Assembly (NCBI GenBank): GCA_029834535.1 | Contig: JAQMWT010000679.1 | Coordinates: 1-64,000, forward strand | Length of the DNA stretch: 64,000 nucleotides | Reading direction: 5' to 3' | From: Chrysophaeum taylorii | Taxonomy: Eukaryota > Sar > Pelagophyceae > Pelagomonadales > Pelagomonadaceae | Shown: positions 1 through 64,000 of the stretch, one piece after another | How the letters are laid out: each line of letters opens with the position of its first letter | Position numbering within the stretch: the first letter of the stretch is position 1 | Program-made: the position numbers and the translations under genes | Notes under the pieces: generated by a model | The model's input: the letters and a program-made list of their open reading frames with translations, nothing else | Told to the model about the DNA's origin: nothing | Databases searched by the model: none

Positions 1-1118
1 GCCGCTCTTCGTCCTGTCGGCGCATCTCGCTTCACATTGCACGAAGCTCTGCTCGTAAGTCGTCGTCTTTGTCCTTGCGCTCGTCGTCAGAGCGGGACGT
101 GGGTTGTTGCGGGTCGCGAGGCTCGGCTGTTTTCGGGCAGGTCGGCGGCCGTCGGCTCGCGCTCGATCTCTTGCTCGCGTGTCTCGGCGCGGCTAGTCTG
201 TGGTTCGTCGCGGGTTCCTTCCATGTCGTGACGAACAAAGCGGGTGTCTTTCCGTGTCCACGTCCTTCTCGCGGTTGCTGTTGGTGCTCTTGCTTGCGGT
301 TGTCGTCAAGCCGTGTTGTCTGGCTCGCGGGTCTCGTCGAGCTGCGGTGCTTCTTCGGCGGTTCTTCTATCCGGCCGCGCTTGGTCTGAGCGAGTTGGTG
401 TCTCGATCCGCACATCGAACGTGTAGTGGCTGGCGTCTCAGCTGCTATCCTCGTCCTCGTTTGTCGGGATGCAAGGGATGAGTGGGTCTTGCTCGCTTCG
501 GCAGGTGCTGGTGGGGTTGAGCCGCTTGATGCTCTTAAGAGAGAGAGAGAGAGCGGCGATGTCGTAGACAAATCGTTAGCTGTCCGCCAAGCGGCTTGTG
601 TCGCGTCTTCTTCCCTCGACGCGGTGCGGCCTCTTTTCCGGCTTGGGCACGTCTCTGCGGTGGATCAGGCCGCGGGGCGCGCTTCGGCGATTCTACTTGT
701 TTTTGTGCACGCTTTGCGGGTCGGCTCGAGTCACGCACCAGGTATAGGTGCGTAATCTCCTGTTCTCCACCACCTGCGACTGCAAGAAAGAAAAGGGGGC
801 AGTCCGCAGTCCGTTACCCTGACTCGGCTGATATCCTCGCAGAACACGAGGATGCCGGACAGGTAGCGGCTTCTCTCTCTCCGCCTCGCACAAATCACCA
901 CTGGATCGCCATCTCGAGTGCGAGATGACAGATCATTAATGGCAAGAATAAGGGCTAGATCGACAGCTGTCCTCGAGATAGGATAAAGGGGATATCAACT
1001 CGTCTTGATAGGTGCTTGGAAGCTTGTGAAGAGAGGAATACGGTGCGGTGAATGAAGGGTAAGGCTGATAGTAGGAGTTGCTGTTACATCCGCACCCTCC
1101 GCCCAATCTAGCCGCACC
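1..1118 (-). mobile_element. Older Ty3/gypsy-like LTR element, gag side and part of its LTR (fossil)
   Basis: The minus strand of 32-571 encodes an Arg/Ser/Glu-rich low-complexity stretch like the gag-side leader of the neighbouring gypsy element. At about 753-772 lies a sequence complementary to a tRNA 3' end (reads ...GTTCTCCACCA on the plus strand), two bases before a TG at 775. This is the arrangement of a primer-binding site next to an LTR, so 775-1118 looks like part of the 5' LTR of a minus-strand element whose body runs off the left edge. The younger gypsy element at 1119-11347 is inserted in this LTR, which resumes at 11353. The far end of the LTR was not located. Family assignment rests on the shared primer site and gag-like composition and is tentative. 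Confidence 0.45.
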
Positions 1119-1433
1119 TGTGGCGTAAGGAGAATTTAGGCCTACCTGGCGTGCCTTCGAATCCTGGCTCGCCGCTCGCGTCCGTGCCGTTGATGGAGTC
1201 ACTGGACGAGGATGGCCGTTCTCCCGCCACACAACCACAAACAACTTCCGTGCCTGGTCCTCACAACTTGAGGATCGGCTGTTGCTTTATGATTAAGAAC
1301 ACTTGAATCACAGAAATCAGGGAAGATGATGTCATAGAGAAAACTGACATCATCAGAACGGAGTAGGGTGCCCCTGATAAGGGGGGGGGGCTAGAAGAGG
1401 GGTAAGCCTTAGGAGGCGGGAGTTGCCGCCACA
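1119..1433 (-). repeat. 3' LTR of the gypsy element
   Basis: Direct repeat of 11034-11347, starting TG and ending CA, with the TG flanked by the target-duplication 5-mer GCACC. A purine-rich run next to its inner edge (about 1436-1443, read on the minus strand) is the likely polypurine tract. The two copies share a G run near 1381-1390 that differs in length. Confidence 0.9.
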
Positions 1434-1758
1434 GGACTCCCCTGGTAAGAATTCGAGCTGCCCCAGCGAGGTGCTTGCGCGAGGAGCGCGGCTTCGCCTT
1501 ACGAGCATCTCGTGAACGAATCTTCTAGTAAACGCGGGTGATGACCGGTTCAGGAACTCGGCCACTGCGTAAAGTAAACTTGGGGATCAACACATCAATC
1601 TCGTGCGGGGCGAAATCCGTGACACAAGGAGTTGTGTTGGAGGAAATTCTGCACTTGTCGGTGAAACTTCGACCTTCAACGTCCTTGAACTCGGGCTTGA
1701 GCTTGCGGTGCGAAAGGTGAGAGGTCGGCTTGAAATAAGCGACATCATCGTTCGGACC

Positions 1759-2343
1759 CTAATCGGAGTAGAAATTTAGAGCAGCACGATCATTCTGGTA
1801 ATCGTAAGGCTCGTGAACTTCAGCAACATAATTCTTCTTGCGCCAATCAGAGCGCTTCCGGTCAGGAATCCGGAAAACAACAAACTTACCGTGCTGATAA
1901 TCATCACGGAAGGTTTCTTCGGGTTTGCGGATGGTTTGATCAACGATCGGAGGTACCATCACAGGCGTGATCTGACTAACATGAACACGTCGTTCTTCGG
2001 GCGGAGAGTCGAGAGACTCAATCCTATAGGTGACTGGGGAAAGGCGTTCCTTGATAATAAACGGTCCCCGCCATTCCGGTCGAAGTTTGTTCTGAAGGAA
2101 AGGTATGTAGAGCAAAACGTGCGATCCTTCCTTGTATTCAACATCAACATGATCAGCATTGTAAGCCAATCGTCGTTTCTTCAAAGCTTTATCACGAGCC
2201 TCGCAGACGATCTTCGTATAATACTTCAATCGCTCACGAGTTTCGGCGACTGCATCAGAGCGAGAATTCGGCAACAATCGCGTATCAAAGTCCATAAGCG
2301 TGTCGTCAGTAGGTAACATCGGCTGACGGTTCAGGCGCAGCAT
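1759..2343 (-). CDS. Gypsy integrase C-terminal region (fossil part)
   Basis: Translation shows the end of a Ty3/gypsy integrase: a basic helical stretch, then a GPF/Y-type module (WRGPFIIKERLSPVTYRI, around residue 115) and a charged tail. No chromodomain was recognised in the tail. It lies directly downstream of the reverse transcriptase/integrase segment and just inside the 3' LTR. Confidence 0.7.
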   Translation of the reverse strand: MLRLNRQPMLPTDDTLMDFDTRLLPNSRSDAVAETRERLKYYTKIVCEARDKALKKRRLAYNADHVDVEYKEGSHVLLYIPFLQNKLRPEWRGPFIIKERLSPVTYRIESLDSPPEERRVHVSQITPVMVPPIVDQTIRKPEETFRDDYQHGKFVVFRIPDRKRSDWRKKNYVAEVHEPYDYQNDRAALNFYSD

Positions 2344-2373
2344 AAAGGGAGAAATCTGCGTGCCTGGAATAAA

Positions 2374-5300
2374 TTAGCGGTTATAACAAAACGCAATATA
2401 ATGAGCAAAGTCGGGCCAATCCGTGATGTTCCGGCACTGAAGGCAAGCACGGAGGAAGGCCTTGATAAATCGGTTTACACGCTCAGCCGGGTTCGACTGG
2501 GCATGATAAGGAATCGTAGTTTGGTATCGTGTGTTGAAGAGATGGTAAAACTCGCACATCAACTTGTTCGCGAACTCTTTACCGTTGTCGGTACGAATCA
2601 TCTGGGGCAAGTAGCCCTTGAGGAGGATGTTAATGACAAAAGACTCGAGGACAGACTCGGCAGTCTTATCGTTCAAAACATCCAAAATCAAGAAATGCGA
2701 GAACGGATCAAAAAATACTAGAAGATACGTCTCGGGACCAGCGCTAGGCAAGGGTCCAAATAAATCCATGCAAAGAACAACACCATCACCATCGTAGGCG
2801 CGCTGTTGCAAAAGTCCAGCTCGTTTCGGCTCCGAAGTACGAGCTTTCTGGCAAACTAAACATTCAGCAATGAAGACTCCAACTTCGTTCGACATGTGGG
2901 GCCACCAAAATCGTTCTAGGATAGCCTGGACAGTACTGTGACGTCCCATATGACCACCGTTAACCGGAATGTCATGGTAGAGTCGAATAATGCGCTTGCG
3001 CAAAGTAGCAGGTGCAACAATCATCGGGTGCAAATCAGCAGAAATGCGGTAAAGAGCGTCTTTAACAACTTCGAATCGTTCGTTCGCTCGGGAACGTCGC
3101 GGCGTCAGACTTTGGGCCATTCGGTAGCGAATATCTTCGCAAGTAGCATCAGATTCTTGCTCACGTGCGATATCAGCAAGCGTCATATTATCGGGTATCT
3201 TATCGATATAATCTTTGTAAGCGGCTGCGTCCTTGAAGATCTGTGGCTCATCGCGCGCACGGTTCTTCCGACGTTGTCTCGTAGCGCGAGACGTAGCCAA
3301 TTTCATCGGATCCTTTTCAGGATCTTCTTCCTCGTCTTCCGGCAGTCCGGTCGTAATAAACGACATTATGAAGTGGCAGCCGGAGGCGGGAACTCCTCGG
3401 TCATCAACAGGTCGGGGAAGCTCTTGGAACACCATATAAGCGTGGTTCAAAGGTTCTCCAAACTCGTCAGTCTCGATGGCATGATCTATCGGATTGCGGG
3501 AGAGACAGTCAGGGATACTCATTCCCGGTGACTTTCCCGGCTTGTAACCAAGTTCAGTGTCAAAATTGGCGAGGCGCATCGCCCAACGAGCAAGCTGCCC
3601 AGACGAGTGCGTCGCCTGACGTAAAAGCGTCAAATTTCGGTGATCGGTCTCCAAAACAGTCCGGTGCCCTTCGATGTAGGCTCGAAAGTGCTCTAGAGAA
3701 AGTATAACTGCCAGCAGCTCTAGCCGACGGGGCTCGTAATTGCGCATCTCCTTCGGCACAGCTCGGCTCCTATATTCAATCACTCGTTCTTCTCGAGTCA
3801 CTCTTCCGGCATCGTCCTTGACTTCGACAATCTGGAAGAGATACGCTCCAAGTCCATCCTTGGAAGCATCGGATCGGATCTGAAAAGGCAGATCACAATC
3901 GGGGTGGTAGACTCCTCTGGAATCAACCAAAGCTTCAATAATCGTATCCCAAGCTTTCTGACACTCGGGCGTCCATTCGAACTTTACACCTTCGAGGCAT
4001 AGTCGTCTCAACGGTTCCACGATCTTCGAATAGCCCTTCACATATCGCCGGCAATAATTACTCATGCCGATGAAAGAGCGTATCTGGGTCTTCGGGGAAG
4101 TATTCGGCAAAGTACCTGGAATCGGCATCTTCTGCAGTGCTTCCAGCGTCTTCGGATTCGGCTTCAAGCCTTCTGGGGTCGAGATGTGTCCCAGAAATTC
4201 TACATCGTCCTTGAGAAGGTGGAACTTCGCGGTTCGACCGCTGTACCCTCTCTGTGCCAAATGACACACCACTTCGATCAAAACTTGTAAATGTCGATGA
4301 AGATCGTCGGATCCCATCATAATATCGTCAATAAACGCAACCAAGTCTCGATACATCCATTTCGAAAGGTCGCTCGCCATTTGCTTGCAGAAAAGAGCTC
4401 CGGCCGTCTTCACACCTAGAGGTAATCGCAAGAAACTATGAGCGTCAAGTGGGCTAACCATCGTGACAGCGTCTTGCGCTGCCGGATCCAGACGAAGGTT
4501 GTGGTATCTCCATATAATATCAATGCATGTCCGCCATAGTCGCATAGCGAGAAAAGCTAAAGCATCATCTTGTCGAATGTTCGGCCAACTGTCATTGACC
4601 AATTGATCGTTGAGCTGACGTAAGTCAACTGCAGCACGGAACGCGTTTGACGTTCCAATCTCAGCTCCTTTCTTCGGAAGCATCAACACAGGAAAGCCCC
4701 AAGGTGAGTTGGCCGGACGAATGACTCCATCCCGGTACCACTCGCTGATCTGCTTGCGGAGACAATCGAGCTTCGCAGGCGTCAGTCGGTAGGGCGTCAT
4801 CTCAATCGGTCGCGGATTCGCGTCTTTGAATCGTAGAGACACAGGAGGCGAGTCCACAGGTCTCATAATCGGGTCGAAAAAGGCCCAAGAATATTGCACA
4901 CAGTGACGGAGCATCAGTTTCGCCTCGTCATCTAAGTGCGGATTGTCAGGAATTCCCAGCTCCTGAACAACCTTATCAACTTCTTCCTTCGTAGGAACTT
5001 GAACTTTCATGGCTTCATTATCCTTGACATGCTCAGGAGTTTGCGGCAGCGGTGCACCCTCAGCATCGCGCGGCGCATCTTTCCATGGCACATCAAACTT
5101 TTTCTCATATTTTAGCCTCACTTCCGGGTGGCTTTTGTTGATCTTCTCGCCTTTGACACGAACCTTCGGCTCGCACTTAATCTTCGGTTCCCGATTTCGC
5201 TCAGGATCTGGCGGAACGTCCAAATTTGGTTGTCGGGGAGGCCCAGCAGAAGAAGCATGAGACGTCCCCGGCTCATCTGTTGCAGGCGGAATCAACGGTA

Positions 5301-5433
5301 CCTCTGGAGGTTTCCATTTGGTGCGATCTTGGAGATCATCAGTCGACACCCATCTTACGACACGTGTGCGCGTGTTTAACAGCGGAACTTGTACGTGACG
5401 AAGTGGTGTCATCAATTTGCAAATAATAATCAA
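2374..5433 (-). CDS. Gypsy pol: reverse transcriptase, RNase H, integrase (fossil part)
   Basis: A stretch of about 1,019 residues. A proline/charged leader comes first, then a Ty3/gypsy reverse transcriptase (from about residue 215; VLMLPKK, LPLGVKTAG, FIDDIMMG near residue 365). RNase H follows (RSDASKDGLGAYLF near 515, ETDHRNLTLL near 595). The integrase has a His-His-Cys-Cys zinc region (HMGRHS ... CLVCQKA), a core with MDLFGP and RTDNGKEF, and NPAERVNRF near its end. Domain order RT-RNase H-integrase identifies the Ty3/gypsy superfamily. It is downstream of the methyltransferase-like region, so the methyltransferase sits between protease and reverse transcriptase. Confidence 0.9.
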   Translation of the reverse strand: MIIICKLMTPLRHVQVPLLNTRTRVVRWVSTDDLQDRTKWKPPEVPLIPPATDEPGTSHASSAGPPRQPNLDVPPDPERNREPKIKCEPKVRVKGEKINKSHPEVRLKYEKKFDVPWKDAPRDAEGAPLPQTPEHVKDNEAMKVQVPTKEEVDKVVQELGIPDNPHLDDEAKLMLRHCVQYSWAFFDPIMRPVDSPPVSLRFKDANPRPIEMTPYRLTPAKLDCLRKQISEWYRDGVIRPANSPWGFPVLMLPKKGAEIGTSNAFRAAVDLRQLNDQLVNDSWPNIRQDDALAFLAMRLWRTCIDIIWRYHNLRLDPAAQDAVTMVSPLDAHSFLRLPLGVKTAGALFCKQMASDLSKWMYRDLVAFIDDIMMGSDDLHRHLQVLIEVVCHLAQRGYSGRTAKFHLLKDDVEFLGHISTPEGLKPNPKTLEALQKMPIPGTLPNTSPKTQIRSFIGMSNYCRRYVKGYSKIVEPLRRLCLEGVKFEWTPECQKAWDTIIEALVDSRGVYHPDCDLPFQIRSDASKDGLGAYLFQIVEVKDDAGRVTREERVIEYRSRAVPKEMRNYEPRRLELLAVILSLEHFRAYIEGHRTVLETDHRNLTLLRQATHSSGQLARWAMRLANFDTELGYKPGKSPGMSIPDCLSRNPIDHAIETDEFGEPLNHAYMVFQELPRPVDDRGVPASGCHFIMSFITTGLPEDEEEDPEKDPMKLATSRATRQRRKNRARDEPQIFKDAAAYKDYIDKIPDNMTLADIAREQESDATCEDIRYRMAQSLTPRRSRANERFEVVKDALYRISADLHPMIVAPATLRKRIIRLYHDIPVNGGHMGRHSTVQAILERFWWPHMSNEVGVFIAECLVCQKARTSEPKRAGLLQQRAYDGDGVVLCMDLFGPLPSAGPETYLLVFFDPFSHFLILDVLNDKTAESVLESFVINILLKGYLPQMIRTDNGKEFANKLMCEFYHLFNTRYQTTIPYHAQSNPAERVNRFIKAFLRACLQCRNITDWPDFAHYIAFCYNR

Positions 5434-5478
5434 ACGGTTGGTCTGCAGGACTCAACGCGGACGGCAAAGCTTCGCCGC

Positions 5479-6350
5479 TCAGGTGAAAAAATCCTTGGTC
5501 ACAGAGTTGTGCACATCGAGTACTAATAAGGTCATCGTGTCTGGTGGCACGACGGACGCCAAGTGTTTCAACGAGGTAGTCCTGGAGAAGCCGGCCCAAT
5601 CAAAATCAAGGGGCATTGTCAGCAACTCCGAAATCATTTTCAGATTCAACGATCTGTAATCGGAACGGTGCGGTCCTACACGAAGCGGGACACGCGTAGC
5701 GGTGTAAGCGGCGTCTGTCGCGGCTCGTGATGATCCTAAATTGTTCATCTGAAGTAAATGTCGTTCGTCGGCGTAGCCAAGTGCAGCGGCGAACTCTTGT
5801 TGCATATTCTTGCAAGTCTTTGGAACTGCGCGCAAATGGAGCGGATGGCTGGAAACCAACAATCGCACGCGACAGCTCATCAAACTGGGCGTTATGTCGT
5901 AAAAATTGACGACGTACACGTAAGAGTGCAAACGTGCAACGTAAGAAATAATCGAGGCCTCCTGCTCTATCAACCACATGAAGAAACCAGCCATCTTGCA
6001 TAATTTCATCGTCCAGTGGGTAGCGGTGACTCCCTTCCCAACAGCTCTGGAAGTCAAGTTGCACAGAGCGGAGTGTACGCAGGGTGGCGACGCGATACAC
6101 ATCGACGACGACCATTCCGCGTTGGGTAAATAGGATTCAATCAACCGTAAGGTTGTAACATAGCGACCACACAGTGTGTGCTGCACCACAGGAATGTTCG
6201 GAAATTTCTTATGGTGGATCTGGTTGGCGGTGTCCGACGCATCGAGTGCTAGCACGACTCGAAACGAGGTCCCACACATTTCGTTGACTCGCTGGAGGCT
6301 GGAGGCCTAAAGTACTGCCTCCGGCTCCACTGAACAGCATCACCACTTTG
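5479..6350 (-). CDS. Cytosine-5 DNA methyltransferase-like domain of the gypsy element (fossil part)
   Basis: Read on the minus strand, C5-methyltransferase motifs appear in family order: motif I (VVMLFSGAGGSTLGL, about 6300-6346), a region like motif II (VVLALDAS), motif IV (IASPPC), a Glu-containing motif VI-like segment (MWLIEQEAS), motif VIII-like CRVRLLVSS, and motifs IX-X near the end (LLTMPLDFDWAG, LASVVPPDT). The family transfers a methyl group from S-adenosylmethionine to cytosine C5, with the PPC cysteine as nucleophile. Related domains have been reported in retrotransposons of dinoflagellates and charophytes. Its place between the protease/linker and reverse transcriptase shows it belongs to the element. 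The copy is broken. Confidence 0.75.
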
Positions 6351-6367
6351 TGATAAGTGATTGGAAG

Positions 6368-7000
6368 CTATTGAACCTTTTCGTATCGGCGGCGGATCTC
6401 CGCTTCGGTGATCTCGCGGCACTTCTTTTCATCTTCTTCCGACCTTCGAGCAAAATCGTCGTTGCCTTCGGGTCGTTTGAGGGCGGACTTGTCCGCAACA
6501 GCGGTCGTAGCGTCCTTCTGCGCCGTGCTCAGCAACATCGGCGGGGGAGACGCGTCGCAATGCGTCAAATGACTAGCGACGGAAACGGTCAAAGAAAGGT
6601 TCCCCTTGTCGTATCCTTCTTCACATTCTTTCGTAAGTTCGTTGATCGTAGAGACGTTCAACTCATCTTCGTACCGAACGATATCGCCAATCGCGAGGAC
6701 TTCGCCTTGAGTGACGACCGTCGGGACTTCTTCCGCGGCAGTAACCGCAACCCGAGCAGCGGACCGGTCGTGCTCTTCGCAAGAAGAACACATTCCTTCG
6801 ACAACTCCCAGCTGCTCGTTTTCAGCAAACGTAGCGACGAAAACCTGTCCCATTTCCATAGGCTTCGACAAAATAACCGGTAGATTGTAAGTTCGACCGG
6901 GCTCGATTTGAAGCGTGCGCGTAGCGTAAGCCACTACTCCTCGCGCGTCTTCTCCCTGAGCTGGGGAGAATTTGTTCGTAGCATGTCCCCGCGTAGCCAA
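6368..7000 (-). CDS. Gypsy protease-RT linker region (fossil part)
   Basis: About 210 residues between protease and methyltransferase-like domain. The first half is beta-rich (RTLQIEPGRTYNLPVIL ... GEVLAIGDIV), as in the linker that joins protease and reverse transcriptase in many Ty3/gypsy polyproteins. The second half is charged and helical and ends just before methyltransferase motif I. No catalytic motif was recognised. Confidence 0.5.
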   Translation of the reverse strand: MATRGHATNKFSPAQGEDARGVVAYATRTLQIEPGRTYNLPVILSKPMEMGQVFVATFAENEQLGVVEGMCSSCEEHDRSAARVAVTAAEEVPTVVTQGEVLAIGDIVRYEDELNVSTINELTKECEEGYDKGNLSLTVSVASHLTHCDASPPPMLLSTAQKDATTAVADKSALKRPEGNDDFARRSEEDEKKCREITEAEIRRRYEKVQ

Positions 7001-7037
7001 GGCTACCGTACGTTCCGGCGGCGGGCTTCGGAGATCT

Positions 7038-7520
7038 TTAATCGTTGCTCAAACGAGCATAAACTCGAGTCTTGACCAGGTCGAGACTCTTCCGAAAGGC
7101 ATCGTGTTGATGATTGTAAATCGGCACGGTTATCGGATCTCGATCGTAAATAGATCGAAAGGTCACGATGGGTGCATCGATTCGTTCATCCTTGAACTTA
7201 ATCTTCTTGCGCCCGTAGACGACTTGGGTTCGATAAAAACAAATTCGATCGTGGGGGTAGTCCACGACGGCTCCTAAAACTCGTATATCGCGCCCTCCCA
7301 ACAGGAACAGAAAGTTCGCATTGGCCACAAGAGCGACAATGGGGGCGGCGATATAGTCGGCGAGGGCGACCCGAATCGCGATCCAACGAAAGATCGCCGT
7401 CGTATTGAACCCTGATCCGTGCAGCTTGCGCTTAATCGGAAGTGCGCCTTCATCGAAAATCAACTGATCTTTGGCCAACTTTCTGACCATTTCTCGGCAA
7501 ATATAAGAAACATCTGCCAT
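7038..7520 (-). CDS. Gypsy retropepsin, C-terminal part (fossil part)
   Basis: About 160 residues following the segment that ends the gag reading frame. FLFLLGGRDIRVLGAVVDY resembles the hydrophobic-Gly-Arg-Asp segment near the end of a retropepsin. The catalytic DTG signature lies in the adjoining gag frame at about 7580-7620. The rest is not diagnostic. Confidence 0.55.
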   Translation of the reverse strand: MADVSYICREMVRKLAKDQLIFDEGALPIKRKLHGSGFNTTAIFRWIAIRVALADYIAAPIVALVANANFLFLLGGRDIRVLGAVVDYPHDRICFYRTQVVYGRKKIKFKDERIDAPIVTFRSIYDRDPITVPIYNHQHDAFRKSLDLVKTRVYARLSND

Positions 7521-9409
7521 TCCATCGACACCGATGTCGTCGAGAATTTCGGTCCGTCACGATTCCTGTAGATGTGACAGGCCATAAACGTAAGAGTGCC
7601 CGTATCCAAACAATTGAGGGTAACAAAATCATCTTCGATCGTCTTGCCATCTCGTGGCGTCAACGAAGTGTGAGCACATCGGGCTCTGACTTGCTCATCT
7701 CCGGGGTTGGGCATTGATACCGCGGCTTGAGCTTTCGTATCATCTGTTGTTGGCGTCATCGACGTAATGCTCGCGGCAGCCTCTTTATCTGGCGGCTTTC
7801 GCTCTTCCTCCAAGACAATCTCGGAGGGAATCAGTGCTGGTAGGGGATCCTGGTCTTCGTAGTTCTCGGAAGCAAAGGACCCCTCCCATGAATCATTCAT
7901 TTCGTCTTTCCAGAATGCATCTGTAAATTCATTCGTCATCGGTTGATCATCAACGTCATCGGCGATCGGTTCCGTGTCGGCTGCAGCTTCGATTCCGTCG
8001 CTGAGCGGTTGTTCTGGTGGCTTCTTTAGCAAGAAGTTCCGAGTTCTCGTCCACCAATCCTGCAGGTTCCACGTCGGCTCATCTTCGTCCCACTCGAGAA
8101 CGCTGCTAATCTTCTTCTTAAATGTATCCTTTTCTTCCGGCGGCGTGTCCGTGGCTCGATCCGTCGTGGCCGAGGCCGTTTCGGGGGGGTCCGCAGGAAA
8201 AGATGGCGTCGTCCCCGACGTCAACTCTATCGTAAGATCGTCGTCTGCATCACTCGAGATGGTCATCGTCTCGTCCGTCGAATGATCGCACGAGGTATCA
8301 CTGCAGAAATCCATGTCTGGCTCACAGCCAGTTCGGTCGCCAAGGGTCGTCCCTGGAGGGTCCAAAGATAAGCCGATGGCATCGAGGGCTTCTTCGTCAA
8401 AAACAAACGGTGGGTCGTCCGTGGACGACTCGTCAAATAACGTTATCGCGGACACTGGTTCACAAGGTGCAGCTTCTTCTTCTTCCGAGTCTGAATCGCC
8501 TTCCCAGTACCGTGGGGCTTCGAGGTCATCGCTCGAATCTTCGAGTTCATCGCTCGACCTCTCCTCATAAATCTGCGCTAAAGACCGACGATCGGTCAGC
8601 ACATCGTTGGGTGGCTCGTCCATCGGCGGGCGAGCACGATCTTCGAATGCGGCCGCGGCAAGAGCATCGGCTGCGTCGTCGGGGCGGGTGTCCGTGTTCG
8701 GGTATACCATCACTCCTAATGGTAACTGTTGACCGCAAGGGGTCGTAAACGCGAGCGTAGCGCTAAAAAAACCCAAATTATATTGGTGTCGGCCTCCGTC
8801 GTATTCGTCGTCGCGCGATCGGCGTCGTCTGTGCCGGCGCGAACTTCGACTGGGGCTCTTGTTATCTTTGTCTCTCTCTGGCGTCAGTTCGGCAGGTCCT
8901 ATTACCTCTGGATCGTCCCTGTAGGCAACTGGTGCTCCCAAGCCTATCCGAACTGTCTCAATCGCCTCGTCTATCGAAGCATCGACACATGCGTCGTCTT
9001 CTTGCCAAAACTCCGACCAAACGTAAGTTAACTCTCCGTTGGCGAATAAATCCATGCCTCGGGGTCGGAATCGCACTTCTTTCCGCTCTGGCGGTTTCTT
9101 CCTCAGGAAACAGTGAGCTCGTATCCAAACCGTCGGTACGTTCATCTTCCTCGTATCCATGCTGATCGTCCCATCCAAATTCGATTCCGGGCGGCAGCTA
9201 TACTCATCCCTCATGGTATGTTCGGGATCTTTCTTTCTCACATAGCCATCATCATATGCAGGCTGAAAATCTTTGAACTCTTCGTTCGTGAGTAATACGC
9301 CAGGGCTTTCACAGAGCTCCAAAGGCGGTTCATGCATTATAAGGTTCTTCACCTCTTCAGAGTTCGTATCCATTTTCTCGGCCGCTTCACGGCCTATCAT
9401 CCGCTCCAT
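7460..9409 (-). CDS. Gypsy gag with retropepsin start (fossil part)
   Basis: A 649-residue, strongly acidic translation with many Asp/Glu/Ser/Thr/Pro runs, lacking an obvious CCHC knuckle. Near its end it carries NCLDTGTLTFM, the Asp-Thr-Gly signature of a retropepsin, so gag runs into protease here. It is the largest gag-side frame and precedes protease, linker, methyltransferase-like domain and pol. The acidic part is probably a structural or disordered region. Confidence 0.6.
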   Translation of the reverse strand: MERMIGREAAEKMDTNSEEVKNLIMHEPPLELCESPGVLLTNEEFKDFQPAYDDGYVRKKDPEHTMRDEYSCRPESNLDGTISMDTRKMNVPTVWIRAHCFLRKKPPERKEVRFRPRGMDLFANGELTYVWSEFWQEDDACVDASIDEAIETVRIGLGAPVAYRDDPEVIGPAELTPERDKDNKSPSRSSRRHRRRRSRDDEYDGGRHQYNLGFFSATLAFTTPCGQQLPLGVMVYPNTDTRPDDAADALAAAAFEDRARPPMDEPPNDVLTDRRSLAQIYEERSSDELEDSSDDLEAPRYWEGDSDSEEEEAAPCEPVSAITLFDESSTDDPPFVFDEEALDAIGLSLDPPGTTLGDRTGCEPDMDFCSDTSCDHSTDETMTISSDADDDLTIELTSGTTPSFPADPPETASATTDRATDTPPEEKDTFKKKISSVLEWDEDEPTWNLQDWWTRTRNFLLKKPPEQPLSDGIEAAADTEPIADDVDDQPMTNEFTDAFWKDEMNDSWEGSFASENYEDQDPLPALIPSEIVLEEERKPPDKEAAASITSMTPTTDDTKAQAAVSMPNPGDEQVRARCAHTSLTPRDGKTIEDDFVTLNCLDTGTLTFMACHIYRNRDGPKFSTTSVSMEWQMFLIFAEKWSESWPKIS

Positions 9410-11033
9410 CGCTTAGAATATCGGCAATCGCCTCGTCACTATAAATGTCGGCACACGAAACGTCTGCCATCGTCAAAAAGAACAAAGCGTATGCAAAAAC
9501 GTCTGCAGTCGGTTCGTCGGGGGGTCCTGCAAAAGAAGAAGGCGTCGTCTCCGACGTCATATCGGTCAAGAAATGGCCACCAAAGGGCACGTGACGTTCG
9601 ATGGGCGTGTAACCAGGTGCGCACTTATCATTCGAGATAGTCCTCTGCGACGCATCGTTGATCGATCGTGGAGACGAAGTGTCATCCACTTGAAAGTCCG
9701 GAGGTAGACTCATAACATCGAGCATAGCAGCGGCGGGTCCATTCCTTTGGGCGTCATCGGCTGCACGGGGCTCGTAAATAGGATTCACACATAATCCGGC
9801 GCGTCGTCAAAACCAAGGGTTGTGTTAGCTGACGACAAATCATATCGTGCCACCAACGGTGACACCGGGTCAGAAGCGGCTGTTGGCTTCGGCTCGTAGT
9901 TTAACGACGTTTCGGTCAGATTCTCCGATCTTGTGGGGATTTTGGTTTGGGTGAGCTCCTTCGACTTGGACTGCTCTTGCTCGTAGTTTAACGACGTTTC
10001 TGTCAACTCGGACGACTCGTCGTCGTCGTCGCGTGGCTTCCTAACTTTCGCTCGCGCTCGCGTGGGCGGCGGTACCTCCGAGGGTCGGAATTCTCCCTCC
10101 AGACTGCTCGCTCGCCTCGAGCGACTCGGCGTGCGCAATTCACCATCTCCTCTCACGGGTCAACCATCGTACTTGCTCGTGTATTTTATCTAATCGAGCG
10201 TGTTCGTGCCGCATTTGCTCTTGCATTATTTTTATCTTCCTCTTGTGTAGCCATTCACGCCGTATCTCTTTTTCTTCTATCAGCCGGATGAGGATTTCTT
10301 GTGCGCGCTTATTTTCTCGGCGTATCTCGCGTAACTGGGCTTTGTAAATCTTTGCAACGTTCGGTGGTTCATCATCTCGCGCACGTTCTGGATGGGCTGC
10401 CGGTTGTCTCGCCGGCGGCGCCCTCGGCGGTTCATCGCCGTTGTAGTTCAGCTCTTCTTCCTCATCATCATCATCAGTATCATCATCATCGTTCCCCTCG
10501 CTCATCTCATCCTGACGGCTTGGCGGTTCGTCATATCGCATCTGCTCGTCGGCAGCATCATCGTCTTCCATATCGGCCCTGGCTCGTTCTAATCGGCCGA
10601 GATCAGAGCGGGTCCAAAATGGTTGAGTCGTCGTCGTTCTCGTGCTCCTTCGACTCTGGGACTTCTACTCGTCCACGACACGCGTAATATCGTCGTTGCG
10701 TGCGTCTTCCACCGACCGATATATCAGTCCGGTGGGCGACAGAATTCGTCTCTGCCCGGCAATCAATGCCTCAGTGAGTTGCGATCTCACTCCGCTCGCC
10801 TGCGGCAGCGGTACCCGGGTTGCGCGTCGGCTAGAACCGAATCGCGCGTCGTCACCTCCGACGACTAACGTATTCGGCCGGGGAACTTTCCCACGGCAGT
10901 GGTCCTTCTGGAATTCCTTGTCGGCGCGCTTGATCAGGGCGCGCACGGCTTGTCCGGACCGTGTAGAGAATGCAAGATGCACTCGTTCGCTGCGACCGAT
11001 ATGGTCGCTCGAATCTCGTGTTCCTCCACCACC
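9387..11033 (-). mobile_element. Gypsy leader and first gag-side frames, with two SLNY motifs (fossil part)
   Basis: Between 5' LTR and main gag frame. Short frames at 9387-9788, 9785-10156 and 10140-10571 encode an acidic region, a charged segment with two TETSLNY motifs (9896-9918 and 9983-10005), and a charged coiled-coil-like helix (REIRRENKRAQEILIRLIEE). A further frame at 10665-11033 (RADKEFQKDHCRGKVPRPN) may be the true gag start. The TETSLNY sites are nearly identical in DNA to five sites in the unrelated copia element. Confidence 0.5.
11012..11031 (-). other. Primer-binding site of the gypsy element
   Basis: The plus strand reads AATCTCGTGTTCCTCCACCA, like a tRNA T-arm/acceptor 3' end with CCA, two bases before the 5' LTR begins at 11034. 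The same type of sequence occurs at 753-772 beside the older element's LTR. Which tRNA it is was not determined. The match to a canonical acceptor length is off by one base here and exact in the older copy. Confidence 0.6.
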
Positions 11034-11347
11034 TGTGGCGTAAGGAGAATTTAGGCCTACCTGGCGTGCCTTCGAATCCAGGCTCGCCGCTCGCGTCCGT
11101 GCCTTTGATGGAGTCACTGGATGAGGATGGCCGTTCCCCCGCCACACAACCACAAACAACTTCCGTGCCTGGACCTCACAACTTGAGGAATGGCTGTTGC
11201 TTTTTGATTGAGAACACTTGAATCACAGAAATCAGGGAAGATGATGTCATAGAGAAAACTGACATCATCAGAACGGAGTAGGGTGCCCCTGATAAGGGGG
11301 GGGGCTAGAAGAGGGGTAAGCCTTAGGAGGCGGGAGTTGCCGCCACA
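11034..11347 (-). repeat. 5' LTR of the gypsy element
   Basis: Direct repeat of 1119-1433 with TG...CA ends, followed at 11348-11352 by the target duplication GCACC. About nine scattered differences from the other LTR were counted by eye. Confidence 0.9.
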
Positions 11348-12571
11348 GCACCTACCCCCGCCTGCTGGCGAGGTCTTGGTCGGAGAGGACGTCGCCTTTG
11401 CTCTATGCTTCTAATATGGCAACTCTAGGGCCGGCCATGGAAACCTGCACGGGTGAAGTTTTTTCGACATTTTCCGCGCCGACAAGTCGGCGAAAGAACT
11501 AATTCTAGACCTCGCAATCACTTCTGCGGACACAATATGCTGACAGACTAGCGGGACGATAGCGAGCATGGCAACAGCGTGCGACAACCAGCAAAAACAT
11601 GAAATTAGATTGTGTGTGTTTTGTCGTTCGTCCTCGGTGGACTTTCTCCTTGTTTGAATTTGTCTGCGATCCACATTCTGGCTCCTGGCGCCTGGGATTT
11701 GCTCGCCACACGAACGGGAAAAAGTTTGAATGCCAGACAAAGTGAACCATCAAAAAGAGTGCAGGGTGGCAAGAAACCACGAGTTAGCTCGGTCGATGTG
11801 ACGCACCACGCTTACAGTATCTTCTGCAACCTCGGGCGCTTGCTATACGTATCCTGCTTCTGTCCCCGCGAACATTTTGTTGCGGCGTTCGTGACGGAGA
11901 CGGAGGGAAGAAGAAAGGAAGGCGAATTCGGTAATGCCTCGCCGGCAGGAGACACCACACCTCGCCACAAAGCAGCGTATTACAAACAGCCTATCGCGCT
12001 TTTCTCCTAGAAGGAGCTAGAATGACCTCTTGGAAAGCAGCCGTGGCATAGCGTGGCCCCCGCGGAGAGTCATCGAGACTCCCAAGAAAACGCCACAAAC
12101 GACACCCACAAGGGGCCGCAGAATATCAAGCCACGAAAAGAACGCGGGACTGCGCCCCCCCCCTCCTCCAGATAAATAGCGTGTGTTTCACAAGAGCAGC
12201 ATTGTAGAAAAATGAGGACCACACGTTGCGGCGGGCGCGTGGCTAGGTAGAGAGGCACAACAACAACAACAACAGCAGCAAAGGAGGGATCATCACTCAC
12301 ACCGGTGTGTGCTGTGTGCATTATTTTTTCGTCGGGACGGGGTGGAATAAGTATTTGCACGACGACAACGAGAACGACGAAATGCGCGAGCCGGCGAGGG
12401 CGGCGAAGGTAAGAGGTGCGGTTTGGTGTCAGGTCTGTTGGAGTCCATGTAGGAGATCGAGGAACGACCGTCATGTGGTGGATGGATTGGATTGGATTGG
12501 ATTGGATTGTATACACCTCTGTCAACGCCAGAAGACGCGCCACACGTATTGTGGTGGCGCGGGCGTTAGCC
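11348..12571. other. Gene-free stretch; rest of the older LTR and 3' flank of the PITH gene
   Basis: After the GCACC duplication the sequence of the interrupted older LTR should continue, but its end was not recognised. The remainder holds no convincing gene. A (GGATT)n microsatellite lies at about 12484-12509 and short CAA repeats near 12260. Confidence 0.5.
12484..12509. repeat. (GGATT)n microsatellite
   Basis: About five tandem copies of a GGATT unit, just downstream of the PITH gene on the minus strand. Confidence 0.9.
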
Positions 12572-13108
12572 TCATCCGGCCTTCTTGAAGTCTTTCATGT
12601 TGGTCGAGGGGAGGGGCGAGCCGAAAAACTTGATGGAGGATATCTGGGAGACGTCGGCGCCGTGGTTGTCCTCGACGAAGACCGACAACAAATTGACATA
12701 AGTGAAGTTCTGCATCTTGAGTTTGCATACGCGGTCGGCGGCGACGTCGTCGGGTCCGAGGACGAGGAGCTGGGAGGCGGGGAGGTCGTTGCAGTCGGCA
12801 AAGTCTATCGACTGCTTGTTTACGAAGAGCTTGATGGTCTTTGGGCCGTGGTCGTTCGCTGGGGCGACGACGTTGATGCTGTGCAGTCGGACCGCCTCGC
12901 GGAACTCGAAGGTCATCAGCAACTGCTCGTCGTCCTCGGACTCGCAGACGAGTCGTTCGTCGCCAATGAAGACGTTGCCAAAGGGCTTCCCCGGCGAATC
13001 GTTCAGGCAGTGGCACTTCTCTTTCACCACGAGGTCGCTCAGATCGACGATCGAGGTGCTCGCCGCCGCCGCCTGCGCCTGCGTCCCGACGGCGCTGCTG
13101 CTCGCCAT
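12572..13108 (-). CDS. PITH-domain protein
   Basis: A 178-residue protein consisting almost wholly of a PITH domain, the proteasome-interacting module also found at the C-terminus of TXNL1. Seen: an early CLND segment, EDDEQLLMTFEFREAVRLHS, then PKTIKLFVNKQSIDFADCND, and a final segment ending VSQISSIKFFG, all in the family order. No thioredoxin domain precedes it, so it resembles stand-alone PITHD1-type proteins of similar size. The start is the ATG at 13108. The gene is head to head with the BMT5-like gene, with 46 bp between start codons, so the two must share a promoter region. Expected location is cytosol or nucleus. Confidence 0.85.
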   Translation of the reverse strand: MASSSAVGTQAQAAAASTSIVDLSDLVVKEKCHCLNDSPGKPFGNVFIGDERLVCESEDDEQLLMTFEFREAVRLHSINVVAPANDHGPKTIKLFVNKQSIDFADCNDLPASQLLVLGPDDVAADRVCKLKMQNFTYVNLLSVFVEDNHGADVSQISSIKFFGSPLPSTNMKDFKKAG

Positions 13109-13154
13109 CACACGGCGGATCCGGTCCGTTGAGAGGAAGGCAAGGAGATGCCCT

Positions 13155-14216
13155 ATGGAGGCGGAGCGCGACTGTCGCGATCTCTACTGCCTGGCGAGCA
13201 CGGCGCGGTGCGCCGCCGGCGGTTGCGTGCACTGCGCCTACAAGGTGTGCCAAAAGTCGTCCCCCCTGACGACGCTTCCACCGAATTGGCGGCCCGAGCT
13301 GTGCGGGCGGTCTGGGTCGGAGGGCGCCTCGCTGTTCGCGGGGTGTCGCGTCCTGACGGTCGGGGACGGCGACCTGAGCTTCTCGGTCGCACTCCGTCGG
13401 GCGGGGGTCCGCGTGGTCGCGACGACCCTTGCGGAAAGTCTCGATGACCTCGAGCGACGTTACCCGAAGAGTCCGGTTCGCGTTTTTTTCCGGGAGCTCG
13501 AAGAAGAAGAAGAAGGTAACGTCGTTTTTGGCGTCGACGCCACCAAGCCCCCGAAATTCGCGGACCTCTACGACCGCGTCGTCTTCAACTTTCCGTGCGT
13601 CGACGTCCCCCGGGGCAAGGACGGCCAGAATCCCGAATCGGGCGTTGCCGACTCGGTCGCGGTGGAACGGAATCGAGACCTCGTTCGAGCGTTCGCGCGC
13701 GCGGCGGTCGACGGTTTTCTCGCTCCGGCGGGCGAGATACTGGTGTCGCACAAAACCAAGCCGCCATTCTCGTGGTGGCGCGTCCCGGACGTCGTCTGCG
13801 AAGGCACCGGCCTCGAGCTCAGGGGCGCGATCGTCTTCGACCGCGCCTCGTTCGCGCCGTATAAAAATCGCAAAGCGATGGACAACGCGAGCTTCCCGGC
13901 CCACGACGCCCTCACCTACGTCTTTTCTTTACCAATTTCTCCTCTTGAAGTGGGAATGCAGCCTCCGTCAACGCTTCCGCGCGCCCCGGCCCCGTCCTCG
14001 CGCGACGAGACCTCCCCTGTTCCCACCCCCTTCTCGCCTCCAGTGGGGCGGGCGCGCCTGAAGACTCTCCTGGCCTCCCCCGTCGATGCCCGCGGTCTCC
14101 TCCTCGAGGTCTCCCCCGACCTCCTGGCAGCGTTACGACTTGCCGCGGCAACAACGAAGGCGACGATCACCACCAAGCCCGCCTCGAAGAAGCGAAGGAG
14201 GAAGAAATATGAATAA
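13155..14216 (+). CDS. BMT5-like rRNA (uracil-N3) methyltransferase, DUF2431 family
   Basis: A 353-residue protein. After a Cys-rich leader (residues 1-45) it enters a Rossmann-type methyltransferase: RVLTVGDGDLSFSVAL is the SAM-binding motif of the DUF2431/BMT5 family, and YDRVVFNFPCVD matches the conserved FNFP segment. LVSHKTKPPFSWW and SFAPYKNRKAMDN follow. Yeast BMT5 makes m3U in 25S rRNA, so a nucleolar role is inferred by family. The C-terminus is Pro-rich, then Lys/Arg-rich (KKRRRKKYE), a likely nuclear or nucleolar signal. The ATG at 13155 was chosen because it is the first in frame past the divergent PITH start. A CAG/CAC tract begins 45 bases after the stop. Confidence 0.8.
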   Translation: MEAERDCRDLYCLASTARCAAGGCVHCAYKVCQKSSPLTTLPPNWRPELCGRSGSEGASLFAGCRVLTVGDGDLSFSVALRRAGVRVVATTLAESLDDLERRYPKSPVRVFFRELEEEEEGNVVFGVDATKPPKFADLYDRVVFNFPCVDVPRGKDGQNPESGVADSVAVERNRDLVRAFARAAVDGFLAPAGEILVSHKTKPPFSWWRVPDVVCEGTGLELRGAIVFDRASFAPYKNRKAMDNASFPAHDALTYVFSLPISPLEVGMQPPSTLPRAPAPSSRDETSPVPTPFSPPVGRARLKTLLASPVDARGLLLEVSPDLLAALRLAAATTKATITTKPASKKRRRKKYE

Positions 14217-14259
14217 AGCAGCGGCGTTGGGAATTCCCACGAACACGAACATCAGTTTT

Positions 14260-14260
<1 letters not shown>

Positions 14261-14304
<44 letters not shown>

Positions 14305-14487
14305 CCAGCAGCACCAGCACCACCAGCACCACCAGCACCAGCACCAGCAGCACCAGCACCAGCAGCACCAGCACCAGCAGCAGCAGCAGCACCAGCAGCA
14401 GCAGCAGCACCAGCACCAGCACCAGCAGCAGCACCAGCACCAGCAGCACCAGCAGCACCAGCAGCACCAGCAGCACCAGCAGCAGCA
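14261..14487 (+). repeat. CAG/CAC trinucleotide tract
   Basis: About 227 bases of CAG interspersed with CAC (and one CAA) triplets, just downstream of the BMT5-like stop. Frames across it code for Gln/His, Ala/Pro or Ser/Thr runs. No gene context supports translation. It probably lies in the 3' UTR. Confidence 0.9.
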
Positions 14488-15698
14488 TGTCTGGGGAAGT
14501 GAAGTGACCACGGTCACCTTTTTCTATTTTGGTGAAGTAAACGCCGCCACTTTAAATTTCCATCGCCTGCGCCGGTCCCGCCGCGCCCCGTCAGTTCCGT
14601 GCCCGCCGCCCGCTGTTGCCTGGGCCCTTCGGTGCTCTTATAAGGCTCGTTCGCGTCACGGGGGGGAGGAGGAGGAGTCAAGGGCCGCCGTAGGTGGTAT
14701 TCTGTATTTCTCGCCTTTATAATAATAAGTCGATCTCTGACCGCCGACCTCGGGTATCTTTTTCTTTTCCCCATCAAGCCCCAGATGTCTCTCTCCGAGG
14801 TAGGAGGAGTCTTCTTCGGGGATGGTGCTCTCGGCATTTCTTTTCTAAGTCGCTCTTGGGTCCGAGGTCGCTGTACTTGATCCTGGCGGCCGCAATGAAT
14901 TAATGCGTAGTATACTGACAGCGGCTGCTTTGCCCGTCTCGACCGCGCGCTGATCCGAGAGTACCATAAAGGCAGAGTGCTTTGACCGGCCCGGAAGTAA
15001 CCTACGATTTATTTATCCTTCGAGGCTGCCGCAACGCCCTCCCTCTCTTCGTCTGTCTTCTGTTTTTTTTCTCGAAGAGCTGTTGACGGCCCAGCTCGTC
15101 CCCCGACCGGATGCGCTAGGCAAGAGGCTCGGTCGTCTCCCGGGTCCTTTTGTGGAGTCTCTCGTCGCCTTTGAACTGGCGCTCCCACCACGCGAAACAC
15201 ACGTCGCGAAACACACGTGCGTCGCGTTCTCACTGGCCAACGCGGTCAGGATGATTTTTATTCAGGCGCAGTCCCACACACACCCTTGAGGATCTGGCTA
15301 TTATTAGTCGTCGTCCATTTTTTCCCCCTGGTGTGTGTTCCACGTCTCAACGTCGCAATCGCGGCTCCACTTCGCTCATCAGCGTCAGCAGTGTCTCTCT
15401 CAGGCCACCAACCACCAGTTCTGGTGAACAAATGAGTGTGAATTGAAAACATGAATTGAAAACATTCAATTCACACGAAAAAAGTTTTTTTTTTTTTTTT
15501 TTTTTTTTTCGGTTTGAAGTGAAATGATTCGTTTAGTGAATGAATGAATTAATTCCCAACAACGGTGAAAGAAAAAGAAGTAATCGGCGTGACAGCTCTC
15601 CTTTTTCGGCTCTGGATTATCTCAAGTTGTGTGTCGTCGCTGCGACGGCGTTATCATAATCATCCCGTAGGCCCCTCTCTTTCGTCGCGACGTCGACC
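14488..15698. other. Gene-free stretch with a poly-T run
   Basis: No convincing coding sequence. There is a run of 25 T at 15485-15509, preceded by a small repeat (AATTGAAAACA twice near 15440-15465). The region is less GC-rich than the genes around it. Confidence 0.5.
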
Positions 15699-16688
15699 AT
15701 GTCGCGGATGATCCACTCAAGCGCTGCTGCTGCGGAGGCCGACGGGTTCTCCGAAGACGAGTTCTCCGAAGACGAGAACGACGACCACTTTCCCAAGCCG
15801 GCGAAGGGCCTCGTCGCAATCCTCGTGGCGGTGGCCGTCGCGGCGGCGACGTGTATCTGGACGCCACCACTCCGAGATCGCGCGACGCTCGACTACGTCG
15901 GCGCGGCCGTCGTGCCCACGACTATTCTCCTCGCGACGCGCGCGATATCTTTCCTGTTCTTCGCTCAAAGGGCATGCGTCGGAATTTCGCGCCGAACCCT
16001 CACGCTCCCGCTCACCTACACGCGCGGCTCAGCCTTCAGAAACAGGACTGTCTACCTCTCCGGCGGCGACAGACTCTCCACCTTCACGATGCTGACGTGG
16101 CTTCTCCAGACCGTCTACTTTCTGCTCGCGACCACGGCGACCGCGCTCCGACTGACGGAAAAAAGCGTCTTCTTTCCTTTCGAGCTCGTGCACATCGTGT
16201 TCGAAGTAACCTGGGCCTCGAGCCATCTCGTCACGACCGTCACGACGTACGTCCTAGTTCCCTCCGCGCTCCAACGCCAGACGGGCGACATTCCTTTGCT
16301 CCAGCCTGACCAACTCATCATGCACAACGCCAACGTCCTCGCCGCCAACATCGACGCTTGCCTCTCCAAGATGCGCCTCGTGCCCCATCACGCCGGCGCC
16401 GCGGCGCTCTGGTGCGTCTCTTACGTTATATTTACTTTCGCGTGGGGATCCTCGCGCGGCTGGGTGCCCTACTTCTTCCTCGACTACACGCTGCCGCTGC
16501 GACACGTCCTCGCCAACTATCTTGGCCTCCTTTTTGTCGCCCTCGCCTTCTTCTTCTTCGGCGTCGGCCTCGCGGCCGTCCTCGCCGACAAGCCTTTCTC
16601 CGTAGTTGCGGCCGCCCACGCCGCCCTCGTCGCTGCCATCGTCACCACCAAGCGGACTCCTCCCAAACCCGCACCGAAGATCGACTGA
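15699..16688 (+). CDS. Multi-pass membrane protein, FAR-17a/AIG1-like
   Basis: A 329-residue protein. It has an acidic N-terminal tail (residues 10-32) and about six to seven hydrophobic segments, starting GLVAILVAVAVAAATCIW. The pattern resembles the FAR-17a/AIG1 (rolling-stone) family: a segment with STFTMLTWLLQTVYFLL, then FELVHIVFEVTWASSHLVTTV, then a conserved His in LIMHNANVLAANIDACL. Human AIG1 and ADTRP use one Thr and one His to hydrolyse fatty-acid esters of hydroxy fatty acids. A Thr and a His fall in comparable places here, but the assignment is by eye. Intronless, with the ATG at 15699 first in frame. Confidence 0.5.
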   Translation: MSRMIHSSAAAAEADGFSEDEFSEDENDDHFPKPAKGLVAILVAVAVAAATCIWTPPLRDRATLDYVGAAVVPTTILLATRAISFLFFAQRACVGISRRTLTLPLTYTRGSAFRNRTVYLSGGDRLSTFTMLTWLLQTVYFLLATTATALRLTEKSVFFPFELVHIVFEVTWASSHLVTTVTTYVLVPSALQRQTGDIPLLQPDQLIMHNANVLAANIDACLSKMRLVPHHAGAAALWCVSYVIFTFAWGSSRGWVPYFFLDYTLPLRHVLANYLGLLFVALAFFFFGVGLAAVLADKPFSVVAAAHAALVAAIVTTKRTPPKPAPKID

Positions 16689-17017
16689 GGAGGAGAAGAA
16701 CCCGGCCTGTGCCCGGACCATACTGCATCTTCCCTTCATTCCCTCGAAGAACGAGCGAACGAACGAACCGCCCCCCCGCCTTGGCTCACTAAATTTTTGC
16801 CCACCCACCCACCCACCCTGGTTATTACACGACGACGCGGCACCTACCTTTTTGCTTGCTTTTTTGTGTCTCTGATTGCGCTCATCGTCCTACTCTCTCT
16901 TGCCTTTGTGTTTAAATAAACCAACAAGTACTCGCGAAATCTTCCCCCTTTCGTCCTCATCTTGCCTCCTTGCTTCGACATGAAAAAAAAAATAAAAAAT
17001 AAAACTCTTTGAATTTC

Positions 17018-17052
<35 letters not shown>

Positions 17053-19031
17053 CTCGACGCGCAGCAAGTTTTTTTTTTTTACGCAGTCGTCGACCCGCAC
17101 AACCTCGCTGGGTGGCCTGGCCGCGAGAGCTCCGGAAGGAAGGGTCCCTTCACATATCCGTGCTTGGGGGTTGATGATGGAAGCCGTCGACGCCGTGGAT
17201 TCCAACTTTTAGGCGCTACATTTTTTTTTATGGGCGGCGCGACGTCCTTTATGTATACGTCGGCGGCGGCGCACTTGGAGCGGACGACACGCGCAACGAC
17301 ATGGCGCGGTACGCACGCGGCGGTGATCAGTGGCAGGAACAACGAAAGCAGCAGGAAGCCGGCCGGCAGATGTGGAGTTTAGGACATTCGACGAGCATGA
17401 AGAAGCTTGTGGCGATGGAAGAACCTCGCTAGAGTCTTCTGGGATGTACACATCGTAGTACGAGCGTATCCGAAGCGAAGCACGAAACCGACGACGATCT
17501 GGATCAGACGTACGCCCAGACAATTGCAAAGACACATGATCATATGACGCAAAACACGCGACCGTGTGTCAGGCTGATCGCAACCAACATATGGCTATGA
17601 TGACATTTTTTTGCGCACTGCCGCAAAGTCACGTTGGCACGGAGTGTGCTGCTAGCGCTGTACCAACAAGGCCGAATATGGCGAAGCAAAGAGCACGGTT
17701 ATTAATTAAGTTGCATAAGGCCCATTTATTTGTCACGAATATTGTTGTCTCGGGGACCGACCGACTGCCGACTGCGCACGAAAATCGCGTTCTCGTCTTC
17801 CTTTACTTTCGAGATAAAGAGAGCACCACAACAACCCGATTAAATTCAATTCAAAAAACTGTATTGTCGTAGACAGACACAACATCCGTCTCAAACGCTC
17901 CGACGACGACACTGTAGCCACCAGCGCTATTTCTAGAAATACCCGCCTTCCAGAAGGACAAGCGCGTTGTTCCGTGCATAAACGCACCCCACATCGGAGA
18001 AATCTTATCGAGTTTTGACAAGTCGTAAAAACTCCACCAAAGCCCTGCTATTTCGAACGCAAACACGCATTGCGCTTTCTTGTCTTTTTGTGCGGCAGTC
18101 TGCGATCGTCAAGTTGTTCGTGGAGACGACAAATTGTCGACGTTAATACAACTTGATGCTGCCTGCGCAGTTCGTCACGACGCAACTTGAGATCCATGGT
18201 GACTGCAGGGAACGGGCATGTTGCTTTGGAATCGTAGCCCTTAGCCGATATCACCAGGAGTCTCGCACCGTTGGACAAATCAGATGGCTCTCATACCGAA
18301 CTTTACACGGTTACCTCCCACTCTGCTGCTACACCTCGCAACTGCAACCCCGCCCTTAATGGTGTGTGAACTCAATATCGCAGAAATGCCACCCCATGAA
18401 CCGCAACTGTGACAATCCACAACGCGAGGAGTCTGAAAACGCGAGAAACCCGTGTTGAGAAACCCTTTGCTGCCGTCAAGTTCGCGAGCGTCGAGTTGAT
18501 CCATCGTGTTGACGTACATGCCAAACCCAAACCCGCCGACAATCAGCGCAGGTTTTCAGTATGTCGGCCCCTCTGAAGTTTATGAGCTCCCAGGACTCCC
18601 AAACACGCTCGATACGCGAGACTGCACAGCTCTGCCGAACATTTTTGTAGGTGTTCTGTCTGTTGCTCTGTCAGTTTGGAAGCTAGCAGATAAAACCTCT
18701 CAACAGTGGAAGTAATCTACTAGTACAGCGTAGTGAGGCGGATAGTTCTTGTTTCTTCTTGGGCTCGCGTTCTCTCCCACCACTCCAGAAGGTGACCGAA
18801 TGATAAGAAACACTTGTCCCACAGAAATGCAAAAAAAAAAAAAACGCGCGAAGTATCTCGAGCGTCGGCGTAGTATCTGCAAGGTGCAAAGCAGATGGTT
18901 TGGTAAGGAGCGGCTCCGGATTAAGAAAGTCAGCGCCTTGAAAATTCAGATCGCACTCTGAAAGCAGCTTGTCAATCTTAACGGCGACATTCATAGGGAG
19001 ATTGCCTTCGGGGGCAGAGAAGTGAACATCA
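16689..19031. other. Gene-poor stretch with simple repeats and unassigned fragments
   Basis: An (ATG)n microsatellite at 17018-17052 and several A or T runs. Minus-strand fragments at 17851-18066, 18048-18278 and 18280-18519 look protein-like (for example WGAFMHGTTRLSFW and GFSRFQTPRVVDCH) but match no family I recognise. They could be exons of one gene or a decayed transposon. The minus-strand segment 18860-19031 may belong to the older copia relic that continues at 31552. Confidence 0.35.
17018..17052. repeat. (ATG)n microsatellite
   Basis: Nearly 12 uninterrupted ATG triplets. Confidence 0.95.
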
Positions 19032-19345
19032 TGCAAAGCATTAGCAAGCAGTGGTAAGTCACCTGGGAAACCATCCCGTCTCATCATGAACGTCTGGACG
19101 TATATAATTCGGGGAATGAAAAGGTATGTTCCCTATATCCTCAGAACACGACAGGCGGCATCTAGAACTACACGAGAAAGGTAAAGTGTATAGTGCTACA
19201 TACCTCGGGACGCGCTAGACCATGATGATGAGCGTAGGCACAAATCAGAGGACTATTTGATTGTGTAGAAAGGAAGAAGAAGGGTAAGGAAAACATCACA
19301 TTCTCAACGGACGGATAAGGGTAAGAGGCAGCAGATTTCTCTGCA
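19032..19345 (-). repeat. 3' LTR of the copia element
   Basis: Direct repeat of 31230-31546 with TG...CA ends, preceded by the target duplication CATCA (19027-19031). On the minus strand it is preceded by GAGGGGG (19346-19352), the likely polypurine tract. Confidence 0.92.
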
Positions 19346-19507
19346 CCCCCTCGAGATGTCTTAAGCGCAAGGTGCGACTGAAGAGTATCTCTTGAGAAAG
19401 ATGATGATGAAAACAGGAGAAAAAAAAAGAAGGAAAGGAGCATACAGTCTTGATGGTCGCAGAGGTCACATAAGAAGCATCAAGAGCATAGCAGGGTGTC
19501 TTAGGGC

Positions 19508-21499
19508 TTAGGACTTGAACTTGGTGGAGTTGAGAGTCGACTTGACGCTTTTAAACAGAGCATTACGAAACACAGGTACAACAGACAGTGTGTTGCGGCT
19601 ATCTGAGGTGGTGGGCATCGTTACTGGTTCGAGGGTATCGGTATCTTCTTCATCAGCTTCTGCTGTCAGGTGGTTAACACCAATAGCAGAATGGTGTGGT
19701 ACCATACGAAACGTGAGTGCAAGTAAAGCATTCAGTAGGGATGGCACTAGTGAGTCAAGTTTTAGGGTGTCCAGTTGGTTTTCCAAGAAGTTGGACTCAG
19801 CGAACGGATCCGAGAAGATAGAAGAGTCTTCCGATTCACATGCGAAGGGAATGCTTTGAATACACGAGAGCAAATTATCACGCAGACGATGGAGGTGATC
19901 GTCCGGGGAGGAATGGTTGGCGGCATATTGGTCATGAGCTGTAAGAGTTAAGCGAGACAGTAGCTCTGTGATCTTGAACAGTGTTACGAGCAACACGTGT
20001 GCATTGGCTGTAGGAGGAAAGAGCCGGTTCTCCAGGGAGGTAATTGAAGCAATGGCAGCCTGCAGATCTGTGCGCAGAGATAGATTCTCAGCGCTGAGGG
20101 TGTTGACCTTGCGAATATATAGGCGAAGAGTTTCCTGGAGTTGCTCGACTTGTTGACGCAATGCATCGACATCATCAGGCGAGGCAGAAGGAGCAGGGTG
20201 TGTCGATGGCGAAGACATTTCCAGAGTAGATTCTGATGAGGGAAGTGAGTAGTTTAATGACGTTTCGGTCAACACATGCTGTGCAAGTAGGGGGTATTTC
20301 GTGTTTAGAAAGTGCAGAAAGTCTTGATGTTCTGCCGGAGTATAGGTGGGGCCGAACATTACATCCAGGAGTGATGGCGGCTTTGTATCATCTGAGGATG
20401 ATACGTAGTCGTCAAGGTGTTGTGCCCACGATTGGACAACAGTATTAATCACATGGTGGTATTTGGTGGGCTTGAACATAGCCTGAGTTTTACGAGCTTG
20501 TGTTCGCTCGAGCGTTACAAGAAAGTTAAGATGCTCCAGGTGCATCTGAGTAATAAGCCGAAGATCCAGTGCGAATGGCAGTTGAGTGGTGGAGTCTGTG
20601 GCTGCATCGGTTACTGATAAGACTAAATGAGCAAGTGACGGATGTTGCGTTAGACTGCTAGTCAAGAGAGTATGTAGCTCCTTTGGCAAATGATACGTGC
20701 GTATGATGGTTGCGCGTATATGACCAGCTGAGCACCCATCACAGGAGGGTTGGAAGGAAGTAGCATTACGTGCACATACGATAGGTTGTATGGGCACCTG
20801 ATCGGTGTTGTGACAAGCGCAACAAATGTTAATGGTGATAGTTGAGATGGGGATGTGACCATTCTTCTTGTGGTCATCTGTGTTGAGGTGACTCAGCACT
20901 TCAGTGGGGAGTTCACTAGGTGCTTGTGACTTCGAATTATATGTGGTGGAGGCAAGAAATGTAGGTTGCCCCAAATCGTTGAGGCATTGCGTACAGTAGG
21001 ATGACAGAATGAAACGTTCACGTTTGGGGCCTCTGTAGCAGCCAATAGAAGCAATAGCAGGAGCAGCTTCCCAAAATGTAGTAATGGGTAGGCGCATGGA
21101 TATGAATGTCGTTAGTTCCACAAAAAGTGAAAAGTCAGCAGATTCATAGATCGAGTTGAGTGCCGTAGAGATTTCCGCTCGCATAAAAGAAGAGAGAATG
21201 GGAGTAGCAGGGGTACGGAAGTTCTCATAGAGAGAGAGTCCTCGTTCAATCAGGGCAAAATCCATGTTGAGGCCATCCTGGAGTGTTAGGGATTGTAGTA
21301 AAATATGTTCAGCTGGTGTCGGTGAGACAGTAGCAGCCTGGGAGGTAGCAGGAGTGACAGTGGTTATGGGTTGTCGCTTTTGAGACAACTTGGGAGAAGG
21401 CTCGGTCGTGGAGAGCGAGCGTGGAATTGTCCTTCGAACGACTGGAGAGATGCCACGGCCACGGCCACGGGAGTGCCAAGAAAAAGACATGAGCGACAC
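19508..21499 (-). CDS. Extra downstream frame of the copia element (fossil part)
   Basis: A 663-residue translation after RNase H, where most copia elements have nothing but the 3' LTR. The N-terminus is basic (HSRGRGRG), the middle has several Cys pairs (CTQC, CCACHN, CDGC, about residues 170-260) suggesting zinc binding, a TETSLNY motif near residue 410 (20249-20271), then a heptad-rich coiled coil (DDVDALRQQVEQLQETLRLY). No transmembrane segments typical of an envelope protein are evident. Function unknown. Confidence 0.55.
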   Translation of the reverse strand: MSLMSFSWHSRGRGRGISPVVRRTIPRSLSTTEPSPKLSQKRQPITTVTPATSQAATVSPTPAEHILLQSLTLQDGLNMDFALIERGLSLYENFRTPATPILSSFMRAEISTALNSIYESADFSLFVELTTFISMRLPITTFWEAAPAIASIGCYRGPKRERFILSSYCTQCLNDLGQPTFLASTTYNSKSQAPSELPTEVLSHLNTDDHKKNGHIPISTITINICCACHNTDQVPIQPIVCARNATSFQPSCDGCSAGHIRATIIRTYHLPKELHTLLTSSLTQHPSLAHLVLSVTDAATDSTTQLPFALDLRLITQMHLEHLNFLVTLERTQARKTQAMFKPTKYHHVINTVVQSWAQHLDDYVSSSDDTKPPSLLDVMFGPTYTPAEHQDFLHFLNTKYPLLAQHVLTETSLNYSLPSSESTLEMSSPSTHPAPSASPDDVDALRQQVEQLQETLRLYIRKVNTLSAENLSLRTDLQAAIASITSLENRLFPPTANAHVLLVTLFKITELLSRLTLTAHDQYAANHSSPDDHLHRLRDNLLSCIQSIPFACESEDSSIFSDPFAESNFLENQLDTLKLDSLVPSLLNALLALTFRMVPHHSAIGVNHLTAEADEEDTDTLEPVTMPTTSDSRNTLSVVPVFRNALFKSVKSTLNSTKFKS

Positions 21500-21594
21500 T
21501 CACACGACACGTACAAAAAATTGTGGCAAAAGAAGGTAGGGCCAGGGCTAGTTTGCTAGTTTAACGACGTTGCGGTCACTAGGGTTAGGCATCT

Positions 21595-23898
21595 TCAATC
21601 CTGTAAAGGATTGTCGTCAGAGGCATGATGCATACCGAGTAGAGAACGAAAAGTGGAGAACTCAGCAGCAAGTGGTTTTGTAAAACCATCCGCCACGTTC
21701 AGCTTGCCGGGAACATGATGGACTCGTATTTTCTGTAGCGAGATGTACTCACGGATTTTAAACCATCTGGTCGACAGTGCCTTGGATCGAGAGGACCCAT
21801 CTGGGTTATTAGAGGTGTGAACAGCGGCAGCATTGTCAGACAAGAGAGGTAGGCTTCTGATGAAGCGCATATCTTCAGCAATTGGGTTGTCATTGTCATC
21901 GAAGTCGACAGGGTCAGCGGTGTTCTCACCATTAGCATTGTTGACGTAGAAGGTGGGGTTGACGACAAAGGAGAGTTCCAACAGCAGCTTGCGTAGCCAA
22001 ACAGCTTCATCAGCACAAATACTGAGGGCAATCAACTCAGCTTCGTGAGTTGAGCAGGAGACAATCGGTTGAAGTTTGCTTTTCCAACCAATAAGGCAGT
22101 TGAAAAGATAGAAGACAAACCCGGTGGTAGATTTCCTATCTTCCTGTGCTAAGGAAGGGGCATTGTCAGCGTCAACCATGGCAACTAAGGGGTCAAACTG
22201 TCCAGTAGATACATCCTGCGGTTGGTAGTCGACCACAGTGGATAGATCAATTCGATTAGCGGAGACAGTGCGAAGGTGAGCTTCAATGGCATTACCTTTA
22301 GGATGGAACCAGAGGCGAAGTGAGCGGTTTTCCGGCTTCTTGAGGTAGCGAAGCAAATGCTCTAGCATTTGGACGTGAACATACGTGGGTGCATGCATAC
22401 CACGCGAACATCTGCCCAAGGCTTGCGAGAAGTCAGGTCTGCAGGCAACTTGCATGAACACCAGCTTGCCAAGGAGGGTGGCAAAGTGCGAATTGATGTA
22501 CAACTCTGTTTCAGAGCTGGGAGTGCCATCTTTATACTTGAAGGACGATGACATAGGATATTTAAGCGGGGTCAGTTGCTGCAAGACTGGGTGATCAGCG
22601 AAGAGTTCATCCAGCTTGGCTTGCACATCCAGAGAAATGGAACCGTCAGATGTGCGACACACACGCATGCCTAGGAGGGTATGGACAGGTTCAAACTGCT
22701 CTACAGCATACCGTTTGTGGAGGGCATCCTGTAATTCAGTACGAAGAGGGTCGTCATTGGACACAATAACAATGTCGTCTACAGACAGACTGCATACGAC
22801 GAACTTAGCATGTGCGGATACTCGAGCATATAGGCAAGAGTCCGAATGCAGGCGTTTGTAGCCAAGGCTACGGAAGAAGCCGTCTATCTCTTTGTTCCAA
22901 AGGGATGGTGATTGCCGAAGTCCATAAAGTGACTTCAGCAGTTTCGGTAGACGTCGGCCCTTGTACTTAGCGTCATCGGGGTCGATAAGCTTGATGCCGT
23001 CTGGTAACTGAACATAGACATTGGCATCGATGTCAGACTGAACGAAGGCGTTCGGGACGTCTGCATGGTAGACAGGCAATTGCTTGTATGCTGCAATAGC
23101 TAGTAGTACCCGGATTGCGGTCATGGTGGCCATGGGGCTGAAGGTACCAAAGAAATCGGCGCCAAGAGATGCTAGGAAGCCACGTAGTACGAGGCGAGCC
23201 TTGTGCTTAACGTATTTGCCTGCAGAGTCTGTTTTAATCTTCAGCACCATCTTGCTGTCAATAGGACGAGAGACACCGTCGGGTAAGGAAAGTTTGAAGC
23301 AGCCAAAGCGGATAATGTCGTGGAGTTCCTTGGCGATGGCCTTGAGGTAGGCGTGCCTGTTTTCAGGCGACAAACCGTGGAGGCACTTAAGTTTATATTC
23401 GTCAATGGAAACGTCCGCTTCTTGGACCTTATATTCGTCAGGACCAACAATGGCTGGTGAATTATAGTTTAGCGACGTTGCGGTCGAGGCAGTGTGCGCA
23501 ACTTCGGGATAAGCGGAAACAGCGTCAGTAGGAGTAGTAGGGGCAGATTCCAGTTGGATATGGATAGTAGGGTCGGTACGTAAGACCTGGGTGATAAACT
23601 CTGTAGAGACCAGAAGGTATTCCTCCAAGTCAGCCAGAGATGCAGAAGTAGCGCCAAACTCGGATGAGTTGTGATCAATAAAGCTGGTCGGCGCCAGGTA
23701 CGTAAGTGCATATTGTAAGGAAGAAGTGCCGAAGGCAGCAGCGTGTTCAGTGAACGCAGATAAAAGGGGCTGAGGAATAGGGCACGCAGGTGAACCATCA
23801 GCAGTTAAAAAGGTTGCAGCTGGGATGCTGGATGCGCACTTGGCGTGGGCGAAGTAACCATCGACGTGCGGGTAGCGGGCAAGTAAGTCAGTGCGCAA
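21595..23898 (-). CDS. Copia reverse transcriptase and RNase H (fossil part)
   Basis: A 767-residue translation. TATSLNYNSPAIVG (23464-23486 region) separates an N-terminal stretch from a copia reverse transcriptase (PIDSKMVLKIKTD, LPVYHADVPNAFVQSD, SLYGLRQSPSLWN, LSVDDIVIVSND near residue 376). Then comes a copia RNase H (DRKSTTGFVFYLFN, CSTHEAELIALS, HVPGKLNVADGFTKPL). The family order integrase-RT-RNase H holds. A further SLN motif follows just downstream at 21556-21578. Confidence 0.92.
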   Translation of the reverse strand: MRTDLLARYPHVDGYFAHAKCASSIPAATFLTADGSPACPIPQPLLSAFTEHAAAFGTSSLQYALTYLAPTSFIDHNSSEFGATSASLADLEEYLLVSTEFITQVLRTDPTIHIQLESAPTTPTDAVSAYPEVAHTASTATSLNYNSPAIVGPDEYKVQEADVSIDEYKLKCLHGLSPENRHAYLKAIAKELHDIIRFGCFKLSLPDGVSRPIDSKMVLKIKTDSAGKYVKHKARLVLRGFLASLGADFFGTFSPMATMTAIRVLLAIAAYKQLPVYHADVPNAFVQSDIDANVYVQLPDGIKLIDPDDAKYKGRRLPKLLKSLYGLRQSPSLWNKEIDGFFRSLGYKRLHSDSCLYARVSAHAKFVVCSLSVDDIVIVSNDDPLRTELQDALHKRYAVEQFEPVHTLLGMRVCRTSDGSISLDVQAKLDELFADHPVLQQLTPLKYPMSSSFKYKDGTPSSETELYINSHFATLLGKLVFMQVACRPDFSQALGRCSRGMHAPTYVHVQMLEHLLRYLKKPENRSLRLWFHPKGNAIEAHLRTVSANRIDLSTVVDYQPQDVSTGQFDPLVAMVDADNAPSLAQEDRKSTTGFVFYLFNCLIGWKSKLQPIVSCSTHEAELIALSICADEAVWLRKLLLELSFVVNPTFYVNNANGENTADPVDFDDNDNPIAEDMRFIRSLPLLSDNAAAVHTSNNPDGSSRSKALSTRWFKIREYISLQKIRVHHVPGKLNVADGFTKPLAAEFSTFRSLLGMHHASDDNPLQD

Positions 23899-23915
23899 CG
23901 GGAGAAGAAGACGAG

Positions 23916-25388
23916 CTAACTACGCATCCCCTCTGAGCAGATAGCAGACCAGAGGATACCACCACGGAGATGAAGGGCGGAGAGGGCGGGAGACTTGAAC
24001 GTAAGAAAGTGGTGGCGAAGATCCCAGCGGAAATCGGCGAGCTTGCCACCAGCGGCTTTGTAAGCACCAATAGTAGACGCTTGTAACCGGGCTCGGATAG
24101 TTTTCATAGAAGTGGCCTTGCGGGTGTTAGGCTGTTTGGAACCTGGGACAAGAATGAGGTCATCTTGTGCAAAAAGGTCTTTGTAAGAAGGAAGCAAGGG
24201 CGGCGGTGACATAGAGCCAGATTCGTCGGCGAGAGCGTCAGAAGAGGGAGAAGAGGCAGGAGTAGGGGACGAAGAAGGAGCTGAAGGAGGTGGGGAGTGC
24301 CCCCTCTGAGGATGAGGAGTCCTTGTCCCCCTCTGAATGACATGGTCTTGGATAGTGGTGTGGGGTGTGAGCGAGAAAGGCGCGGAAGGAGCGTGAGGCG
24401 GAGGAGCTAGTTCAGGATCAGGAGTAGGATGCTGCAACATGTAGAGGAATTGCAGCTTGGACGAAACACGAATTTGTTCGTTTTCAGGGTTGAGGACGAC
24501 GTCAGCGAGATGGTCGACGCGCGGGGAGACGAGCGGGTTTTGCGCGTTGGCGCAACAGAGATATATATATTTGCGGCGGCACGGTTCCCACTTGTGGTGT
24601 TCGTGGGGCTCCAATAAAAGGTAACATTCAGCGCCGAAAATCTTGAGCATGTCATGTTGGGGAGTGTTGAGTTGGTTGTAGGGTAGCTGTAGCGGACTCA
24701 TGATAGCATGATGAATGCGCTCGAGCGTGGCGTTCGGGAGAAGGTTGTAGCTTTGAACGGTGTGTATCACCGCCCATGGGAACATGATAGCTGGTTCCAC
24801 GATCTTGGCGCCACGATAGTGAGCATTAAGGAGAGAACGAAGGCGAGTTGAGGAGGCGGAGGCGATGAAGCCGATGGCAGACTCAACTTCAAAGTTAAAG
24901 TGGTGCATGTACGGCGGGAAGGCAATGAGTTGAATGCCCTTATCGACGCGGTACGGGGAGGTAATGTGCTGGCTAAAGTAGGGCTTGAATGCATCGGAGT
25001 AGAGGGTGCGCATGTGCACGTTGAGTTGTGTACGACAGAAGTCATACACAAAATCCAGAGCTTGAGTGAACTCCGTGGCGTTGGTGGTGCGTGTAAAGTA
25101 CACCAAGAGAAATTTCGAAATGAGTTCCTTGAAGACGATGATATGTGTGAAGCCTCCCCATTCGGATGGGATGGTCACATAGCCGCCGTCGCACGCCCAG
25201 ACTTCGCCGGCTTTGTGAGTTTGCTCAAAAGAAGGCTTGGTCGCATTGAAATGCTTGTGCGGGTGGCGCTTGTTGTGTGCGATGCAGTCGGTGCATAAGT
25301 CGCGATATGGTATGTCAGAAGCAGAGAATCCAGGGCGAGCAAGTACGTTGGGGGCCTTGGCAGCGACGTTGTCGGGGCAGTGATGCAC
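23916..25388 (-). CDS. Copia integrase (fossil part)
   Basis: A 490-residue translation. An N-terminal His/Cys zinc region (DLCTDCIAHNKRH) is followed by the integrase core with Asp in VWACDGGYV, Asp in LYSDAFKPYF and Glu in FEVESAIGF. A GKFG-like region and a Pro/Ser-rich tail (PPPSAPSSSPTPASS) follow, linking to reverse transcriptase as in copia elements. Confidence 0.8.
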   Translation of the reverse strand: MHHCPDNVAAKAPNVLARPGFSASDIPYRDLCTDCIAHNKRHPHKHFNATKPSFEQTHKAGEVWACDGGYVTIPSEWGGFTHIIVFKELISKFLLVYFTRTTNATEFTQALDFVYDFCRTQLNVHMRTLYSDAFKPYFSQHITSPYRVDKGIQLIAFPPYMHHFNFEVESAIGFIASASSTRLRSLLNAHYRGAKIVEPAIMFPWAVIHTVQSYNLLPNATLERIHHAIMSPLQLPYNQLNTPQHDMLKIFGAECYLLLEPHEHHKWEPCRRKYIYLCCANAQNPLVSPRVDHLADVVLNPENEQIRVSSKLQFLYMLQHPTPDPELAPPPHAPSAPFSLTPHTTIQDHVIQRGTRTPHPQRGHSPPPSAPSSSPTPASSPSSDALADESGSMSPPPLLPSYKDLFAQDDLILVPGSKQPNTRKATSMKTIRARLQASTIGAYKAAGGKLADFRWDLRHHFLTFKSPALSALHLRGGILWSAICSEGMRS

Positions 25389-26311
25389 CCGGTGAAAGCG
25401 ATTGGCACGTTCTTTGGCATTGAGATATTCGGTGGATCCGTGTGCGAGGACTTACGAGGAATTGGATGAGCGGGAATGTGCCGTTTGCGCCGAACATCGA
25501 ACTTGAGTTCGGTGTCTAAGGCAGGGGAAGGCGGTGCGTCGTCATCCTGGTGCGCAGCAGGGTCACTTGGAGGTGCATCCTCATCATCACGAGTAGCGAG
25601 AGTATCTTCGTAGGACGAAGATATATAGTTTAACGACATTTCGGTCAAGCAGTTGCTGGAAATAGACATCATAAAAGATTGTGCCAAAGACAAGGTATCT
25701 GTGCTGCACGTGGTGGAAGCTTGGTCAACGGTCATGAAATTGGATACATAGGATTTCTTCGTCACGGCAGCAGTATGTTGGAAGGTAGGGTCCAACATAA
25801 GGGATTTAATATCGGCAACGAGGAGCGAAAGGTGCTTGTACAGAGTGCTGTACGTACCGGCAGGCAGAGCATTGCTGAGCATGTCACAGCAAAGGTCATG
25901 GCGTAGAGACAATAGGAAAGATTCCTGTTGTTTGGTGTGGTTGTTAGCACGAATCAACTCCGGTCGAGTGGGGTAGCGTAATTTCCCGTTGCGAGGGTCG
26001 AGTAAAATAATATTGGCATACCCTCGGACGGTTGGCAATGGAGCAAGCATGGAGTGGATTTTAGAGCCGAGCTTGCGGTCACTTCCACGAAGGTGCCCTA
26101 TATAGCGACTATGAGATAGGTGGTGATCTTCCAGAGCAAAATGAGAATCCTTGTAATCGAAAGAGTTGTCGGTGGCCTTGTAGGTAAGGCAGCCAGGCAT
26201 CACAAGAGAGCATCTGGACAAGAGTTTTTGTATGGCGGTGCCATAGGTGGCAGCGGAGCCAACTTGGGGAAGGGCTTGGACTATCCACAAGTAACCCATA
26301 AACGGCTCCAA
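25175..26311 (-). CDS. Copia methyltransferase-like C-terminal part and linker with SLNY (fossil part)
   Basis: A 378-residue translation. The first 160 residues resemble the end of a cytosine-5 methyltransferase: RYPTRPELIRANN (motif IX-like) and MLSNALPAGTYSTLYKHL (motif X-like). After that come TEMSLNYISSSYE (25625-25647) and an acidic, Pro-rich linker that runs into integrase. So the SLNY site falls between methyltransferase-like domain and integrase. Confidence 0.6.
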   Translation of the reverse strand: MEPFMGYLWIVQALPQVGSAATYGTAIQKLLSRCSLVMPGCLTYKATDNSFDYKDSHFALEDHHLSHSRYIGHLRGSDRKLGSKIHSMLAPLPTVRGYANIILLDPRNGKLRYPTRPELIRANNHTKQQESFLLSLRHDLCCDMLSNALPAGTYSTLYKHLSLLVADIKSLMLDPTFQHTAAVTKKSYVSNFMTVDQASTTCSTDTLSLAQSFMMSISSNCLTEMSLNYISSSYEDTLATRDDEDAPPSDPAAHQDDDAPPSPALDTELKFDVRRKRHIPAHPIPRKSSHTDPPNISMPKNVPIAFTGCITAPTTSLPRPPTYLLALDSLLLTYHIATYAPTASHTTSATRTSISMRPSLLLSKLTKPAKSGRATAAM

Positions 26312-27548
26312 ATATATGGACCTGTCCCGGTCGCGGGGGATGTCGGAAGCAGTGAACGTATACGTGCTTCCAAAGGCGTTGATGGGTGGAGTTTTTGGTG
26401 GTGGCGTTCTCTATGGTGAGGTTGCCGTCGGAATGGTGGCCACCAGTTAAGAAGTAGGAGTTGTGTGATGTTGATGAGGTTGTAAGTAATAACCTGTGTG
26501 ACGGTTGGTTAGTTTCGAAAACGGTTATGTAATAGGACACAGGAGTGGGTGAGTTAGTGTGTAAGCTGGCAAACAAGTTATAGAGGATTGTAAAAACCTT
26601 GACGTGTATAGGATGTGTTGCATTGGGTAATGGCTCCATAGAGGAGCGTTTAAAGCACAACTGATGATAAGTACACTCGGATTGAACAGAGTGAGTACGT
26701 TGCTCGTGAGCCTGTTGTGAGTGAAGGCGAAGCAGTAACATATTGAGGGATTCAAGGTCAGCCATAGTAAGCTGAGCAGAACCTGTGCGAGAGTAAGGTG
26801 CAAACGTTTTAGGAACGGGGATATATGGAGGATCGGGGAACACCCGGATCCAGTCTTTGGATACGTGGTTAGGTAGCCAAAGGCGCTTGGGAATAGCTTG
26901 TAGATCATCCACGATCTTTAGGAAGGGGCGTGGATGGAGGATGGGCCACGACAATAGTTTAATTGGTCCAGTAGAATATCTGCGTGCGATGCATATCCAT
27001 CTTTCTCTAGATTGGTAGTCGCCACAGAGGTAGGTCGGGAACCTATCAACAACATCGACACAGTAATCAAGTGTAGTATGGATAAGGTTGGCCACTGTGA
27101 TGTGGTCTTGATGACAGTACTTATGCGGAGGCGTCATCTCAGCCAGTAGTACCAAGGGCTGGAGTAGCTTGATGACAGACAACATGCTGTCGAAAAGAGA
27201 ATCGTCCAGCAGGCTGTGTAAGTCTTCTGTCTTATGCTGTTTTAGTAAATTCCTGTTTGTGCAGGGAGGAGTGATCTCAATTATATCACAATAGAATGTG
27301 CGCCTTTCCTCTGGTGAGATTAGGTGAAGATGGTTAATAAAGGCGGGGAGAGATTCAAATAATAGTACAGTAGGAAAACGGTGGCGTAACATACGAACAA
27401 GCGTATCATCAGACTCAACAACAACTTTTACATTGATATTTAAGCCTAAGTCATTAGTGGCTTGAGACAGGAACGCCGGAGTTGACAAACCAGAACAAAG
27501 TAACATGACAGAGGGTTTGCGGAGATTGGACTCTTGTGAGAGAAACAC
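26109..27548 (-). CDS. Copia methyltransferase-like N-terminal part (fossil part)
   Basis: A 479-residue translation with C5-methyltransferase motifs in family order: motif I-like VMLLCSGLSTPAFL (residues 14-27), motif II-like VKVVVESDD, motif IV IIEITPPC, motif VI-like VLLAEMTPP, and motif VIII-like YQSRERWICIARR, then a long variable region where the target-recognition domain would lie. The domain is diverged from host enzymes and from the gypsy copy, which has a cleaner motif I. It sits between protease and integrase, a different place from the gypsy element. Confidence 0.65.
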   Translation of the reverse strand: MFLSQESNLRKPSVMLLCSGLSTPAFLSQATNDLGLNINVKVVVESDDTLVRMLRHRFPTVLLFESLPAFINHLHLISPEERRTFYCDIIEITPPCTNRNLLKQHKTEDLHSLLDDSLFDSMLSVIKLLQPLVLLAEMTPPHKYCHQDHITVANLIHTTLDYCVDVVDRFPTYLCGDYQSRERWICIARRYSTGPIKLLSWPILHPRPFLKIVDDLQAIPKRLWLPNHVSKDWIRVFPDPPYIPVPKTFAPYSRTGSAQLTMADLESLNMLLLRLHSQQAHEQRTHSVQSECTYHQLCFKRSSMEPLPNATHPIHVKVFTILYNLFASLHTNSPTPVSYYITVFETNQPSHRLLLTTSSTSHNSYFLTGGHHSDGNLTIENATTKNSTHQRLWKHVYVHCFRHPPRPGQVHIFGAVYGLLVDSPSPSPSWLRCHLWHRHTKTLVQMLSCDAWLPYLQGHRQLFRLQGFSFCSGRSPPIS

Positions 27549-27563
27549 TGGGCGTGAAAGTAG

Positions 27564-29636
27564 TCAAGTTAATGGCTGCGTATTTTGCTGAACAAATTTG
27601 TTCTGTTTCCGAAGATTGAGAACCAAAGGGCGAATCCACGGGCGATCTGGTAAAACTCTTTGGAGTAGGTAGTTGTAGTATGCCAGTAGATCCCTGTTTT
27701 CATGGTATCGCTTGAGGGGAAATGCAAGGGAGCGAAGTTCCAGCCGCTTGTCGCGCGCGATGTTGTAAGTGAGACAAGGGAGAGCGGGTAAATTAGCTGC
27801 TACATAGTGTATGGGTATACGTACATCTTTGTCTATGCGGCTCGTGACAGCGCTGAGCTTTGGCTCAGCTCGATCATTGAACACAGTGGTCAGGTTCGTC
27901 TGGTTCCACTCGAGCATGCTCAGGATAGCGAGATGTCGGTCATGCACTGGCTGAAGACATAAAGCGAAGTCGATCTTAACATAGCCAACTTGTGGATGAT
28001 CTGGTAGGGGAATAACGATGTTGCGTGTTAACATCATGTGTGATGCCCGTTGTTGTCCTGTTGCCGTCTGAATAACAATCGGCGCGTATTTGGAGTCCAA
28101 TGGAATTATATGATTGGGTATTGCAAAGTCGTAGGTGGACATCAATGAGATGGTAGCACAAGAGTCAAAATATAGAAAAGAGCAATGTGGAGGGACACTG
28201 TTTACCTTCATGTAGTTGGTGAGGAAGGCGTTTTCCGAATGTGGGCAAGTAGTGGAGAGGCTGGCTGTGAAGAAGTTCTTCAGCAATAACAGATTCGTTG
28301 GAATAATGATCGGTTGAACAGGTGGTGATGGTTCGTCAGCCTCATCAGCCATGCCGTGCTTTTCATCAAATGACGATAGCGAAGTATGATCGGCATCCCT
28401 TTTGGTTTCGGCTTGTGATGGTAGGTTGAGGGCAGATTGGACCTGTGAAGATAGCGAGGACAATAATGCTGGTGGTAAAGCCGAGATGGCGGAAGCGGTA
28501 AAGAGGTTAGGCACAGTATTGGAAGGATTACCCTGTGTGTTTGTAGTAGGAGGAGTTGCCTTTGGGGTGGGAGCAGTAACAACAGTATGGTGTTGTGGCT
28601 CCACGTAGTTTAACGACTTTTCGGTCGAGGATAGATGAACGTCTACATCATAAATGATGTCTTCTGCAAACATGAGCTGTTCGTTTAGACGAAGTAAACT
28701 ACTGTTGTCCTCAGTAGATGTCGTTGACAGAATGTCAGCTGATTGTAATAGAGTCTCAAATAACTTGTTGATATTCTGTTGTAGCTGAGCCGTGGTATCA
28801 TTATCTGTCACATGCTTCGTAAGTTCACTACACTGTTCTCGCAGGGTGTTTAAGGTGTGGTTTGTTCGATCTAATAATTTCATGTTAGACCGAGAGGACC
28901 TGTCAAAAGTGCGGGGGTAAATTGGACGGTCATGGGACTGTCCGGCAGTTTTCTTGGTGACGTAAGAATCACCAGAACGATAATACGATAAATCGCTGCG
29001 AGAGAAAGGCTGGCGAGCATCATTAGAGTTACGCAAGCGTCTAGCATTAAACGTGGAAGATGTACCAGGTTGGAACGAAGTGATGAAGGCGAGTGTGTTA
29101 GCAGTTTGAGTCAGACTTTTGTCTGCTGAGTCCAGGGTTTTTGTAAGTAGTAACTTTGGCTTTGGTTGAGATGATAAACCTTCGACATAGGGTTGCCAAG
29201 AAACAGGGCGTTCTAAGCGTCTTTTGTTCGACCCATTTGATACTACATTGTAAAGGTCTAATGCGTATTCTAAAATGTAGCTAGGGTTGGTAGGGTGACA
29301 CAATCGTTCAGCTTCTGGCACAGGCCGAGATGAAGATCGGGTTTCATACATATAACACCAATCTACCCAACCACGATCGTAACGATTGTTGCTGGTATTA
29401 TCGGCATAATGCCGATGTATCTCTTCATAGATTTTTCTACAGAGAGTGCCAAAGTCGAATTGAAGGTCAGTCTCTTCCTGGTTAAGTTGGTAAGAGATTT
29501 GCCTAAATGCTAGGACACTTTCGATAAATACATGGACATACCAGTTAGGATTATAAACAACAGAGTTAAATTGCTGTTTCAAATAGGACACATCAGTAGT
29601 CGTAACAGACTCGTAGTGACTAAAGGCGATGAGCAT
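27564..29636 (-). CDS. Copia gag and protease-like segment (fossil part)
   Basis: A 690-residue translation. The first 230 residues are a helical capsid-like region (CRKIYEEIHRHYADN ...) with a basic stretch (RRLRNSNDARQPFSRSD). TEKSLNYVEPQHH follows at residue 340 (28605-28627), then a Pro/Thr linker and an aspartic-protease-like segment (FLYFDSCATISLMS near residue 497, then VIQTATGQ, HLAILSMLEWN). So gag and protease-like parts are separated by the SLNY site. Confidence 0.65.
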   Translation of the reverse strand: MLIAFSHYESVTTTDVSYLKQQFNSVVYNPNWYVHVFIESVLAFRQISYQLNQEETDLQFDFGTLCRKIYEEIHRHYADNTSNNRYDRGWVDWCYMYETRSSSRPVPEAERLCHPTNPSYILEYALDLYNVVSNGSNKRRLERPVSWQPYVEGLSSQPKPKLLLTKTLDSADKSLTQTANTLAFITSFQPGTSSTFNARRLRNSNDARQPFSRSDLSYYRSGDSYVTKKTAGQSHDRPIYPRTFDRSSRSNMKLLDRTNHTLNTLREQCSELTKHVTDNDTTAQLQQNINKLFETLLQSADILSTTSTEDNSSLLRLNEQLMFAEDIIYDVDVHLSSTEKSLNYVEPQHHTVVTAPTPKATPPTTNTQGNPSNTVPNLFTASAISALPPALLSSLSSQVQSALNLPSQAETKRDADHTSLSSFDEKHGMADEADEPSPPVQPIIIPTNLLLLKNFFTASLSTTCPHSENAFLTNYMKVNSVPPHCSFLYFDSCATISLMSTYDFAIPNHIIPLDSKYAPIVIQTATGQQRASHMMLTRNIVIPLPDHPQVGYVKIDFALCLQPVHDRHLAILSMLEWNQTNLTTVFNDRAEPKLSAVTSRIDKDVRIPIHYVAANLPALPCLTYNIARDKRLELRSLAFPLKRYHENRDLLAYYNYLLQRVLPDRPWIRPLVLNLRKQNKFVQQNTQPLT

Positions 29637-29701
29637 AATAGCTCGAGCCTTGTTGGGTAACTAACTTTTGTTGTATACCTCATTGATGGCGGGCCAGGCC
29701 G

Positions 29702-30054
29702 CTAACTAACTAACTACAGACCTCTCCCGAGCATGGGAGCCAGGCCGGACCGACAGGAGCCAGTCCGGAATCACGGGCCTGTAGACGAGGGGCGCCGAAA
29801 GGTGGGTCGGCGGAGAGTGATCATCAAGCTTGTCGCCATGCGACGAGGAGACCGCGATGTGACTGACAACCAACTCGTCGATAACCTTCCGTCTGCGCCC
29901 CCCGGCCATACCCCGTCCCACTGCGAACGTTCCGGCTGCCAACCGGCCCGCCCGAGAGGCGAATAGGTGCCAACCTACGCCGGGAGGGCGGATGCCCTCG
30001 CAAGGCTCAGGATTCATGAGGCACCGTCCTCCATCGCAACCATGCGGTCGGCGA
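29702..30054 (-). repeat. SINE-like (TTAG)n-tailed repeat inserted in the copia element
   Basis: About 350 bp ending, on the minus strand, in TAGTTAGTTAGTTAG. Most of it matches 36353-36637 (opposite orientation, with the same TTAG tail), and both ends match 33431-33800. It interrupts the copia element between its first gag-like frame and the main gag frame, so it is younger than the copia insertion. Tail and lack of coding capacity suggest a SINE. A tRNA-like head could not be confirmed. Confidence 0.7.
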
Positions 30055-30795
30055 TCAGGGTAATGTCGCAAGTGCTGGTTTTCCAACACTTTCAAGATCG
30101 AAGTAAGTATGCAAGAATGTAGCATACGTGTTCTGATAAGTGTGCCAGTCAGCAGCAGTTAACGAAAACATGGTAACAGGGGCACGAACACGGGTGTCGA
30201 AAGCTAGTGCCTTCGGGTGCGCGCGATTTAAGATTCGTTCCTCTTCTAAGAAACGGGCATTGATTTCAGGACGTAATGCCCTGACTTCATAGTCGTAACA
30301 GACAGTAGCTAGCTGAGCTACTTCTGCATCAGGTAAGTGGGGGAAAGCTTCGTTGGTGAAATGCCATTCCTGATACTCAGGGGGCAATTCATCAACAGCT
30401 AAACGGAGATCAGCAGCCCTATCGGTCTTCCATTCCAGCAAAACGCGATCGAGAATTTGATTCCGGAGTATCTCGTAGTCCTTGCATGACCGAGTATATG
30501 CTTCGTACGAGTCGTACTCGAGGAAAGCATCGGCATGACTGGACCGTAACAATTGCTTAATGTGCTTGATTTGCAAGGATTCCTTGCGAGTCTGAAGCTG
30601 AAATCGATTTCCATCGTTAAGAAACTCAACTACAGGAGCTTCGAGCTTCAATGTATCCGCACCTGTGATCGCCTTGGGTGCGGCTCGTGCTGCGTGTTCT
30701 GCCATAGCAGTTGACGGGGAACCTGTGGGTTCAGTCACGCAGTTGACACTGTCTAGACATTCTAAGGCGGTCTGTCTATCGGTGTCTATGTACAC
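30055..30795 (-). CDS. First gag-like frame of the copia element (fossil part)
   Basis: A 246-residue translation, mostly helical and charged, without recognised motifs. Position directly after the leader and before the capsid/protease frame suggests the N-terminal part of gag. Its downstream end is set by the inserted SINE-like repeat. Confidence 0.5.
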   Translation of the reverse strand: MYIDTDRQTALECLDSVNCVTEPTGSPSTAMAEHAARAAPKAITGADTLKLEAPVVEFLNDGNRFQLQTRKESLQIKHIKQLLRSSHADAFLEYDSYEAYTRSCKDYEILRNQILDRVLLEWKTDRAADLRLAVDELPPEYQEWHFTNEAFPHLPDAEVAQLATVCYDYEVRALRPEINARFLEEERILNRAHPKALAFDTRVRAPVTMFSLTAADWHTYQNTYATFLHTYFDLESVGKPALATLP

Positions 30796-31214
30796 TCATC
30801 GTTTTCGATGGAAATATGTCTATTTGACGACTGTGCAAGCTGTGAGTCCAGAGTAGTGTCGCTAAGCGTAGTCACTCAGGCAGCTGGTTAGTTTTGGTGC
30901 TCTCAAGGAGCTTGTTAAGTGCATCGCCATGTAATGTACGAGTGGACGTACCCAAAATATTCCATAACATGTGTGCAAGAGTACAGGTTAGCCAATTACA
31001 CACACATCAACATTGACATGACAATACGATACTATGAACAGGTGCACACAAGGCTACACGATTACGCGTGCAAAAAAAAAAATATATATACAGCCCAATG
31101 GTAATGGCGTTGTATTCACAAGTGTGTTTTCGTGTCGAGGCTGAACAGGCGCGGTAACTGTTCGAAACCCATAGGTTACGTGCACGTTTTAACACATGGT
31201 TTCTCAGGGACCCG

Positions 31215-31229
31215 CCTGGGCCCATAACC
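31215..31229 (-). other. Primer-binding site of the copia element (initiator tRNA anticodon arm)
   Basis: The plus strand reads CCTGGGCCCATAACC immediately inside the 5' LTR. This matches the anticodon stem-loop of eukaryotic initiator tRNA-Met (...GGGCCCAUAACCC...). Drosophila copia and yeast Ty5 prime with an internally cut half of this same tRNA, so half-tRNA priming is inferred. Confidence 0.75.
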
Positions 31230-31546
31230 TGCAAAGCATTAGCAAGTAGTGGTAAGTCACCTGGGAAACCATCCCATCTCATCATGAACGTCTGGAAGTA
31301 TTTAATTCGGGGAATGAAAAGGTATGTTCCCTATATCCTCAGAACACGACAGGCGGCATCTAGAACTACACGAGAAAGGTAACGTGTATAGTGCTAAATA
31401 CCTCGGGACGCGCTAGACCATGATGATGAGCGTAGGCACAAATCAGAGGACTATTTGATTGTGTGTAGAAAGGAAGAAGAAGGGGTAAGGAAGAGATCAC
31501 GTTCTCAACCGACGGATAAGGGTAAGAGGCAGCACATTTCTCTGCA
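31230..31546 (-). repeat. 5' LTR of the copia element
   Basis: Direct repeat of 19032-19345 with TG...CA ends, followed by target duplication CATCA at 31547-31551. Confidence 0.92.
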
Positions 31547-31589
31547 CATCATCAATACTAAGAAAAAACCGAATGTTGTTGTGCCAGGT

Positions 31590-31975
31590 GCTCTTACCGT
31601 ATTCCGACTCGAGGTTGCCCCACACGAAAGGAAGTGATCTTGTTAGTGGCTGTGCCGGTTATCAAATCATCGACAGAGATGAACAGTAATACCCACTTTT
31701 TCGCATGCTTGTTCAAGTAGATATAAAGGCGAGTGTTGACCTGGGAGCGTCGAACTCATTCTGGCGAAGAAAGCTGCCGATTTTGATGTTCCAGAATAAT
31801 TCAGACTGCTTGGGCCCATAAAGATACATGACGAAGCGAAGAGCTAGCTTTTTAGCCTCGGGGTTGTTTATCTGTATCTGCTGAGCGGGGTTGCATGTTG
31901 TCGCCGCAAGGAAAGCGTTAGTCGACTCACACAGCTCGATCGAGCTGGGGTTGTTATTAGCCTTGAATTAATTAA
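31590..31975 (-). mobile_element. Relic of another copia reverse transcriptase (fossil)
   Basis: The minus strand reads a copia RT fragment: STNAFLAATTCNPAQQIQIN, then LYGPKQSELFWNIKIGSFL, then KKWVLLFISVDDLI. It lies just outside the copia 5' LTR and is more decayed than that element, so the intact-length copia element appears to have inserted into an older one. Several breaks. Confidence 0.65.
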
Positions 31976-32488
31976 GGTTTCTGCGTCGCATACTCACTCA
32001 ACGCTCCTTGTGTCAAGTCTCACTTCATGAATTCACAACGTGATTCGAAAGTGAACGCCTGGAAATCACTTTTTGCAAACGCTGCGCTCGCCGGCCCCCG
32101 CCGCCCCGCCAATTCCCGTGCCCGCTGTCCGCTACTCTTCAGGTCTGGTGCTCTTGGGCTCATTCGCGTTTTTTTGGGGTGAAGGAGGAGCTAGTTGCTC
32201 GTCCACTTTAGTGTTGGTTGTGTTTCCCGTCAGCATCGACGCTTCAACCGGCTCGCTCTTGCGCTCTTCCTCCTTCAGACGGAGAACTGGTCGGCAGTGT
32301 CGGGCCGGCTTTGGTGAACCTACGTGAAGTGAATACGTAGGGGAAAGGACTTATGTGAAGTGAAGTAAACTGAAATGAAGTGGGTGAAGGGATCGAGGGT
32401 ACGACGCGGCAGGGCTTTTGGTTGAAAGAGGGGCTAGGGTGTGGGTGCGAGGCGAGTTAGGCAGGTTGCGCGAACACGAGGATTATTA
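31976..32488. other. Gene-free stretch
   Basis: No gene or clear repeat recognised. Short GTGAAGTGAA-like repeats near 32325-32390. Confidence 0.5.
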
Positions 32489-33130
32489 TTAGTACGAGAA
32501 ACGAAAGGGATGTTGCTTGAAGTTTGTCGCGAAGAAACGAGTAAGGCGCTTTCCTCGTCGTCGAGGTCGCCAAATCTTGTTGCGTCCTCCGCCACGTACT
32601 CTTAGGAATTTGTCCATGCGTTCGCGACGAAGACGACGCGCGCGCGCGCGCCGCGCTTCGCGCTCGCGGCCCAACGCCAAGATTGCAGACTCGGTACGAG
32701 CATCAGCTTGTTTCTTTGTAGCACCGCGCACTCGCTCGTGACTACTGCGGTTACGTTCGCGTTCCCGCCGACATTGCAACATCGCAGCCTCTTCTCGAGC
32801 TCGTAGAGCTTCCCCGCGATTCGCGCGCCTCGCGACGTCACGCAAACGAGCAGCCCTGCGTTCGTCATCGAGCGCGCGAATCGCTTGGTCGTCGCCAGCT
32901 TGCGCTTCTTCTAAGCGATCACGACGCCGCTGTGCAATTGCAATACGATCGGCCTCGCGTTGACGCTCGAGTAGCATCGCGGCATCCTCGTCGCCGGCGG
33001 CAAGATCTTCACGACGAGCGGCCCGTAAGCGCCCCATCTCGTCGCGACGGACCGCACGTTCGCGCTCGAGACAGCGATCGTCTCGAACACGCCACAAGCG
33101 CTTCCACGCATCAACAGCGCGCTTGTACAC
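32489..33130 (-). CDS. Arg/Glu-rich coiled-coil protein or gag remnant
   Basis: An open frame of about 213 residues, almost wholly charged helix (RRDEMGRLRAARREDLAA, RQREADRIAIAQRRRDRLEE) with a basic end (RGGGRNKIWRPRRRGKRLTR). The frame lacks an upstream ATG. The first internal Met is about residue 32. It sits among transposon remnants, so a decayed gag leader is as likely as a host gene. No family recognised. Confidence 0.3.
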   Translation of the reverse strand: MYKRAVDAWKRLWRVRDDRCLERERAVRRDEMGRLRAARREDLAAGDEDAAMLLERQREADRIAIAQRRRDRLEEAQAGDDQAIRALDDERRAARLRDVARRANRGEALRAREEAAMLQCRRERERNRSSHERVRGATKKQADARTESAILALGREREARRARARRLRRERMDKFLRVRGGGRNKIWRPRRRGKRLTRFFATNFKQHPFRFSY

Positions 33131-33430
33131 TTTCTTTTCGCAATTCCACTCCTGGGCGAGGACACTCGAGTGAGTACCAGTTCCTTTTCAAAGGAAGTTG
33201 CGCCTCTTTGGTTTTCCCGCGTAAATCCGGCGGCGGGAATCTCTCTCTCCGCGGAATGCACGAAATCCGGCTTTCCTTCCCCGCACCATGATCAACAAGA
33301 TGATCGAGGTTTCATAGATTCTGTCGCGAGAAAAACCGGAAGACGAAGCAGTCTTGCGTCCTATAAATAATTTCTCTTTCTAGCAAGTAAAAAGAAAAGA
33401 CGGCAGAACGAACAACAGAAGCAGTCTTCA

Positions 33431-33800
33431 AACCTCTCCCGAGCATGGGAGCCAGGCCGGACCGGCAGGGCCGGTACGGAATCACAGAGGAAAATCACGC
33501 AGTTGGGGCAGAGGCGAGGGACGAGGACGGACTTGTTGATGGTGTACCGCCACTGCGCGCGGTCTTATGCGAGGTCGTGCAAAAGCGTCGCAGGCCGCGG
33601 ACGTGTTGGTCCACGAACAATCGACCTGTCCGTCGCGTTCTGCCCAACCGAGCGAACCCCATCCCAGCGCGGACTTTCCGGGTGCTAACCGACCAGCCCG
33701 GGAGGCGAGCAGGCACCGTCTCACTCCGGGACGGCCGGGGCCGCCGCAGGGAGCAAGCGTGTTAGGCGCCGTCCTCCATCGCAACCAACGGTTAGCGATC
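33431..33800 (-). repeat. SINE-like repeat, divergent copy without TTAG tail
   Basis: The plus strand starts ACCTCTCCCGAGCATGGGAG and ends near CTCCATCGCAACCAACGG, matching both ends of 29702-30054. The middle is strongly diverged. The TTAG tail seen in the other copies is missing, so this is an older or different subfamily. Confidence 0.6.
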
Positions 33801-34336
33801 GCAGAAGAAAACCGTAACCAAAAACACGCAAGGGACGCAGCTCATTGAACTTCCCGTTTTTCGCGATCCGTTTAGTATGATGAATTAGCTGGCGAAGACG
33901 GTTTCGCGTACGCGCATTTTAATTTAATCGCCCCAAGAGAGCTTTGGCAAATCTTCGAGAGGGTTAGTTTTTCAACCAAAGAATATTATGTCGGCCTGCG
34001 CGACAGCGAGCTTGTAGAACGAAGTCGCTGGTCTTGGCCAACACACCGTTCGCCACCACACCGCCTCTCCCAAGGCAACGATCCATAAAGGGGGAGAGGG
34101 AGCGTTATGCCAACTAAGTAAGTTATGGATAGTTAAACATTCGGGGGTGCGACAGGTGAAGGGCGAGACCGCGGAGGCGAGAATGTCGCGGAGCAGCAGG
34201 AGAAGTCTGGCGTCGCCCGCCTCTAAGCTGGAAAAGAAGAGAAAAAAAAAGAAAACGATAATCAACACAACAACAGCGCGGTGATGACTGGACTGCTGGC
34301 GGCGAAAAAGGAAAGGGTAGTCGTGCCTCCTCCACC
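33801..34336. other. Gene-free stretch downstream of phytoene synthase
   Basis: The 3' flank of the minus-strand phytoene synthase gene. No gene recognised. Confidence 0.5.
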
Positions 34337-35464
34337 TCAGTAGTGTTCGTGGCGACTTTCGCCTGCTGGTCGGTCGCTTTCGGCGAGGATATCCAGATAG
34401 GCGGCTGGGAGCATAAGGAATTTGTCGATTTTCGAGACGTAGGCACGCTTGCGGAAATTGTCGTACTCGTTCTCGACAATCTTGTCGAGGATGGCCTTGT
34501 ACACGCGGAGGGACGACGCGACGGCGAGGCGCGCTTCCGGCGCCAGCATAGGAATACCAGTCCTGGCCTTTTCGTAGTAATGCTTGGCTCGTTCGATCTC
34601 GTAGTTGAGGAGATTGACGTAGTTTTGGTCGACGATGCCGTCGAAGATTTGCTGCTCGCTCACGCCAAACTTGTGGAGGTCATCGAGCGGCAGGTAGATG
34701 CGTCCACGAAGCGCGTCCTCGCCGACGTCGCGGAGGATGTTGGTGATCTGGAAGGCGATGCCGAGCGCCAGCGCGGGCTCGCGCGCCTCTTCGAGCGTGT
34801 AGCCGTTCGACGTCCCGAGCACGGGAAGCGTCATGAGACCGACGGTGCCGGCGACGCGGTAGCAGTACACCTCGAGGTCCTCCCACGTGTTGTAGCGACT
34901 TTGGTAAAATTCGTGCCCCGGCGTGTCCATCAACATCCCCTTGATCATGTCCTTATACGGCACGATGTTGAGTTCCGGGTAGCGTCGCTTCGCGTCTGCC
35001 AACGCGAGGTCGAGGCTGTCGGTCGGCTCGCCCTGCCAAATCTTATCGAGGCGCGCCTCCCACTTTTCAAGATCCTCCGCCATTCGCTCGGCGCCAAGCA
35101 TCGTCGCGAGCGGCGAGTCAACGATGTCGTCGGTGCGCCGACACCACACGTAAATAGCCCATACGGCCGTCTTTTTCGCCTCGCTGAAGAATGTCGTCCC
35201 AAAGTAAAACGTTTTCGAGAAGATCTTGGTAATCTCCCCGCATCGTCGGTACGCATCGCGCAGTTCCTTCTCATATCTCAGAGACCGTCGTCGCTCATCC
35301 TGCTGAGGGGCTATCTGCTCGTCGGGAGACGACGCTATCGACAGCCGGAACGAAGGTCGTCGTCGGACGCTCGCGCCACAAGACCAAGATTCTTGGACCG
35401 GCGTCCACGCGCCGCACGACGCAATGGCACCAAGCAACACCACGCTCCTCCGTCGCGTCGACAT
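34337..35464 (-). CDS. PSY: Phytoene synthase, plastid-targeted
   Basis: A 375-residue protein that condenses two geranylgeranyl diphosphates to phytoene, the first committed step of carotenoid synthesis, at the plastid membrane. Both Asp-rich prenyl-diphosphate sites are present: RRTDDIVD (about residues 108-115) and NILRDVGED (about 242-250). YCYRVAGTVGLM is also typical. The N-terminus (STRRRSVVLLGAIASCGAWTP) reads as a signal peptide ending in an Ala-aromatic context like the ASAFAP motif of red secondary plastids, followed by a transit-like Arg/Ser-rich stretch. The start is the ATG at 35464. Intronless. The neighbours are repeats and gene-poor DNA, with no pathway partners nearby. Confidence 0.95.
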   Translation of the reverse strand: MSTRRRSVVLLGAIASCGAWTPVQESWSCGASVRRRPSFRLSIASSPDEQIAPQQDERRRSLRYEKELRDAYRRCGEITKIFSKTFYFGTTFFSEAKKTAVWAIYVWCRRTDDIVDSPLATMLGAERMAEDLEKWEARLDKIWQGEPTDSLDLALADAKRRYPELNIVPYKDMIKGMLMDTPGHEFYQSRYNTWEDLEVYCYRVAGTVGLMTLPVLGTSNGYTLEEAREPALALGIAFQITNILRDVGEDALRGRIYLPLDDLHKFGVSEQQIFDGIVDQNYVNLLNYEIERAKHYYEKARTGIPMLAPEARLAVASSLRVYKAILDKIVENEYDNFRKRAYVSKIDKFLMLPAAYLDILAESDRPAGESRHEHY

Positions 35465-38400
35465 CAAACACCGCGTCGGAGACCGCTGTGCTTATCGAGA
35501 AGCGACGGGCACGCGTCTTCAACCAGCTGAGTGCAACGAATCTAGTCAGCCTGACGTACGCTTACCCTTTCCATAACTGAATCACCTAAATAATCCGATT
35601 CAACGCAGCAACCATCTGCTGCCCTATATACCTTCAACTTTGAAGTTGAGGGGCTACTTACTGGTGTGTTCCAGGTCTTTTTTTTTCGTTCTCGCAAGAA
35701 GTGCAGTGCACTCGAGTGCACCGTTGCCCCAGGTTATCATGTCTGCCAAAGGGGGGGAAAGGGATTCACTAAAAAATCCCCCTAGTTGCGCGTGCTCGCC
35801 ACCGAAAAAACGCTCGGCGCCATGCATGGCGACCATGCGTCGTCGCACGCTCCCGGCGAGATGACCCAGCGCGTCTGCGGCTCTTTCTTGGAGAGGAGAA
35901 TATCCCATTGGCGGCGGCCCCGCTCGACGGTCGCGGCGTAGTTTTGCTCAGAGAACCTCCACTTGCCTGGGGTATTAAACAACGCAAACAAAAAGCAAAA
36001 GGATCATAATTTTGCGAGACAAGTAAGGCGTGCCCAAAAGGTGAGGGTAGCAATGCCGGTCCTGGTGTGTGCGAGTGCCCGGGGCTATATATACCCCTGT
36101 GGTGCCGTCTTAGGTTATAGTCTCAGCGAGAGCCGTTGAGTGCTGGTGCTTTTACGCCGCGTTTGATAAGGGCGGGGTTATCCTCGTCGTCGCTTGCACG
36201 CGGTGTTGGAAGTGGATACGGCCAGCTTGCCTAGAAACCCGGCCTAAATGAGCCAGCTGGTCGAGTTTACCTCGCAGTGGGCGCTCCCGGAGGAGCTACT
36301 GGGCCGATTCATGCCCCCGACTTCGCCGGCGATTATGGCGCCGTTGTTGGCTGCGTAGGTTGGCACCTATTCGCCTCCCGGGCGGGCCGGTCGGCAGCCG
36401 GAACGTTCGCAGTGGGACGGGGTATGGCCGGGGGGCGAAGACGGAAGGTTATCGACGAGTTGGTTGTCAGTCACATCGCGGTCTCCTCGTCGCATGGCGA
36501 CAAGCTTGATGGTCACTCTCCGCCGACCGACCTTTCGGCGCTCCTCGTCTACAGGCCCGTGATTCCGGACTGGCTCCTGTCGGTCCGGCCTGGCTCCCAT
36601 GCTCGGGAGAGGTCTGAAGTTAGTTAGTTAGTTAGTTGGCTGCGTTATGGACTCGGACCCCATGGGTAAAAAAAAAGCCTCGACTTAAAAAGTAACGGCT
36701 ATTGTGCCAGTCGCTTCCGCAACGCTGCGCGTACCACCACTTCCCACTAACCTGGCATGGGTTCTTCTCTGACGTCGCGGCGTTGTTTTTACGTAGTAGG
36801 ATTGATGCAACGCCAGTAGGAAGCTACAGCGAGCAGAACGTACACCTCAGACGGTCGAGTGCGATGCTCCTTCGTGGATGACGTCCCCCGGGCAAACGCC
36901 CACTTTTCTGAATGCACACTTTTGTTCTTCGTCACTCGATATTCGTGGGTGCCCGCCTGTTTTACATCAGCTTTATCCTGGCGAAGTACCTGGTGCGGTG
37001 CCACGGCCCGGTCGAGGCTTTATTATTCTCATTATTATGGTTTGCAACTCAGTATTATACCGACCAACTGTCAGTGGCAGCTGGTGCTTCGTCTTTGCGG
37101 CCTCGTTTTTCGCCCCAGACGAATGAACTGAGGCGGTTCATTTAGCCTCTCCTGCCCGGGATTGTCCTCTTCTGCGCCCGCGGATCCCAGGTCGACTCCG
37201 GGGACATCCGTGGCACCCCACCGACACCTTCTTGTTCTGCTGTATCGCTTCGGCGACGGGTTTGCCCTGCGACCATCGCTGATGGATTTTCTAGCAGCAG
37301 CGTGCTCGGACGGTCGGCAAAGTCCGCGGATATCCATCGCAAGCTGATTCGCTCCCGTGCGAGGTTTGTTCGAGCGAGGTTTGTTCGACGGTTCCTGGCG
37401 AAGTTTGTTTGACAGGTCCTGGCGGTCCGGACGAGGCCAATTGTCACAAAGGAGCGGCCTGCGATTTTCATCTTTGACAATCCCGAACGGCGAGCTTATA
37501 ATTTGGGGCAGAACCGCAGGCCTTCGGTCAGTTCACGGTGACGCTCGACGATCGCGAGTTCAGGGGGCGGTCCTGCTTGAATAGGCCGGTTTTCGACCAT
37601 GTTTCTCCCGCGCGAAAAGGGAACTCCGTATGAACGAGAATGCAGCCACTCGATCCAGAGACACTCTGCAAATTCCAGATGCCAACGAAGAGCTGGTACT
37701 TCCTCGCTCAAGACCGTGGCGAATGGCGATAGATCACCAACGCGCCCTAAATTTCCCTTTTATACCCCTCGTATGAGTGCCCTGCGATGCTGATCACGCA
37801 CGCCGCGGCGCTGGGATAAGCCTGCGCCCCATGCATTGGCTGGTCTCTATTTTGTTCCTTTGTTTGTTCGTTCGCTCTCTCCCGCGAAAGCGAATTCCTT
37901 AAGAACGAAAGTACATCCATTCGATCCATAGGGTCACCCATTTCCCTGTAGTGGCGTCTCGCTATCACTTTTCGAATAATGTTCGATGGTGGCGATCCAT
38001 CCGGCGTGGTGGTCTTCCGACAGAGTTTCTATCTCTTGCACATTGAACTCGCCCGACTCCCCGCTGTCGTTCAATACTTTCGCTGGTGCATCGACGTTGC
38101 CTTAAGCCACGCACTCGCATTCTACCGCATTCTTCCGTTTTTTTCACCTCGGCCTTGAGCTGGGCGAGGGCCTGGCGTGCGTAGCGACTGAGACCGAGAG
38201 TCGTCCGCGAAATCGCCATGGGCGGTGGACGACCCTGGATTGAGCTCGAACAACCAGCTGCAAGAATACCGTTCGGCCGTGGGTTGGCCCGCAAACGGCC
38301 CGTGGTGGAATATCTTGTCACCCTAATAAGAATTTCGGCTATGTTAGATACCACGATGTGCGTAGATGATAATGTGTGGCCCGAAAAAGACTGGCGCCGA

Positions 38401-38902
38401 CACTAGGGAAAAAAAAACGCGCGTTGTTCCCTCGTCTCGGCCTCCTCTCCACGACATTCCGCGACCGCCGAGAGCGTCGCGGTGCTTTGGAGGACGCCCT
38501 AGGTACTAGTAGTACATATAGTGTCCAGAACCAACCCCATTGTGGCGGCAACTCCTGCTCGCTGAGGCTTACCCCATTCGTCAAGGCTTATTTATACCCG
38601 TTCAACGAGACGCCTTTTCTTACTTTCCTTATGGTGTCATGGGATTTCATCCTATTGACGCCACGCTGTTCTCTCGAGAAGAGTGTATCTTGCTATCATA
38701 AATCAACTAGCCATCCTCAAGTTGAGAGGCTTGGTGAGCGTGAGAAAAGTGTTGCGGCGACGCGTATCCGGCCCAGAGTCAGTATTGACCTCGAGTAGAG
38801 AGGTCTCCGGCGTGTTGGCGAGTTACCCCAGCGTCAGCGGGTCGAGAACGTTTTTCTAGTACGCCACACCCATTGTCGACTTTTAAAACCCCGAACGTTA
38901 TT
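35465..38902. other. Gene-poor stretch with repeat copy and unassigned fragments
   Basis: Contains a SINE-like copy (36353-36637), short tandem GAGGTTTGTTCGA-type repeats near 37360-37420, and a pair of similar segments near 37605-37665 and 37880-37935. A minus-strand fragment at 35782-35991 (WRFSEQNYAATVERGRRQWD) looks protein-like but is unidentified. Other minus-strand frames at 37142-37711 and 37965-38354 match nothing I know. Confidence 0.4.
36353..36637 (+). repeat. SINE-like repeat copy with (TTAG)n tail
   Basis: Matches 29702-30054 in the opposite orientation, ending GGTCTGAAGTTAGTTAGTTAG. Similarity stops at about 36353. The upstream part (36240-36352) differs from the other copies. 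Confidence 0.7.
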
Positions 38903-39775
38903 ATGTTCGCGGCGGTACGACGACGCTTGCTTACCCTCGTTCGAATGTTATTCTTTCGCGGGCTCGTGGTGTCGCTTGCGGTCGCGTCGTGTCGCGCCGC
39001 GGTCGGGAGCGGCGCGGCGAGCGGCGGCAGCAACACGGTGCCATACTCATACTCTTTGACGACATTCGATCCGTCGGGTCGACTCCAGCAGCTCGAGTTC
39101 GCGTTGCGCGCCGTGGAGCGCGCTCCGGGCGCCGCAGCGGTCATCACGGGCGACGGGGTCGTGGTGGCGACGTGGTCGACGGGCTCGGCGCCGAGTCTCC
39201 ACGTGTGCCGTGTCACCGAGAGCATCGCGATGACGTACGCGGGCTTGGAAGCCGACTTCCGCGCGCTCGCGGCAAAGTGCATGACGATGGCGGTCGATCA
39301 CCGGCGGGATTACGGCACCGACATCACCGTCTCCGGGCTCGCCGACGACCTGAGCGGTCTCGTGCAGGAGCACACCCAGGTCGCCGGGCTCCGGCCTTTC
39401 GGCGCGACCGTGCTGCTCGCGGGCAGAGACGAGTACGGCGTCGACATCGTGAAGATTGATCCGTCGGGCTGGATGTCCCCCTGGCGCGCGACGGCCGTCG
39501 GCAAGAACGCCCCCGAGCTCGAAGATGCGCTCGCGGACGCGCTTCCCACCCTGCGGACGGTCGAGGATGCCGTTGCATTTTTCAAGGACAAGTCGCCCGT
39601 TATGACAGCAGCCTTGTTTCGCGACGTCGATTCCGAAGACGGACGCGACGACGAGACTCCTGCGAAACCCCGCCGTCGTTTCCACACTTCGCTCGCTGTC
39701 GTTCGACGATCCGAAGGCTCAAAGGCCCTTCTTTTTTCGAGCATCGATGACTTCGAGGCAGCGAACTCGCATTAA
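38903..39775 (+). CDS. 20S proteasome alpha2-type subunit with N-terminal signal peptide
   Basis: A 290-residue protein. From residue 47 on it is a proteasome alpha subunit, closest by eye to alpha2/PSMA2: YSYSLTTFDPSGRLQQLEF is the alpha-specific N-terminal helix motif. LAGRDEYGVDIVKIDPSGW and WRATAVGKN also match, but many positions are substituted, so it is a diverged paralogue. The unusual part is the leader: MFAAVRRRLLTLVR, then the hydrophobic MLFFRGLVVSLAVASCRAA, which reads as a signal peptide or anchor. Known alpha2 subunits lack one. It could direct the protein to the ER, the periplastidal space or the plastid. The ATG at 38903 is the first in frame. Convergent with nucleoredoxin, 246 bp between ends. 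Confidence 0.8.
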   Translation: MFAAVRRRLLTLVRMLFFRGLVVSLAVASCRAAVGSGAASGGSNTVPYSYSLTTFDPSGRLQQLEFALRAVERAPGAAAVITGDGVVVATWSTGSAPSLHVCRVTESIAMTYAGLEADFRALAAKCMTMAVDHRRDYGTDITVSGLADDLSGLVQEHTQVAGLRPFGATVLLAGRDEYGVDIVKIDPSGWMSPWRATAVGKNAPELEDALADALPTLRTVEDAVAFFKDKSPVMTAALFRDVDSEDGRDDETPAKPRRRFHTSLAVVRRSEGSKALLFSSIDDFEAANSH

Positions 39776-39917
39776 TACTAGTAATAACCTTCCTTGATGA
39801 ATAATACGTTACCGCGCCGAACAAACAGCGAAGGAAGGACAGTCATGTTCTTCGCTGTATTGTTCCATCTTCGCTGTATTGTTCCGTCCACGACCGAGTC
39901 GAATAAGAAACAACATC

Positions 39918-39940
39918 CCTGCTGCTGCTGCTGCTGCTGC
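39918..39940. repeat. (CTG)n microsatellite
   Basis: Seven to eight CTG triplets between the convergent proteasome and nucleoredoxin genes. A shorter run follows at about 39977-39985. Confidence 0.9.
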
Positions 39941-40021
39941 TTGCGCTCGCGGGGAAAAAAACAACAACATCCGTGCTGCTGCTTAAGAAGCTTGCGCTCA
40001 CCGAAAACAAAGATAATATTA

Positions 40022-41266
40022 CTATCCGAGCTGCTTGCGCTCGCCAGGATTCGCGACGAAGGCGCGGAGCGTGTCCGTCGTGATTTTGGGGATTTCGGCG
40101 ACGTAGTAGGCGCCGTTATCGGGGATGTCGAGCACGACGACGGTGGGCTCGTCGGCACTGGCGGCGAGGTCGACGAGGCTACGGATGCGGCCGACCGTAG
40201 GATCGGATGCCGTTGTGGCATAAAAGAAGATGGTGTCCGCATCATTTTCCGCCTCGAGCGCGACAGCCTTGAGGGCGTCGACGCAGCGCGTTTGGACGTC
40301 GGGGTCGCACAACTCGCAGAGAACGACGAGAGCCTTGGCTTCGTTGATATCTTTGCCTTTGCAGGAGATGGTCGACGCGACGTCGGCATAGGGCTTTGGC
40401 TTCCAGCCGTTCGGGAAGGTCTTGATGCCGTCGGGGTCGGCGACGTTGGCGCGAGCCTCGGTAGTAATCGTCTCGCGCTTTCCGTCGACCTCCGGGCCGA
40501 GAAGGACGAGAGTGGGGATTCCGGCGACGTCGTAGGCCTTCGAAAGCGCCTCCTTGGCGTCGCGGGCCTCGAAGGGTAACGCGAGCCACGGCATCTCCGC
40601 GTAGTACTCCTCGAACGCTTCGGCGCTCTTGTCGCTCGACGCGAAGACGAGTTCGAAGTTGGCGTCCTCGACCTCCTTGAGCTTGTTGTAAAATGTCGCG
40701 AGCTGCGGCGTGAAGCCGCGGCACGGCGGGCACCAGTGCGCCGAAAAATACACGAGGAGATGTTTCCCGGCGAGCGACGCGGTCCGCACGGGGCCGGCCT
40801 TGCCGCGCAGCTCGGGGACCGCCGCGAGGATCTCGACGACAGACTTTGGCCTCCACGGGAATCCCGGGCGATCCCCGCTCACTCCCTCGCGCGCATCCTT
40901 GGTGATGAGCTCGCCCGTCGCGCCGTCGACCAGCACGAGCGTCGGAATCCCGCGAACCCCGTACTTGCTCGACAACGCGCTCTTGAGCTCGCGCTCCTCG
41001 AACGGCAACGCGACCCACGGCATCTCGTCCTTGTACTCGTTGAACGAGGCCTCGTCCCTGTCCGAGGATACGAACACGATCTCGAACTTCTTCGCATCCT
41101 TGATCTCCGTGTAGAACTTGGCGAGCTGCGGCGTGAACCCGCGGCACGGACCGCACCAGTGCGCGCTGAAATACAGGCCGACCACCTCCTTGCCTTGCAG
41201 CACCTTGCTTGTGGGTTCTACCTCGCCCGACCTCGTCACCAGCTTGGACCCAACGAGCGCTTCCAT
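40022..41266 (-). CDS. Nucleoredoxin (two thioredoxin-like domains)
   Basis: A 414-residue thiol oxidoreductase. Domain 1 has HWCGPCRGFTPQL near residue 37 and domain 2 has HWCPPCRGFTPQL near residue 178. Each is followed by the nucleoredoxin-type ...FVSSDRDEASFNEY / FASSDKSAEAFEEYY segment, a cis-Pro loop (GIPTLVLV, GIPTLVLL) and a GWKPK/FPWRPK turn. A third, diverged domain without active cysteines follows. The family reduces disulphides in cytosolic or nuclear clients. No targeting signal is visible. The ATG at 41266 is divergent from the PAP/fibrillin gene with 151 bp between starts, so they probably share regulatory DNA. Intronless. Confidence 0.9.
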   Translation of the reverse strand: MEALVGSKLVTRSGEVEPTSKVLQGKEVVGLYFSAHWCGPCRGFTPQLAKFYTEIKDAKKFEIVFVSSDRDEASFNEYKDEMPWVALPFEERELKSALSSKYGVRGIPTLVLVDGATGELITKDAREGVSGDRPGFPWRPKSVVEILAAVPELRGKAGPVRTASLAGKHLLVYFSAHWCPPCRGFTPQLATFYNKLKEVEDANFELVFASSDKSAEAFEEYYAEMPWLALPFEARDAKEALSKAYDVAGIPTLVLLGPEVDGKRETITTEARANVADPDGIKTFPNGWKPKPYADVASTISCKGKDINEAKALVVLCELCDPDVQTRCVDALKAVALEAENDADTIFFYATTASDPTVGRIRSLVDLAASADEPTVVVLDIPDNGAYYVAEIPKITTDTLRAFVANPGERKQLG

Positions 41267-41417
41267 GTCGTCCGTCCTCTTCTCTTGTGCTTCTTATCGT
41301 CTCGTCTCTGGACCTTCCGACAGATAAGGACTAAGGGGAAGCGGAAGAGAAGGTTCGTCGAGACAGGGGAAAGTATTCAATCAGTCCCCTTACTTACCCT
41401 CGAAGATCATAAAGATC

Positions 41418-42221
41418 ATGATCTCGAAGATCCTGATCTTGGCTTCTTGTGTCAGCGCCTTTTGCGTAACGCGCGATGACCGCCAGAAGCGAGTCGTCGG
41501 CCCGCGCGCAACCGCCATCGACGCGGAGACGACGTTGCTAAGGGTCCTGGGGGATGGACGCGTTTCGCTGTCGTCGAGCGAGGAGGCCCTCGTTGCTCAG
41601 TGTCTCGCGGCGCTGCCCGCGTCGACGGCGACCGTCGAGGCGCTCGACGGCACCTGGAGACTCCTCTATACGAGCAAGTCCAACTTCGACGCCAAGAATC
41701 CTCTCGGGCGACGCGTCGACGGCACGGCCCCGGGTATCGAGGGTCTGTTTGCCGCGGCGTTTGGCGACGACGACGACGACGACGACTCGAGGAGGAGTAG
41801 CAGTAGCAGCAGTCCTATCCAGCGCGCACTCACGTCCATCGAGCTAGTTCGGATCGAGCAGGTCATCGACCTCGCGGGCCCGGCCCCCCGCGTCGACCAG
41901 CTCGTCGCCGTCAACGAGGACCTGGGCCTCCGGCTCTCGGCCGCTGCAAGCTTCGACGAGACGAGTGGTCGCATCGATTTCACCTTCGACCAGGCCTACT
42001 TCACCGTCTTCGGGGCGCGCGTCCCTTACCCCGTGCCCTTTCGCCTCCTGGGGGACGAAGCCAAAGGCTGGCTCGACACCTCCTTCGTCTCGCAAAATCT
42101 CCGCGTCTCGCGCGGCAACAAGGGGACCACATTCATCCTTTCGCGGCCGCCTTATTCCTCTCCTCTAGGGGGCAAAGGCGTCGGCGTCGGCGTCGGCGAC
42201 GACCCACCCTCGTCCGCGTAG
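41418..42221 (+). CDS. PAP/fibrillin (plastid lipid-associated) protein
   Basis: A 267-residue protein with a plastid lipid-associated domain: LDGTWRLLYTSKSNFD opens it, VDLAGPAPRVDQLVAV-type beta strands follow, and the end has WLDTSFVSQNLRVSRGNKGTTFIL, the family's conserved closing strand. Fibrillins bind lipids at thylakoids and plastoglobules. The N-terminus MISKILILASCVSAFCV is a short signal peptide with SAF at the cleavage point, the bipartite plastid signal of red secondary plastids. An Asp run and Ser run (about residues 117-133) sit in a loop. Its last 70 coding bases overlap the end of Dph2 on the other strand. Confidence 0.85.
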   Translation: MISKILILASCVSAFCVTRDDRQKRVVGPRATAIDAETTLLRVLGDGRVSLSSSEEALVAQCLAALPASTATVEALDGTWRLLYTSKSNFDAKNPLGRRVDGTAPGIEGLFAAAFGDDDDDDDSRRSSSSSSPIQRALTSIELVRIEQVIDLAGPAPRVDQLVAVNEDLGLRLSAAASFDETSGRIDFTFDQAYFTVFGARVPYPVPFRLLGDEAKGWLDTSFVSQNLRVSRGNKGTTFILSRPPYSSPLGGKGVGVGVGDDPPSSA

Positions 42222-43558
42222 CCGCTCGCGATGCCGTCGCGGCCCTCGACCGCGCGGCCGGGCGGCGTGTCGCCGACTCGCGGGTCGAGACCCCGCCACT
42301 CGCGCTGCCGGAGGAAGGCGATCGCGTCCGTCTGGGCCACGACCAGCGGTCCATCGTCGTACGCGAGGTCGATGCGCGGTGGTTTGGTGACTTGCCGTCT
42401 CTTGTCGTCGAGTGACGCCTCCGCGAGATTGAACGTCGGCACGTCCTCGTCCACCGCCGCGGGGGGGTCATCCTCCGCCCCCTCCCCAGAGAGGAGGGCG
42501 TCTCGCAAATGATTCGAGTAAAAGGGCCGTCGGTCGTTGTCATCCTGCGGCAACCAGGGCTGGGCGCCGAGCGCGACGCGCATCTCGTGGGGCGAGAGGA
42601 CGGGGACGTTGGATTCGCGTCCCAGCGCGGACAGCACGGCGGCGTCGGCGCCGACGACCACGAACGCCTCACACTCGCCAAAATTGGCGAGCTTGGGGGG
42701 CGTCGGATCGCAGAGCGCTAGCGTGTAGGGCGAGCGGCCGGCCGCCCGCAAGTCGGCCTCGCAGGCTCGGGCGACGCGCGCGGCGAGCTCGATGCGGCCA
42801 GCCGAGGCGACGACTACGCCCCATCGCGCGGCCCTCGACGCACGCTGGAGCTGGTGCTGCCGCCGCGCCAGCAAGCGCGTTGGGGCGTCGACGCTCGTCT
42901 TGCGCGCGGCGGGGTCGTAGCCCGCGAACGCGGCGCACGCGCCGCATCGCATCGCGACCTCCGTCGACGCCGCTCCGACAAAGACAACGCGACTCGCTCG
43001 CAGCCGCGGCTCGTCGTACTCCGGCGCGACCAGGCCCCCGACGCTCAGCCCGGGCAGGCCCCCGACAAGCCCCCCGACGTGGTCGGGCAATCGCGCGACC
43101 GTCGCTCCTATGCCCAGTCTCGCCTCGAGAGCGCGAGCGACGCCCCCCGCGCTCCCGCGGTACAAAGGATCGTAAAGCACGAGAACCGGGGCGTCGCCGC
43201 CCGGCAGCGCGGCAACGACCGCCTCGGCCGCACCGTCCACGTCCATATTCGCCTCCTCGGCGAGCACGTACAGCACGGGCGGGCAGCCCTCGGGCGGCGC
43301 CGCGAGGCAGTCGGCACCGTAATGCACGATAAGTTCGGCCTCCACGTGCGCGGCGCCGATGGCGTCTACAACATTGTTCCGCATGCAGTCCCCTAGGACG
43401 TAAAACTTCACCTCGGGGACGCGTTCCTCCAGATCCCACACCACTCTCGGAGCCTCGCTCATCATCGAATCCGGAAACTGCAGCGCAACACGCCGCGCAC
43501 CCAACTCGACGATGGTCGCCACCGTTCGGTCGTATTCGAGCCTTTCGCCACCTTCCAT
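42152..43558 (-). CDS. DPH2: Diphthamide biosynthesis protein 2
   Basis: A 468-residue Dph2-type protein, partner of Dph1 in the first step of diphthamide formation on elongation factor 2 (3-amino-3-carboxypropyl transfer from SAM). Seen: the N-terminal ALQFPDSMMSEAPRVVWDL, FYVLGDCMRNNVVDAIGAAH with the first-domain cysteine, ELIVHYGADCLA, YDPLYRGSAG, and LANFGECEAFVVVGADA in the last domain with the Cys in the expected place, then SPHEMRVALG. The C-terminus is low complexity (SPTPTPTPLPPRGEE). The start is the ATG at 43558. It converges with the PAP/fibrillin gene and overlaps its coding end by 70 bp. Confidence 0.88.
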   Translation of the reverse strand: MEGGERLEYDRTVATIVELGARRVALQFPDSMMSEAPRVVWDLEERVPEVKFYVLGDCMRNNVVDAIGAAHVEAELIVHYGADCLAAPPEGCPPVLYVLAEEANMDVDGAAEAVVAALPGGDAPVLVLYDPLYRGSAGGVARALEARLGIGATVARLPDHVGGLVGGLPGLSVGGLVAPEYDEPRLRASRVVFVGAASTEVAMRCGACAAFAGYDPAARKTSVDAPTRLLARRQHQLQRASRAARWGVVVASAGRIELAARVARACEADLRAAGRSPYTLALCDPTPPKLANFGECEAFVVVGADAAVLSALGRESNVPVLSPHEMRVALGAQPWLPQDDNDRRPFYSNHLRDALLSGEGAEDDPPAAVDEDVPTFNLAEASLDDKRRQVTKPPRIDLAYDDGPLVVAQTDAIAFLRQREWRGLDPRVGDTPPGRAVEGRDGIASGYADEGGSSPTPTPTPLPPRGEE

Positions 43559-44058
43559 TCCTCTAGATATCACAAGACGGCACGACGTACCATCGTCGCG
43601 TTCACCGCGCTGACCTTCTACAAAAAAGCTCTATGTTTTTAACCCAAACCCTCGAGCTTAGCAGACGACCTCTTAACGCACAGTAAAACAAACAAACAAA
43701 CAAACAAACAAACAAACAAACAAACAAACAAACAAACAAACAAACGAACAAAGGGCATCTCGACGTGCTCCCCGCTGACCCTCTCTCTGGCCAGCCATCC
43801 CCAATCATACTGTTTATGCAAGGGGATGCCTTTTTTTTTGGGCGGTTGCGACGTCCTAACCGCAGCAAACAGAAATTCGGGCGTACGACTTGGAGAAGTG
43901 TGGTGTCGGCGGGTGATCTTATCTCTGCAGTCTGGAAGGAGGCCGGTGCTTCTGCCGAAGTTCGCGAATGTGGGGCGAACGGGGACTTGGCCTGAGAAGA
44001 AACACCTCGACAAAGTCCTTCAACCCAGATCATGCCGCCTTGAGCTCTCCGTCGTTCT
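43559..44058. other. Gene-free stretch with (CAAA)n
   Basis: Lies between Dph2 and the AOX 3' end. It contains a long (ACAA)n tract at 43686-43752 and no convincing gene. Confidence 0.6.
43686..43752. repeat. (CAAA)n microsatellite
   Basis: About 16 tandem tetranucleotide units, one with a G. Confidence 0.95.
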
Positions 44059-45411
44059 TTACGTCGCCTTTTGCGGGAGACCAGTAGCTGGACGCCCAAT
44101 CGTAAGCAGGTCGTCGACGTACTTGAGGAGCATCTGGTCGAACTTAGCGGCAGGGTCGTAGAAGGGGTTAATCTGGCCCGGCTTGATGCCGGCGGCGAGG
44201 TGGTTGACGTCACGGTGGTTGGCCTCGTCGGCACGAATAGCCTTCATCAAATCCAGCACAGTGCCATTCTCGCCCAGGTGCCAGTACGCGCGGCCAATGG
44301 CCGGTGCGATTTCCGTGCGCCAGGCAGCGAGGTCGGAACCGCCGGGTGCTGCCTCGATGCCTTTGATGATTTTGGTGTAGGTCGCGCACGCCTCCTCCTC
44401 GACGTATCCGACCAGGCGATGACAGTACGCGGGATTGATCGCGTACGCACCTTGGAAGATAATCACGTCAAGGAGGTTTGAAAAAATACGTACTTCCGAA
44501 AAAACCGGCGAAGGCGACCTGGCCGGCGATGACAGCCCAGCGGAACAGCAATCCAGGCTCGTACAGCCGGATAAAGGTCAATAGGTGGCTGCGCGACGCG
44601 TGCCTCAACGAATATACATTGGCCAAAAAAATTAATCGACTCACAGTTTCTCGTTTTCAGCCTCTTCCAACAGAAGGTTTGTCCAGCCACCGTCTCGCTG
44701 CATGCTGCGCAGCGCGCGAAAGTGGCGGAACATGGCCCCGACAAAACCAGGTACGGCAGCAATGGTCTCGAGGAAAATGGCCCGGAGCATGATCTTCTGC
44801 TGCGTCAGGTCGCCGACGTTCCAGCGCGTGAAAAAATCAAAGTTCCAGCGTAACAGTTTGACGGTGCCAAATGCGATGTTGTCCGTCAAGTTGACCGGAG
44901 GCGTATGCGTGAGCTTGACGTCGAGCTCTTCTTCCGAGTAGACGGGATGGCCTCCGGCGAGGTACTCGACGGAGCACTTGCCGACGCCGAGCGGGTGCTG
45001 TGTCGGCGTCGCGCGGAAATGAAGGTTGGCATCGACGCCGGGCGCCGTCGCTTGGGTGTGGTGCGCGACGTCGACGGCGTGGATGAAGCGGTCGTACGAG
45101 ATGCTCCCGCCTGCCTTGGACGCATAGAACAGCTCGCCGAGTTCTTCGATCTCGCGGTCCTTGAATGTTCCCTTGTGCTTTCGGAGCAACACCTTGAGCT
45201 CTTCCGAGTTGATGCGCCCGTCGTGGTTCGCGTCCGCCTCCATGAGCTCGGCCTTGATCCGTCGCACGGCGCCGACGTCCAAGCTCTGCAACTCGTGAAT
45301 TCCATCCGAGTCCGTCACCGTCAGCTTGCTATTTGTCGAAAGGAACGACACCTGGGGCACCGTTCTCGGCACCGTCCGCGCTGCCCGCACCAACACGCGT
45401 CGCATCATCAT
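44059..45411 (-). CDS. AOX: Alternative oxidase with N-terminal EF-hand
   Basis: Three exons: 45411-44645, 44588-44494, 44450-44059, with introns of 56 and 43 nt (GT...AG). Spliced length is 417 residues. It is the mitochondrial ubiquinol oxidase that bypasses complexes III and IV. All di-iron ligand motifs are present: LET, NEKLHL, VEEEA and RADEANHRD. A presequence (MMMRRVLVRAARTVPRTVP) fits mitochondria. Between presequence and oxidase is an EF-hand whose loop D60-E71 (DANHDGRINSEE) has every Ca-ligand position filled, and a second, degenerate one (ASKAGGSISYDRF). This implies calcium control of the oxidase, which is not a usual AOX feature. Splice sites restore FFGSAYAINP and ENEKLHLLTF exactly. 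Confidence 0.93.
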
Positions 45412-46213
45412 CTTTCTCGCGTTATGTTTTTAGTGCACGCGTTTCGGGATACTCTAAGAAAATGGAGCGGTACTTGTGGGACAGTGTTGGGTAGTATGTA
45501 TGCAAATTTGACGTTGAACCAGGAGGCCCCTTAAGAATCTTCTCTGGGATTTATCCGGTGGAGATGTGCCCTCGCCGGAGGGTGAGCGCACGAGCATTGG
45601 GCGAAACAAAAGTGTGACGCAACGAGAGTGCGAGTGCCGAGATAATATTCGATGGAACGGAAACAGCGCAGCAAAGCCTGGCTCTCGAGAAAGCCCGCGA
45701 GATTTAGCGGGGAATCCGTGGAAATGTCGTGTCTCGAACGCCTGGTGGGCGGAAAGGCACGAGCCTCGGGTGGATGATGCTCCTTTCCTTTCGGCGGATG
45801 CGGAGGACGTATGGCTTGGAGGAAAAGATAGCAAGAGACCAACCAACGCACGTAGCCGCGCACAAACACTGGACGTCGTAAACTTGGCTACCATGAGATG
45901 CGGTGGAGCAGAAAGCACCTCTCAGTACTGGACGGGGCAGGAATAATAAAGAGGATGGAAAAGCGCGCTCCAAGGGGCCTGGCTAGATGCGTCGCTTTTG
46001 GGAACGGTGCTCGTATGCACCAAGATGCCGCGACAAGAGGAGGAACAGGGGAGAAGGCTCTCTCTGTCTCCCTCTCTCGTGTCGACGCGGAACGAGAGCG
46101 CCAAACACGATGCCAGCAAGCAGCGTAGTAGTCGCGTAGCAGTCGCGTAGTAGTCGCCTTTTTTTTCGAGGCAAGTGCTTGAGGAGGCAAGTGCTCTCAA
46201 GCACGCAAAGGGT
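45412..46213. other. Gene-free stretch between AOX and STT3
   Basis: Upstream of AOX and downstream of STT3, both on the minus strand. No gene recognised. Short GTAGTAGTCGC repeats near 46125-46156. Confidence 0.6.
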
Positions 46214-49200
46214 CTAGGGTTGCATTTCTTCGGGGGTCATGCCGAGGGAGTCGGTGGCGGCTTGGTCGGCACCGTGGGCGATGAGGACGTCGACCATGTC
46301 GGGGCGTTCGTACTCGTAAGCCCACCAAAGGGGGCCGCGGCCGTCCTTGGATCGCATGTGGACGACGGCGGGGGCGTACTTGATCCAGGACTGGAGGTCA
46401 TCGATGCGGCCGCTGGAAATGATGGACCACATGTGGGTTGTGTCCTCGTTGTTGGACCACTGGGCCCACTCCGCCTGTCGGGCCCTGATAGCGCGCTCTG
46501 TCGCGCGCTCGGCGGCAGCAGCGTCGGCCTCGTGGTCGTACTCGGCGAAGCCATCGTCGTCGTCCTCCTCCTCGTCGTCGTCGTCGTCGTCGCCGTCGTA
46601 ATCCGGGATCTCAAAGTAGTCTCGTGGCTGGTCGAAGTCCGCCTCGGAGGTCGCCTTACCCTCCATGCGCGCCATGTAGGAATCGACATACTTGCTCGCC
46701 GACGCGTCGCGCTTCTTGTTGAAGTCCTCGAGTTGCGCGAAGTTGATGCGGCGGTCGATAAGGGGTTTGAGCGCAGGCGGGTACTGACCGACGCAATACC
46801 ACGAGCCCGGTGCGTCGCAGACGCGGTTGGCGGGGTCGGCGACCCACTTCTTGGAGGATTTGGAGACACGCTGGACCTTGTAGATGCGGACCTTGTTGAA
46901 CCTCGAGGTGTAGACTTCGCGGAACAACGAGGGGTCGACCCTGACGCCAGGGCGTTGGTTGTTGGCGTGGAGTTTGTAGAGCAGCGATTCGGCCATCATG
47001 GGGGTCGGCGTGCCGTGGCGATCGACGAAGCCAAAGCGCGCGCACGTTGGATCGTGTGGGCAAATGTCGCGAAAGACCGAGTTGCCGATGCGGGCCATGT
47101 GGGGGGACTTGGCGAGGTCGTCGCCGCCGCCGCCCGTCCAGACGAGAACGTAATCCGCCAGGTGGCGCACGATGCGGTGCGCCTGCTTCTCGGGCGACGT
47201 GAGGCACCGGCCGAGCGTCGCGATGTGCTCGTGGTTCCACGTGTTGCCGTCGGCGATCGTCGTCCGGTTCGCAATGCCGTTGATCTGGTAGCCGTAATCC
47301 CACCACGCCATGACGCGCGCGTCCTCGGGCGTGTTGTCGCGCAGCCACCAGTACGCCTCGCGATAGTCGTCGACCATGACTGGTGTGCCGTCGCGGAGGT
47401 GTGCGCGGAACATGATCGACGGCTGCGACATGCCCTCGGCGAGCGACCACGCGTAATCGCTGAACTGCTTGTAGTAGTGAACCGCGGCGGCCAGCGCGGC
47501 CGCGGCGACGACCGTCCGCGCGATGCGCAGCTTGGGCGACCGGACGGCGTCCACGACGGCGTCCATCGACTCGCGCACGAGATCACCCGCGTTCTCGATC
47601 GACCGCACCAGCGACGCGCCGCCTTTGGCACCGCCTTTGCGCGACGACCCCGACGGCCGGCTCCCGCCCGCCCGCCGGCTCGCGCCGCCCTTTCTCCTCG
47701 ACTCGGCCACGGCGGCATCGAGGATCTTGTCCTCGTCGCCGTCGGCTTTGGGTGCCCCCGAAGAGCCCGGGCCGCCGCCGTTGCTCTTCTTGCCGCCACC
47801 GCCGCCCCCCACCTTTTTCGACTTCTTAGCGCTCGCCGGCGCCGCCGCCGCCTGAGACGCCGCCGCCGACGAGGACGACGCGACCTCGCCGTCACCTCGT
47901 CGATGCGCACTGGACCCTCCTCCAGCGACTCCGAGGAGGGCGTCGACGAGAGGGGGCGCCGTCGCGTCGACGGCAAAGCCCAACGCGACGCCCGCGAGCG
48001 CCGACGCGACGGGTCCGAGGAAAATTATGAGTCGGACCATCTTGGACGAGAAGAAGTAGGCGAAGCACGCGTACAACGATATGAAGAACTTGGCGTCGGT
48101 GCGCTGGAAGAGCAACGTCAGCACGAGGCCGACGGGGGCGGCGTACGTCGTGTAGTGGAGGTAGTGCCAGTACGCGTTGGCCGACGCCGGCTGGTGCTCG
48201 GCGACGCTGTCGACCAGCGGGTTGCCGGTGCGCGTGTGTTTCACGAACAGACCTCGGACGCGCGACGAGATGGGGCCAAAGTACCCCATCGAGAACAATC
48301 CCGAGCACACCGCCAGCCCCACGGCACCCGCGGCCCCGAAGATCTGCGCGCGGAGCTTCCATGCGGCGAATCCCGTCACCTTTGCCCGGCGGCGCAGGAT
48401 CTCGCTCGCCTCGACGAGTTGCATCCCCACGAACACCGCGCCAGGCGCGAGCTGCTCGAGGCTGCGGAGCGGCGCGAGCCCCACAACCGGAACGCGGGTC
48501 GCACCGAGCGTCCCGATCGCGTACCACAGTGAATACGCCCGGTGGAGCGACGACGAGTATCGTCCGAGGCAGACCAACAGCGCCGCGTGCGCCCCGATCA
48601 TGTTGAGCACAAACACGAATCCACCCCACGCCGCGACCATGTTGACGTATGCTAACCCCGCCAAGGCTCCCAACGGCCACGACTTGGGACTCCGGAGCGA
48701 GCGGCACCACAACCAAAAGGTCAAACACATCGCCGTCATCGCGACGCTCTCGTTGTCGTAGCCGCCGCCCACGCTCCGCATCAGATGCGCCGGGATGACG
48801 GCCATGATGAGCATCGCCGCGACCGCCGCGTTGGCGCTTCTCGAGCACTCGTACGTCAGCAACCCCAGCAAAAACGTCGCGCTCACACCAAACCACACGG
48901 GCACGTACACGCACACGTCGTTTAGACTCATTTCGTAACCAAACCAGTCGTTTAGAATGCGCCACGACAACACCGACGTGATCTGCATCCCCGGGTAGAT
49001 TGTCGTCCCGACGGGACGCCCCAACGGATACCAAGATTTGTAGTCGAACCATCGAAAAAAGCTCGTCCATCCGTTGGCGGCGAGGTACTCGGTTGCTCGG
49101 TAATTGAACCAAGGGTCAAACTCGTGGATCACGTTGCCGTAGATGCGGACAGCGAACATCCGGATGTGGTACGCATTGTGCGCGGCGAGCAGTACGAGCA

Positions 49201-49240
49201 ACACTCGCACCACATGACCTGCGTACTCCCCTCCTGCCAT
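46214..49240 (-). CDS. STT3: Oligosaccharyltransferase catalytic subunit STT3 with C-terminal ankyrin-like tail
   Basis: A 1008-residue ER membrane protein that transfers the lipid-linked glycan to Asn in nascent proteins. N-terminal VIHEFDPWFNYRATEYL holds the first acidic site. A dozen or so membrane segments follow to about residue 600, with a Ser/Lys/Gly-rich loop around 440-540. WWDYGYQI (about 643-650) is the acceptor-site WWDYG motif, then GNTWNHEHIATLG. Usual STT3 is 700-850 residues. Here an acidic linker leads to about 90 extra residues that read as ankyrin repeats (DGRGPLWWAYEYERPDMVDV, LIAHGADQAATDSLGMTPEE). The tail would be lumenal if topology is normal. Divergent from methionine synthase with 187 bp between starts. 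Intronless. Confidence 0.92.
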   Translation of the reverse strand: MAGGEYAGHVVRVLLVLLAAHNAYHIRMFAVRIYGNVIHEFDPWFNYRATEYLAANGWTSFFRWFDYKSWYPLGRPVGTTIYPGMQITSVLSWRILNDWFGYEMSLNDVCVYVPVWFGVSATFLLGLLTYECSRSANAAVAAMLIMAVIPAHLMRSVGGGYDNESVAMTAMCLTFWLWCRSLRSPKSWPLGALAGLAYVNMVAAWGGFVFVLNMIGAHAALLVCLGRYSSSLHRAYSLWYAIGTLGATRVPVVGLAPLRSLEQLAPGAVFVGMQLVEASEILRRRAKVTGFAAWKLRAQIFGAAGAVGLAVCSGLFSMGYFGPISSRVRGLFVKHTRTGNPLVDSVAEHQPASANAYWHYLHYTTYAAPVGLVLTLLFQRTDAKFFISLYACFAYFFSSKMVRLIIFLGPVASALAGVALGFAVDATAPPLVDALLGVAGGGSSAHRRGDGEVASSSSAAASQAAAAPASAKKSKKVGGGGGGKKSNGGGPGSSGAPKADGDEDKILDAAVAESRRKGGASRRAGGSRPSGSSRKGGAKGGASLVRSIENAGDLVRESMDAVVDAVRSPKLRIARTVVAAAALAAAVHYYKQFSDYAWSLAEGMSQPSIMFRAHLRDGTPVMVDDYREAYWWLRDNTPEDARVMAWWDYGYQINGIANRTTIADGNTWNHEHIATLGRCLTSPEKQAHRIVRHLADYVLVWTGGGGDDLAKSPHMARIGNSVFRDICPHDPTCARFGFVDRHGTPTPMMAESLLYKLHANNQRPGVRVDPSLFREVYTSRFNKVRIYKVQRVSKSSKKWVADPANRVCDAPGSWYCVGQYPPALKPLIDRRINFAQLEDFNKKRDASASKYVDSYMARMEGKATSEADFDQPRDYFEIPDYDGDDDDDDEEEDDDDGFAEYDHEADAAAAERATERAIRARQAEWAQWSNNEDTTHMWSIISSGRIDDLQSWIKYAPAVVHMRSKDGRGPLWWAYEYERPDMVDVLIAHGADQAATDSLGMTPEEMQP

Positions 49241-49427
49241 TGCCTATTACAATTCGCCGCCGTCGGTCACCATACGCCTCGCTGTCTTCGCTCGACTTCG
49301 ACTAAAAAAATAAAATAAAACCCCCGCCAAAGTCTGTCCCAAACCCTACCTGCGTCGACGCTTTTTTGTGTGACTACACACACGCTGACGCACCTACGGA
49401 AAGGGATCTCCAAAAGGGCCTCCGGCG

Positions 49428-52400
49428 ATGGTGTCCAAAAGCCGCCACCCACGCCATGTCTTTCAATGGGAACGCGACTTTGTCGAAAAGCCGCAGACCG
49501 AGCCGCCGCTGCCACCGACCAAGGTGGCGAACAGTCACGTGCCCAACGCCTACTCCTACAGCGGCCTCTCACATCCGTATATTCTGAAAGCGCGCGAGAA
49601 GCGACCATCCCTCGAAACCTCGCAGTGGAAAGACCTCTCGACCGAGTGGGCGCAGCCGAAGGACTTGCATCCTGAGGGGTTCCCATACTTTGTCCGCGGT
49701 CGCGACAGCGTGCGCACCTACATTACCGAGCTCTTCCAGACGCGCATCGCGATGTACGACGGCGCCATGGGCACCATGATCCAGAAGCACAAGCTCGAAG
49801 AAGACGCGTTCCGCGGCGATCGGTTTAAAGACTACCACATGCTCATCAAAGGTAACAACGACCTGCTATCGATCACGCAGCCGCACATCATCCGCGACAT
49901 CTACGAGAAGTACCTGGTGGAGGGTGGTTCGCAACTCATCGGCACCAACACCTTTTCAAGCACGACCATCGCTCAGGCCGACTACGACATGCAATCGCTC
50001 ATCTACGAGCTCAACTACGACTCCGCGCGACTTGCACGCGAAGCATGTGACAAGGTTACTGCCCAAGATCCGACAAAGCCGCGCTTCGTTGTCGGCGCTA
50101 TTGGTGCGTCTAATGGAGTCCACAGCTTGATTGACACTCATCATTGTAGGTCCCACGAACCGCACGGCATCGATCTCGCCTGACGTCAACGACCCGACGG
50201 CGCGCAACTGCACGTTCGACGAGCTCGTGGAGGCCTATTACGAGCAGTGCGTCAGTCTTGTCGACGGCGGTGCGGATATCCTCATGGTCGAGACGATCTT
50301 CGACACGCTCAACGCGAAAGCTGCCGTCTTTGCCGTGAATGAGTACCTTGAACACGCTAGTGTTGACATCCCGCTTTTTATCTCGGGTACCCTCGTCGAC
50401 CAGAGTGGACGCACGCTCTCGGGTCAGACCGGCGAGGCGTTTTACGTGAGCGTCCGCCACGCCAAGCCGATTTGTGTCGGTCTCAACTGTGCTCTCGGTG
50501 CTGCGGCAATGACACCCTTCCTCAAGCGGCTAGCGGATTGTGCTGAGTGCTTCGTGCACGTGTACTCGAACGCCGGGCTCCCTAACGCGATGGGCGGCTA
50601 CGACGACACCCCAGCGGATATGGCGCGCGAGAACGTCGTCTTCGCTGAGAACGGTTGGGTCAACATGATCGGTGGGTGCTGCGGCTCCACGCCCCCTCAC
50701 ATCGCGTCGATACAATCCGCGGTTGCACACCTCAAACCTCGCCCTCTACCGACGCTCAAGGCGCCTAAGATGTGGCTCTCGGGCCTGGAGGACTTTGTGG
50801 TCGAAGGCACCTACAACAACTGTGGTCTACCTTTTGTGAACGTCGGCGAGCGGTGCAACATTGCTGGGTCGCGCAAGTTTAAGCGCCTTGTCATGGAGGG
50901 CAAGTTTGCCGAGGCGATGGACATCGCGAAGGACCAGGTCGAAGCCGGCGCTCACGTCATAGACGTCAATGTTGACGACGGCATGCTGGACGGCCTCGTG
51001 GCTATGCAGAAGTTCATCAAGATGGCGGTGACCGAGCCTGACGTTGCCAAGGTGCCGTTTATGATTGACTCGTCCAAGTTCGAGATTGTGGAAGCCGGGC
51101 TCAAGTGGTGCCAAGGCAAGCCAATCGTCAACAGTATTTCTCTCAAGGTCGGCGAAGAGAAGTTCAAGGAACATGCGATCTGTCTGCGCAAGCACGGTGC
51201 AGCTGTGGTTGTCATGGCGTTCGATGAGCACGGCCAGGCCGCATCGAAGGAGGACAAGATCCGCATCTGCAAACGGAGCTACGATATGCTCGTTAGCGAG
51301 CCCATCTGTTTCCCACCCGAGGACATTGTGTTCGATCCCAATATCCTCACGATTGGCACGGGTATCGAGGAGCACAACAGCTACGGCATCGACTTCATCC
51401 ATGCTGTTCGTGAGATCAAGGAGGTGTGCCCCTGGGCCAAGATCAGCGGCGGCGTCTCGAACCTGTCTTTCGGTTTCCGCGGCGTTAACATTATTCGCGA
51501 GTCGATTCACGCTGTTTTTCTGCACCGTGCCTGCGTGGAGTCTGGAATGGATATGGGCATCGTCAACGCCAAGGAGATGCTCGCTATCGAAGATCTTGAC
51601 GAGGACCTTCGCGACATGTGCACTGACGCTGTCCTAAACCTTACTGGTAGGGCGACAGAGGAGCTTACAGAACGCTCGCAGTGGGAGCAAGATGTCAAAG
51701 TTGCCAAGAAAGAAGGACGCCCGCTTCCACCCAAGCCTCGTCACTACAAGCGACAGCCCCGCAAAGTTTTCTCGTGGGAACGTGACTTTGTCGAAAAGCC
51801 GCAGTCGACGCCGCCGCTGCCGCCGACCAAGGTGGCGAAAAATCACGTGCCCAACGCCTACTCCTACAGCGGCCTCTCACATCCATACGTTCTCAAGGCA
51901 CGCGAGAAGCGACCATCCCTCGAAACCTCCCAGTGGAACGACCTCTCGACCGAGTGGGCGCAGCCGAAGGACTTGTATCCTGAGGGGTTCCCATACTTTG
52001 TCCGCGGTCGCGACAGCGTGCGCACCTACATTACCGAGCTCTTCCAGACGCGCATCGCGATGTACGACGGCGCCATGGGCACCATGATCCAGAAGCACAA
52101 GCTCGAAGAAGACGCGTTCCGCGGCGATCGGTTTAAAGACTACCACATGCTCATCAAAGGTAACAACGACCTGCTATCGATCACGCAGCCGCACATCATC
52201 CGTGACATCTACGAGAAATACCTGGTGGAGGGTGGTTCGCAACTCATCGGCACCAACACCTTTTCGAGCACCACCATCGCTCAGGCCGACTACGACATGC
52301 AATCGCTCATCTACGAGCTCAACTACGACTCCGCGCGACTTGCACGCGAAGCATGTGACAAGGTTACTGCCCAAGATCCGACAAAGCCGCGCTTCGTTGT

Positions 52401-55400
52401 CGGCGCTATTGGTGCGTCTAATGGAGTCCACAGCTTGATTGACACTCATCATTGTAGGTCCCACGAACCGCACGGCATCGATCTCGCCTGACGTCAACGA
52501 CCCGACGGCGCGCAACTGCACGTTCGACGAGCTCGTGGAGGCCTATTACGAGCAGTGCGTCAGTCTTGTCGACGGCGGTGCGGATATCCTCATGGTCGAG
52601 ACGATCTTCGACACGCTCAACGCGAAAGCTGCCGTCTTTGCCGTGAATGAGTACCTTGAACACGCTAGTGTTGACATCCCGCTTTTTATCTCGGGTACCC
52701 TCGTCGACCAGAGTGGACGCACGCTCTCGGGTCAGACCGGCGAGGCGTTTTACGTGAGCGTCCGCCACGTCAAGCCGATTTGTGTCGGTCTCAACTGTGC
52801 TCTCGGTGCTGCGGCAATGACACCTTTCCTCAAGCGGCTAGCAGATTGTGCTGAATGCTTCGTGCACGTGTACTCGAACGCCGGGCTCCCTAACGCGATG
52901 GGCGGCTATGACGACACCCCAGCGGATATGGCGCGCGAGAACGTCGTCTTCGCTGAGAACGGTTGGGTCAACATGATCGGTGGGTGCTGCGGCTCCACGC
53001 CCCCTCACATCGCGGCGATTCAAGCCGCGGTTGCGCACCTTAAACCTCGCCCTCTACCGACGCTCAAGGCGCCTAAGATGTGGCTCTCGGGCCTGGAGGA
53101 CTTTGTGGTCGAAGGCAGCTATAACAACTGTGGTCTACCTTTTGTGAACGTCGGCGAGCGGTGCAACATTGCCGGGTCGCGTAAGTTCAAGCGTTTATTG
53201 ATGGAGGGCAAGTTTGCCGAGGCGATGGACATCGCGAAGGACCAGGTCGAAGCCGGCGCTCACGTCATCGACGTCAATGTTGATGACGGCATGCTGGACG
53301 GCCTCATGGCCATGCAGAAGTTCATCAAGATGGCAGTGACCGAGCCTGACGTTGCCAAGGTGCCGTTTATGATTGACTCGTCCAAGTTCGAGATTGTGGA
53401 GGCCGGGCTCAAGTGGTGCCAAGGCAAACCAATCGTCAACAGTATTTCCCTCAAGGTCGGCGAAGAGAAGTTCAAGGAACATGCGACCTGTCTGCGCAAG
53501 CACGGCGCTGCTGTAGTTGTGATGGCGTTCGACGAGTATGGCCAGGCGGCATCGAAGGAGGACAAGATCCGCATCTGCAAACGGAGCTACGATATGCTCG
53601 TTGGCGAGCCCATCTGTTTCCCACCCGAGGACATCGTGTTCGATCCCAATATCCTCACGATTGGCACGGGTATCGAGGAGCACAACAGCTATGGCATCGA
53701 CTTCATCCACGCCGTTCGTGAGATCAAGGAGGTATGCCCCTGGGCCAAGATCAGCGGCGGCGTCTCGAACTTGTCATTCGGCTTCCGTGGAGCGAATATT
53801 GTTCGCGAGTCGATCCACGCCGTCTTCTTGCATCACGCTTGCTTGGAGTCGGGTATGGACATGGGCATCGTCAATGCTAAGGAGGTGCGCATTGTTCGAG
53901 CAATCACCAAGGTTTGATTCGCAGATGCTTGGCCTCACCGACTTGGACGAGGACATGCGCGACATGTGTGAGGACGCAGTCCTTAATAGGACATCAGAGG
54001 CAACCGAGGCCCTTACGGAACGATCGGCGTGGGAGCAAGAAGCGAGAATCGCCCAAAAAGAAGGGAAGCCTGTGCCACGCAAACCGCGCTATTGCAAGAA
54101 GCAGAAACGCAAGATGTTTTCCTGGGAACGCGACTTTGTCGAAAAGCCGCAGACCGAGCCGCCGCTGCCACCGACCAAGGTGGCGAAAAATCACGTGCCC
54201 AACGCCTACTCCTACAGCGGCCTCTCACATCCATACGTTCTCAAGGCACGCGAGAAGCGACCATCCCTCGAAACCTCCCAGTGGAACGACCTCTCGACCG
54301 AGTGGGCGCAGCCGAAGGACTTGTATCCTGAGGGGTTCCCATACTTTGTCCGCGGTCGCGACAGCGTGCGCACCTACATTACCGAGCTCTTCCAGACGCG
54401 CATCGCGATGTACGACGGCGCCATGGGCACCATGATCCAGAAGCACAAGCTCGAAGAAGACGCGTTCCGCGGCGATCGGTTTAAAGACTACCACATGCTC
54501 ATCAAAGGTAACAACGACCTGCTATCGATCACGCAGCCGCACATCATCCGCGACATCTACGAGAAATACCTGGTGGAGGGTGGTTCGCAACTCATCGGCA
54601 CCAACACCTTTTCGAGCACCACCATCGCTCAGGCCGACTACGACATGCAATCGCTCATCTACGAGCTCAACTACGACTCCGCGCGACTTGCACGCGAAGC
54701 ATGTGACAAGGTTACTGCCCAAGATCCGACAAAGCCGCGCTTCGTTGTCGGCGCTATTGGTGCGTCTAATGGAGTCCACAGCTTGATTGACACTCATCAT
54801 TGTAGGTCCCACGAACCGCACGGCATCGATCTCGCCTGACGTCAACGACCCGACGGCGCGCAACTGCACGTTCGACGAGCTCGTGGAGGCCTATTACGAG
54901 CAGTGCGTCAGTCTTGTCGACGGCGGTGCGGATATCCTCATGGTCGAGACGATCTTCGACACGCTCAACGCGAAAGCTGCCGTCTTTGCCGTGAATGAGT
55001 ACCTTGAACACGCTAGTGTTGACATCCCGCTTTTTATCTCGGGTACCCTCGTCGACCAGAGTGGACGCACGCTCTCGGGTCAGACCGGCGAGGCGTTTTA
55101 CGTGAGCGTCCGCCACGCCAAGCCGATTTGTGTCGGTCTCAACTGTGCTCTCGGTGCTGCGGCAATGACGCCTTTCCTCAAGCGGCTAGCGGATTGTGCT
55201 GAGTGCTTCGTGCACGTGTACTCGAACGCCGGGCTCCCTAACGCGATGGGCGGCTACGACGACACCCCAGCGGATATGGCGCGCGAGAACGTCGTCTTCG
55301 CTGAGAACGGTTGGGTCAACATGATCGGTGGGTGCTGCGGCTCCACGCCCCCTCACATCGCGTCGATACAATCCGCGGTTGCACACCTCAAGCCCCGCCC

Positions 55401-58393
55401 TCTACCGACTCTCAAGGCGCCGAAGATGTGGCTCTCGGGCCTCGAAGATTTTGTCGTCGAAGGCACCTACAACAACTGTGGTCTACCTTTCGTGAACGTC
55501 GGTGAGCGGTGCAACATTGCTGGGTCGCGCAAGTTTAAGCGCCTTGTCATGGAGGGCAAGTTTGCCGAGGCGATGGACATCGCGAAGGACCAGGTCGAAG
55601 CCGGCGCTCACGTCATCGACGTCAATGTTGACGACGGCATGCTGGACGGCCTCGTGGCCATGCAGAAGTTCATCAAGATGGCGGTGACCGAACCCGACGT
55701 TGCCAAGGTGCCGTTTATGATTGACTCGTCCAAGTTCGAGATTGTGGAGGCCGGGCTCAAGTGGTGCCAAGGCAAACCAATCGTCAACAGCATTTCTCTC
55801 AAGGTCGGCGAAGAGAAGTTCAAGGAACACGCGATCTGCTTGCGCAAGCACGGCGCTGCTGTAGTTGTGATGGCGTTCGACGAGTATGGCCAGGCGGCGT
55901 CGAAGGAGGACAAGATCCGCATCTGCAAACGGAGCTACGATATGCTCGTTAGCGAGCCCATCTGTTTCCCACCCGAGGACATCGTGTTCGATCCCAATAT
56001 CCTCACTATTGGCACGGGTATCGAGGAGCACAACAGCTACGGCATCGACTTCATCCATGCCGTTCGTGAGATCAAGGAGGTGTGCCCTTGGGCCAAGATC
56101 AGCGGCGGCGTCTCGAACTTGTCGTTCGGTTTTCGTGGCGTTAACATTATTCGCGAGTCAATCCACGCCGTATTCTTGCATCACGCTTGTGTCGACTCCG
56201 GTATGGATATGGGCATTGTCAACGCCAAGGAGATGCTCGCCGTCTCCGAGATCCCGTCTCAACTCAGGGAAGTGTGCACCGACGCCGTGCTCAACCTTCG
56301 CTCTGACGCAACCGAGCGGCTGTTGGCCGCGACCGAGGCGGAAAAAGAAGCGGCCGAGCGACGTAAGCGCGGCGAGACTGCGGGTGGTGCGGGCCCGTCG
56401 AAACCGACGACGTGGCGCGACATGCCGATTGAGGAACGATTGACTCACTCGCTCGTCAAGGGCATTTCAGAGTTTGTCGACCAAGACACCGAAGAGATGC
56501 GGGCTGCCATCGCCGAACGTGGTGGCAAAACCCTAGAGGTCATCGAGGGTCCTCTCATGAGCGGAATGAACGTGGTCGGTGACCTGTTCGGGTCGGGCAA
56601 AATGTTCTTGCCGCAAGTCATCAAGTCGGCGCGCGTCATGAAAAAGGCAGTCGCTTACCTGCTCCCTTTTATGGATACCGAGAAGCGAGAGGCAATGTTG
56701 GCGCAGGGTCTTGATCCTGATGCTGTCGACGATAACGACGACTCGCAGTATGCCGGCAAATTTCTTATTGCCACTGTAAAGGGCGATGTACACGACATCG
56801 GGAAAAACATTGTTGCCGTTGTGCTCGGCTGCAACAACTTCAAGGTTTATGACATTGGCGTCATGTGCGAATGCGAGAAGATACTCGAGGCAGCTAAGAA
56901 GTACAAGGTCGATGCAATTGGCCTCTCAGGGCTCATCACGCCGTCTCTCGACGAGATGGTCTTCGTTGCTAAGGAGATGTCCAAGGCAGGCTTCAACGTT
57001 CCACTGCTCATCGGCGGCGCGACCACCTCGAAGATGCACACGGCCGTCAAGATTTCGCCGATGTACGCGTCTGACGAGCATCCAGTGATCCACGTGCTCG
57101 ACGCCTCGCGCGCGGTTACGGTCGTCTCGAATCTGCTCAACGAACAGGAGAAGCCCGACTTCGTTGCAGACCTCGCCGACGAGTATGCCGAACTCCGGGA
57201 CGAGTACGCTCGCGCGGTGTCCTTATTTACGAATTTTTCGAAACACAGCGCCGCCCTAAAAACCAAAGGCACCGCGCTTGCATGTTCTGCGTTTTGTGCA
57301 AGGAGCCTCACTTGATCACGTGGTCATGCGTAGTTGTTGATCATCACGTCTTCGTAGGTACTACGCGTCGCTCGAGGACCGGAAGTTTCTGCCCTTGGAA
57401 CAAGCCAAAAAGAAGCGGCACGAGCTCGACCCTGCCAAGTTGGCGCCCTCGCCAAAAAAGCCGCTCGGGGCGCATGCGGTGACCTACGATATTCCGAGCG
57501 TTGTGCCCTTTATCGATTGGAACCCGTTTTTCCAGACGTGGGAACTTCGCGGGCGCTACCCAAACCGTGGTTACCCGAAGATTTTCAACGACGAAACGGT
57601 TGGTACCGAGGCCAAGAGACTCTTCGACGACGCTCAGAAAATGCTCAAGGAGATCATCGACGAACAGAAGCTCAAACTTCGCGGCGTCTACGGCCTCTAC
57701 GCAGCGCAGCGCTCCGCCGGTGGCGAAGACGTGGACGTGTGGGTCTCGGACGCGGCGCGCAATGCCGAGGAGCCGCCGGCGGCCACCTTCTGCATGCTCC
57801 GCCAGCAAGCAGAGATCGAGGGGGCGTCCACGTACTACTCCCAAGCTGATTTCATAGCGGCGCGCGGGGAAGGCACGGACTATCTCGGCATGTTCGCAGT
57901 CGCGTGTTTCGGCGCGGACGAGTGGGCGCTAAAATACGAATCCCAAAACGATGATTTCTCCAAGATCATGATGCAGGCCATCGCCGACCGCCTCGTCGAG
58001 GCGTGCGCCGAGGCACTGCACCGCGACATGCGCGTCGACCACTGGGGTTACGCCGCCCAGGAGGACCTCTCGCCAGATGACCTACTCAAAGTTAAGTACG
58101 ATGGGATCCGCCCCGCGCCCGGCTACCCGTCCCAGCCAGACCACACGGAGAAACGCACCATGTGGGACCTCATGCGTGTCGAAGAGCTAGCGGGCATCCA
58201 GCTCTCGGAGAGCCTCTCCATGATGCCGGCGTCCTCGGTTTCCGCTCTCGTCTTTGCCCACCCGGACTCCACGTACTTTGCCGTCGGCAAGGTTGAGAAG
58301 GACCAAGTCAAATCGTATGCCGAACGCAAAGGCCTTGATCTCCATCAAATGGAGCGATGGCTCAGCCCCATCCTCAACTACGAACGCAACTAA
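49428..58393 (+). CDS. METH: Cobalamin-dependent methionine synthase with three homocysteine/folate modules
   Basis: Six exons: 49428-50103, 50150-52411, 52458-53884, 53925-54759, 54806-57203, 57358-58393, all GT...AG, giving 8634 coding bases and 2877 residues (human MS 1265, E. coli MetH 1227). The protein has three copies of the homocysteine-binding plus methyltetrahydrofolate-binding half (starting at residues 14, 768 and 1522), then one cap, one cobalamin domain (GDVHDIGKN near 2392) and one SAM-dependent reactivation domain (from about 2533; [17 protein letters not shown]). Each module keeps the three zinc cysteines (C339, C402, C403 and equivalents), spaced 63 apart as in E. coli. The reading frame runs through both module junctions, and the linkers differ between junctions. 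Confidence 0.88.
49467..51774 (+). repeat. Methionine synthase module 1 (2308-bp repeat unit)
   Basis: Starts at TGGGAACGCGACTTTGTCG and contains the 46-nt intron 50104-50149. Homocysteine domain, folate domain, and a Lys-rich linker ([19 protein letters not shown]) joining module 2. Confidence 0.9.
51775..54122 (+). repeat. Methionine synthase module 2 (2348-bp repeat unit)
   Basis: Offset from module 1 by exactly 2308 bp. Contains the homologous 46-nt intron (52412-52457) and an additional 40-nt intron (53885-53924) after NAKE that modules 1 and 3 lack. This accounts for the 40-bp length difference. The linker to module 3 is [19 protein letters not shown]. Confidence 0.9.
54123..56240 (+). 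repeat. Methionine synthase module 3
   Basis: Third repeat, with intron 54760-54805. After NAKEMLAV it leaves the repeat and continues into the cap and cobalamin domains found once per protein. Confidence 0.88.
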
Positions 58394-58578
58394 TCGCCAT
58401 TTCTTCATCCCTTCCTTCCTTTTCTTTAATCTCTCTCGATCGGCAGCCGCCGCGCCCCGCGCCATCGGGCCGCGCCGGACGACGCTTGTGGCAGCTGTTG
58501 ACTCATCATTGTTCCGAAATGAAGACAGGCGCCCTCGACGGGTGTCGGCTACCGTCCAGACACCACACACAATCGTTG

Positions 58579-58627
<49 letters not shown>

Positions 58628-60337
58628 GATTACACTTCGCATGTATGTCTCCGCTCTACATGCTCATCTATCTCGGGTGACGCGTTCCCGCGCTCTCAGA
58701 CGCAGAAGTACTAACAGCGGCGACTTTGGCGATTCTGCCGGCTCCCTGGTGTCGGCGACGACCCGAGGAAGAGTTCGGAGTGCGTCGAATAGGGACCCGA
58801 CTTAAGCTCCTCACTGAGGATCCCGAAGTCCTTGCAGTGCAATATCTTCCCTGATTGCTGTCTTCCGGTGCTGCGTGCTCGGCAGGGTCGTCGTCTTAGG
58901 TCCTGATTGTAGGCAATATCATTAGAACTCGTAATTCGCGTCAATACAATACACACGTTTGAGCAGGGGCCAGAGTAAAACGAAGAGATATCACAGGGTG
59001 GCATCGCCGGAAGTACGGAGCAGGCACGCGCGAGGGCGCCATGAAAGTGGGAGTGGTAGTGGCTTCAAGTCAAGTAGGGCCACTTTGCGCTGTTGCCTTC
59101 GGAATGCGACGAGTCTAAGTGGCGCCGACTACTATGGGCTTCGCCGTCCGTAGGCCGATGTGGTACGCCCGCTACGTTTAAATTCGGCGGGTCTAGGGCC
59201 CCTCGTTGCTAGAGGTCATGCTTGGGTTGGGCTTTGTATTTTGCGACATGAGAGGCCACCGGTTTTCGAGCTGAAAAGATTAGTACACGCTAGTAGAATA
59301 AACCCTACGTTAACCTCACGTCATCATCCCCAAACCCCTGAACGGGACGTCTCCGCCTTCCAGGTATCCCTCGCGCCCCCACTCAACCCACCAAAGCCCT
59401 TCAATGCCCGTGACTCTGCTCGCACCCCTAGTCACTTAAAAACGACTTAAAATACGCTAACGACGCGCCTTGGGCCGCTCTTCGCGCATCTAAATAAGTG
59501 CGAAGTCCAATCCGACGTTCTGTTAAATTTCCTAGTGTGCTGCTAAAATTGCCCCGTCCGACGTTAACTAAATACACGCGTAATTAAAAACTCGGCTGAG
59601 TCGATTCCCCTAAAGACGAGAAGACCATCGAACAGACGTCCACGAAGCCCCCGTACTACCGCCACACTGGCGGCAGCCCTAAAGGCGGTCTGGGACCTTG
59701 TATTACATAGGCCAGTCTATTCGACCACGCGCCCAAGGCCGTCTCAAGTCCAAAGGCGTCACAAAGATCACGGTCCGCGAGATCACCTCCATCCTCGGCG
59801 GCTACTTCGGCGTGGCCGAGCCCAAGGGCGACAAAGCAGCCCAAGTCGAGGCTCGACAGGACGCCATCGAGGCCAAATATGACGCTCTCAGCGCGGCCCA
59901 GTCGGCTGCCACCGGTATCGGCACGCTTGGTACCGACGCCGAGCGCGACGACGACGACGACGACAACGACAATATAAGCCGGTTCTTGATTACCTTAGGC
60001 AGGTTCTTTATTTGGCCGGTTTGTAGAGGTCGACTGCTAAGAAGGGGGGGGGGGGGCGAACGGGAGCACGCAGGGCGTTCAGGGGTTTTGGGGGTTGCTT
60101 GGAGACGTGAGTGGTACCTGGACGGTGGAGGTATCCCGAGACCTAGGCGGGGCCATTGCCGAGCCGCGGGCCAGGTGAAGTGAGGATGGACCCCGCACGC
60201 AGGTCATAATGTAGGGCTTGTGAAGTGACAAGGTTAAGGAACACACGCAGGAATCATCTGGAAGAAAATTGGAATCTGTCAAATCCTAGTTGGCCCTCGC
60301 CGTAATCGTGACACTGGGTGGGGTGCTCACATCAGCA
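58394..60337. other. Gene-poor stretch with (CAT)n and an unassigned GC-rich frame
   Basis: A (CAT)n microsatellite at 58580-58628. The plus frame 59698-60000 (KGVTKITVREITSILGGYFG ... SAAQSAATGIG) looks protein-like and ends in an Asp run, but is unidentified and has no clear start. A pair of inverted similar segments (CCCCAAACCCCTGAACG near 59331, inverse near 60077) is too short to call an element. A G run lies near 60042-60055. Confidence 0.4.
58580..58628. repeat. (CAT)n microsatellite
   Basis: About 16 CAT triplets, 190 bases downstream of the methionine synthase stop. Confidence 0.95.
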
Positions 60338-62846
60338 ATGTTGCTCGGCTTATTGGGATTGGGTCTCGCCGCGGAGCAAGTGACCATCTGCGTCATGACC
60401 TACAGGCGTGTGGAAGTCCTGGCGTCGAATCCTATTCTGTTAACGATCGTGCCGTCGGCTTCGGTTCGCGAGCTGTTGATAATCTGGAACGACGTCGAGG
60501 ACCGAAAAGGAATCGGTTTCCTTAAGCGTAAATTTGAGGCACTCGGCATTCAAGGCAAGGTGCGTTTCCACCAGCCCAAAGTGAACTCAATGAACAACCG
60601 CTGGCTGCCGCTTCCCGGACTCGAAACTCGCGGCGTGTTCTACATAGATGACGAATGGACGATAGATGTCGTCAACAGAGTCCGAGCTGCCTCCTTGCTC
60701 TTTTTGCGTCCTTTCACATTTCTGCGTTGGATTTCCCTGGCTTAGCTTTGATATTATCACAATTTTTCGCACGACAACTTACCCAGGTAGCCAACTTCCA
60801 TTTCGGCTTCGCGTGGTGGCGCCAAGACCCGTTCCGAATCGTCGGCTTCACGCCGCGGCTCATCACCTACAACGCCTCGACACGTCTCTTCGATTATTTT
60901 TCGCATTACCCGTGGAGCTCAATTCGGCAGAATGTCGAGCATGTTGGCTACAACATGGCGCTGTGTGCAGGCGGGATCTTCGTGCATAGCAAATACCTGC
61001 ATGCTTATGGTTCGAACATACCTGCCATGATAAGATCCCGCAAGCTGGTGGATAGCAAGTTCAACTGCGACGACATTCTCATCAACTGGATTGTACCGCA
61101 TGAGCATCAACCACCGCGTATTGTCCAGGTCGGCAACGAGACGAGTTTCGATTTCGCCAAGGACAGCGAGCTTGTGGCACGTCCACAGCGAGAGATGCCC
61201 GCCATTTCGAAAGATTGGCAACGCCACGTCGCCCGTCGTCGCCATTGCATCCGCAAGTTTGAAGAGCTCTTCGGTGGCTTTCCACTCCGGACTTCCCACA
61301 GATTACTCACGAAACGTCCTCCTCGGCAGCCCGCGTCATCAACAGTGGTGAAATCGTCGTTTTGGCTGCAGCCGGAACAACCTGCAAGTGTGCCCTCCGA
61401 GGACAATAAAAAGAAGAAGGAGAGGAAGAAGAAGAGGGGCAACAAGGAGAACGAAAAGGTTGCGTCCTTGGAGGGAAGCGGCTGGCCCCGCCAGAAGAAG
61501 ACAGAATCGTTGAAAGCAAGAGATTTATCCTCGAAGTCGTCGCGGCCACGAAAGCTGGCTGGCAATCACGCGCCACTTACCGAGCCGAAGGAGCGTGACA
61601 TCCCTGAGCCAGAGATACTGCCGCGTGAAAATTACCTGGTTGGCTGCGCGCCTAGGGCGTTACACTACGCGAACTCCGAGAACTACCACGTGTTTGATGG
61701 ACTGGTACGTGACCTTGGCTGGCAGGAATACGACCTCACCGCGGACTCGATGAGTGTGCTCAAGGAGCGTCCGCCCGCGACGTTCCTTTTCTGCGAAACT
61801 CACATCAAGAAGGCGGTTCGCTGGCTCGACGCGGCATGGCTCAAGCGAAAGGGCACCAAACTAGCTGCTTGGAGCGATGATTCCAATGTACGTGGTTTTC
61901 CCATCACTAAGGTGACGAGCTCTCTTGCAGGTGTTCAACGGGTTCGAACGTGTGCAGCTCAAGCTCCTTCTCGGGTTCATTGACGTCGTGCTGAGTCCCT
62001 CCGCGTACATGCTTCGCGAGTATTTCTCTTCTCTTAACGTGTCAAGCCTGCCAGTCATACTCTGGATCCCGCACGGCGCATCCCCCGCCTTCACTGAACA
62101 GCCGTACAATCGCCACCCTATGCGAAAGCTCCTTCTATGGGGTAGTGTTGGCCAGGCATCCTACACTATCCGCGAATGGTTGATTACGGAGTTTCAACCC
62201 AAGCATCGCAGCACGGTAGACCTGTTCAAGCATATGGACTATCGCGCGCGCACGGAGAGCAAAGGCTCGATACACGCCGAACTTTTAAGTGCCTACTATT
62301 GCGGCATTGCGACGACGACGATCCACCGCCGAATGGTGGCCAAGATTTTTGAGATACCGGCCACCGGTGCGCTCCTCCTCGTCAACAACGACCTTCAGCC
62401 GATGTTGAGCGCGCTGGGCCTCACCAACATGATCCATTATGTCGCCTTCGATGGGGCCGACCCTGCGCCGATGATCGAGTGGACGCTCGACCCTCGGAAC
62501 TTCGCTGCCGTTGACGAAATCCGCAACAGAGGCATGCTCGTCGTGCGCGCCCATCATAAAACTTCGGCAAGTCGTTTGTTACTACATGCGATCCATTCAA
62601 CGGTGTACCGTCGCACAGGATCGCAGCCAAGCCGTCGACGACTACTTCAGACTCGGCTCCGAACACCATCCTCTCGGCGACCTCGACGCCTTCGCCAAAT
62701 CCCCGCCCTGTCCGATGACGGGTTATCGAGATACCCGAATGTGCGTCGACGACTATTGGCGACGTGTTGCGCACTACTACCACAGCACGCGCAAGGATCA
62801 TGCCAAGTTCGAAAGACTTCGCGCCAAGACGAGCGCGAACGAGTGA
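60338..62846 (+). CDS. Two-domain glycosyltransferase: exostosin-type GT64 plus GT1-like
   Basis: Exons 60338 to about 60679, 60787-61887, 61931 onward. Introns are about 107 nt and 43 nt (61888-61930), plus a third near 62542-62640 whose exact ends I could not fix. A signal peptide (MLLGLLGLGLAA) leads into a GT64 domain: VTICVMTYRR, SMNNRWLPLPGLETRGVFYI then DDE (metal site), DPFRIVGFTPR, NMALCAGGIFVHSKYL. After a Lys-rich spacer (KKKKERKKKRGNKE) comes a second domain resembling a GT1/GT4 C-terminal half (VILWIPHGASP, FEIPATGALLLVNND, RNRGMLVVRAHHKTS). The first domain suggests heparan-type or related glycan synthesis in the Golgi. The tail frame ending at 62846 looks protein-like, the alternative ending at 62872 does not. 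Confidence 0.7.
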
Positions 62847-62971
62847 CGACAACGACATTATCGACAAATTGAAGTTGATTATAGCGCGCGTGAAGCAAGT
62901 GCGCATTGTTTGTTGTAGTTCGACCATCGTATGCGATCACGCCAGGGCGATAGCACACCAGCCAGCCGCTC

Positions 62972-63449
62972 TCATGCCAGCATCTCTGCGAGCTTACCCG
63001 AGGAATGGGCCTTCTGCGTGTCGTCGTTGCCACCGAGATGCTGGCCCTTGATGAAGACCTGCGACGACCGCATGGACACAGTAGTGCCGTCGCACTCACG
63101 TTCGGGACCGTCGACTGGCCGGTGAGCTCTTTGAGCTCGGCCTGGATGTCAGGGCCGTCGTCGCGCTGGTCGAGCTCGTGGATATCGGCGTCGACCTCAA
63201 GCGACTTGAAGAGCGACTTGGTCTTGGCGCAGAACGGACAGAACGACTTGCTAAACACGACGACATCCTGAGGGAAGCAAAATATGACGTCTCACCACTC
63301 CAATATACGCGTACCTTGGCCTTGATAGCCTCCTCGACGGAGAAGGTGGTCGACGCGGAGACGACGGCACGGCGTGTATGGGCCAGAGCGGGGCCGCGAA
63401 AGGCAGCCGACGTGCCGAGAACAGAGAAGAGTACGGTGGCACGCGCCAT
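62972..63449 (-). CDS. Glutaredoxin (CPFC), plastid-targeted
   Basis: Three exons: 63449-63315, 63267-63100, 63058-62972, with introns of 47 and 41 nt (GTACGC...CAG and GTGAGT...CAG). The spliced protein is 129 residues. Dithiol active site CPFC in FSKSFCPFCAKTK, the TVPN cis-Pro segment, VFIKGQHLGGNDD and a final KLAEMLA are all in family positions. It reduces disulphides and glutathione-mixed disulphides. The N-terminus MARATVLFSVLGTSAAFRGPA is a signal peptide with SAAF at the cleavage point, the plastid signal pattern also seen in the PAP/fibrillin gene. Convergent with the glycosyltransferase, and divergent from the RLAAM-repeat gene with 165 bp between starts. Confidence 0.9.
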
Positions 63450-63614
63450 ATGAAAGATTCTCACACGCGTTCGTAAGAGGTTTCCGAGTGTCGTCGTCCT
63501 CACGCCGACACTTTACCCCAATTAAGGAGGGGCAGCTTTTTTTGCTGTCTTTTTCGCACGCGCCTTGCGGCGGCCGCCGTCTTGTTATCATCTTGAAGCG
63601 AGAAAAAGGATAAT

Positions 63615-64000
63615 ATGGCTGACAATGGGTTGCCCGTGACATCGTCTCCGGAGTCTGGGAAGGTGCGCAAGGCGCGCCCGATAGCCGGGAAGCTCGCCGA
63701 GCGCGCGGCCTTGTTTCAAGGTGGTGGGTCGCAGCCCCCCGCGGCGGCGAAAGGACCCGCCAAGGTCGAAGGAGGCCTCAGCGTTCAGGAGCGTCTGGCA
63801 GCGATGAAAAAGGCGCACCAGCCGGAGAAAGAGGCGCCCAAGGTCGTCGAAGGGGGTAGCGGCGTTAGGGAGGGGAGCAGCGTGAAGGAACGATTGGCCG
63901 CGATGAAGAAGCAACAGCAGCAACCGGAGCCGGCGAGGGGCCCCGAGAAGAAATTGGCGGGGGGCAGCATCAAGGACCGGCTGGCGGCGATGCAGCAGCA
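63615..64000 (+). CDS. Unknown RLAAM-repeat protein, partial (runs off window)
   Basis: ATG at 63615, open to the window end (128 complete codons). Low-complexity, Lys/Gln/Gly/Pro-rich, with a recurring helix: KLAERAALFQGG, SVQERLAAMKKAHQ, SVKERLAAMKKQQQ, SIKDRLAAMQQ, each preceded by a Gly/Ser spacer. No domain recognised. The repeat looks like a short binding helix. Divergent from the glutaredoxin gene. Confidence 0.6.
   Translation, partial: MADNGLPVTSSPESGKVRKARPIAGKLAERAALFQGGGSQPPAAAKGPAKVEGGLSVQERLAAMKKAHQPEKEAPKVVEGGSGVREGSSVKERLAAMKKQQQQPEPARGPEKKLAGGSIKDRLAAMQQ

Follow-up and report, generated by a model that had tools for sequence, protein, structure and literature searches.

A predicted cobalamin-dependent methionine synthase with three Hcy:Fol halves and a single cobalamin arm in the alga Chrysophaeum taylorii

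The locus and its gene model

The window analyzed here covers bases 1-64,000 of a contig (C679) that is 175,795 bases long, in a 70.8-Mb, 697-contig assembly, and carries on its forward strand a gene whose six exons join into one open frame spanning positions 49428-58393 (Table 1). The joined frame measures 8634 nt, equal to 2877 codons plus a stop codon, contains no internal stop, and reproduces exactly the length and the ends of the single spliced frame proposed earlier from the letters alone (hereafter the sequence-only reading). Each of the five introns follows the GT...AG rule. Considering these intron ends together with the homology to human MTR that their removal restores, we infer that the exons are spliced into one chain. 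The 46-nt intron A recurs in modules 1, 2, and 3 without any change of place, phase, or sequence, and its excision restores a conserved 11-residue stretch that aligns to GALGPTNKTLS of the human enzyme.

The predicted chain consists of three Hcy:Fol modules followed by a single Cap, a single Cob, and a single Act domain. Both repeat periods, from module 1 to 2 and from module 2 to 3, amount to exactly 754 codons with no net coding indel, and modules 2 and 3 match a 300-base reference stretch of module 1 at 92% and 94%, respectively, which excludes chance as the source of the repetition. The junctions between modules fall at about 51766 and 54114, within a few bases of the earlier estimates of about 51775 and 54123. 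The codon that hosts intron B (53885-53924) is intronless in modules 1 and 3; the presence of this intron in one repeat only is a case of gain or loss within a repeat.

Ahead of each Hcy domain stands a lead of ~84 residues, and the two inter-module junctions each carry their own basic linker, so that a Fol tail and the Hcy domain that follows it are separated by ~110 residues of linker plus lead. The ordinary Fol-Cap connection is found in module 3 only. A Pfam scan returned no match, and hence no extra domain, in the leads of modules 1 and 3 or in linker 1, and the module 3 lead lies outside the alignment to human MTR. Two candidate origins for these segments were rejected: the lead does not appear to be a domain used elsewhere in the genome, as the only fourth match outside the gene is at chance level (E 0.78), and a derivation of the linkers from the 5′ leader fails because the alignment of the upstream DNA to either linker is no better than that of shuffled sequences.

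Several neighboring frames were labeled by eye. An STT3-like oligosaccharyltransferase frame of 1009 residues (46214-49243, reverse strand) lies head to head with the synthase gene, the two frames being less than 200 bases apart. Farther upstream, likewise on the reverse strand, are Dph2-like (42152-43630), double-thioredoxin nucleoredoxin-like (40022-41293), and phytoene synthase-like (34337-35491) frames, as well as retroelement-like frames with reverse-transcriptase-like and integrase-like stretches (19508-29660 and 2374-5451), the first of which occupies a region of lower GC and strong GC skew.

Table 1. Features of the predicted synthase gene, in window coordinates
Feature	Position	Strand	Details
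Exon 1: start codon, lead 1, Hcy 1 front	49428-50103	+	lead 1 at 49458-49709; PF02574 match 49755-50120
Intron A, module 1	50104-50149	+	46 nt, GT-AG
Exon 2: Hcy 1 back, Fol 1, linker, lead 2, Hcy 2 front	50150-52411	+	2262 nt = 754 codons
Fol (Pterin_bind) domain 1	50845-51567	+	170.8 bits
Basic linker, modules 1/2	51691-51765	+	unique; residues 740-764
Lead 2	51766-52017	+	residues 765-848
Intron A, module 2	52412-52457	+	46 nt
Exon 3: Hcy 2 back, Fol 2	52458-53884	+	
Fol domain 2	53153-53875	+	172.2 bits
Intron B, module 2 only	53885-53924	+	40 nt, GT-AG; at Fol tail
Exon 4: Fol 2 tail, linker, lead 3, Hcy 3 front	53925-54759	+	lead 3 at 54114-54365
Basic linker, modules 2/3	54039-54113	+	unique; residues 1494-1518
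Intron A, module 3	54760-54805	+	46 nt
Exon 5: Hcy 3 back, Fol 3, Cap, Cob	54806-57203	+	
Fol domain 3	55501-56223	+	171.9 bits
Cap (B12-binding_2, PF02607)	56431-56661	+	one match; residues 758-834 of the 1359-aa piece
Cob (B12-binding, PF02310)	56758-57042	+	sole match in assembly
Intron C, tail	57204-57357	+	154 nt
Exon 6: remaining tail, Act domain, stop codon	57358-58393	+	
Act (Met_synt_B12, PF02965)	57491-58333	+	355 bits

Domains and catalytic residues

In a six-frame profile search of the whole assembly, the Hcy and Fol profiles each match three times at this locus, in register. The Pfam scan was run on two pieces of the protein, namely module 1 and module 3 with the tail (1359 aa), module 2 being covered by the six-frame search. 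It identified S-methyl_trans and Pterin_bind in module 1 and the full series of S-methyl_trans, Pterin_bind, B12-binding_2, B12-binding, and Met_synt_B12 in module 3 and the tail, and found the MetE domains PF08267 and PF01717 in neither piece. These domain matches bear out the triplicated substrate half with single cobalamin and reactivation domains that had been read from the sequence.

The motifs follow the same division. The cobalamin-ligand motif GDVHDIGK, of the DxHxxG type, occurs once (residue 2393), as does the RPAPGY motif of the Act domain (RPAPGYP at residue 2784), and the zinc motifs GLNCALG (residues 336, 1090, and 1844) and GGCCGSTP (residues 400, 1154, and 1908) each occur three times. 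When mapped by alignment, the zinc residues Cys260, Cys323, and Cys324 and the folate residues Arg384, Asn470, Asp537, Asn579, Arg585, and Arg591 (human MTR numbering) are identical in all three modules, so that the earlier observation of three intact zinc sites, with three cysteines in each module, holds by motif and by mapping alike. Eight of these nine residues are named in the excerpted text of PMC13376404, Cys324 not being among those named there. The modules vary at 25 positions between 11 and 705, none of which coincides with the nine mapped zinc and folate residues.

By homology and by these residues, the predicted protein is a cobalamin-dependent methionine synthase (MetH/MTR), and as predicted it breaks the canonical five-domain MetH layout, with three Hcy:Fol halves per chain instead of one.

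Age, selection, and gene conversion

The three modules differ from one another to an extent that changes steeply along their length. Between modules, the Hcy domains show dS of 0.03-0.05 and dN of at most 0.004, the Fol domains dS of 0.30-0.33 and dN of 0.005-0.018, and the Fol tails dS of 1.4-1.7; synonymous sites are saturated in linkers 1 and 2, each of 25 codons. Since the Fol domains have accumulated synonymous differences with hardly any amino-acid change, all three stations appear to have been kept.

The junction itself carries a signature of protein-level constraint. Over residues 700-764, which comprise the Fol tail and linker, 33% of bases differ between modules 1 and 2, with pS of 0.72 and pN of 0.23 in the predicted frame, whereas the two other frames give pS/pN of 0.32/0.35 and 0.29/0.31. 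Third positions differ at 34 of 65 sites compared with 31 of 130 for the other positions (p = 0.0001). For the 25 basic-linker codons alone, linker 1 against linker 2, the corresponding counts of 15/25 and 14/50 give a modest signal (p = 0.011), and a comparison of the linkers with the Fol-Cap stretch of module 3, where homology is not expected, gives no third-position excess (p = 0.39 and 1). Because the constraint is seen in the predicted frame and in neither of the others, the junction between modules seems to be kept as protein, which counts against routine termination of transcripts at module borders as well as against an assembly artefact. Together, these patterns indicate purifying selection on the three predicted modules and on linkers 1 and 2. 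Purifying selection together with gene conversion could also keep modules that serve in separate isoforms or whose upkeep only avoids harm.

At the other extreme, runs of identical bases centered on the Hcy domain, intron included, reach 497 (modules 1 and 2), 549 (1 and 3), and 566 bases (2 and 3). When the differences of each pair were scattered at random 10,000 times, a procedure that takes no account of variation in constraint among sites, no run of such length arose. Considering that the linkers are near saturation while the Hcy halves, with their intron, are nearly identical, the triplication is likely ancient and the front halves have likely been homogenized since by gene conversion.

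Three other histories were rejected. A recent triplication is incompatible with the near-saturated synonymous differences in the linkers and Fol tails, only the front halves being alike; the growth of two modules into three by one recent unequal crossover would have left matching linkers, yet these differ at 33% of bases over residues 700-764; and separate tandem genes are ruled out by the lack of a stop between modules after intron removal and by the frame-specific linker constraint. The gene presents concerted evolution within one open frame, together with a tiny intron in one repeat only. Elsewhere in the assembly, light-harvesting genes give at least 84 matches (on C88, C390, C518, C539, and other contigs), many of equal score and several close together per contig, which suggests that they are also homogenized. 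These matches mark a photosynthetic alga. Of two light-harvesting proteins compared with solved structures, L022 comes closest to fucoxanthin chlorophyll a/c proteins, entries that are from diatoms (236 bits), and L016 gave weaker, mixed matches headed by a chain named LHCI-11 (122 bits), which makes an alga with chlorophyll c likely.

B12 use and other methionine enzymes

In six-frame searches, which can overlook genes interrupted by introns or missing from the assembly, Met_synt_B12 and B12-binding each have a single match in the whole assembly, both in the gene described here, and no second MetH was found in the 70.8 Mb. The same searches returned no match in the assembly for the MetE N-domain (Meth_synt_1, PF08267) or for methylmalonyl-CoA mutase. 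Meth_synt_2 (PF01717) has one partial match, inside a polyketide-synthase-like frame. By labels assigned by eye, the frame around this MetE-like stretch (L015, G000:C320:131738-135283) is a polyketide-synthase-like hybrid: it also has a ketosynthase-like end, two carrier-like repeats that are nearly identical, and a part resembling a flavin monooxygenase.

Further S-methyl_trans matches lie on C339 (L004, G000:C339:56595-60494) and, in part, on C489 (L008, G000:C489:1808-5035), and further Pterin_bind matches on C301 and C615. The frame on C339, of 590 residues, is likely a homocysteine S-methyltransferase that uses another methyl donor; the match on C489 is weak and partial.

Considering that the triplicated enzyme is the sole B12-dependent methionine synthase detected and that no MetE was found, we predict that the alga needs B12. 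With one Act match, one B12-binding match, no MetE N-domain, and no methylmalonyl-CoA mutase, its cobalamin appears to be directed to the synthase described here. The dependence stays a prediction because the enzyme on C339 may make methionine from another methyl donor.

A proposed mechanism and its alternatives

MetH is a textbook example of an enzyme in which a single cofactor domain moves among the substrate domains. What is new here, relative to the layout of one half per chain, is the combination of three Hcy:Fol halves with a single cobalamin arm in one predicted chain. The account that we tentatively favor is that the single arm docks in turn at three equivalent Hcy:Fol stations of the 2877-residue chain. 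Three rigid halves on ~110-residue tethers would then stand ahead of one traveling arm, which would dock at whichever half is loaded, and methyl transfer could go on at the loaded station while another station releases product and rebinds substrate. The benefit would be more methionine per cobalamin in an apparently B12-dependent alga.

Loading or product release probably limits the turnover of E. coli MetH, and a multi-station layout would help if it is one of these steps that limits turnover. Reported turnover is 1542 per minute for the E. coli enzyme and 354 for the human one (PMC10567725), and a limited literature search found no kinetic figures for MetH product release. In human MTR, the N-half and C-half behave as independent, flexibly linked modules (PMC13376404); in Thermus MetH, Hcy:Fol behaves as a rigid body and the linkers are mobile (PMC10567725); and the cobalamin domain travels between the Hcy:Fol half, the cap, and the activation domain (PMC13376404; PMC10567725). 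Given this behavior of the human and Thermus domains, the addition of further rigid stations on flexible tethers is mechanically reasonable. The sequence-only reading had suggested that one cobalamin arm might serve three methyl-transfer stations: the three intact modules and the single arm are there, and service of all three by that arm makes a plausible leading mechanism. We infer that all modules are active, that the arm can extend to modules 1 and 2, and that the alga benefits.

If this account is true, the enzyme would allow a direct test of what limits flux, docking together with product release or else the chemistry at cobalamin, and it would represent a means by which a B12-dependent alga gains more methionine per B12, a matter of interest for ocean biology. 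A broader idea, which we consider possible, is that the stations have become uncoupled from the number of cofactors in an old, homogenized adaptation to B12 scarcity, the station count being set by cassettes or by in-frame skipping.

Could the repeats instead be a means of making shorter enzymes? An exon-cassette array, in which skipping across the identical intron-A sites gives one-, two-, and three-module forms and the ordinary 1369-residue form does most of the work, is the main alternative but in our judgment unlikely. Exon 2 matches exons 3 and 4 combined in length (2262 nt each), and the copies of intron A, alike in place, phase, and sequence, are flanked by identical coding DNA that would give seamless joins. 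Skipping exon 2, exons 3 and 4, or exons 2-4 leaves open frames of 2123, 2123, and 1369 residues, the last with the ordinary MetH layout. The protein may therefore exist in three lengths, and splicing that always skips modules 1 and 2, the outcome named in the sequence-only reading as one that would count against it, would keep the frame. Such in-frame skipping, however, is an automatic outcome of tandem duplication around a shared intron and thus weighs little as evidence; the skipping of exon 3 or exon 4 alone would break the frame; and junctions that are mostly skipped should lose constraint, whereas the linkers show it. Moreover, introns of 40-46 nt are usually recognized as introns, which disfavors the skipping of long exons.

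The remaining alternatives are less likely. One, which we rate as improbable, is that the tandem duplication is neutrally retained, upheld by gene conversion and unequal crossing-over, such that the number of modules drifts among strains with no kinetic gain. The strong homogenization of the modules is what such a process would leave, and light-harvesting genes of the same genome are also arrayed with equal scores, but three full modules persist despite saturated linkers, dN is low, and no module has decayed. It is also improbable, and slightly more so, that the extra modules act mainly in trans, passing methyl groups to or from the cobalamin arms of neighboring molecules, or serve as a substrate-binding reserve, as the sequence-only reading had also entertained. 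All nine mapped residues are kept in every module, and the human halves behave as independent modules (PMC13376404); against this, tethering puts the arm of the same chain nearest, no assembly interface is known, and leads 1 and 3 and linker 1 hold no extra Pfam domain. Finally, an assembly artefact, in which one module was multiplied or fragments were wrongly joined, is very improbable: identical runs of up to 566 bases could confuse short-read assembly, but the Fol sequence differs from copy to copy and the linker from junction to junction, the strongly divergent residues 700-764 of modules 1 and 2 stay in frame under frame-specific constraint, each unique linker joins a Fol domain to the next lead and Hcy domain in frame (the second after removal of intron B), and the contig continues to its full 175,795 bases. 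An error in module order would leave both inter-module joins standing, since each unique linker is preceded by Fol and followed by lead and Hcy.

Comparison with known systems

Human MTR (PDB 9ssp, 4ccz) is homologous to residues 84-1357 of the 1359-residue piece made of module 3 and the tail, with a score of 1497.8 bits, and shares with the algal protein the order of domains and the zinc, folate, and cobalamin-ligand motifs. The human enzyme, however, has one Hcy:Fol half (PMC13376404), in contrast to the three of the algal protein, each with its extra ~84-residue lead.

For bacterial MetH (Hcy-Fol-Cap-Cob-Act), 353 prokaryote stretches code for relatives, and we examined all of the best 80. 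The four blocks Hcy, Fol, Cap-Cob, and Act occur in this order in 80/80 loci, as in the algal gene, and a second Hcy:Fol module was found in none of these best 80 of 353; at least 2200 bases precede the Hcy block in 69 of the loci, and in the other 11 an upstream module could fall outside the sequence. Six of the 80 loci carry one or two distant Hcy-type stretches (26-28% identical) behind MetH: three from Pontiella or Pontiellaceae, two from Kiritimatiellales, and one from Lentisphaerae (L047, L051, L057, L070, L085, and L099). A fused second Hcy domain was considered and rejected for these, as a stop codon separates Act from the first such stretch, which lies in another frame, in 6/6; in three of them the stretch is within 15 bases of the Act match. 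The Hcy-type stretch is likely a separate gene. The expectation that known MetH proteins have one of each domain is in line with what the 80 bacterial loci show and with the architectures published for the human and Thermus enzymes (PMC13376404; PMC10567725).

Other lineages and the literature were covered more briefly. A survey of 19 haptophytes found metH in all of them, with no repeated modules mentioned in the excerpted text (PMC6557843). A search for a relative on viral contigs gave no match to the search patterns, and a limited literature search, by title or opening of the abstract, returned no report of a repeated Hcy:Fol half.

Two further enzyme systems offer instructive contrasts. 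MetE, too, produces methionine from homocysteine, and it likewise has a duplication in its ancestry, in this case to a double barrel (PMC539065). It uses no cobalamin, however, and is unrelated in sequence to the algal synthase. Polyketide and PUFA synthases bear tandem acyl-carrier repeats in one chain, which raise throughput. Those synthases repeat the carrier, whereas the algal synthase, as predicted, repeats the stations and has a single carrier.
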